The notes under the pieces: generated by a model
Databases searched by the model: none
Seen by the model: the letters and a program-made list of their open reading frames with translations, nothing else
What the model was told of the DNA's origin: nothing
Position numbers and translations under genes: made by a program
Part shown: in pieces, positions 1 through 35,524 of the stretch
Layout of the letters: every line of letters starts with the position of its first letter
How positions within the stretch are numbered: position 1 is the first letter of the stretch
Source: a virus
Virus record (IMG/VR): IMGVR_UViG_3300017740_000025
Location: 1-35,524 of that record
Length of the DNA: 35,524 nt
Strand: one strand, 5' to 3'

Positions 1-195
1 AAAAAAAGTATAGTAAAAAAATTATACTCTGAGAACGATGTAAACTTTGTCCAAAAATTTGAGGACTTTACAAACCTTATCTATTCAGGAAAAAAACAAC
101 ACCTGCTTGACGTTGCACACGCTTCTGCCAACGGAGCAAAATCACAACAAGAGAAATATGAAAGGATTTATAAAGCTACACCGAAGAATACTTGA
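1..195 (+). CDS. C-terminal fragment of a hypothetical protein cut by the left edge
   Basis: Frame 1 is open from the first base to a TGA at 193-195 (64 codons). It has no start in the window because the gene begins further left. The translation looks protein-like: it mixes charged and hydrophobic residues, with a segment KFEDFTNLIYSGKKQ near the middle and a likely helix rich in Ala, Gln and Lys before the end. I do not recognise the family. It overlaps the next gene's start by 38 nt in another frame, which is longer than the other overlaps in this block. The overlap is tolerable because the following gene's ATG is well supported by its conserved N-terminus. A non-coding leader with a chance open frame is the alternative. 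Confidence 0.5.
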   Translation, partial: KKSIVKKLYSENDVNFVQKFEDFTNLIYSGKKQHLLDVAHASANGAKSQQEKYERIYKATPKNT

Positions 196-865
196 TTGGG
201 AATGGTACACTGACTCAAACGTCAAAAGCGTATTTATACATGTACTGCTCAATGCGTGTTACGACGACTGTAGATTCATGGGTAAAAAAGTAAATAGAGG
301 AGAGTACATGACAAGTCTCTCAAGACTATCGTCAGATCTGAGCATACCTGTACGTCAGCTGAGAACATCTTTGACAAGATTAAAGCAGACAGGTGAAATC
401 GACATGCAAACGACAAACAAGTACACAAAGATAACCATCTGTAACTACGATAGTTACCAGGTTGAAGAAAGAGCAAAGAAACCAAAAGCGACAAGCAAAA
501 GACAAACAGTAAAGGTTATTAATGTTGTACAAGATTATGTACAAAAGTGCCTTCATGATCCAAGTTGGACAGAGGTTGTGTGCATGCAAAACAACATTAG
601 TAAAACTCAGTTAAGTAAAATGCTTGATGTGTTTAACAATCACCTTTTGATGACAGACGAGAAAAAACAAAACATACGTGACTTTAAGTCACACTTTGTA
701 AACTGGCTTAAGTATAACAAGGGATCTGTAAAGAACGACGAGGGCCCATACAAGTGGAAATGGAAAGGACAGCTAGAGAAAAGTGGCACTTACGACATGC
801 TTGTAAAAGACAAAGAAGTGTTTGACAAACCAGGATTTGAATTTAAAGTAATACAGAATGGATAA
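158..865 (+). CDS. DnaD-like / winged-helix replication initiation protein
   Basis: Probable replisome organiser that binds the phage origin and helps load the helicase encoded next door. The 235-aa product opens with MKGFIKLHRRILDWEWY, a pattern common in phage DnaD-like N-terminal winged-helix domains. This is followed by helices and a basic strand region ending in TKITICNYDSYQ (about residue 90), as in those DNA-binding domains. A Lys-rich linker leads to a C-terminal helical part with FKSHFVNWLKYN, as seen in Bacteroidota DnaD-like proteins. I chose the ATG at 158 because the family homology starts there; an in-frame TTG at 47 adds 37 residues that look unrelated. The stop overlaps the primase-helicase start by 8 nt, suggesting translational coupling. 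Family assignment is from pattern recognition only. Confidence 0.65.
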   Translation: MKGFIKLHRRILDWEWYTDSNVKSVFIHVLLNACYDDCRFMGKKVNRGEYMTSLSRLSSDLSIPVRQLRTSLTRLKQTGEIDMQTTNKYTKITICNYDSYQVEERAKKPKATSKRQTVKVINVVQDYVQKCLHDPSWTEVVCMQNNISKTQLSKMLDVFNNHLLMTDEKKQNIRDFKSHFVNWLKYNKGSVKNDEGPYKWKWKGQLEKSGTYDMLVKDKEVFDKPGFEFKVIQNG

Positions 866-2618
866 CGATTTCGTTATAAAAGAGTATAACGTATATAAAC
901 TTGACACAAAAAGCAAACAATCAATATGCCCAAAGTGTTCTCACGAAAGAAAAAAAAAGAGCCAAAAGTGCTTAATGCTTGATTGGGACAGAGGACTAGG
1001 GACTTGTCAGCACTGTGGTGTCGTTCTTCAACTCCACACCTACGAAAGAAAATCAGAATCTAATTATGTGACGCCAGAACCAATACAAGAGATTACAATT
1101 AAAGATAATGTTGTTGGTTGGTTTGAGGATAGAGGCATAAGTAAAAGGACATTGCAAGATCTGCAGGTGACTAATGGAAAGGAGTACATGCCACAAGTAG
1201 GCAAAGAAGTGAACACAATTATGTTTGGTTACTATCTTCGTGGCACGCTTGTAAATATAAAATACCGAGACTCAAAAAAGAACTTTAAACTTTACAAGGG
1301 CGCACAGAAAATATTTTACAACATAGATTCAATTGCAGGAAGTGAATCTTGTGTCATTGTTGAAGGAGAGGTAGATGCGATGTCATTCCACGAAGTAGGA
1401 ATTAAGCATGTTGTAAGCGTACCAAATGGATTTACTGCAACAGGACAAGTAAACATGGACTATTTAGAGGATCTGTATTCATACTTTGAGGACAAGACAA
1501 AAATATATCTGTGCGTTGACAACGATGAAGCTGGAGAAAACGGAAAAAAAGAGTTGATCCGTAGGTTTGGCAGTGATAAAGTATGGCTGTGTGATTTGAA
1601 AGACACGAAAGACGCTAACGAATATCTTATCAAATACGGTAAAGATTCTCTTCGTAAAGTGATTGAAGATGCGACGCCGTGTCCAATAGAGAATGTGTTG
1701 AGAGTAGAAGACATGGCCAACGACCTTGACGACTTCTACAAAAACGGCATAAAAAATGGATACAAAATTGGTCTAGAAGGTTTTGACGACATATTTTCTA
1801 CATACACAAAACAATTTATTGTAGTAACAGGGTTTCCTTCAAGCGGTAAATCCGACTTTGTTGATCAAATGACTATCGGATACAATATGATGTATGGGTG
1901 GAAGACAGCTTATGCCTCTACCGAAAACTACCCTCAGTACTTGCACGTCGACAAGCTAGTAAGAAAGCTATACGGAAGAACACCCGAGTATGCGGACACA
2001 CAAAAAGACGATTGGAAATCCTGTGTTGATCATGTGAACAAAAACTTTTACTTCATAGATTTTGAAGAGGGTTACGATATCGATAAGGTGTTGCACAAAG
2101 CAGAAGAACTTGTCAAGCGTGCTGGCATCAGGTGCTTAGTGATAGACCCATACAATAAAATACGTGACAAGAAAAACCTTTCTCTTTCTATTACAGACTA
2201 CACAAACATATATCTCAACAAAGTAGATAACTTCTGCAAAAAGAATGACGTAATATGCATGTTAGTTGCGCACCCAACAAAACCGCAGAACGACAAGGGT
2301 AAACTTTTGGAGCCAACCTTCTACGATGTCAAAGGTGGAGGTGAATTTTATGATATGAGCCCCCATGGACTACTTGTACACAGAGACTACGACAATGCCA
2401 CCGTGAAAATAAAAGTATTAAAAGTAAAGTTCGGCAACCTTGGTGAAAACCAAGCGCACGCAGACTACTGTTGGAATGTAAACAATGGCAGATATACCTC
2501 ACTTAAACACGGCGCCCCTAAGTGGGACAACAAGAACTGGATAACGTCTGACAAAAATCCTTTTGATATCAGCAAGACGTTAGACATAGAATTTGAAAAT
2601 GTAAAACAAGTATTATGA
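858..2618 (+). CDS. Bifunctional DNA primase-helicase (T7 gp4-like)
   Basis: Replicative helicase fused to a primase, acting at the phage replication fork. The 586-aa protein has an N-terminal zinc ribbon with Cys24, Cys27, Cys50 and Cys53. A TOPRIM primase domain follows, with the VEGEVDA motif near residue 167 and the metal-binding VDNDEAG near 220. The C-terminal RecA/DnaB-type helicase has Walker A GFPSSGKS near 325-332, Walker B CLVIDP near 427-432, and MLVAHPTK near 468, which fits the conserved motif with the sensor histidine. This order and length match the T7 gp4 and phage twinkle-like families. The start overlaps the DnaD-like gene by 8 nt, and the stop overlaps the next start (ATGA). 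All catalytic motifs look intact, so I consider it functional. Confidence 0.93.
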   Translation: MDNDFVIKEYNVYKLDTKSKQSICPKCSHERKKKSQKCLMLDWDRGLGTCQHCGVVLQLHTYERKSESNYVTPEPIQEITIKDNVVGWFEDRGISKRTLQDLQVTNGKEYMPQVGKEVNTIMFGYYLRGTLVNIKYRDSKKNFKLYKGAQKIFYNIDSIAGSESCVIVEGEVDAMSFHEVGIKHVVSVPNGFTATGQVNMDYLEDLYSYFEDKTKIYLCVDNDEAGENGKKELIRRFGSDKVWLCDLKDTKDANEYLIKYGKDSLRKVIEDATPCPIENVLRVEDMANDLDDFYKNGIKNGYKIGLEGFDDIFSTYTKQFIVVTGFPSSGKSDFVDQMTIGYNMMYGWKTAYASTENYPQYLHVDKLVRKLYGRTPEYADTQKDDWKSCVDHVNKNFYFIDFEEGYDIDKVLHKAEELVKRAGIRCLVIDPYNKIRDKKNLSLSITDYTNIYLNKVDNFCKKNDVICMLVAHPTKPQNDKGKLLEPTFYDVKGGGEFYDMSPHGLLVHRDYDNATVKIKVLKVKFGNLGENQAHADYCWNVNNGRYTSLKHGAPKWDNKNWITSDKNPFDISKTLDIEFENVKQVL

Positions 2619-2953
2619 TGGGTAAACTATTTTTCACAATCATTGTTACAGCGACGATTTACCACGCTGATCCAAAACAAACCAATGCAGACTATTTGAC
2701 AACTGCATCTTTGAAAAAAATAAATCCTCAGTGTCCTGGAGATCATAGGTGGGTAGCTGTGTCTAGAGATTTAGAGGAATATGGATTTGTTTTTGGTAAA
2801 ACAATATACGTAGAAGGAGCAGGAGATATGGATGGGCTTTGGACTATAGAGGACAGAATGAACAAACGCTGGACAAAAAGAATTGACTTTCTTGTAGACT
2901 ATGAAGTAAAGGGAGGTAAATGGGGTAATGTAAAGATATATCTAATTGAATAA
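2615..2953 (+). CDS. Secreted 3D-domain (double-psi beta-barrel) protein
   Basis: Small exported protein of the 3D superfamily, related to RlpA/MltA-type barrels that act on or bind peptidoglycan. The first 18 residues form a short basic and hydrophobic signal peptide (GKLFFTIIVTATIYHA). The rest fits a 3D domain: AVSRDL near 48-53, a Gly-rich turn ending GAGDMDG at 68-74, EDRM at 79-82 and KRIDFLV at 88-94. Asp73, Asp80 and Asp91 are candidates for the family's three conserved aspartates. Length (112 aa) fits a signal plus one domain. It starts on ATG inside the helicase stop, so it is coupled to replication genes rather than placed in a lysis cassette. A role in lysis or envelope remodelling is inference. 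Confidence 0.75.
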   Translation: MMGKLFFTIIVTATIYHADPKQTNADYLTTASLKKINPQCPGDHRWVAVSRDLEEYGFVFGKTIYVEGAGDMDGLWTIEDRMNKRWTKRIDFLVDYEVKGGKWGNVKIYLIE

Positions 2954-3167
2954 AGAAGTAGACTACGTGTATCTATGTATACACAATGACATAAAAGTTT
3001 ATCCTGTCGTTCATGACATGGATCACTTTGCTGTGGAGGTAGATTATGCTGGTAGAAAAAAAAGAGGAGTAGAGATATTTAAATGGCGTACAGAACAAAA
3101 ACTATTAAAAAATAAGATACTAGAAATCTATAATATACTTGGAAAAAATATAACAAATAGGGAATAA
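2946..3167 (+). CDS. Small hypothetical protein, 73 aa
   Basis: I do not recognise this product. The reading frame begins at a TTG that overlaps the 3D gene stop by 8 nt, and the next in-frame Met is 24 residues in. The early residues (EVDYVYLCIHNDIKVYPVV) look like real beta structure, so the TTG or an unseen signal probably starts it. The C-terminal half is basic and helical (RTEQKLLKNKILEIYNIL). It is the last gene before a promoter-bearing gap at 3168-3237, so it likely ends the first rightward transcription unit. Confidence 0.55.
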   Translation: MNKEVDYVYLCIHNDIKVYPVVHDMDHFAVEVDYAGRKKRGVEIFKWRTEQKLLKNKILEIYNILGKNITNRE

Positions 3168-3190
3168 AAATTAAAAAAAATCCTAAAATG

Positions 3191-3221
3191 TTGTTTTATT
3201 TAAAAAAATGTTGTACATTTC
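3191..3221 (+). promoter_or_regulatory. Putative Bacteroidota-type promoter before the MazG-like gene
   Basis: TTG at 3191-3193 and TACATTTC at 3214-3221 are separated by 20 nt. The Bacteroides/Flavobacterium vegetative consensus is TTG (or TTTG), then a spacer of about 17-23 nt, then TAnnTTTG. Only the last base of the -7 box differs. Initiation would fall about 10 nt before the ATG at 3238. It sits in the only AT-rich gap within the early replication genes. Confidence 0.5.
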
Positions 3222-3238
3222 CTAAAAATTATAGGAAA
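3218..3238. repeat. Inverted repeat spanning the -7 box and start codon
   Basis: TTTCCTA (3218-3224) is exactly complementary to TAGGAAA (3232-3238) around a 7-nt loop. One arm overlaps the end of the putative -7 box and the other contains the first base of the ATG. It could be an operator, or an mRNA hairpin at the 5' end that hides the start codon. Confidence 0.45.
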
Positions 3239-3633
3239 TGCCTACCGGTAAACCGAACGATGATCCAAAAATAGAGATGGTTAAGGTCTTTAACAAGACA
3301 TTTGGTGTACCAACATCAAAAAACCCTACACTTCTATCAGAGGATGATTATTCACTAAAATATGACTTGATGAAGGAGGAGTTGAGTGAGTATCTCAACG
3401 CCTGTCGTAGTAACGATCTAGTTGAGGTATGTGATGCCGTTGTAGATATGATGTACATTCTCAACGGCATTATTGTTTCACATGGGTTGCATGACATTTT
3501 TACTGATCTGTTTTCAGAGGTACACAATTCCAATATGAGTAAGCTAGAAAACGGAAAGGTGTTGAGAAGGCATGATGGTAAAGTCATGAAGGGTTCGGAG
3601 TACTTCAGACCTAACTTAAAACAATACTTATAG
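3238..3633 (+). CDS. MazG-like / phosphoribosyl-ATP pyrophosphohydrolase-type NTP pyrophosphatase
   Basis: Probable all-alpha NTP pyrophosphohydrolase that hydrolyses (d)NTPs or alarmone-like nucleotides to monophosphates during infection. The 131-aa protein has the family's metal-binding pattern: EELSE at 47-51 on one helix and EVCDAVVD at 63-70 on the next (ExxE12-28ExxD type, with Glu47, Glu48, Glu51, Glu63, Asp66 and Asp70). The C-terminal HNSNMSKLENG followed by KVMKGSEYFRP is typical of the phage HisE/MazG-like branch. It is the first gene after a putative promoter and leads a tight cluster. The substrate cannot be read from sequence. Marine phages commonly carry such genes. Confidence 0.85.
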   Translation: MPTGKPNDDPKIEMVKVFNKTFGVPTSKNPTLLSEDDYSLKYDLMKEELSEYLNACRSNDLVEVCDAVVDMMYILNGIIVSHGLHDIFTDLFSEVHNSNMSKLENGKVLRRHDGKVMKGSEYFRPNLKQYL

Positions 3634-3635
3634 AC

Positions 3636-3866
3636 ATGGAAGACGTAACAAGACACATAAACAAGGTGCTGGGTTATAAAACCTGGAGTGACAAGCGTAA
3701 GATAGATTCTTTACTGGAGTACGATTGTAATATGTACACGAGACTCGGTACAGATTCGACCAGAACGCAAAAAGAAGAAACCAAAAAAAAGTCCAGGGCA
3801 ATTTACAGAGCGATCAAAGAAATTGATTATGATCAAGGTAAAGATTATCTATGGCAGATGGATTAA
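3636..3866 (+). CDS. Small hypothetical protein, 76 aa
   Basis: Unrecognised, highly charged and probably helical protein. It begins two bases after the MazG-like stop, and its own stop abuts the next small gene (TAA followed directly by ATG at 3867). This perfect head-to-tail packing is the main support for it being real. A basic stretch (TQKEETKKKSRAIYRAIKEI, about residues 45-64) could bind nucleic acid, but that is speculation. There is no signal peptide or membrane segment. Confidence 0.7.
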   Translation: MEDVTRHINKVLGYKTWSDKRKIDSLLEYDCNMYTRLGTDSTRTQKEETKKKSRAIYRAIKEIDYDQGKDYLWQMD

Positions 3867-4037
3867 ATGACACTAGAAACACGTCACAAATACTTAACCA
3901 ATGTATTTGACAGGCTTCATGACAAACTTGATGATGCCTTCGAAACTATTTATGATGGAGATTTTGAGGACTGCAAAAACACAGTTAACTCACTAATTTA
4001 CGATTTGAAACAACTCAAAAAAACAATGGAATCATGA
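3867..4037 (+). CDS. Tiny hypothetical protein, 56 aa
   Basis: A short open frame exactly fills the gap between the 76-aa gene and the metallophosphoesterase. It starts at ATG immediately after the preceding TAA, and its TGA overlaps the next ATG (ATGA at 4034-4037). The product (MTLETRHKYLTNVF...) is predicted to be two helices, with an acidic loop DGDFEDC in the middle and LKQLKKTME at the end, suggesting a helical hairpin. The family is unknown. The exact junctions on both sides are strong evidence for coding despite the small size. Confidence 0.65.
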   Translation: MTLETRHKYLTNVFDRLHDKLDDAFETIYDGDFEDCKNTVNSLIYDLKQLKKTMES

Positions 4038-5131
4038 ATAAACGTTGCAGAATTACACCCGACGAAGCAACAGCTTTAAGCATTAATCAAAAGCCAACAG
4101 AAAAAGGCAGAAACACCTTTAGAGTGTGGCTTGATGGTGGCCAACAACTAGAGTTAAGTAAAATGAGGCATAGCGGTGTTTACGATTACTGTAAGCAAAG
4201 GGGTATAGACTTTTCCTCAATAAAAGAGTATTGGGATAAAACTAAAGAGTACTCTGTAAAAGTTCGACCGGATGTTATATCATATAATGACATCTCTGAA
4301 CAGATTATGGAGGAGATGGACAAACACTCTCCAAGTTACAAGAAAATAAAAAGGGTTGCGTCTAAAAACCCCCACCTTCTGGTTGTTGATCCAGCTGATG
4401 TGCATATAGGTAAACTTGCAAGTTCATTTGAAACAGGTGAGGAATATAATTCTCAAATAGCTGTACAAAGAGTTCGCGAAGGTATAGAGGGGATACTAAC
4501 AAAGTCATCTGGATTTCGTGTGGATAAAATATTGCTTATTATAGGTAATGACATTCTTCATATAGACACCCCAAAAAGACAAACAACGTCAGGAACTCCG
4601 CAAGACACAGATGGAATGTGGTACGAAAACTTTTTGATTGCAAAAAAACTATATGTAGAAGTGATCGAAAAGCTAATTAATTTTGCAGATGTCCATGTAA
4701 CGTTTAACCCCTCAAACCATGACTATACAAACGGTTTCTTTTTAGCTGACGTTATTAAATCTTGGTTTCGAAAGTCAAAGAATGTAACATTCGACACAAG
4801 TATTGCTCACAGAAAGTATTTTCAGTATGGACAAAACTTAATAGGCACAACGCATGGCGATGGAGCAAAGGTTAACGACTTGCCTCTGCTTATGGCCGTT
4901 GAAGCAAAGGATGAATGGGGTAGCTCTAAACACAGATATGTATACACACATCACGTGCATCATAAGAATGCAAAAGATTATGCAGGTGTAACAGTAGAGA
5001 GTTTGAGAAGCCCATCATCTGCAGATTCCTGGCACCACCGGAAGGGTTATCAGCATAACCCAAAGGCTGTAGAGGGATTTATTCATCATCCCGAACTAGG
5101 TCAAGTCGCACGTTTAACACATATATTTTAA
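4034..5131 (+). CDS. Metallophosphoesterase (SbcD/Mre11-like phosphatase or nuclease)
   Basis: Calcineurin-like two-metal phosphoesterase, probably a DNA exonuclease or endonuclease for replication or recombination. In the 365-aa protein the metal-binding motifs appear in canonical order: DVH at 122-124, GND at 171-173, SNHD at 227-230, THGD at 273-276 and a His-rich THHVHH at 305-310. About 110 N-terminal residues before the catalytic domain form a separate part, including a small segment LDGGQQLELSKMRHSGVYDY that might bind DNA. This resembles metallophosphoesterases found beside replication genes in marine phages. It is coupled to the upstream 56-aa gene by a 4-nt overlap. The exact substrate is uncertain, and a general phosphatase role cannot be excluded. 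Confidence 0.85.
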   Translation: MNKRCRITPDEATALSINQKPTEKGRNTFRVWLDGGQQLELSKMRHSGVYDYCKQRGIDFSSIKEYWDKTKEYSVKVRPDVISYNDISEQIMEEMDKHSPSYKKIKRVASKNPHLLVVDPADVHIGKLASSFETGEEYNSQIAVQRVREGIEGILTKSSGFRVDKILLIIGNDILHIDTPKRQTTSGTPQDTDGMWYENFLIAKKLYVEVIEKLINFADVHVTFNPSNHDYTNGFFLADVIKSWFRKSKNVTFDTSIAHRKYFQYGQNLIGTTHGDGAKVNDLPLLMAVEAKDEWGSSKHRYVYTHHVHHKNAKDYAGVTVESLRSPSSADSWHHRKGYQHNPKAVEGFIHHPELGQVARLTHIF

Positions 5132-5132
5132 T

Positions 5133-5309
5133 ATGAATAAAAAATGGGATATGGTGTCGTTTGCCTTCCGTTGGCCGCACCAAGGTATAATTATTGGATA
5201 TGAGATCTGGGAGGCCTCTGAAGAGGTTAACTATCACGCTTTCAGACTACACCTTATGTTGATAACTATATCATACGAATTTGGAGATGGTGATTCTCCT
5301 TATGCATAG
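5133..5309 (+). CDS. Tiny hypothetical protein, 58 aa
   Basis: An ATG one base after the metallophosphoesterase stop opens a 58-codon frame ending in TAG at 5307-5309. The product (MNKKWDMVSFAFRWPHQG...) has a hydrophobic beta-like segment (GIIIGYEIWE), then FRLHLMLITISYEFG. It could be a small beta protein rather than a membrane protein, since charged residues interrupt the hydrophobic runs. The family is unrecognised. Tight spacing and protein-like composition support it. It is the last gene before a probable terminator. Confidence 0.65.
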   Translation: MNKKWDMVSFAFRWPHQGIIIGYEIWEASEEVNYHAFRLHLMLITISYEFGDGDSPYA

Positions 5310-5377
5310 TTTTTTTAAATTTGAATACCAAAGATGCTTTGTCACAACATTCTTTGTTACTTTGTTTTCATGTTAGG

Positions 5378-5416
5378 AAAGCCCTCCGTTATGGTTAAAA
5401 TATCAGAGGGTTTTTT
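5378..5416 (+). terminator. Probable intrinsic terminator after the 58-aa gene
   Basis: AAAGCCCTC (5378-5386) pairs with GAGGG plus T residues (5406-5414), followed by the rest of a six-T run. The core is five consecutive G-C/A-T pairs extended by one G-U and three A-T pairs. The 19-nt loop is long, which lowers confidence. It lies about 70 nt after the 58-aa stop and 15 nt before the next ATG, so the two following genes may depend on readthrough. Confidence 0.5.
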
Positions 5417-5430
5417 CGTTAAATTTGCTT

Positions 5431-5886
5431 ATGGACTTCAGCAAAAAAATATTCGTAAGCAGAGATGTAACCGACCACGAAGTATATCTTGTAAAAGAGA
5501 TATTACACAGCATAGATTTCGAAAGTTACCTCTCAGAATCCTTCTTGTATATAGACATGAGAAAGGATGGGGGGCTGGAGATTATAAGTGTCGACAACGA
5601 ACAGGTGTTCCTTGCCTCCAAAGAGCTGAGGGTAAGTAATAAAATGGCCATAGAATACTTGAGATACCAAACTAAAATAGAGCAATCCATAAACAGCGTC
5701 CTGTACTGGGCAGGCATAAACAATATGAAGAAGTTTGTTCCCGTAAAGGAAGATGACGGAAACAACAAAGAGTACGCTGATATGAATGTTTACGCTCACA
5801 GCATGCCGGAAGCCCTTAGATACCTAGATGAGCTATACAGGGGTGACTTTGTGTACATAGAAGATGTCGATGAGGAGATATGGTAA
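5431..5886 (+). CDS. Hypothetical protein, 151 aa
   Basis: I do not recognise the family. The protein is acidic and without signal or membrane segment. An N-terminal helix-rich part (DVTDHEVYLVKEILHSIDF) is followed by beta strands (SFLYIDMRKDGGLEIISVDNE), then helices, and an acidic end (YIEDVDEEIW). I chose ATG at 5431 over the in-frame TTG two codons earlier. It begins directly after a probable terminator hairpin, and its 3' end overlaps the nuclease gene. That overlap suggests it is co-translated with the nuclease, but gives no function. Confidence 0.75.
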   Translation: MDFSKKIFVSRDVTDHEVYLVKEILHSIDFESYLSESFLYIDMRKDGGLEIISVDNEQVFLASKELRVSNKMAIEYLRYQTKIEQSINSVLYWAGINNMKKFVPVKEDDGNNKEYADMNVYAHSMPEALRYLDELYRGDFVYIEDVDEEIW

Positions 5887-6322
5887 AAAGCGCCAGATAA
5901 CCAGGCACAAGAAAACCACCGTTGACGGCATACAGTTCCAGTCAAAGTTAGAGTCTCACATGTATTTGTTGTTTAAGGCACACAAAATCCCAGCTGAATA
6001 CGAAAGCACAAAGTTCACAATCATTGACTCTTTCGAGGCAGACTTTTCATCTTACGAAAAAACACCAGCTAAAAAACACCTTCAAGACAGAGGTCATAAA
6101 AAGATATTACCTATTACTTACACCCCTGATTTTGTTGATCCAAACAACCCACCCCGCTACATAGTAGAGTGCAAAGGAAACCCAAACGAACGTTTTCCGC
6201 TTGTCTGGAAGCTTTTTAAGCGCTATATAAAGCTTAATGGGTGGAAAACTGACCTGTTTGTTCCAAGAAACCAAAAGGATTGCTTAGAAGTAATTAAAAT
6301 AATAAAAGAAAAGTATTATTAA
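5864..6322 (+). CDS. DUF1064-type PD-(D/E)xK endonuclease
   Basis: Probable small phage endonuclease of the DUF1064 family, related in fold to resolvase-type nucleases that cut branched DNA. In the 152-aa product the N-terminus is basic and includes DGIQFQSKLESHMY (21-34), whose Glu30 is the usual first acidic residue. TPDFV (88-92) gives Asp89 and VECKG (101-105) gives Glu102 and Lys104, completing the E...D...ExK active site. It overlaps the upstream gene by 23 nt from this ATG; a second ATG two codons later (5870) is also possible. It is the final gene of the rightward block, and its stop codon overlaps that of the converging 2126-aa gene. It may resolve replication or packaging intermediates. 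The family name is from recognition of the pattern. Confidence 0.8.
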   Translation: MSMRRYGKKRQITRHKKTTVDGIQFQSKLESHMYLLFKAHKIPAEYESTKFTIIDSFEADFSSYEKTPAKKHLQDRGHKKILPITYTPDFVDPNNPPRYIVECKGNPNERFPLVWKLFKRYIKLNGWKTDLFVPRNQKDCLEVIKIIKEKYY

Positions 6323-9300
6323 TCTGCAGACTGATCAACAACAGTTCCTTTTTCTAAAATATCAAATTCGTTTTCGATAGCTCTCTGAAGATACGTCAAG
6401 AACCTATCCATTTCTTTTCTAGGTCCTGGGTTTACTGTGTTCATTAATCTTAGTGTTGCGTTCAGAGTAATAGCTCTTTCTAGCTTCTCTTGTCTTTCAG
6501 GAGATATTTTAGCACCAACACTTCGTTTCATGGTACCAAAGTCTCCGAGATATATCTCGTGTTGATAACGTAAGGCTAAACTTATTGCATCTACTACTTT
6601 TGTGCTTTGCTTTGTTGCTATAGAGAACATACCTAAGTTGTTTGCTATAAAATTCAATCTACCTCCTTCAGTTCCAATATCTACCAAATCACCTGTTGCA
6701 AATTCAGTAAAAGGTTTTTCACCTGTAAGTAAATTAGATATCTTGTTTAAGGCAGCAAACCCCATATCGTCAGCGCCCTCGAAGAGCATAAATGGAACGC
6801 CCATGGTCAGTGTTTCCTGAACAACAGGCATCAAAGCATTGTAGTCTTGTTTAATCTTAAACTGATTTTCGTACTCTCTTGCGGCTCTATCTATATAGTA
6901 CATTGCTTTATCTATGTCTGATATCTCTTCATAGTCCAAATCAGCAAGTAATGATATCGCTTGACCTTCCTTGGTGGTTTTAAGAATAGGTGCCTTACCG
7001 CTCTTCAAATCCTCGTACCCTTTGTCAAGTATAGGCAGAACATCTTCACCAATAAATCCTGTCAAACCTCCTCTTTCTCTTATCTCCTCATCTTCCAATC
7101 CAAACCCGACAACACCAACTAAACCAGAAATCAATGCTGCATCGATTGCCATGTTGGTTGCCTTAAAACCAAATACCTCTGTTATCACACCTTTCATTGC
7201 GTTACGAGCATCTTCTTTTTGGCTTTCAGGAACCTTTGGATCTTGAAGTATAAGGTATTGATTCATGAAGTTTACCCTTGCGTTTGTGACAAACCTTTGA
7301 AAGGCAAACATGCTTTTAAGAGTGAAGTCTACTGCGCCTTTCGGATCAGTGTATATTGGAGCTTCTGACATCTTTCCTGTCTGACGCATTGTTCTGGCTA
7401 TGAGATTATCTGCGAAGTCAATAGACGCCTGGTCAGGGTTTTCGTTTTCTGCCTTCCACCATTCTCTCATGTTGACACCCTTGAGATCTAAACCTTGCAT
7501 GGTTCTGTGTTCAATGTAAAATGCCTCAAAAGCGGCATTTGCTGCAGATCTATCTGCGCTTGCAAGGAACACCTCAAGACCCTTCTCACTTTGGTTTCCA
7601 ACCCAATCAATAAATTCTGTTATGTTATATTTTAACCTTGTTGATACGCCCTCTGGTAGATCTAATTTTTCACCATCCACTCCGTAATGGTCTAAGTAAT
7701 ACTTCAGTGGAAGTTTAGTGTTGTCTTTCAAGTCAAATTCTGCCTTCAAGGAGTTTCTCAATGACGTTCTGGATAAATTATAGATATTAGACAGATCGCC
7801 ATTACCAAAAATACTGTTTTGAATAAACCTTTTGTATTTAGTTTTTGCTGTGCTTCCGGTGGACAATCCTGAATGACCAATTATAAATTTACCTAAATGT
7901 TTAAGTGCGTGAGATTTTGCTTTTCCAGAGTTTAAATAATTGTATGCACCACCCAATGCACTTACGTACTGCTTTGGCCTTTGTGATAGCCCAGCCAATG
8001 CACCTGCAGACAACAATTTGTATGTACTTTCGATTGTTCTTCCAACAGCCTGTTTAGCAAAGGGAAAATCTTGCATACCCTTCAAGTCATTTGTTCCGTC
8101 CGTTACAATTTGATCGTACATACGGATTTTACCCATGAACACACTTTTGATTAAATCATATTCTTCTTTACTTTCAAACTGTTGCTCGAACAAAGGGTTA
8201 TTTAATAAATATTGAAGAGTTGTTATGTCTTTTCTTGACATGGCGTCAAGCTTATTGTTCTGTGTGTACTGTATTACTTGTTTTGCAAACATGCCAGGAT
8301 TTAATCTAAGACCATCCTTGTCCACTGAATCCACAAACTCTGTCTCTTTAAAACCTACAGCACTTCTAATCCCATCACCATCTGTATCTTGGTTGTTAGA
8401 CTTGTAATTAGGACTTTTGTAGAGCACCATAGGAATGTATGTGCCGTCAACAAATGGTTGCTCTGTTCCTCTTTTTTCGTTATAGTTTGATCCCCAAAAA
8501 TCAGTCACTCTTGTAAGTGCTGTTTGAGTGTCCTGTATTGACGCAACCTTTTCTATGAATGAAATGTTTGCAGGGTTTGCGTTCTCTTTTAAGTCATCGA
8601 AGTTAAAAGCTGAACTAAATCCTAATCTATCGTAGGCTTCTTTCATTAAAAAGTAATCGTTCTTCAAACGTTTTTTGTTCTTAGTGTCAGCGTTTTCGTA
8701 CTCTTCTTTTCGTAATGCAAGCTCCTGCTCAACCATTGTCTTCCATCTACTAAACTCTAAATCAAGCTTTATCTCTTTTGAGCTGCCATCATCTTGCAGT
8801 CTAAACTTGGTTTTTTCAACTCCTGACTTACGGAAAGCATACGCTAACAGGTACTGCTCCATGGCATTGTATGGATCATTTATGTCTGTTGACATTTTGC
8901 TTTTAGAAAGCGGTAGATTCTTATTATACTCTATAGCTTCTTTTTTGTATTCTTGGCTATAGTTGTCATAAACACCTTTAAACTCCCTTTCGTTTACAGA
9001 TTCATTGTTTAATATGCTTCGAGTTAAATTGTAAAACTCAGATCCGACTTCTTTATCTCTAAAAACCGTTTGCAGAAGGTTGTCGACTGTAGCAAAACCT
9101 TTTCCTTCCAATAGACCTGTTCCTAATCCAAAAGTTCTTTGACCCCAATTAACCCATTTTGTGTACAACTTATTAAGATCACTGCTTCCTTCTGTCATAT
9201 CAGAATCAAAAACCTTTATCTTCTCTGGGTTTTTAGCAGATATATCTAGCGCTATGCCATAAGCGTCAAGTATAGATTCTATATCACCTGCTCCAATCAA

Positions 9301-12300
9301 CGGGTCTTTGTTGCTCTTTTTTATGCCGTTTAAGTATGATATAATTTTGTTTCTTTGAGGGTCAGGCAAAGAAGTCATGAAATCGATATCGTTGTTGTAT
9401 TTTTCTAGCCTATCTAAAATGTCCTCAAAACGTGCTGGCATATCAATAAACTGAGGTAGGTCCTGAAGTTTTGAATCGTCAGAAAATTTATCATCTGTTT
9501 TTTCAAGCTGCTTTGGATCGAAGGCCATGACTTGCTGACGAAGATTCCGAATGTCTGATACGGTGTTGTTGAGGTTAAATGATCTAACTTCCTCTTGATC
9601 CAACTCTACATTTAAATCAGCTGGGTTTATAACAACATAAGCTTCTTTTGGCTCGAACTTGACTCTATTTTCTTCTTTTCCATCAATAACATCTCTTTTA
9701 AAAATCTCAGCTGCTCTTTTGGAAATATCTTCTTGAGAAAAATTGAACTCCAACGTTTGCCCTGGCTGTGTCTCTGCTTGCTCCTCCACTTCTTTTGTCA
9801 ACTCTTTAACAGCTAAGTCATCATACTTCATTTGAGTTGGTTTGCTTTGGTAATAATAACTAACCAAAGAAGGGTAGTTAGCAAACACTTTAGACATTTC
9901 ATCGTATACAACCTGAAGGTTTTCCTGTGTCTTTCTTTTTACATCTGGGCTAATATTAACGTCAGAAAATTTTGTTCTGGCCTGCTCAAGTTTCACGATG
10001 TTGTTAAGAAGAGACATCTTGTGCTCAGGCTCCATCATTTCGATCAATTCAATCTTAGCCTTGTGTGTATTTAGAATATCATCATTAACCTGTTGCTGTA
10101 GTTGAATTGCTGATTTGAACTCTGGATTACTCATGTCATCCAAACCTCTATCCCTATATGACTGAACCTGACCATCGAAATAGAATTTTTGTGAAGCAAG
10201 AGTTTTTTCGTTGCTAAGAGACATGTTGCTAAGTATATTGTTTTCTACAGCTTTATTCAGAGCCCGGCTTTTGCCCATCTGCGCAAACTTACTCAAAGCT
10301 GATGAAGTAAACATAGTTGTAAGCCCTGTGTCCTTGAAGAGCTGTGCCGCTTTTTCAGCATCGTATTCCTCTATACCCCAAGCTATTCTTATTCCGTAAT
10401 CACTAAAAGCAACCAACTCCTCCTCTGTAAACTCATTTGCTAGTGCCCTCGGGCTGATTCCTAAATATCTAGACACATTGCCTATCAAACCCTTTCTCAT
10501 TTCTTTCGAGTAGCTATTTGCAATCTTTCTAGCGTTTTCTAGATTTCTAGTACCTTTAAAGTTTTTAGCGCCAGCCATGTTTTTAAAAAAGCGCATAGTA
10601 AACAGTGCAGTAAAAGCAGTCTCAGTTGATGCAGATGATAAAGCCAAAGCTCTTGCATCCCAATCAGACATATTTAAAATCTCTTGTTGTGAAGCTGTCA
10701 ATGCCTGACCTTCTTCAAGCTGAAGTCTTGTTGCTTCTCTAAGCTGATCCATCTCGTACTTTGTACCGCCATAAGATGACACAGCAGTTGTGCCTAATCC
10801 CAAATATGGATTTACAGCAAACATTGCGTAGTGCGGTATGCTGGCTGTAAAAGGCTCACTGACTAATGCCAACATTTCCCCAAAACTATCAGAATCACTT
10901 ATATTCTTATCCCAAAGTGGTAAATATTCTTCTTTTAGTGACTCAACAGTATCATAGGAGAGTGCAGATGGCTTCAGTATTGGAAGACCATGAACTCCAT
11001 AAACAGACATATCAGCAACCATTGGGTGCATGCCTAAAGCCACTAATCCGTCTCTCATAGTGTAACCCAAAGCTGCAGCTAAGTCCAGTGCACCTATACC
11101 TAGGCCTTGTACAAAATCACCGACCATTAACCCAGCAATTTTTGCATTAGGCGTGTCAGAATCAACAGCACTGTTTCTTTCTACAAGACTTGCTGCCCCT
11201 TTTACGTAGGGAGATAGCTGACCATACACATCTGGATTATCATCAATATCTATTTTAATTTCACCTTTAATAACTGCATTCCTACCTTGAGGATTTAATA
11301 TTATGTCTTGTAAATCGTTAAGTGATGAGGCTCTACCGTTTATTTTTATTCCTTCAGTCGAAATATCTTCTGGCTTCAGACCTCTGTCATATAAATCCAT
11401 AACAACTTGCTGATCATTAAGATCTAAATCTTTCATTCTACCTGAAAGTGTTAAAGCTTTTGCTATCATTCTAGATGAGAAATCTTCTTGCTCAACTATT
11501 TTATCATAGATGCTCGTAATGGCTTGACCTAACAAATATTTATCGTACTCTTCTTGATCCACAGCTTGAGGTCCGTAGAAGTCCTCCATAAACCCTTGTT
11601 CCTCGCCTAAAAAAAGAGAAGAGTCAAGTAATCCAATACTTCCACCACCTGCTGTCATCATCGCCCTTTGTTTTGCCCCTTCTACTGAAGGATCCGTCGG
11701 ATGCAAAGGGTATTCTTCAGCTAACTGAAGTAGTTTTTTCTTAAAAAATTGTATGTCAAAATCACCGTTGTCTTTGTAAAACGCATTAAAACTTGACATG
11801 TTGGTTAACTCTGCTATGAATTCGACTGAATCCATGTTTATACTTTCCATGTTGACATTGCCAGGACTCACAAATCCTTGGTTTGCAAAACTTATGGATT
11901 TAATAAGGTCATCTGATTTGGAGAACCCCATGGTTAGCCCATCAAGCATATCCATGGATTTGTTTTTGTTTGTCAGGAAAGATTTTAAATCATCTACTAC
12001 ATTTTGCTTTTTTAACTCAAGGGCTTCTTCAGGGGTCCTAATAGCTGTGTCATCTTGCGCAACGTAATCAGTTAGTTTTACTTGTGCGCTTCTTATGTCG
12101 TTGTAAAGTTGAAAATTGTATTTTTCTCCATCTGGTGCTGTAATCTCAAGCTTGTTTTCCCCAAGGCCATATTCACTAACCTCATACCCGAAAGGGCTGA
12201 GTTTATTAGAGAGCATAATCTCTACATCACCTTCGTTTCCTGTAATGTCTTGTGTAGTTATATTGTCAACAACCTTGCGTAAGATACGAGGTCTGTTATT

Positions 12301-12699
12301 ATTAATCTCTACCTCTGGTAGATCTTCGAGCTCTTGCTCCGACAAAGATGTCGTATCTGAATGCGTGGATGGTGATTCCGAAACTGAAACCACGTTTGCG
12401 CTTTGAGATAAATCTTTTGGTAAGGTCTGGGATAGATTTTTTTTTTCAACGTCTTCTTTCTCCAGCCAACTACTGTAAATCGAATCACGGCTTTCACCCT
12501 TCGGCATCAAATTACCTATACCATAGTTGGTATGGAACCTGCTGATGTTATTCTTAAGATCACCATCTGACACCCAAAACTCCAAAGCCTGGTCACTCAA
12601 CTCTATTCCGTTTTCTAACGCAATATCAGAGTAGTATTTTTTTGCCAATTCTTTTTTGATTGGGGGGTCGGTTTGTGTGATATTGTTGTTCACAATCAT
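6319..12699 (-). CDS. Giant internal virion / DNA ejection protein, 2126 aa
   Basis: The largest gene here, last in the leftward virion block, directly after two other probable ejection proteins. This position and size match the giant internal core proteins of podoviruses that are injected with DNA. The first ~130 residues are polar and Ser/Glu-rich. Hydrophobic, glycine-rich segments lie near 525-570 (GLGIGALDLAAALG), around 630 and at about 1847-1868 (AIDAALISGLVGVVGFG), and could cross the host membrane. Much of 790-1300 is charged and helical. The region about 1580-1830 (ASADRSAANAAFEAFY, then KSMFAFQRFVTNARVNFMNQY) recalls C-terminal parts of phage large polyvalent proteins. I found no recognisable lysozyme, transglycosylase or RNA polymerase motif. 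An 11-nt gap with AAGG separates it from the 637-aa gene. Confidence 0.65.
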   Translation of the reverse strand: MIVNNNITQTDPPIKKELAKKYYSDIALENGIELSDQALEFWVSDGDLKNNISRFHTNYGIGNLMPKGESRDSIYSSWLEKEDVEKKNLSQTLPKDLSQSANVVSVSESPSTHSDTTSLSEQELEDLPEVEINNNRPRILRKVVDNITTQDITGNEGDVEIMLSNKLSPFGYEVSEYGLGENKLEITAPDGEKYNFQLYNDIRSAQVKLTDYVAQDDTAIRTPEEALELKKQNVVDDLKSFLTNKNKSMDMLDGLTMGFSKSDDLIKSISFANQGFVSPGNVNMESINMDSVEFIAELTNMSSFNAFYKDNGDFDIQFFKKKLLQLAEEYPLHPTDPSVEGAKQRAMMTAGGGSIGLLDSSLFLGEEQGFMEDFYGPQAVDQEEYDKYLLGQAITSIYDKIVEQEDFSSRMIAKALTLSGRMKDLDLNDQQVVMDLYDRGLKPEDISTEGIKINGRASSLNDLQDIILNPQGRNAVIKGEIKIDIDDNPDVYGQLSPYVKGAASLVERNSAVDSDTPNAKIAGLMVGDFVQGLGIGALDLAAALGYTMRDGLVALGMHPMVADMSVYGVHGLPILKPSALSYDTVESLKEEYLPLWDKNISDSDSFGEMLALVSEPFTASIPHYAMFAVNPYLGLGTTAVSSYGGTKYEMDQLREATRLQLEEGQALTASQQEILNMSDWDARALALSSASTETAFTALFTMRFFKNMAGAKNFKGTRNLENARKIANSYSKEMRKGLIGNVSRYLGISPRALANEFTEEELVAFSDYGIRIAWGIEEYDAEKAAQLFKDTGLTTMFTSSALSKFAQMGKSRALNKAVENNILSNMSLSNEKTLASQKFYFDGQVQSYRDRGLDDMSNPEFKSAIQLQQQVNDDILNTHKAKIELIEMMEPEHKMSLLNNIVKLEQARTKFSDVNISPDVKRKTQENLQVVYDEMSKVFANYPSLVSYYYQSKPTQMKYDDLAVKELTKEVEEQAETQPGQTLEFNFSQEDISKRAAEIFKRDVIDGKEENRVKFEPKEAYVVINPADLNVELDQEEVRSFNLNNTVSDIRNLRQQVMAFDPKQLEKTDDKFSDDSKLQDLPQFIDMPARFEDILDRLEKYNNDIDFMTSLPDPQRNKIISYLNGIKKSNKDPLIGAGDIESILDAYGIALDISAKNPEKIKVFDSDMTEGSSDLNKLYTKWVNWGQRTFGLGTGLLEGKGFATVDNLLQTVFRDKEVGSEFYNLTRSILNNESVNEREFKGVYDNYSQEYKKEAIEYNKNLPLSKSKMSTDINDPYNAMEQYLLAYAFRKSGVEKTKFRLQDDGSSKEIKLDLEFSRWKTMVEQELALRKEEYENADTKNKKRLKNDYFLMKEAYDRLGFSSAFNFDDLKENANPANISFIEKVASIQDTQTALTRVTDFWGSNYNEKRGTEQPFVDGTYIPMVLYKSPNYKSNNQDTDGDGIRSAVGFKETEFVDSVDKDGLRLNPGMFAKQVIQYTQNNKLDAMSRKDITTLQYLLNNPLFEQQFESKEEYDLIKSVFMGKIRMYDQIVTDGTNDLKGMQDFPFAKQAVGRTIESTYKLLSAGALAGLSQRPKQYVSALGGAYNYLNSGKAKSHALKHLGKFIIGHSGLSTGSTAKTKYKRFIQNSIFGNGDLSNIYNLSRTSLRNSLKAEFDLKDNTKLPLKYYLDHYGVDGEKLDLPEGVSTRLKYNITEFIDWVGNQSEKGLEVFLASADRSAANAAFEAFYIEHRTMQGLDLKGVNMREWWKAENENPDQASIDFADNLIARTMRQTGKMSEAPIYTDPKGAVDFTLKSMFAFQRFVTNARVNFMNQYLILQDPKVPESQKEDARNAMKGVITEVFGFKATNMAIDAALISGLVGVVGFGLEDEEIRERGGLTGFIGEDVLPILDKGYEDLKSGKAPILKTTKEGQAISLLADLDYEEISDIDKAMYYIDRAAREYENQFKIKQDYNALMPVVQETLTMGVPFMLFEGADDMGFAALNKISNLLTGEKPFTEFATGDLVDIGTEGGRLNFIANNLGMFSIATKQSTKVVDAISLALRYQHEIYLGDFGTMKRSVGAKISPERQEKLERAITLNATLRLMNTVNPGPRKEMDRFLTYLQRAIENEFDILEKGTVVDQSAD

Positions 12700-12710
12700 T
12701 TGCCTTGTAT

Positions 12711-14624
12711 TTAAATCTGTTGTAAATATTGATAAACAACAGCAGTAAAGTTACCATCTAAAGTAGCGTCATCACTTTTCAGAGTTCTTGGGTTCTGTAT
12801 ACCTTTCGACTCTAAAAACGATTTCATTTCTGGGGTGTTTTTTAACTCATTATAAATCAAATCCCAATACTCTCTTACTTGGTTTTCTGACGCTACAGCA
12901 TAAACAGGTATAGTGTATTGAGACTGTTGCCCTACCTGACTACCAACACCAGCATCTTCTTGCTTTATACTTCCCACAACATTCTGTTGCATCTTAGCTA
13001 CGGTTGAATCTCCTACAAACACAATCTGTATATTGCCTGATGAGGCTATTCCATCAATTGACTTAGATTCGGGGACAGCAACAACGTTTGTGATGTTACT
13101 TAACTTGCTACCTCTGGAGGACTCTAAAGTAAATCTATCCATTAATTTATCAGAAACATAAGTATTTACATCTGCAGATTGTACAGCACCTTCATATCCT
13201 TTTAATATACCTTTTGGATTATGCGCCATACCGTATTCAAATGGATTTTTTTGGTATTGTGCATATTCTGTATTAAAATCCACTCGAGAATTAGAATCAG
13301 TATCATCTGAGACTATTGCCAATAATCTTCCTTCTCTCTCAATTTTATCAATTGCATTCAGTATGTTTAGATCAAAAGGCCTAGAATTTCCAAGATCATC
13401 ATTCATCCTGCTTTGTCTAATTGTGCCAACTTTGTTTTCTTGAGTCTCATCTTGTTTAGGCTTCTCATTTCGAAGAGCGTAATCTTTAGACGTAACTCCA
13501 ATCTTTCGCAGGAATCTGTCTCTCAAATCTGCTGCAACAAGGGCTCTTTGTTCGTCAGTAATCACTTCATTTCCATCAATGTCAAGTTGGAAGACCGTTG
13601 GATCTGATGTAAATGCAAGCCCTTTACCGTCAGCATCATAAAATCTAGGGATTTCCTGGTCACCTTGTATAGTCATAGAACCAAACATCTCCTGAACCTC
13701 CTCCTTAGTTAGAGCTTTTCTTTTATTTGGATCACCAAACGATCCAGCATTATAGTTTTCTGCCAGGACTGATATAATGAAATTGTCATCAGATATCCTT
13801 CTTTGTATTTCGTTTTCTATAGACCTTCCTAAAACAGCCATCGGAGGGCCTGATACATTACCTTGATAACCTTTTGCTGGTGTATAATTGAGAAAGTTTT
13901 GATTTAACTCTACGCTACCATCAGGCTGAACGTAAGCTATATTTTGACTTGCAAGACCATCCGCGAAGTCTTTTGTTATCTCTGCCATATCAACAGGCCT
14001 TAAATAAGCAGGATTTGTTGTAGCTATTTTGTTGATAGGCATTGAACGTACTTCTGTTTGCTTCTCGCCATTCTCATCAATATATTGAAAGCTTTTGTTA
14101 AGGTTGAAATTATTTCCAACTAAACTAATTGATATTGCGTCATCATTAATTCTTTCCCCATCAATATATTTAGGGTTTAGATTTGGGTCGCTAAAGTACA
14201 TTCTATTATACCTAGTCAAAGAGTATGGTATTATGTCCCCATCAGCGACACCCTTATTAATTTCATCTACACGGTTTTTAGCTATCTCTGTGTAATTAGT
14301 CCACAACTCAACATCGCCTTTAATTTTGTTTTTTTTCGCTGTAGCACCAGCCATAGAAATCTCACCCGCACGAACCTGATCGTCGAGTGTTAAATATTCA
14401 GTTCTTGATTGGTTAGCTATAGAGTTATGTAAGTTGTCTATTTCGGATATTCCTGTAGCAGATATTTCTTTTATAGACTCAGACAAACTTCCAAGCTCAT
14501 CAGACCTAATTTTATTGACTTGGTTTTTGATATCCAAGATTTGCATCTGTCCTTTTAGATAGAACTCTGCTAGACTTGCATAGTTACCAAGTACGGGGGC
14601 TGTTATTCCTGTTCCTTTTGCCAT
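12711..14624 (-). CDS. Probable internal virion protein, 637 aa
   Basis: Middle member of a three-gene set (255, 637, 2126 aa) that looks like a podoviral ejection cassette. The N-terminal 120 residues are predicted to be long helices (GQMQILDIKNQVNKIRSDEL onward). The remainder is mixed, with many polar loops and no signal peptide or obvious enzyme motif. It starts 6 nt after the 255-aa gene stop and ends 11 nt before the giant protein, so the three are surely co-transcribed. I do not recognise a specific family, and the function is inferred from neighbours and gene order only. Confidence 0.6.
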   Translation of the reverse strand: MAKGTGITAPVLGNYASLAEFYLKGQMQILDIKNQVNKIRSDELGSLSESIKEISATGISEIDNLHNSIANQSRTEYLTLDDQVRAGEISMAGATAKKNKIKGDVELWTNYTEIAKNRVDEINKGVADGDIIPYSLTRYNRMYFSDPNLNPKYIDGERINDDAISISLVGNNFNLNKSFQYIDENGEKQTEVRSMPINKIATTNPAYLRPVDMAEITKDFADGLASQNIAYVQPDGSVELNQNFLNYTPAKGYQGNVSGPPMAVLGRSIENEIQRRISDDNFIISVLAENYNAGSFGDPNKRKALTKEEVQEMFGSMTIQGDQEIPRFYDADGKGLAFTSDPTVFQLDIDGNEVITDEQRALVAADLRDRFLRKIGVTSKDYALRNEKPKQDETQENKVGTIRQSRMNDDLGNSRPFDLNILNAIDKIEREGRLLAIVSDDTDSNSRVDFNTEYAQYQKNPFEYGMAHNPKGILKGYEGAVQSADVNTYVSDKLMDRFTLESSRGSKLSNITNVVAVPESKSIDGIASSGNIQIVFVGDSTVAKMQQNVVGSIKQEDAGVGSQVGQQSQYTIPVYAVASENQVREYWDLIYNELKNTPEMKSFLESKGIQNPRTLKSDDATLDGNFTAVVYQYLQQI

Positions 14625-14630
14625 CTTTTA

Positions 14631-15398
14631 TTATTTACCGCCAAATAAACCACCAACTAACTTAAATAGCTGTTCAGGTAAAAACTTTATAACCCCACCA
14701 AGGTCAGTGTTAAAAAAACCTTTTCCAGATGAACGCATTTTTTTTCTGTTTCCTGAAAAATCGTTAGCCACAAACCCTCCGATACCGGCGTTTGTAAATC
14801 TTTTTTGTTGCCTGTTGTTCCTTCTGCCTTGTCTAATTTCTTGTGGCGTTTGAGGGCCTGGGTCATTATCATCTAAACCAGCTTGAGCTTGTGCAGCTTG
14901 TTTTGCTGTGCCTGCTGATATAAGGCCTGTAGCTATATCAGTAATTGCACCTGTTTGCATCTGAAGGCCAGACATAACCTCCGCTTCAGCGCTAGCTTTC
15001 TCGGTTCGATATCTATCCTCCATCATACTTCTAATTGTCTTGTCCTCCTCTAAAGCAAGTAAATCAGTCTTAAACTGCTTTTCGATGTTTGACCCATAGA
15101 TGTCCATCTTTGATTGGCCTGTTTGTGTAAATCCTGACTGTAAAAGCCCCATAGCACTAGCAGCGTCCATACCAGACGCGACATCTGCTATTGTTTGCTC
15201 TTGTTGAGATATCCTTGCCAAAGCTTGTCGTTCTTGCTCAAAAGAAGGCTTGAGGTTCTTTGCTAAGTTGGTTAATTCAGGCTCTTTAAGCTGGGCTAGC
15301 CGTTTTTCACCAGATGATTTGGCGTTTGATCCGTCAATAAACTGTTTTACAGCTCCAGCTCCACCTAAAATTAATCCTAATGTTGTCATGAAAGGCAT
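14631..15398 (-). CDS. Probable internal virion protein, 255 aa (T7 gp14-like position)
   Basis: Starts with a hydrophobic, glycine-rich segment (TTLGLILGGAGAVKQFIDG) and continues as a long Ala/Gln/Glu-rich helical region (about 30-150). A second small-residue helix follows near 150-175 (AITDIATGLISAGTAKQAAQ), then a basic Arg/Lys/Asn-rich tail. This design is common in small podoviral internal or ejection proteins similar in style to T7 gp14. A second Met at residue 4 could also start it, but the first fits the promoter-like box 13 nt upstream. The gene opens the three-gene ejection set. Homology to gp14 is not claimed; the likeness is architectural. Confidence 0.6.
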   Translation of the reverse strand: MPFMTTLGLILGGAGAVKQFIDGSNAKSSGEKRLAQLKEPELTNLAKNLKPSFEQERQALARISQQEQTIADVASGMDAASAMGLLQSGFTQTGQSKMDIYGSNIEKQFKTDLLALEEDKTIRSMMEDRYRTEKASAEAEVMSGLQMQTGAITDIATGLISAGTAKQAAQAQAGLDDNDPGPQTPQEIRQGRRNNRQQKRFTNAGIGGFVANDFSGNRKKMRSSGKGFFNTDLGGVIKFLPEQLFKLVGGLFGGK

Positions 15399-15411
15399 TT
15401 ATTTAATATTT

Positions 15412-15421
15412 TACAAATATA
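15412..15421 (-). promoter_or_regulatory. Putative promoter -7 box for the ejection-protein genes
   Basis: On the minus strand the gap contains TATATTTGTA, a perfect match to the Bacteroidota -7 consensus TAnnTTTG, ending 13 nt before the ATG at 15398. No TTG stands at the expected upstream spacing (only TTC, 21 nt away), so this is a half-supported promoter. Similar boxes precede three other leftward genes. Confidence 0.4.
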
Positions 15422-15427
15422 CAAATT

Positions 15428-16201
15428 TTACATGTTGCTCTTGAATACCTCTGTGTTGGCACTAAAAAGCTCTACAAATGAGGTAGACATGTTAGTCAAC
15501 GTAATCTTAGCGTGATATCCACGCACTCCATATGACTCAGCAGATGCATTTTTTACAACAAAACAAAAATCGTTTGTTGCTGGCACATTAGCTGAAGCCA
15601 CTGTAGTAATAGTTTTGTCTGTGATCTCCTGTATGACACCGATAAGTTTTGAACTTCCATCGTTAAAATACAACTCATCCCCACCTTGATTATCGGTACC
15701 ACTCTTCGAAACCTGGTTTGGTATATATCCACTAAAGGTGTATTGGTTAGACCCCGGTGAACTCTGTAGATTTCCAATGCCAAGTATAGATAATTTGTTA
15801 AAATCAAGCTTATCTGTCTCATTTCTGCGTATATAAGCGTATTTTATACCTTCTTTATCCTCAAATTTGTACGAAGAGCTGTCTCCGATAAGCCCAGATT
15901 CCAACTCACTATCTATATCTGCGTACCAACTACTAGAATTAGTCTCTAATGACAGATTTTTGAACATTTTGACAGTCGATGGTTCTTGATTCGAAGAAAA
16001 GGTCACACTACACCCATAAGAAGTGCCATAAAAGCTTCCTCTTTCCTCATTGGCATCATGCTCATACATCTCTCCGTTCTTGAATGAATACATCTTGTTA
16101 CCAAGTCTTTCCATCCACTCTGGCGTATATGCATGAAAAGAAGTCCAAGCGTTGTAGACTTCATCCCATGTAAGCGTCTTTTTGTTTGCTTCTAATGCCA
16201 T
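15428..16201 (-). CDS. Virion-associated hypothetical protein, 257 aa
   Basis: The product is rich in beta-forming and aromatic residues (WTSFHAYTPEWMERLGNKMY near 16-35) and in Ser, Thr and Asn, as in tail components. There is no signal peptide or membrane span. Its ATG overlaps the stop of the 1826-aa tail stabilisation gene by one base (TAATG), so it is probably translationally coupled to it and works with it in the tail. I do not recognise a named family; proteins of this style follow the large tail protein in marine podovirus modules, but that is recollection rather than a search. Confidence 0.6.
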   Translation of the reverse strand: MALEANKKTLTWDEVYNAWTSFHAYTPEWMERLGNKMYSFKNGEMYEHDANEERGSFYGTSYGCSVTFSSNQEPSTVKMFKNLSLETNSSSWYADIDSELESGLIGDSSSYKFEDKEGIKYAYIRRNETDKLDFNKLSILGIGNLQSSPGSNQYTFSGYIPNQVSKSGTDNQGGDELYFNDGSSKLIGVIQEITDKTITTVASANVPATNDFCFVVKNASAESYGVRGYHAKITLTNMSTSFVELFSANTEVFKSNM

Positions 16202-19200
16202 TAGTTATCGTCTTTAATTTTAGGCCATGTCTCACCTGGTGGCGTGAATCCTAAATCGTTTAATATACCCGTTAGATGATATAGATAGTAGTACTCCCAC
16301 TTATCAAATCTATCTGTATTTGAACCTGGTTTAATTGGCGCCTCACCATCACCTTGATTATCTTCATCCTCAACATCGTATCTGAAAGCAAAGTACGGCT
16401 GACTTGTTCCAACCTTCATGTCTGATAAATTATATTCTTCTCCGTACTGACCTGTTCCGTTTTCAACAGCCTCTATTAGGTTTTTAAAATGGGTGCCCTG
16501 ATTAGCGTCATTTTTAACCTGTATAATACCACCTCTATAGAAACCGGTGTTAGTTTCGTTTCTATTTAATGTTTGCGTTCTTAAATGATTTATATCCTCA
16601 TTAAAAGTGCCTGTTTTGGTGCTATTAATAGTCCAGCTACTTCCTGGGGTATAACCATCGTGGGTATCAGTCGTAACAGCTTGTGCTTCATCTTGGAAAA
16701 CAATTATTATAATAGATTCAGGTATGGGATTGCCATTTGAATCTGCTGGCAAAGTGGTTGGTGTCCAGGGGCCTGTGTTACCATTTACCTGCGTAACCAT
16801 ATAATTCACATCAACATCAGAAAGAGCTAGGAAAGTTCTTTCGTTTGCTCTATTGTGATCTGTGTTTGTATTGCTTGTTCCCCATTCTTTGTTCTCGTCG
16901 TCAGAATACATAACCTTAACCCTACTGTCGTAAAGATCGCTACCATTTAAAGCAGAATCTGTAGATTCCGGATTACTAGCGTACAGAGGCTGAATGGTCT
17001 CTTTAAGAGAATTAGCAACCATTTCGTTCAATTTAACGCCTGTTCTATCCATAGACCCAGAGGCGTCAAAATATATGTAGATAAACGTGTTTTCGTTAAT
17101 ATTGAGCGCTTGTGTGGTTACTGTAGCCACATCTGTACAAACATCAGATGCAATACCCTCAGCATTTTTAGATGACACTCTATATTGAAAGTTATCTGAC
17201 AATGAAGCTCCATCTGTGTGCTGATAAGTAATAGTTATGTTATCTTGCGCATCGTTGACAATTGCCGTCCCGTTACTAGGCGGGGTTTCTATCTCTACAA
17301 TGTAATTACTTGGCACAGTGTCGTTTGCAAGGACATCAATGACCTGTGAGCTTCCGTTTTCAATTCCTATTACCTGATCGTCAGTAAGGGCTGGAATGTC
17401 ATCTACATAATCCCATAGAAGATAAAGTTTTAGGTCTTTAGTCTCTCTATTGACCTCAAATGTAATAGTGCTTTCTTGAGTATCATCAGTAGTTTCTGTT
17501 TGTATCTCCGGGTAAGTAAAATCATTTAGCCTTGTGCCTACTTCTTCAGCGCTTAAAGTGTCAGATTCCCACATGTACCCCATCTTATTGCAATCTGTGA
17601 AGGTTCCCGTATGGTCTGCTAATATTTTATACGATGACATAACAAGATCATCGAGTTGAGCAGGTATAAGATCACTACCCATAGGGCCCGTTATTGTTTC
17701 GTATCGTGTATTACCGCTGTACTTGAACACATCAAGGTCAGAATCCCAGTTGTTACCACCTACACCTAAATGCTTAAATCTGTTAATTATTGTATTATCA
17801 GCTTCAGCGGGGTCGTTCCTGACAATAAGCACGATCTCCATGGTGTCAGGTTGTGGACATGTGTGAGTCAACGTGACGGTCGCTGTTGTTGCTGGAGTTA
17901 CAGTCACATCCATTAAAGATGAAGCTGCTAAGTCGCCTGTAGACACAGGCACCTCTACCGTTCCGGTTCCTGTAAGACCTGTTTCTGTAGTGGTCTCTCC
18001 ATTGTACAAGACACTGATAGATATTTCGCTATCGGTTTCATAGTCAATTAACGCTTTACCAGGATACACTCCTAAATTAACATCGTATTCGAATGCTGAT
18101 GATATCTTTCTTCTTATTTCTGCAGCACAATCTACGACTAATGGGTCTGCAGGTCTTTCGTCTGCTCCAATAGTAAGCACATACTGGTGATATTTTGGAT
18201 CAAAACCACCTATGTTAAAACTGTTTTTATTTGCAAACAAGTTTTCCTTGAAAAAAGACTTCATACCTTGGTAGGATATAGGCTCAAGCCCATCGCCCCC
18301 AAGCCTGAGAACCGTTCCTCTGTGTGCGTCTGTAAAGTACATTCTTCCTTGAAAGTTACTAAAGCTTTCTGGATGTCTAGATATTCCGTATTCTCCAGCA
18401 AATGCAACATCTTGCCCAAGAACCTGTTCTATTTGCGTTAGGCTTCCAGACCCATCCGGGCTTGATAGCAGGTTTTTACCATACAACACCTTTGACACTC
18501 TGTCTTCTTGAAAGACTATAAGGTCTGTGTCCCTTGCAAATAACTTCTGTATAGAACCATATTTAAGATCTAAAAACTTTGTTATGCCTCTACTCGCATT
18601 AAACTCATTGAGAGAATTATAACCTGTGTTCTCGTTGAAAGATCCGCTGAACACAAGCTTGTTCGTATCCTCTCTCTTTTCATAACCCTCTATCAGGGCA
18701 ATGTTTGGTCTAGTTTGTATGTCAAGGGCTTTCTTAAACCTATCGTCTAGTATACGAACACCTTCAATTCCATCGCCAAAACTAAAACAGTTACCAAAAC
18801 CTAGCTTGCATACGGCAGGAATGTACGGCAATGATTGATTTGAAACATTACCTAAATGAACCCCATTGCTTATTTCAAATGTTTCTTCTGTTTCGTAAAA
18901 GATGTCGTTATCGATTTCGTCAGGGTCAGTCTCAAATATCACCAAGTCGTTTGACAATATTATATTAATCTTCATAGACAAATCCCCTGTCTGGGCTTTA
19001 TTCTTTCTTTCATTTGGCTTTACGTGTAAATACCACCTGTCACCTGTAATTGTTTTCTGATAGAATGTAAGTGTAAAATGTTTTTCCTTTGTACCTTCAT
19101 TCTTAGGCACAATGTATTGAACGGCATTTACGTTGCCAGATCCAAAATCATCAACTACGGAACGAACAAAATTTGTTTCAGCCTCGAACCACTGCTCGAG

Positions 19201-21681
19201 AGCATTTCTGTTTGTTTCGGTGTTGTTTTGGTATTCTTTCTGAACAATATATTTTTTAACAAATTTGAATGCTTTTTCTTCACCAAATAGTTTACTTTCG
19301 TGGTAGTCAATTTCAAACGCAATACTTGTGTCAGGCAGAAGGTCAATATCGTAATAACCATCATCATCCCAATCACCCAGATCTCCAGGTTTTTGCTTTT
19401 GTAATATACCGTATTCTGTTTTCTTGTTTTCATTACCAGGAAGATTAATAGTCATTACTCTGTCCATACCTCCTTTTGATGGCCACATTGGCCTATGATC
19501 CCTGTTGTAATAATTTACATAGTTGTCTTCTACAAAATCCATAACAAAACCAAGCGGTCTTATTTTCATGTACAGCCCAGACCTTTCAATAATATTCCCA
19601 TTAGTAGCATCTATATTTCCAGCTATCCAACCTTCTTGATCTCCTTCAAAGTCAGGCGGAACAAAATCTTGTGCACCTTTGGTAGTGACATCAAGCACCT
19701 TACACTTCACTTCTCTGTCCATTATACCATCACCATCTCTTTTTACAAAAAGAGTCATCCCTTTCTCAACCTTGCCTATATTTGCTCCCTCCAAAAGAAC
19801 CCACCTGTAAACACCATCTTCATAAAATACTGTACCGTATATGTTAAAATGAGGTCCTTTGTTTTGTTTTACAAAAAACTTGTAGCGGTCAGCCCAATAA
19901 GGCGGTTGATGTCTGACAGTTAATTGTAAACTATTTAGCTTTGTTGAACCTGAGGGAGGGCAAAAAACTTCAGTTCCCTTTTCTCCAAAGTTTTTGCTAG
20001 GTAGCAAAACACTTGAGTAACGCCCATAACCATCCAAATAACACATTCCAACCTCGTAGCTTCTGTTTGATTTAAGAGACAAAGACGAGGAGCTTTCTTT
20101 AAGGGTTGCCGCTGCTACAGTAAATTTAAACTGCTCATCCTCTGTTTCCTCTGTTACGACCTCAGGATCTGGGTCGCCATCATAAACAGCAGTAAGCACA
20201 GGCGCCCTCAAAGTAAATGTATTTGTTGTTGTCGCTGATGATTCTAATGAGAACTCACCGTACTCCTCTCTTATTATTGGCAGATTTGGCTTAAAAACAG
20301 TTTCTACATTATTCTTGAAAAACCCATTTAATGCATCCAGAAGTTCTATGAAATCAGCAGATTCAGTAAATTTTTTAATATTTTGATAGTTCTGAGAGAA
20401 AACAATACCAACTACTATCTCAAGTTTTCCACCGCCGTATGTTTCTGGCTCTACTCCTTCTGTTTCAGAAAAAAGATCTATGCCAAAAGTAATCGATCTT
20501 CCTTTTTTTAACTCTAATCCAGATCCGTCAAACTCACAAGTTATAAGATCTTCACTTATCTCAATTACAAAAGGCTCACCTGTATACTCTGCCGAAACAA
20601 CTTCAGCCGAAAAGTTTATATTGATCTTCTCTTTACTTTCCTCTTCATCTGTCAAATCATATTGTGATGTTGTATTACCGAATATCAATCTATCACCAAT
20701 AAACTCTTGTGACTTTGCGGTCAAAGGAATATCGTCGTATATTCTATTTACTTCGTCGGCAGGTAGAGTTTTGTATATTTTTTTATTTGTAAACTCGTAT
20801 GTGTAATCCCTATCGTCTAAAATAGATTTTTCTTTTTTATTAATGCTTTCAACCACATAAAGGTTTGGTTCTGTTGGAAACTTAAAAAGCAATTGAACAT
20901 CTGTAACCCTTTTGTCTCCTGAATCGTATGTAATTTTGTAGCCATTAAAAATATTCTGCATGCCTTCATTAACCATAGATGCAAAATCCACGTCTGATTC
21001 CCCGGGGAAAAACTTAAAGTATGTAAAAGAAGATGGTGCAGAGTAGCCACCGTCTAAGTATCTGTATCTATAACCAAAAGAAAAGAAGTTTTCACGCACA
21101 GCATTCTCTGTTGAATTTGCTGTATTGAAGGGTACAACAACAGGTGCTTTTCTCGGAGGCTTTTTGTAAAGAGATATATCGTCCTCGTAAAAATTGTTTT
21201 TACCAAATGCTTTTGCTCTTTCGATATCAACCATTCTAGGTTGATTCAGTCCATCAGTAAAAAGAAGCAGTTTTGACTTCTTGGCAGGATTATAAACTAC
21301 ATTAACACCTGTAATCTTGTAATCTTTGTTAAACTTTAGTATCTGCTCATCTGTGTCTCTTTCGTCAGCAAGAACAGTTGAGGTTATAGCTTTTTTTACA
21401 TCATGCTCAAAGACGTAGGAATACCCAAGGTCATTTACAACAAACCAATATATTCTTTCGTCACCTTCGTCAGATACCGAGCCTATACATTCAGGGTTAT
21501 TGCCTAGCCCTAAAGATGTGACCTTAACGTTACCCTTTTCATTTTCTATAGCACCAGCATCAGAACCTGAAGTATTTAAGACTCTAATATTATAGCCGTC
21601 AATAAACTCGCCACTAGGAATAAGACGTTCATCGATGTCCTTGTTCATTTTCCCGGTGGAAAATAGATTTTTAATTTTCAT
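16201..21681 (-). CDS. Large tail stabilisation protein with C-terminal Ig-like and von Willebrand factor A domains
   Basis: The N-terminus (STGKMNKDIDERLIPSGEF, 9-27) matches the pattern GKMNKDLDERLVPNGEY that I associate with the stab-type tail protein of crAss-like and marine podoviruses. It continues with beta-rich sequence such as RYRYLDGGYSAPSSFTYFKF and IGDRLIFGN. At 1826 aa it is about twice the size I expect for this family (near 900). The extra C-terminus carries beta domains: one Thr/Val-rich region near 1240-1310, an Ig/cadherin-like domain near 1435-1520 (VIDVLANDT and FQYRVSS), and a von Willebrand A domain from about 1528. The last has strand TFIYIYFDASGSM, whose DxSGS MIDAS motif lies at 1539-1543, and strand SIIIIVFQDEA near 1660. 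The vWA domain may bind a divalent metal and a ligand. It likely forms the tail hub or needle with an outward adhesive end. Confidence 0.75.
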   Translation of the reverse strand: MKIKNLFSTGKMNKDIDERLIPSGEFIDGYNIRVLNTSGSDAGAIENEKGNVKVTSLGLGNNPECIGSVSDEGDERIYWFVVNDLGYSYVFEHDVKKAITSTVLADERDTDEQILKFNKDYKITGVNVVYNPAKKSKLLLFTDGLNQPRMVDIERAKAFGKNNFYEDDISLYKKPPRKAPVVVPFNTANSTENAVRENFFSFGYRYRYLDGGYSAPSSFTYFKFFPGESDVDFASMVNEGMQNIFNGYKITYDSGDKRVTDVQLLFKFPTEPNLYVVESINKKEKSILDDRDYTYEFTNKKIYKTLPADEVNRIYDDIPLTAKSQEFIGDRLIFGNTTSQYDLTDEEESKEKININFSAEVVSAEYTGEPFVIEISEDLITCEFDGSGLELKKGRSITFGIDLFSETEGVEPETYGGGKLEIVVGIVFSQNYQNIKKFTESADFIELLDALNGFFKNNVETVFKPNLPIIREEYGEFSLESSATTTNTFTLRAPVLTAVYDGDPDPEVVTEETEDEQFKFTVAAATLKESSSSLSLKSNRSYEVGMCYLDGYGRYSSVLLPSKNFGEKGTEVFCPPSGSTKLNSLQLTVRHQPPYWADRYKFFVKQNKGPHFNIYGTVFYEDGVYRWVLLEGANIGKVEKGMTLFVKRDGDGIMDREVKCKVLDVTTKGAQDFVPPDFEGDQEGWIAGNIDATNGNIIERSGLYMKIRPLGFVMDFVEDNYVNYYNRDHRPMWPSKGGMDRVMTINLPGNENKKTEYGILQKQKPGDLGDWDDDGYYDIDLLPDTSIAFEIDYHESKLFGEEKAFKFVKKYIVQKEYQNNTETNRNALEQWFEAETNFVRSVVDDFGSGNVNAVQYIVPKNEGTKEKHFTLTFYQKTITGDRWYLHVKPNERKNKAQTGDLSMKINIILSNDLVIFETDPDEIDNDIFYETEETFEISNGVHLGNVSNQSLPYIPAVCKLGFGNCFSFGDGIEGVRILDDRFKKALDIQTRPNIALIEGYEKREDTNKLVFSGSFNENTGYNSLNEFNASRGITKFLDLKYGSIQKLFARDTDLIVFQEDRVSKVLYGKNLLSSPDGSGSLTQIEQVLGQDVAFAGEYGISRHPESFSNFQGRMYFTDAHRGTVLRLGGDGLEPISYQGMKSFFKENLFANKNSFNIGGFDPKYHQYVLTIGADERPADPLVVDCAAEIRRKISSAFEYDVNLGVYPGKALIDYETDSEISISVLYNGETTTETGLTGTGTVEVPVSTGDLAASSLMDVTVTPATTATVTLTHTCPQPDTMEIVLIVRNDPAEADNTIINRFKHLGVGGNNWDSDLDVFKYSGNTRYETITGPMGSDLIPAQLDDLVMSSYKILADHTGTFTDCNKMGYMWESDTLSAEEVGTRLNDFTYPEIQTETTDDTQESTITFEVNRETKDLKLYLLWDYVDDIPALTDDQVIGIENGSSQVIDVLANDTVPSNYIVEIETPPSNGTAIVNDAQDNITITYQHTDGASLSDNFQYRVSSKNAEGIASDVCTDVATVTTQALNINENTFIYIYFDASGSMDRTGVKLNEMVANSLKETIQPLYASNPESTDSALNGSDLYDSRVKVMYSDDENKEWGTSNTNTDHNRANERTFLALSDVDVNYMVTQVNGNTGPWTPTTLPADSNGNPIPESIIIIVFQDEAQAVTTDTHDGYTPGSSWTINSTKTGTFNEDINHLRTQTLNRNETNTGFYRGGIIQVKNDANQGTHFKNLIEAVENGTGQYGEEYNLSDMKVGTSQPYFAFRYDVEDEDNQGDGEAPIKPGSNTDRFDKWEYYYLYHLTGILNDLGFTPPGETWPKIKDDN

Positions 21682-21682
21682 A

Positions 21683-22570
21683 CTACTTTATCCACTTATC
21701 TCTACCCCTAAGAATCCTGGTTAGATCCCCAATTGTGATAGAGCTTAATCTGATTTTCGCGTTCCTTAAAGATGCAAGGGCTTGTTTTTGCGCTCTACGT
21801 ACTATATATTCCTGCACACCAAACTTTTGCTTGAGTACGTTGGAAACCATATAGTCATACATAAACGTTTCTGCTAGCTTGTGTATTTTGATCTCGTTGT
21901 CTGCAAGACCATACATACCATCTGAAACGTATTCTATAATAATGTTTTTATCTGATAAATCTGAGCTAAATAAAATATAGCCCTGGTTTTTATCTAAAAC
22001 ATAACTTCCGTTGCTAGATGCGGAGGCTGTATCCATCCCAAACCTTTTACCAACTAAATTGTTTTCCGGCTCGCTAACTTTTCCTGATTTTGCGTCTCGC
22101 CAATTTTGCTCGATAACAGGAGTGCCAGTAAGCGCATTGTCGTCGTTGTCCATCAAAATATTTTTGAATGGCGTATTATCCTGCAAGTAACTCTTTGGAG
22201 TGGCTGTGTTGAAGTTTTGTTTTATTTCGTAAGTAAGACCCTTGTCGCCCACGTAAGACACTTTCACAGCGCTTACAAAGTCGTGTGGCAGGTGAACCTT
22301 CAGTGTCGCTGGAATTTCTACCTCAAAACCTCTTATTTCACGTAGAGCGTCGTAGTGTAGCTCTTGTAAACCTCTTTTGGCGTGGAATATAACCTCGTTT
22401 CTATCTACTTTATTGATAACCTTGTCGTCACCTACATACGTCAACAAAAAGTTGTTGATAATGTCCTGTAACAACATATATTGGTATGTTCCCCAATTGT
22501 CAGACCTTGGCTCTGTGCCGCTGTTTTGATAGTATTCTCTTTGATCTATATGTGTTCCAATTGTAGGCAT
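21683..22570 (-). CDS. Head-tail connector / tail tubular protein (P22 gp4-like position)
   Basis: Probable ring protein linking portal to tail. The 295-aa product has a helical segment with a conserved look (DRNEVIFHAKRGLQELHYDALR, about 56-77) followed by EIPATLKVHLPHDFVSAVKVSYV. This arrangement, with helices then beta strands containing LPHDFV, is typical of the tail-tubular or gp4-like adaptor of crAss-like and marine podoviruses. The C-terminal part is helical and basic (RRAQKQALASLRNAKIRL). It begins three bases after the 227-aa gene stop and ends one base before the tail stabilisation gene start. The specific equivalence to P22 gp4 or T7 gp11 is inferred from pattern and order. Confidence 0.65.
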   Translation of the reverse strand: MPTIGTHIDQREYYQNSGTEPRSDNWGTYQYMLLQDIINNFLLTYVGDDKVINKVDRNEVIFHAKRGLQELHYDALREIRGFEVEIPATLKVHLPHDFVSAVKVSYVGDKGLTYEIKQNFNTATPKSYLQDNTPFKNILMDNDDNALTGTPVIEQNWRDAKSGKVSEPENNLVGKRFGMDTASASSNGSYVLDKNQGYILFSSDLSDKNIIIEYVSDGMYGLADNEIKIHKLAETFMYDYMVSNVLKQKFGVQEYIVRRAQKQALASLRNAKIRLSSITIGDLTRILRGRDKWIK

Positions 22571-22573
22571 GTC

Positions 22574-23257
22574 TTATGAGTTTTCTTTAACAAAGTTATT
22601 TTGCTCTTCGTTTGTAGCAAGCTGAACAACATCCGCCTCCCTAATACTGAGTCCTGCAAACTTGCATATCTTAATGACAAGTTCTGTTTCGTCTGAAGCT
22701 GGGATTTCAAAATCAGTAGAGCTATCTTCATTGTATACAGGATCTCCTGCTAACATAGTGTGACCCCAATGTGGATCTAGTGGTTTTCTGACATAGTTAG
22801 CTGATACTGTGGTTATTATACTGCTGGGACTAACAAATAAACTGTTGTCAGTTCTTTTGTATATAGGGTATGTTACAGATGGTTTTGTAAGATTGCTGTT
22901 CACAATCATGTCGTACTTATGATTTGCGACCTCTTGCACTATTTTACCACCATATACCACATTAATAAGTTTATACAGGTCATCTGGTGTGTTAAAATGA
23001 TCTGCATCGTAGGTTAGCGGGGCGTTCTTTGTGAATATATCTATTTTATTTTGAATATGAGAAACGCTATCACCATAGTTCAGCGCTTTCTTTCTTGAGT
23101 TTTGTGCAGCTACAGCTCTAGAATAATCAGAAAAATATTGCTCGAATATTTCTAACTGAGATTGCTTTGCAAAATAATCAAATTCTAATGGTGATACATA
23201 CCCTCTATTGTCCTTGTTTAGCAAAAACAAAACAGTGTTTCTAACGCTATTAATCAT
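22574..23257 (-). CDS. Connector / tail structural protein, 227 aa
   Basis: Starts with VRNTVLFLLNKDNRGYVSPL (4-23), then DYFAKQSQLEIFEQYFSDY, a helical N-terminus I associate with a structural protein found between capsid and tail-tube genes in marine Bacteroidota phages. The middle contains strands such as DLYKLINVVYGGKIVQEV and a segment VSANYVRKPLDPHWG. The ATG lies 13 nt after a perfect -7 box, and upstream is a strong terminator, so this gene heads its own transcription unit with the tail genes. It probably forms a head-completion or adaptor ring. No enzyme motifs are visible. Confidence 0.6.
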   Translation of the reverse strand: MINSVRNTVLFLLNKDNRGYVSPLEFDYFAKQSQLEIFEQYFSDYSRAVAAQNSRKKALNYGDSVSHIQNKIDIFTKNAPLTYDADHFNTPDDLYKLINVVYGGKIVQEVANHKYDMIVNSNLTKPSVTYPIYKRTDNSLFVSPSSIITTVSANYVRKPLDPHWGHTMLAGDPVYNEDSSTDFEIPASDETELVIKICKFAGLSIREADVVQLATNEEQNNFVKENS

Positions 23258-23272
23258 AGGATATATTTTCTA

Positions 23273-23300
23273 CAAAAGTACAAAAAAAAAGAGGTCACAA
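23273..23300 (-). promoter_or_regulatory. Putative promoter for the tail genes, overlapping a terminator
   Basis: On the minus strand a TTG (23300-23298) is followed after 17 nt by TACTTTTG (23280-23273), a perfect TAnnTTTG -7 box extended to TACTTTTGTA. Both elements fit the reported Flavobacterium spacing of 17-23 nt. Initiation would lie just before the ATG at 23257, leaving a very short leader. The TTG is inside the hairpin of the upstream terminator. Confidence 0.6.
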
Positions 23301-23311
23301 TTTGCGACCTC
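23282..23311 (-). terminator. Intrinsic terminator after the 256-aa head gene
   Basis: Reading leftward, GAGGTCGCA (23311-23303) and TGTGACCTC (23299-23291) form a 9-bp stem with one G-U pair and a 3-nt AAT loop, followed at once by nine T residues. This is a textbook Rho-independent terminator. It sits 24 nt after the end of the 256-aa gene and just before the tail genes. Confidence 0.85.
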
Positions 23312-23335
23312 CCCCTTTCACGGATTTGTTTGTGC

Positions 23336-24106
23336 TTATAGCTTATTCGTGATATTTTGAAGCACATCCAGACCTTCGTCTGTCTTAAAGAACAAAGCTA
23401 AGGAATGATATAGGTTCTCTCCAAATGGAGCCACCATAATTTTATTGTTTTTATTATCAGCCCACGTAACTGTCCTATTGTCACCCTTGACATGAAGTAT
23501 TCCCATCTCTACAGCTCTAACAGCTATGTTTCTAAGCTTTAGGTTTTCATCATCAGCAAGAGTCATAAACTCTGATGGATTGTTTTTAGCCCAAATAATC
23601 ATGTCTCTTCTTAACTCAGATGATGTTAAAAGACTAACATTAGACTTCATGATGACCCTAGCAACAGCTTCAAGGTCGTCTATATCCATATCTTTTGCTG
23701 CTATCTGTGCGTCTAGTTCAGAGTAAATACTCTCAACCTCTTTACTTGCATTCTTCTCTTTATCTAACTCTGTAAACTTCTTATTAAAGTCAGGGTGTAT
23801 AAGTAAAAACTTCTGCAAGTTTACATTCCAATCGGGAACAATAAGTTTTCCGTTCTCAAAAACAATAGGCTCTAAAGTAGCAACGCCGTCTTGCTCATCT
23901 ACAAAAGGACTTAGTTGATTTGTTGCATAACGCAATGCTCTATTTAGCTTGCCGTCAAAATAAGTGAGAGGTTTTCTGCCTGTGTGTTTTACCGATATCA
24001 TTGATCGGATGGGTGATTTGTTGCCAGTTAAAATGAACACCCTTGTTTTTTGTTCTAAATCTGGGAAAAGTGCATTATACCCAGATACTGTAATAGTTTT
24101 TGACAT
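23336..24106 (-). CDS. Hypothetical virion protein downstream of the major capsid gene, 256 aa
   Basis: Lies between two intrinsic terminators, directly after the capsid gene. The N-terminal third is beta-like (ITVSGYNALF, then TRVFILTGN), the centre is charged and helical (KEVESIYSELDAQIAAKDMD near 125-145), and the end contains RNIAVRAVEMGILHVKGDN followed by KIMVAPFGENLYHSLALFF. Proteins of this kind occur next to capsid genes in marine phages, but I cannot name a function; a head or head-tail accessory protein is plausible. No promoter is evident after the capsid terminator, so expression probably depends on partial readthrough, giving less product than capsid. Confidence 0.6.
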   Translation of the reverse strand: MSKTITVSGYNALFPDLEQKTRVFILTGNKSPIRSMISVKHTGRKPLTYFDGKLNRALRYATNQLSPFVDEQDGVATLEPIVFENGKLIVPDWNVNLQKFLLIHPDFNKKFTELDKEKNASKEVESIYSELDAQIAAKDMDIDDLEAVARVIMKSNVSLLTSSELRRDMIIWAKNNPSEFMTLADDENLKLRNIAVRAVEMGILHVKGDNRTVTWADNKNNKIMVAPFGENLYHSLALFFKTDEGLDVLQNITNKL

Positions 24107-24129
24107 TTTATTATAATTTGATTTAATTT

Positions 24130-24166
24130 AAAAAAAAGGAGGGAAACTTAAATAAGCCCCCTCCTT
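24130..24166 (-). terminator. Intrinsic terminator after the major capsid gene
   Basis: Reading leftward, AAGGAGGG (24166-24159) pairs perfectly with CCCTCCTT (24143-24136) over 8 bp, and a T run (24137-24130) follows. The 15-nt loop contains CTTA and TAAG, which can pair further. It starts only 8 nt after the capsid stop, as expected for the most abundant late message. Confidence 0.8.
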
Positions 24167-24174
24167 ATGTAATA

Positions 24175-25581
24175 TTACTGCAACAAGATGAAGTTATTTA
24201 CACCCATTGTGCAAAGCGCACGCTCTGACAAGAAGTGAGCCTCCATGTTGTCTTTATCAGTAGTCGCTGCACCACCTGCAGAACCAACAACCCAAGACTT
24301 ATATTTTCTGTCTTCAGTTGGCGATACTCGGTAGCGAACGTGTAGGAATGGACGCTTAGCGTTTTCTCCCATTACTTGATCATAAACAGTTGTAGTACCT
24401 GCTGGTACAACGATACCATCAATACCACCAACGTTACCACGAGTAGTAGCATCGTTTAGATATTTCCAGTCTGACTTGTAGAAGTCATACCCGATACGGA
24501 ATCCTGTAAATCCAAGATTTAACGCCATATCTTCGTCATTGTCAAACAAACCATAAGAAGCAGTTGATGCTCCTGAGTTGTTTTGAGCAGCTAAAACTTT
24601 GTCAATATCAAAAGAAGTAGAACGATTTACGAAAATAACATTTTCTTGAATCGAACCTTCTTTGTCAAGAACTTTAGCTAAAGCTTCAAGGTCATCACGA
24701 TCTGTGATTGTTCCAGAAGAAACGTTACCGTTGTTTTCTACTTCGAAGAAGAGACCTTTTGTTCCTTTGTAGCCTACATCTGTACCAGTAGTTAATGCTG
24801 CTACACCAGAACCTGTACCTGCAGGCTCACCTTCAATCATAGAAGTTTCTAGGTAGTCCTCAAAGCGTAAACGAGTTTCGCTTTCAGATTTCAAATACCA
24901 AAGGTAACCAGAAGCACCGTTTTCTGAGGTAACTTCTACCCAACCGATATGAGCCATTTCAGAACCTGAAACTTCATATTTATCTTTGATGATGATTGGG
25001 TTGTTTTCTTTAGAATCGAAGGCTGCTTCAAGAGATCCAGTCATGCCATCTGTCCCTTTTTGGAATTCAGAACCATAAACAAAGATTGTTACAGCATCGT
25101 TTGCTGCATACAATGCATCGCCACCTGAAGTTTTTTCAACTAGGCTAAAGTTTTGGTAAAGAGCAACATCAATACTATCTGCAGCAGATGCATCAGTAAT
25201 GAGGGCTTTTGCTTGAACGCCATTAGGTCCGTTAATGATAATAGTCTGGTTAGTACGGAAGCTGTGTCCTGTTACCGCAATGGTATCTGCGTCTGTAACA
25301 GTTCCTGAAGCTTGTACGTGTAGTCTTCCTTGCTCACTCCACTTAATTAAGTCAGAGCTAGAAGGGATCTCAGCGCCAACCATACGCAAGAAAGATGCTA
25401 CAGAACGGTTTCCGTAACGCTCAAATTCTTTCTCATATAGATCTGGTAAATATTGCTGAGCAAAGTCATAATCGCTATTAGAAAGGTAGTTATCATTGGA
25501 TAACGACTTCCCTGGAGCGGGTGTTAATGAAGTAGATCCTGCGACAGCTCCACTTCCATTAAAAGTAATAGATTGTGCCAT
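24175..25581 (-). CDS. Major capsid protein
   Basis: Main head shell subunit, presumably HK97-fold. The 468-aa product follows the acidic scaffold-like gene and precedes a strong terminator, the usual context. The N-terminus is Ser/Gly/Ala-rich, then comes YLPDLYEKEFERYGNRSVAS (about 45-64), a helix of the N-arm or E-loop region, and SSDLIKWSEQGRLH. Residues near 85-175 form a beta-rich insert (VTDADTIAVTGHSFRTNQTI) that could be a surface domain. The C-terminal half has DKVLAAQNNS, FTGFRIGYDFYKSDWKYLND and KRPFLHVRYRVSPTEDRKYK. Codon choice looks more regular than in neighbours (frequent GTA, GCT, ACT), consistent with high expression. The assignment rests on context and style rather than a database match. 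Confidence 0.8.
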   Translation of the reverse strand: MAQSITFNGSGAVAGSTSLTPAPGKSLSNDNYLSNSDYDFAQQYLPDLYEKEFERYGNRSVASFLRMVGAEIPSSSDLIKWSEQGRLHVQASGTVTDADTIAVTGHSFRTNQTIIINGPNGVQAKALITDASAADSIDVALYQNFSLVEKTSGGDALYAANDAVTIFVYGSEFQKGTDGMTGSLEAAFDSKENNPIIIKDKYEVSGSEMAHIGWVEVTSENGASGYLWYLKSESETRLRFEDYLETSMIEGEPAGTGSGVAALTTGTDVGYKGTKGLFFEVENNGNVSSGTITDRDDLEALAKVLDKEGSIQENVIFVNRSTSFDIDKVLAAQNNSGASTASYGLFDNDEDMALNLGFTGFRIGYDFYKSDWKYLNDATTRGNVGGIDGIVVPAGTTTVYDQVMGENAKRPFLHVRYRVSPTEDRKYKSWVVGSAGGAATTDKDNMEAHFLSERALCTMGVNNFILLQ

Positions 25582-25607
25582 TTTTTAATGTGTTTTAAGG
25601 TTTTTAA

Positions 25608-26765
25608 TTATCTTTTTTTTATCTTAAGTCCAGATCCAAACCCTTGGCTGCTATCTACAACCTTAAATTTAGATCCAGGTTTCGATGAATCAACGTTTGT
25701 GCGCACATTCATATCAATATTCTTTCCATCCTTGACCACTTCATTAACCGCATCGGCTTTACCTTGCTCATAAAAGAACTTAGCATAAGACTCTGGGTTC
25801 ATAGCCATGTGTAAAGATTGATGATATTTATTAGCGTCCTTCAAGAAACCTTTTTCATCCACAAAACGTTGTATGAAGTTGTTCAAATCTGATTGATTTT
25901 TGGCAACTTCGTTAACGCTTTTTGGCTTGTAGGTCACAGTTTTCTCGCCGAGATTATATTCAAAACCTTTGAATTTATCATTAAAAAAACTTGATGTCTT
26001 CTGCTCAAATATTTTTCTTTGCTCATTAGACAGTTTTTCTTGGTTTGCAGCCTCATCATTATATTGCTGGTAGAACTCAACAGCATTTTTAACATCGTCA
26101 GGAAAAGCATCCATACTTGACTCAAGTGGTGCTTTGTATTTTTCCTTTATATTGTTAAAATACTCTTTTGCTCTATGCAGCTCTTGCTTTTTCTCTAAAC
26201 TCTTCCTTTTCCTATCGCTTTCTGTATCGACATTTTCATCAACTTCATATTTTTCGTTGATTAGATAGCTAATATCATTGTCATCTAGCTCTGGGTTAGT
26301 TTGCATGTAGTACTCACGCAACAAAGCTTGATCTTCATACTCACTAACATCTTCGTTAGCTTTAACAAAATCCTTCAAACCACGATTGGTTTGTTCCTTG
26401 TATTGCAGGTACTTTTCAACTTCCTCTGGAAGGTCTAGTACTTCTTCATTATTTGAAAGAACGTCTTCTAATTCTTTTGCATTAATCTGATATCTATCTG
26501 TTAGATAATCATTTACAATGTCTTCTTTTTTGAGCTCCTGTGGCTTTCCTTCCTTTGGCTCTGTCTCAGTTGCTTCGGGCTGTTGTTCTTCTACAACCTC
26601 CTCTTCTTTTTGCTCAACTGTATTTTCTTCCTTCACATCAGCAACTTCCTCCTTTTGAGGCTCTGCTTCAGTTGTCTCTGGTTCTTGGACTTTTGCCTCC
26701 TCCTCTTTTACAGGAGGTTTAGACAAATCGACTTTAAAATCAACGTCCTGATTTACATCACTCAT
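25608..26765 (-). CDS. Capsid scaffolding-like protein
   Basis: Probable internal scaffold for procapsid assembly. The 385-aa protein has an extremely acidic, Glu/Pro/Val-rich N-terminal 100 residues (VKEEEAKVQEPETTEAEPQK as an example). A highly charged helical middle follows (about 190-290) with coiled-coil character. A short basic end, GLKIKKR, suits the helix or loop that contacts capsid protein. There are no Cys residues or enzyme motifs. It sits between portal and major capsid genes, the usual scaffold position. No protease gene is adjacent and I see no protease motif here. A promoter-like box lies upstream. Confidence 0.75.
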   Translation of the reverse strand: MSDVNQDVDFKVDLSKPPVKEEEAKVQEPETTEAEPQKEEVADVKEENTVEQKEEEVVEEQQPEATETEPKEGKPQELKKEDIVNDYLTDRYQINAKELEDVLSNNEEVLDLPEEVEKYLQYKEQTNRGLKDFVKANEDVSEYEDQALLREYYMQTNPELDDNDISYLINEKYEVDENVDTESDRKRKSLEKKQELHRAKEYFNNIKEKYKAPLESSMDAFPDDVKNAVEFYQQYNDEAANQEKLSNEQRKIFEQKTSSFFNDKFKGFEYNLGEKTVTYKPKSVNEVAKNQSDLNNFIQRFVDEKGFLKDANKYHQSLHMAMNPESYAKFFYEQGKADAVNEVVKDGKNIDMNVRTNVDSSKPGSKFKVVDSSQGFGSGLKIKKR

Positions 26766-26790
26766 AATAATATTATATTAAATTTTATGG

Positions 26791-26800
26791 TACAAAATTA
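26791..26800 (-). promoter_or_regulatory. Putative promoter -7 box for scaffold and capsid genes
   Basis: On the minus strand TAATTTTGTA matches the -7 consensus TAnnTTTG perfectly and shares the GTA extension with other boxes here. It lies in the AT-rich gap between portal stop and scaffold ATG, 25 nt before the start codon, behind a run of eight T residues. No TTG is found at 17-23 nt upstream. Confidence 0.4.
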
Positions 26801-26810
26801 TTAAAAAAAA

Positions 26811-29258
26811 CTATGCGTTTTCTTGACCCATCATATTTCTAAAGTTAGCTAAAACATCAGAGTTTTCACCTTCCTTTTCGAAATCAACAGGAGGCGTGTT
26901 ATCTTTGCGTTGTCTAATTAATTTACTCTGTTGAGAGGCTTGCTTGTCTGTTCTGTTATCTTTACGATTCTCTTTATACTCCTCTCTGCCCTTAAAAATA
27001 TTAGCTTCCGCTTGTTTTAGTTCTAGGTCGAATTGATGCTTAAGTTTTAACATCTCTGCGTCAAGTTGCTGTTTTGCTTGCATACGTTGCAACTCTAACT
27101 CCGCTTTCATTTGCTCCATCTGAGATTCAGATTGAGTTTTAAATTGTTCTTCCTGCATTCTTGATTGAGAAGCAGCTTGAGCAGATTGAGTATTTGATTG
27201 AGTCTGCATCTGGATGGCTGCTTGTTGCTTTTCCATCTCTTTCTTCTCTTTTCTTACCTTACGTATCTTCAGTAAACTGTTTGCAAGAGTAATATCTTTT
27301 ATGCTGCGAATATCAATAGCATCCTCTAAGCCTATCTGTCCTGATTGAATCGATTGCTGAATATTTTGCTCCAACATTTGTCTTTCTTCTTCATCAGGCT
27401 CAATTTCAATGAATATACCAAAGTCATGTAGATGAAGTGATTTTACTTCTTGAACAATTTCAAAATTATTTTTCCCTATCATCTTCGCAAAGTCTTCAGA
27501 GAAATCAGCATACTCTAGTATATCGGATATTCTGTAAGATATAGCTTCTGCAAGCCTTTTTGTTAGGAATATACCAGACTGAATAACGTGTCTTGTTGCT
27601 GTATTACTATTTAAGGCAGCTAGTTTTTGTAAACCTACAAGAGCATATTGATCAGGGTTGCTTCCGTCTCTCGCCTCATTGATGCCCGTTACAGCTCTAA
27701 TCATGTTGAGCTGGTAGTTGTACATATTAATAAGACTTGCGATCTTAGCATTTGATCCACTGCTAGTTAACTCTTGGATAGGAACTCGAGCGTTGTTAAA
27801 GTCACCGTCCTCCGTGTAACTTCTACCGATAACACTACCTGTTTGGAAATACATAGATAGGGCTTCAGAAGGGTTATAAGACGCCCCATTACCAAGGTCT
27901 ACACTATTTAAACCATCAGCATCAATAAACACACCATCTGGTATCATTTTCGCAACGACCTGTTGTAGTTTTAGGTGTGTTAATTGTATTTGGTCAGCAA
28001 AAGGGATCATTCTTTTGACTAAAGAATCTACATTACCTTTTGACATTTTTATGGCAGATGCAATATATGGGGGTAGAGCTTTTTGAAAAGCCGATTTTGG
28101 CCTAACCATATTACTCATTACTCCCCACTTTAATAAATGATTTGTTCCTAAAACAAGCACACCTTCATACCATACGTCTATCCTTCTTGCTACCCTTGTA
28201 AATCTAGCTTGTTCTGTCTTAGGAGGGTTAAAGTTACCGTCTTTTTTTAACGGCTTTTCGCCACCGTTTTGGTTTTGCTTAACCTTGTATACAACTTCAC
28301 GATCTGTTTTGTAGCAAAAGTAAAGAAGACTAACGTTAGATTTATCTAAACCACTCTGACTCTGAAGGTTCTGTGTGCTTCTGTAACCATCAAACCTACT
28401 TGCAAGTTTTGATATTTCCTCTATTTCTTCCTGTGTAAGACTTGGATTTATTTTTTTTATCTCTGTAACATGTACAGATTTTACCTCTCCGAAGTAATAA
28501 CAATCTCTAAAATTTGGGTCTTCAGTTGGTGAGTATACAAAATTTACAGGATCAACATACTCTAGACGAACACCGTGGTGAGGGTCAAAAGAGTGTTTCA
28601 TAGCTGAAATACCAAGAACAACATTATCTTCGTCTATTCTTCTTTTTAGCTCGTCGTATTCGTTAAGCTCTAAAATGGTTTTAATAGCTGCCTCTTCAGC
28701 AACCTCCACGCCTTGCTTATACTTAAGATCCATATACAGCCCTAATTCCTCATCAGTCTCTGGTATTTCTTCTTGTGGAAATAAAAATGCATCAACTCCT
28801 GTATTTTGCTTTATCATAGACAGCACAGGTTTTGCTGACATATCTGATTGCATATCCCTTTTAAACATCTCCCTTTTCATAGAAGACAAATCATCTACTG
28901 CTTCAACTTTAACATCTAATAGCCTATTAGATATGCCATTGACTACAACATCTACAAACTTAGGAATGATAGGGACGGGTGTCCAATCAAGGTTTAAATA
29001 AGAAAGATCGCCATTGACGGATAATTCGTTTTTGTACTTATCAACAGGCTGCTGCCCTCTAGCGTACAATCTTCTAGTTAAATATTCAGATCTTATTTCC
29101 CCATATATACTACTACCGTGGTCTCTTGCGAACCATTCGGACTCAATAGCATGCCCAACACGGAGACCATACTCATACGTATCCTTCTCTATGTCTGACA
29201 CAAATTGATTAGGAAAACCACTGCCTGAAATGAACTTCGGCTTATTTATCATAATCAC
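26811..29258 (-). CDS. Portal protein
   Basis: Dodecameric DNA gate of the head, placed right after the large terminase. The 815-aa length is large, like portals of crAss-like phages. The N-terminal region has EYLTRRLYARGQQPVDKYKN (about 59-78) and DWTPVPIIPKFVDVVVNGI, a motif style frequent in such portals. The central part has RRIDVWYEGVLVLGTNHLLKW. QLTHLKLQQVVAKMIPDGVF (about 430-450) and INEARDGSNPDQYALVGLQ fit the stem and clip region. From about 665 to 780 a Gln/Lys/Glu-rich coiled coil forms a long tail. The start shown is a GTG forming GTGA with the terminase stop; an ATG two codons in (29252), preceded by AGGTGA, is about equally likely. Confidence 0.85.
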   Translation of the reverse strand: MIMINKPKFISGSGFPNQFVSDIEKDTYEYGLRVGHAIESEWFARDHGSSIYGEIRSEYLTRRLYARGQQPVDKYKNELSVNGDLSYLNLDWTPVPIIPKFVDVVVNGISNRLLDVKVEAVDDLSSMKREMFKRDMQSDMSAKPVLSMIKQNTGVDAFLFPQEEIPETDEELGLYMDLKYKQGVEVAEEAAIKTILELNEYDELKRRIDEDNVVLGISAMKHSFDPHHGVRLEYVDPVNFVYSPTEDPNFRDCYYFGEVKSVHVTEIKKINPSLTQEEIEEISKLASRFDGYRSTQNLQSQSGLDKSNVSLLYFCYKTDREVVYKVKQNQNGGEKPLKKDGNFNPPKTEQARFTRVARRIDVWYEGVLVLGTNHLLKWGVMSNMVRPKSAFQKALPPYIASAIKMSKGNVDSLVKRMIPFADQIQLTHLKLQQVVAKMIPDGVFIDADGLNSVDLGNGASYNPSEALSMYFQTGSVIGRSYTEDGDFNNARVPIQELTSSGSNAKIASLINMYNYQLNMIRAVTGINEARDGSNPDQYALVGLQKLAALNSNTATRHVIQSGIFLTKRLAEAISYRISDILEYADFSEDFAKMIGKNNFEIVQEVKSLHLHDFGIFIEIEPDEEERQMLEQNIQQSIQSGQIGLEDAIDIRSIKDITLANSLLKIRKVRKEKKEMEKQQAAIQMQTQSNTQSAQAASQSRMQEEQFKTQSESQMEQMKAELELQRMQAKQQLDAEMLKLKHQFDLELKQAEANIFKGREEYKENRKDNRTDKQASQQSKLIRQRKDNTPPVDFEKEGENSDVLANFRNMMGQENA

Positions 29259-31507
29259 CTAATAATTTCACTAACAAAACCTTTGTTACTGTATTTTGCA
29301 AAGTTAAGATTTATTTGATTACGTTTTTCTTGTCTGTTATTCTTTGTCGTTTGATTTGCCATAATCGCAAAACCCGAACTTACTGTGGCATCAAACCTGG
29401 TTCTGTTATTTATATCATAGTTTGCCCAATCCAACAAAGTTCTATTAAAAAACATATTTCCACAACTTCCAAAGTCCGTATCTCTTTCGTCTTTTATCAC
29501 ACCAACATGAGTTTGAATAAAGCTTTCTATACCTTCTGCATGTACAGAAATTACGGATTGAGATGAAGGTATGCCACCGAGCTCTTTTTCTGCTCTTGAC
29601 AGTATGTTTTTATGTTTATCTGGTCTATTTATAGAAAAAGGCCTGTAACCCCTGTCCTTGAGATAATATAGTAATCTAGGTTTGTTGTTTTCGACAAGAA
29701 TTGGCATGCCATAAAAATGTAAAGCCATTAACACATCTTCATAAAATATCTCTGCTGTTGGAGGTCTGGATATGTATTCTAGGAAAAACATATTAGTTGG
29801 AGCGTCATCCATGTGAAATTTAGTCATTCCATGCAAAGATCCTTTTGATCCACCACCACCAACTGTTCCCGATATATCATATGAGTCACAACCAAAGGCT
29901 CCTATATGAGCGTTACCAGGGAACTTACGTCCGTTTCTTTCCTCTACATTGTTCATCATTTCTTTGGATGGTATCCAACTTAAAAAAAACCGACCTTTTC
30001 TATCAGGAGAAAACACAACTTCTGTATCCCTTTGACCATTCTTCCAGTAAAAGTTTCCCCTACTTACACTTGATTTGATAGCAAATGAATCGTTGTAATC
30101 TATCTGCTCATATATTCTTGTCAAATTAAATAAGGTGTTCTTTGACTCGTCTCTAAACGCATGTGACTCAGTACGTGGGAATTGACGGTAAAATTCATTT
30201 AATGCATCTGGATCATTTTTGAGACTATCCACTTCGTTTTGCCAATATTGTAATGCGCTTTGGTGAATGTCATCACCATTTACGCTGGTTATTGGCGAAT
30301 CTGGTGTCTCTAAAACAGGTTGCCCATACTTATCTATAAACCCCTCCATGTTCCACTCCATAGGAATAAACAAGCTATACATGCCACTTTTGGTTTGTCC
30401 GTTTGAGTTGCGTGTTGTGGGGTCAGAGTCATAAAACAGTTTTTTAAAGTTGTTTCCACCTTTATCTAAAGCATTACTTGTTGATCCCATCATGCACTTA
30501 CCGATAACCCTACTACCAAGCCTCAAACATGTTTTGGTAACCCTCCAATTGTTTAGTATGTTATCTGGCTTTTCCCACTTACCACTTTCATCGTGAACAA
30601 GAAGTGCAAGTTTTTCACCATCGTAACTGTTGTCCCCTGTATTCTTCCAATCTATTGTGGTATCTAGTCCCTGTAAGTCACTAATAATGTTTGTGTTAGC
30701 TATTGATTTTCTTGTGAGTTTTGATGCAGGAACTCTATAGGCTAACTCAGACTTCGGCCTATCCATACCATCCTGAATTGGTTTGAAAAAAAATGGGTAG
30801 TTAACAGATATAGGTACAACTTTATCTGTAAACATTTTTTTTGCATCAGCACCCGTCTTTGACAATATCCCAAACCTAGCATCTGATGTTATGGTGGCTT
30901 GATTGACGGCTTCAGCTGATGACATAAATGAAAACCCAGATCTCCTGTTCTTTAAGTAACACATTCCATAACACCTAGAATCTGCTTTACACGCTTCCCA
31001 GAATATAAAAAATATTCTATTTGACTCCCTGTACTCCGGCTTACCTATATCAATTTTAGTCCATTGTAGGTACATATAATGACTCCCTGTAATGTACGTT
31101 GGCGTTCCTTTGTTGTAAAACCAATAACCATTCTCTCTGTAGTTAAACACCTTTTCGATATAAGGAACCCATGTTTCTTTGAAATCACGGGGCATTTCAT
31201 TCCACTGAAATATGGTCTGTAATGGGCGTAGTTGTTTCGGATACTCAGATGCTTCCCAGAACTGATCTTTCCGTTTAACTGCCCTTTTATGAATATCTGC
31301 AGGTTTTTTTGGAAGAGCTATGTTTAAATGATTAATTCTGACTACATCTCCTATCGTACCATCTTTGGATATAACTACAGCATCTATATCAGGATTGTAT
31401 CCATAACGGAACCCCTTTTTTTTGTTTGTGTCATCTAAGATCTTTTTTGGTATAAAGTCCTTTAGTACAACACCTAAATTATTTAGATCTTCGTTCTGCA
31501 AAACCAC
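29255..31507 (-). CDS. Terminase large subunit
   Basis: ATP-driven DNA packaging motor and nuclease. The 750-aa product is long for TerL, as in crAss-like and related phages. The ATPase has a divergent P-loop region (KNRRSGFSFMSS, about 184-195) and a clear Walker B with catalytic Glu, ALLVHDE, with Asp306 and Glu307. The motif GSTSNALDKGG follows as coupling motif. The C-terminal RNase H-like nuclease shows FGCDSYD with Asp541, an acidic Glu in PILVENN, and TRFDATVSSG with Asp706. The first codon is probably the GTG at 31507, overlapping the upstream gene by 29 nt; a TTG two codons later is possible. It is followed by the portal gene with a 4-nt overlap. Confidence 0.9.
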   Translation of the reverse strand: MVLQNEDLNNLGVVLKDFIPKKILDDTNKKKGFRYGYNPDIDAVVISKDGTIGDVVRINHLNIALPKKPADIHKRAVKRKDQFWEASEYPKQLRPLQTIFQWNEMPRDFKETWVPYIEKVFNYRENGYWFYNKGTPTYITGSHYMYLQWTKIDIGKPEYRESNRIFFIFWEACKADSRCYGMCYLKNRRSGFSFMSSAEAVNQATITSDARFGILSKTGADAKKMFTDKVVPISVNYPFFFKPIQDGMDRPKSELAYRVPASKLTRKSIANTNIISDLQGLDTTIDWKNTGDNSYDGEKLALLVHDESGKWEKPDNILNNWRVTKTCLRLGSRVIGKCMMGSTSNALDKGGNNFKKLFYDSDPTTRNSNGQTKSGMYSLFIPMEWNMEGFIDKYGQPVLETPDSPITSVNGDDIHQSALQYWQNEVDSLKNDPDALNEFYRQFPRTESHAFRDESKNTLFNLTRIYEQIDYNDSFAIKSSVSRGNFYWKNGQRDTEVVFSPDRKGRFFLSWIPSKEMMNNVEERNGRKFPGNAHIGAFGCDSYDISGTVGGGGSKGSLHGMTKFHMDDAPTNMFFLEYISRPPTAEIFYEDVLMALHFYGMPILVENNKPRLLYYLKDRGYRPFSINRPDKHKNILSRAEKELGGIPSSQSVISVHAEGIESFIQTHVGVIKDERDTDFGSCGNMFFNRTLLDWANYDINNRTRFDATVSSGFAIMANQTTKNNRQEKRNQINLNFAKYSNKGFVSEIIR

Positions 31508-31757
31508 CTGTTAAATTTGTTTTTTCCTCTTCTGGATTCTCTATCAAGTTCTTTTCGTTCTCAATTCTGTTAAGTATTTCAAAAGCATCGAATATCGCTA
31601 GTTTTTTTGTAGCTGCAGCATTTTTTAACCTATCTGCAGCGAGCTCATCATCTGGATCTGGTTTTATGATCTCCTCTTCCGCAACCTTTATGAGCTGGTT
31701 GACAGCTTCATGCCCAGCCTTTATGATTCTTTCTTTTATTTCATTTACATCTTTCAT
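31479..31757 (-). CDS. Putative terminase small subunit, 92 aa
   Basis: Small helical protein immediately upstream of and overlapping the large terminase gene, the usual place of TerS, which recognises DNA for packaging. It contains MKDVNEIKERIIKAGHEAVN at the start, an acidic DPDDELAADRL, then KNAAATKKLAIFDAFEILNR, likely a long oligomerisation helix. No helix-turn-helix is evident. I chose the ATG at 31757 because it overlaps the GroES-like stop as ATGA; an upstream Met (31769) would give four more residues. The function is inferred from position and size. Confidence 0.55.
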   Translation of the reverse strand: MKDVNEIKERIIKAGHEAVNQLIKVAEEEIIKPDPDDELAADRLKNAAATKKLAIFDAFEILNRIENEKNLIENPEEEKTNLTGGFAERRSK

Positions 31758-32308
31758 AGCAAGGCACATATATCGTTAGTTCTCATACGGTACAAAACAG
31801 TGTCGTTTATAGTAAACTCATACTCACTGTTTTTAGTAAAGTTTACTTTATCGCCTAATTTAACACCAAGGTCGTTTAGGTAATCATTATCGTATACAAC
31901 ATACCCGGTGTTGAGCTCTGTACCCTCCTCATAAAGATAAGAATTTTCTTTATCTATTGGCTGGACAAAGCAATAATTGCCAACTGACTTCCACTCTTTT
32001 CCGTCATTGTAAAGATAAAACTGATATTCATCTATAAAATACATACCATCTTTGAAGTAGTTGGGCGATTTCTTTGCCCTACCTTTCATGTCGTAGTATA
32101 TCCTGAATATATTGTGATGTACGACTATTATGTCGCCAGACTTGACTTTTGTACTCCTGCTTGGAGCATAAACAACTTCCGCAAGTCTATTTACATGCTT
32201 ATGATCCTCAACCGTAGAGTTGACTATGATCTTTTGCCCTGATATCTCCACCTCATTATTGTATTCGTCGCCTAACGGCTTGATAATGAAGTAGTAAGGA
32301 GATTTCAT
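31754..32308 (-). CDS. Tandem GroES-like co-chaperonin
   Basis: Probable phage co-chaperonin acting with the host GroEL to fold capsid protein, in the manner of T4 gp31. The 184-aa protein seems to hold two GroES-like barrels. The first runs about 5-68, with IIKPLGDEY and then VKSGDIIVVHHN (55-66). The second runs 113-184, with CFVQPIDKE, a GYVVYDN strand, GVKLGDKVNF (147-156-like) and YRMRTNDICALL at the very end. The pattern V-K-x-G-D-x-V followed by a terminal D-I-x-A-x-L is the GroES signature. A connecting part (about 70-112) with YYDMKGRAKKSPNYF may be the mobile loop or a linker. It stands just before the packaging and capsid genes. GroES homology is from pattern recognition. Confidence 0.65.
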   Translation of the reverse strand: MKSPYYFIIKPLGDEYNNEVEISGQKIIVNSTVEDHKHVNRLAEVVYAPSRSTKVKSGDIIVVHHNIFRIYYDMKGRAKKSPNYFKDGMYFIDEYQFYLYNDGKEWKSVGNYCFVQPIDKENSYLYEEGTELNTGYVVYDNDYLNDLGVKLGDKVNFTKNSEYEFTINDTVLYRMRTNDICALL

Positions 32309-32309
32309 C

Positions 32310-32534
32310 CTAAAAGTTTATATTGTACTCAACAGATACAGGTATGTTTTTATTGAACTCTTTCCATAAAAAAACTTCGTTGTTCTTTTCTACATATACA
32401 CGGAAAGAGATTTTGTCCTCATCAAAGTCAATGAGGTGTATGGTATAAGCGCCATTCAAAACATCTTGGTTAACGATGTAATGCATGGCGCTGCCCTTGT
32501 AATCAGACCCTATGGATATTTTACGAATTTCCAT
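32310..32534 (-). CDS. Small hypothetical protein, 74 aa
   Basis: Unrecognised beta-rich protein. It begins MEIRKISIGSDYKGSAMHYIV and contains alternating strands (AYTIHLIDFDEDKISFRVYV). A longer version starting nine residues upstream overlaps the preceding gene by 41 nt; I prefer the ATG at 32534, which overlaps by 14 nt and begins with a conserved-looking strand. It ends two bases before the GroES-like gene starts. The context places it in the fibre-to-packaging portion of the leftward operon, and nothing shows a specific role. Confidence 0.65.
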   Translation of the reverse strand: MEIRKISIGSDYKGSAMHYIVNQDVLNGAYTIHLIDFDEDKISFRVYVEKNNEVFLWKEFNKNIPVSVEYNINF

Positions 32535-32787
32535 TGTCTGGAGCACCCAAATGAAGCTCACCCGCTTCTAGGTCGATAGAGCCCTGTCCGTGCTCTTTCT
32601 CTAATTCATTTAACTTTCCTTGGAGTTGCTGACCAAGATCAACCATTCTGTTTTGCAAAATGTGTTGCTGTGTAGACAGTGCGCCAATATCAAGCTGTGT
32701 GTTGGATTGTTCTGTTCTTAGCTGTTTTAGTTCTTCAACAACTGAATCATCAAGTTTTACCACTTCTGGTTTTTTACTTTTTGCCAT
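32521..32787 (-). CDS. Small coiled-coil protein, 88 aa
   Basis: Helical protein with a heptad-like central region (about 15-65, SVVEELKQLRTEQSNTQLD then NRMVDLGQQLQGKLNELEKE). Short Lys-rich N-terminal and Gly/Asp-rich C-terminal tails flank it. This suggests an oligomeric coiled coil, as in small phage proteins found near tail-fibre genes, but I cannot name the family. A promoter-like TATATTTGTA box lies 18 nt upstream of its ATG, so it may head the transcription unit running through terminase and portal. Confidence 0.7.
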   Translation of the reverse strand: MAKSKKPEVVKLDDSVVEELKQLRTEQSNTQLDIGALSTQQHILQNRMVDLGQQLQGKLNELEKEHGQGSIDLEAGELHLGAPDNGNS

Positions 32788-32805
32788 TTTACTAAATTAT
32801 ATTTT

Positions 32806-32815
32806 TACAAATATA
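32806..32815 (-). promoter_or_regulatory. Putative promoter -7 box for the packaging genes
   Basis: TATATTTGTA on the minus strand is identical to the box at 15421-15412 and matches TAnnTTTG perfectly. It lies in an 87-nt gap, 18 nt before the ATG at 32787. The upstream -33 element is poor (only TTC at 22 nt). Confidence 0.4.
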
Positions 32816-32874
32816 CTAATTTTTTTTGCTCACCACGGAACATCTTCTATAGCACAATTAATTGTGGTTAATGG

Positions 32875-33234
32875 TTATTCTGATGATTCAGATTCTTCTG
32901 AATCCAACCAGGAAACATCATCTCCCGTTACTTCTACATTTGTTGGTGTAATTTTTGCGCTTATTTCTTTTTGAATAACTTCGTCCATATGGTCTGTAGG
33001 ATGATTAGCCTGTGCCCAAGCAATAACATCTGCTTCGGTAAGATCGCCTATAGCTGTGAAGTTTTCAGAATCAGGTGCGCCTATAGGACAAGCCCCATAA
33101 AACACAGCAGATTCACCTGAGTCGGCATCTGTTCCTTTATATTCGAAATTTATATTTGTGATTACATTCGACAATCCGTCTAACGTGGGTGCTTGCTTTA
33201 AAGCCGTAATCTTCCACTCATAACTCATATTCAT
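32875..33234 (-). CDS. Fibre-adjacent conserved phage protein (DUF7936-like), 119 aa
   Basis: Resembles a small family widespread in marine cyanophages and pelagiphages next to fibre genes. It opens with YEWKITALKQAPTLDG, continues through NVITNINFEYKGTDADSGES (a single beta sheet likely), and has the typical helix DLTEADVIAWAQANH near 74-88. It ends in an acidic Ser/Glu-rich tail after SWLDSE. No catalytic residues are evident and the function is unknown. It follows the fibre and 88-aa genes after a 65-nt gap with a palindrome. The DUF number is from memory and should be treated as a family suggestion. Confidence 0.65.
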   Translation of the reverse strand: MNMSYEWKITALKQAPTLDGLSNVITNINFEYKGTDADSGESAVFYGACPIGAPDSENFTAIGDLTEADVIAWAQANHPTDHMDEVIQKEISAKITPTNVEVTGDDVSWLDSEESESSE

Positions 33235-33250
33235 AATTTATAATTTATTG

Positions 33251-33267
33251 TTTAACTATATGTTAAA
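33251..33267. repeat. Short palindrome before the 119-aa gene
   Basis: TTTAAC (33251-33256) and GTTAAA (33262-33267) are exact inverted copies around TATAT. The site is 17 nt before the ATG (on the minus strand) in a gap lacking a perfect -7 box. It could be an operator or chance in AT-rich DNA. Confidence 0.3.
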
Positions 33268-33299
33268 TAATCACTTGTTTTATTGATTTTCTAAAATTA

Positions 33300-33566
33300 T
33301 TATTCTGTTTCTAGATATTCCGTAGCCTTTTCTAAAGCCTGCAAATGAGCAGCGTATTCAGAAATCAAAGTTTCTGTCCATACACCATTTGCGTAAGGCT
33401 GCAAATCTTCCGGCAGCTCATCACCCGGATAGTAGCTATCTCTATCAAAACTTTCCGAAAGAACGACACTGTTTTCTTTTATTACAGTTTTATTCCTTAC
33501 TTGAAGAACTTTCCATTCACCGACAAACTCTACTTTATCTAGTGCTCTTTCTTTTGTTAAACTCAT
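33300..33566 (-). CDS. Fibre-associated conserved phage protein, 88 aa
   Basis: Recognisable as the small protein that follows tail-fibre genes in many marine phages. It has VEFVGEWKVLQVRNKTVIKE (12-31), a segment LSESFDRDSYYPGDELPEDL and then GVWTETLISEYAAHL (about 61-75). The VGEWKVLQVR strand and the NGVWTxE motif are shared with cyanophage and pelagiphage counterparts as I remember them. It starts 11 nt after the fibre stop. Its job is unknown; a fibre chaperone or tip cap is a guess from position only. Confidence 0.65.
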   Translation of the reverse strand: MSLTKERALDKVEFVGEWKVLQVRNKTVIKENSVVLSESFDRDSYYPGDELPEDLQPYANGVWTETLISEYAAHLQALEKATEYLETE

Positions 33567-33577
33567 TGTTTTAAATT

Positions 33578-35524
33578 TTAACTATTTGTATAATACATTA
33601 TATGCCCCACCATTGCATTCGCTCCACCTGGCGACGCTCCTGGAAAGTCGTTAGCTAGCAGAGACCCACTATTACTCCAACCGCTGTAATAACCAAAACT
33701 GTATCTTCCGCTTACACCTAACTGTATGAGGCTGGTGCTAATGCTCCCGTTGTGCCCAAAGTGCCCAGCGCCTCCATAATCCTTAATTTGTTCGCTACTA
33801 CTTATGTCGCTGTTCCACTGCATAGAGAAGTTTCCACCTACTGAACCCGAAAGCGGTGTAAATGGAAGATTTGTTAAATAAACATATGAACCGCTGCTAG
33901 CCCAATTTGATGGATGAGAGTTAAATTCAAACTTTAAAAATATATGTACAACCCTACCTATTTTAACATATTTTGATGTATTTTGGTAGAGGGAGCCAAA
34001 ATTTTGGGTATTACCATCATAAGTTGCACTCCCTCCTAAACTCCATTTCAAATTATAAGTTCCTTCTTCGTAATCGTCTAATTCATTAGCCGCTCCAGTT
34101 CCACCTATAAATAATCCTGTAGCAGTAAGATCGCCAACATTTGTAATATTATTACCATTAAAATTGACATAAGTAGCGTTTCTATCACCGGACATAATTA
34201 ATGAACCAGCAAGACTATTATTATGGCCCCACATTCCCCACTGGCCATTACCAATAGCTGATAAACCTGTCCAAGTATTACCACCAGCTGTTGTTACAGA
34301 TGCGCTGCCACCTCTATAACCGATAGACATACCATAATCATCCATATCGGTTGTAGAGCTATTGTGTTCTGAGAAAAATAATCTACCAGAACCTTCACCA
34401 CTGCTATCTGCATTTCCTTCAAAACTTAGCCATCTTCCTAATGTATTACTTCCATTCCCTGGCGTACCAAACGTAAAAGCACCTGCGTTTGATGTGGTTT
34501 TTGTTTTTTCTAATATTAATGGTGTAACGGACGTTTCACTAGAATTGCCTCCTAGTATAAAATCGTATCTTCCAAAATTACCTGTGCCTTCGCTCGAAGT
34601 GTCTTCTATATAATTAAATGTTGCAATAGTGTCAGTTACACCTATTTTTAAAACCTCTGTAGAAGTGCTGCCGGATCTACTTATACACACAGGCTCAGTG
34701 TTTGAGGTTGTGTCAAAAACAGCAGTACCGTCAACAAATAAAGGTACTGTTGATGCTGATGTGATAGATTCCCCTTGCCCAATAGATAATGATGTAGCAA
34801 CAGTTAGTTTACCATTAGTAGTTAATGACATTGCGCCTTGCGCATCCGTGTGTGCATCATCTCCCCACCACCAGCCTCTATCATTATCATTGTTCATTTG
34901 GAATGACATAGCGTAGTCATTTAAATGTCCAAAAGTAAAGCCGCTCTTCATACCTATAGTATAAGAACTACTGTTCCAAACTCTTAATTTATCTCTTGTT
35001 TGGCTTGAGTTTCCGTCTATAAGCCCAAAATTATATCTAGTGCTATTAGCAAACAAATCACTAAACGTTCCAGAAGTTATTTTAGAAGCGTCTAAACTAG
35101 GGATCCTTGCTGTTGCAAACGTTCCTGAAGTTATATCAGATGCCGCATGGTTGTGTGAAGATGCTGCCGCACCCACTTCTGCTGCTGTTGGGGTGTGTCC
35201 TTCATGAAAAACTTTTCTCCATGAGCTAAAACTCCCGTTGCTTACAGTTCTTAAAGATAATGAGTTCTCACCAGAAGCAGCATTTGATCCTGCTAATTGT
35301 ATACCATATGACGCTGTACCTCCAGAAGCGTGTGAATATATATTTGCAAACCAGTTAGCATTATCATTGTGATGCGGTCTATTTGAAGCATTACCTTGAT
35401 ATCTACCAACTATAAAACCTTGATCCCTGCTTGTTCCAGGAGCTGTCCATGCTGAATTTAAATCTGTTACTTGAAAATCTTGATCAATTATTCCGTTAAT
35501 GTGTAAAGATACACCGGAAGCACT
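33578..35524 (-). CDS. Tail fibre protein, 5' end missing (runs off the right edge)
   Basis: The frame is open without a stop from 35524 to 33578 (648 residues visible), so the gene continues to the right; the GTG at 35176 is internal, not a start. The junction WRKVFHEGHTPTAAEVGAAA (about 95-117 of the visible part) is the classic phage fibre repeat end, then ASDITSGTFATARIPSLDA repeats. The middle contains YAMSFQMNNDNDRGWWWGDD and HTDAQGAMSLTTNGKLTVAT, which I recall from marine T4-like phage fibres. The C-terminal part has DDYEEGTYNLKWSLGG and YVKIGRVVHIFLKFEF followed by LTNLPFTP, a common receptor-end domain. It probably recognises the host surface. Confidence 0.85.
   Translation of the reverse strand, partial: SASGVSLHINGIIDQDFQVTDLNSAWTAPGTSRDQGFIVGRYQGNASNRPHHNDNANWFANIYSHASGGTASYGIQLAGSNAASGENSLSLRTVSNGSFSSWRKVFHEGHTPTAAEVGAAASSHNHAASDITSGTFATARIPSLDASKITSGTFSDLFANSTRYNFGLIDGNSSQTRDKLRVWNSSSYTIGMKSGFTFGHLNDYAMSFQMNNDNDRGWWWGDDAHTDAQGAMSLTTNGKLTVATSLSIGQGESITSASTVPLFVDGTAVFDTTSNTEPVCISRSGSTSTEVLKIGVTDTIATFNYIEDTSSEGTGNFGRYDFILGGNSSETSVTPLILEKTKTTSNAGAFTFGTPGNGSNTLGRWLSFEGNADSSGEGSGRLFFSEHNSSTTDMDDYGMSIGYRGGSASVTTAGGNTWTGLSAIGNGQWGMWGHNNSLAGSLIMSGDRNATYVNFNGNNITNVGDLTATGLFIGGTGAANELDDYEEGTYNLKWSLGGSATYDGNTQNFGSLYQNTSKYVKIGRVVHIFLKFEFNSHPSNWASSGSYVYLTNLPFTPLSGSVGGNFSMQWNSDISSSEQIKDYGGAGHFGHNGSISTSLIQLGVSGRYSFGYYSGWSNSGSLLANDFPGASPGGANAMVGHIMYYTNS

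Follow-up and report, generated by a model that had tools for sequence, protein, structure and literature searches.

The head and tail genes of the marine bacterial virus studied are separated by a short site in which a putative intrinsic terminator runs directly into a predicted promoter, and the same combination is conserved at this gene boundary across a group of related phages. We consider it likely that the site is the intrinsic terminator of the head unit fused to a sigma-ABfr promoter for the tail-barrel ring unit, both being of host type. The parts are ordinary; their combination is conserved and unusually compact. The site lies on the minus strand of the window (the whole stretch of 35,524 nucleotides that was analysed), between a gene for a 256-aa protein (stop at 23336) and a gene for a 227-aa protein (ATG at 23257). 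In the order in which they would be transcribed, the features discussed are as follows.

24175 to 25581, minus strand: gene for a 468-aa virion structural protein (phrog_13704), the probable major capsid protein, with a capsid role suggested by gene order.
24142 to 24161, minus strand: terminator-like hairpin after the probable capsid gene, with a T run and no -7 box after it, an internal contrast to the site studied.
23336 to 24106, minus strand: gene for a 256-aa protein of unknown function (phrog_34748), the last gene before the terminator.
23291 to 23311, minus strand: predicted terminator hairpin, with a 9-bp stem (23311-23303 with 23299-23291) and a loop at 23302-23300.
23298 to 23300, minus strand: TTG, a candidate -33 element separated by N17 from the -7 box and not conserved throughout the group.
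23282 to 23290, minus strand: T9 run, predicted to be the terminator U-tract and promoter positions -22 to -14, i.e. the AT-rich -18 segment (numbering from PMC6847099).
23273 to 23280, minus strand: TACTTTTG, matching the consensus TAHHTTTG of the -7 box of Flavobacteria.
23258 to 23268, minus strand: predicted 11-nt leader, for which the rule of 4-5 nt between box and start (PMC6847099) predicts a +1 at 23268 or 23267.
22574 to 23257, minus strand: downstream gene for a 227-aa protein (phrog_14543), a probable ring protein of a crAss-like tail barrel.

The hairpin arms, GAGGTCGCA (23311-23303) and TGTGACCTC (23299-23291), enclose the loop AAT and can be extended through G-U pairs to 23319-23283. 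The 78-nt intergenic RNA has a predicted fold of -23 kcal/mol (z = -3.4), which 1 of 200 shuffles equalled, and the site combines a stable G+C hairpin with a T-rich tract directly after it, as is characteristic of intrinsic terminators. A single G separates T9 from TACTTTTG, and a further 15 nt lead to the ATG. These results bear out a first-pass annotation of the sequence in its description of a strong hairpin with a T run, of a -7 box one base beyond that run and of a very compact arrangement; the 5' end that it proposed, at 23265-23268, encompasses both positions given by the F. johnsoniae spacing rule. Its distance of 54 nt from the top of the hairpin to the ATG holds from the 5' foot (23311) and not from the apex. 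Terminator and promoter activities, and the positions at which they would occur, are predictions from these features.

The placement of the site at a head/tail boundary is supported by the genes on either side. Genes for the terminase, portal and probable capsid proteins (phrog_6681, 6547 and 13704) lie upstream on the same strand. The 227-aa protein has a predicted structure (pLDDT 86, pTM 0.74) with best fold matches to the phicrAss001 tail-barrel chains E, D and F of 7qoj (E 3.6e-7 to 9.9e-7, TM 0.51-0.57), followed by tail chains of phages Pa223 and SU10. A profile of the ring protein found nothing meaningful among the sequences of solved structures, the relatives having come via the predicted fold. 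In addition, the window protein at 15428-16201 scores 40.4 bits against PF25729, the C-terminal domain of the crAss muzzle (cut-off 27). The resemblance to tail-barrel ring proteins supports the head/tail assignment of the first-pass annotation, the boundary probably lying between head genes plus one gene of unknown function and tail-barrel rings. Among the named relatives are Maribacter phage Panino, Flavobacterium elemo phages, Tenacibaculum Gundel_1 and Cellulophaga phi38:1, Calle_2, phi46:3, phi19:3, phi18:3 and phi13:2; since these are flavobacterial phages, the host is most likely a flavobacterium. Megablast of window positions 12000-35524 found no near-identical phage. Elsewhere in the window, a 2126-aa protein (6319-12699, minus strand) has a DTDGDG stretch and no PHROG (E 0.001) or Pfam (E 0.01) match.

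For the window's clade, an ungapped alignment of 25 distinct sequences, anchored at the ATG, gives an identity to the majority base of 0.93-0.95 across the 30 nt preceding the ATG, 0.70-0.81 from -60 to -31 (the hairpin and part of the T run) and 0.42-0.54 from -61 to -180, where the value is partly depressed by indels. Stem pairing is retained in 91.6% of cells, compared with a shuffled mean of 88.6% (0 of 500 shuffles as high) and 41-61% when the stem is slid, and 3 of 500 shuffles matched the covariation score. Pairing is kept mostly via one-sided or G-U changes: two-sided changes affect 2 of 9 stem pairs, a number not in excess over shuffles (252 of 500), and 4 cells (32 of 500), while further pair types were matched by 230 of 500. 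With the signal being modest, covariation was rejected as proof of the stem.

The site ranks first among 11 terminator-like sites in positions 16000-35524 (17 pairs with G-U), although the number of such sites there is not above chance (11.1 expected). With terminators called by a stricter rule, the window contains 2 of them and 1 fused unit, versus means of 0.53 and 0.0033 in 300 dinucleotide shuffles, of which 1 had any fused unit; chance is ruled out as the source of the fused unit. Window-wide, neither TANNTTTG (50 found, 43.3 expected; 18 of 100 shuffles with at least as many) nor TTG-N17-20-TANNTTTG (6 found, 4.2 expected; 23 of 100 shuffles) is enriched. Motif counts alone were thus rejected as proof, and the significance of the site rests on its position and conservation. 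A sigma-70 promoter scan, which uses the wrong motif for this host, was at chance level (61 found, 62.1 expected), and a search of the whole window at Rfam gathering scores found no known RNA family.

For the wider comparison, loci came from five scans of viral contigs (two of them giving the best 80 of 588 and the best 80 of 91 relatives) and from named phages. Clustering at 70% protein identity gave 55 clusters with 218 complete genes; 11 of 229 genes were left out as incomplete, as were L051 and L052 (from an initial 58 loci) and L291, in which the gene start is absent. The 218 loci hold some duplicates (IMG/VR copies of phi38:1, Calle_2, Gundel_1 and an elemo phage) which affect the locus count and not the cluster count. 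Two detectors were used: the strict rule for window shuffles and genome-wide counts, and a looser RNAfold rule for cluster, locus and control counts, for which TA[ACT][ACT]TTTG was the box in the fused count and TANNTTTG the box in the test for G.

By the looser rule, 37 of the 55 clusters (the window's included) and 141 of 218 loci have the fused unit ahead of the same gene, and in 32 of the 37 it is present in every tested member; with a single representative per cluster, 35 of 55 are fused. The clusters are mutually related and hence not independent events. Among 173 other gene starts in the representatives (first ATG of ORFs of at least 150 aa, same strand), 3 have the fused unit, and none of 2200 shuffled upstream regions has it. 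Hairpins of distant members have unrelated sequences (GCCCCTTTGGGGC in phi38:1, GGCACTTTTTAATCGAAGTGCC in L090, GGGTGTAATAACACCC in L111), and in the example shown for each cluster passing RNAfold a T run of 5-9, mostly 7-9, starts at the stem foot. The sites resemble Rho-independent terminators in their G+C stem, short loop and T run at the stem foot, and differ in that the -7 box of the next promoter stands 1, 2 or 3 nt past the T run in 31 of 35 fused representatives. These counts point to a real unit, conserved at this gene boundary across the viral group. Carriers include Cellulophaga phage phi38:1 and the Flavobacterium elemo phages, the records of which name bacterial host strains.

Under the detector used, 18 of the 55 clusters are without the fused form. 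None of the 27 loci of the L096 cluster is fused; the boxes read there, TATCTTTA or TATCTTAG, have a terminal A or are short by one base. When boxes ending in A were accepted, an earlier clustering counted 5 of 21 members of this group as fused. The elemo phages have both terminator and box, with a gap of 6, and were scored without a T run in one pass of the looser rule because an A-ending box was picked. Panino, the phi18:3 type and Gundel_1 have the box and no adjoining terminator, and the other non-fused clusters have, as judged by eye without folding, just a G-then-T-rich stretch further upstream. Across both strands of 365,686 bases of the representatives we observed 13 further fused units, 11 on the same strand upstream of the focal gene, 1 downstream (Gundel_1) and 1 on the window's other strand. 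Genome-wide by the strict rule, 1 of 2 terminators in the window is fused, and phi38:1 has one unit (listed twice) among 11 rows; the corresponding counts in the first 50,000 bases are 2 of 8 for elemoA, 0 of 5 for Panino, 1 of 5 for Gundel_1 (at another place) and 0 of 7 for phi18:3, in which that stretch stops short of the focal gene.

The promoter half of the site is consistent with the sigma-ABfr promoter of Bacteroidota as described for F. johnsoniae in the sections of PMC6847099 consulted, i.e. TAHHTTTG with almost no G at -10 or -9, a start site 4-5 nt past the box, and AT-rich segments near -18 and -28 that are stronger than the -33 motif, itself weak. In 52 of 55 representatives a TANNTTTG box lies at most 45 nt from the gene. 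G is found at 0 of 104 of its two free positions, in agreement with the published host rule; at other TANNTTTG matches, G occupies 71 of 508 free positions on the same strand and 97 of 416 on the other. When an earlier, smaller set is aligned by its boxes, T is the most frequent base at each position from -21 to -15, in 16 to 23 of 23 clusters. The phage sites share with the host promoter (PMC6847099) the -7 box, the exclusion of G and the T-rich DNA near -18, and differ in that the T-rich segment doubles as the predicted U-tract and that, in some members, the TTG near -33 is embedded in the hairpin.

The first-pass annotation had placed this TTG in the descending arm and proposed that folding and promoter recognition share the same bases. 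In the window, TG does lie in the descending arm, with the first T in the loop; as a general feature the placement does not hold. Of the 35 fused representatives, 14 have a TTG in the interval from -36 to -27, above the background of 15% per 10 nt, and several close relatives (the L023, L044 and L054 types) have none at the window's position, for which reasons the TTG was rejected as an essential shared element. It appears to contribute in some members and not to be a requirement. The sharing of bases instead concerns the T run, which is predicted to be at once U-tract and AT-rich -18 promoter segment.

Among relatives, the box lies 3 nt before the ATG in L087, L094, L097 and L133, and in the L096/L103 group TATCTTTA lies a few nt before it, such proximity predicting a ring-protein mRNA that is leaderless or nearly so. 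Separately, a weaker second fused unit is present on the plus strand of the window at 5380-5431, with a CCCTC...GAGGG hairpin, TTTTTT and then TAAATTTG, which ends 3 nt short of the in-frame ATG at 5431 in an ORF listed at 5425-5886; here also a nearly leaderless mRNA is predicted.

In the reading that we prefer, the host polymerase would end the head RNA in the T run, with the hairpin and U-tract acting in the RNA of the upstream unit, whereas as DNA the T run would provide the AT-rich spacer directly upstream of the TAHHTTTG -7 box. Host holoenzyme would then start the ring/tail RNA about 15 nt further on, near 23268, with an 11-nt leader into the ATG. Termination is presumably near 23284-23282, as for intrinsic terminators generally, in which case the two RNAs would not overlap. 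The likely benefit is that ring/tail expression could be set independently of the head unit with almost no extra DNA, and the first-pass term 'switch' of transcription units may be apt in this sense.

That an independent terminator and promoter simply touch through the shortness of the intergenic space, their overlap being without regulatory meaning, has close to an even chance of being correct. Intergenic spaces are short at the window's junctions, and hosts have the arrangement occasionally: for one stem class, AAAGCC...GGCTTTTTTT, 4 of 127 terminators are fused and 1 has the box at 20-26 nt in 149 genomes of the family of L200's genome (Flavobacterium hydrocarbonoxydans by its title), a count that ignores kinship and in which one of the 4 comes from the genome used to choose the family. 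Hosts thus have the arrangement, at a low frequency. Scanning of genome contigs gave at least 118 stretches, with 45 Bacteroidota, by their titles, among the 80 records listed. Compaction as such sits less well with the rarity of fused units at the other gene starts of the representatives.

It is also possible, if rather doubtful, that the terminator is leaky and the promoter a top-up, such that tail-ring mRNA comes mostly from read-through and the hairpin mainly lowers the dose of tail relative to capsid. Consistent with this, no -7 box comes after the hairpin and T run that follow the probable capsid gene, which makes read-through the probable source of RNA for the gene beyond, and 67 transcribed regions in F. 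psychrophilum are classed as partial termination in the portion of PMC9723704 consulted. The near-universal box and its lack of G at the free positions, however, indicate that the promoter itself is under selection. In the elemo phages the junction equivalent to window 24142-24161 is itself a fused unit, the upstream one among the further units counted above, located between a capsid-type gene and its next gene.

Alternatively, one polymerase might release the head RNA, stay on the DNA, keep or regain sigma and reinitiate about 15 bp ahead, with the consequence that tail-ring transcription follows head transcription. Such coupling we regard as unlikely. After intrinsic termination, the polymerase of E. 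coli remains on the DNA in most cases and can restart at nearby promoters, in one assay after 37% of terminations (PMC6978380, PMC6978322), and the 1-3 nt gap would fit; this support, however, stems from E. coli, where restarts usually reverse direction, with in-cell evidence for the antisense kind (PMC6978322), and where reinitiation was not observed in vivo (PMC6978380). Forward reinitiation is called not yet shown in vivo in the parts of PMC6978380 and PMC11347151 consulted. Terminators have been argued to sit near promoters for recycling, which is estimated to work over ~1000 bp (PMC11347151); a gap of 1-3 nt is then not needed, nor is it by itself evidence for recycling. The E. coli and B. 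subtilis terminator-promoter pairs (PMC6978380, PMC11347151) likewise have a promoter close to a terminator, but at distances of up to ~1000 bp, as opposed to 1-3 nt as a rule at one gene boundary. The tight gap may merely reflect the promoter's need for T-rich -18 DNA. It is improbable that crAss-like flavophages have, in the fused unit at their head/tail boundary, a device dedicated to handing the terminating host polymerase to the next promoter, with tail-ring output following head output. Hairpins of the terminator kind can protect RNA 3' ends, but a role for the hairpin solely as a 3'-end stabiliser or processing site, with the box as the only active signal, is very unlikely given the T run at the stem foot.

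The resemblance to phicrAss001 covers the head/tail-barrel boundary, including the fold of the downstream protein and the PF25729 match in the window, and does not extend to the fused unit, nine phicrAss001 junctions inspected by eye having no TAHHTTTG fused to a terminator. Its gp26/gp27 junction has an A+T-rich hairpin with T5 and then TAGGTTTG, which violates the no-G rule. At gp39/gp40 (L357, ~15078-15125) an TATATTTG box lies between the inverted-repeat arms AAAACCCTTG and CAAGGGTTTT, with a TTG in the left arm 20 nt before TATATTTG, a different form of hairpin-promoter overlap. From titles and the opening lines of abstracts, in a search with most subscription papers outside its scope, we recognised no paper that describes a terminator fused to a promoter in flavophages or at this junction.

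The site provides a bounded, conserved case, in a phylum with an unusual promoter, in which one T run is predicted to serve both RNA, as U-tract, and DNA, as promoter spacer. Because carriers have named host strains, natural phages are available for tests of termination, initiation and polymerase recycling; transcriptomes of phi38:1 have reportedly been published. Were the handover to prove true, this would be a natural site at which evolution has fixed the spacing of terminator and promoter for forward reinitiation. The fused unit may also be of practical use as a sign for calling the borders of transcription units in uncultured flavophages.
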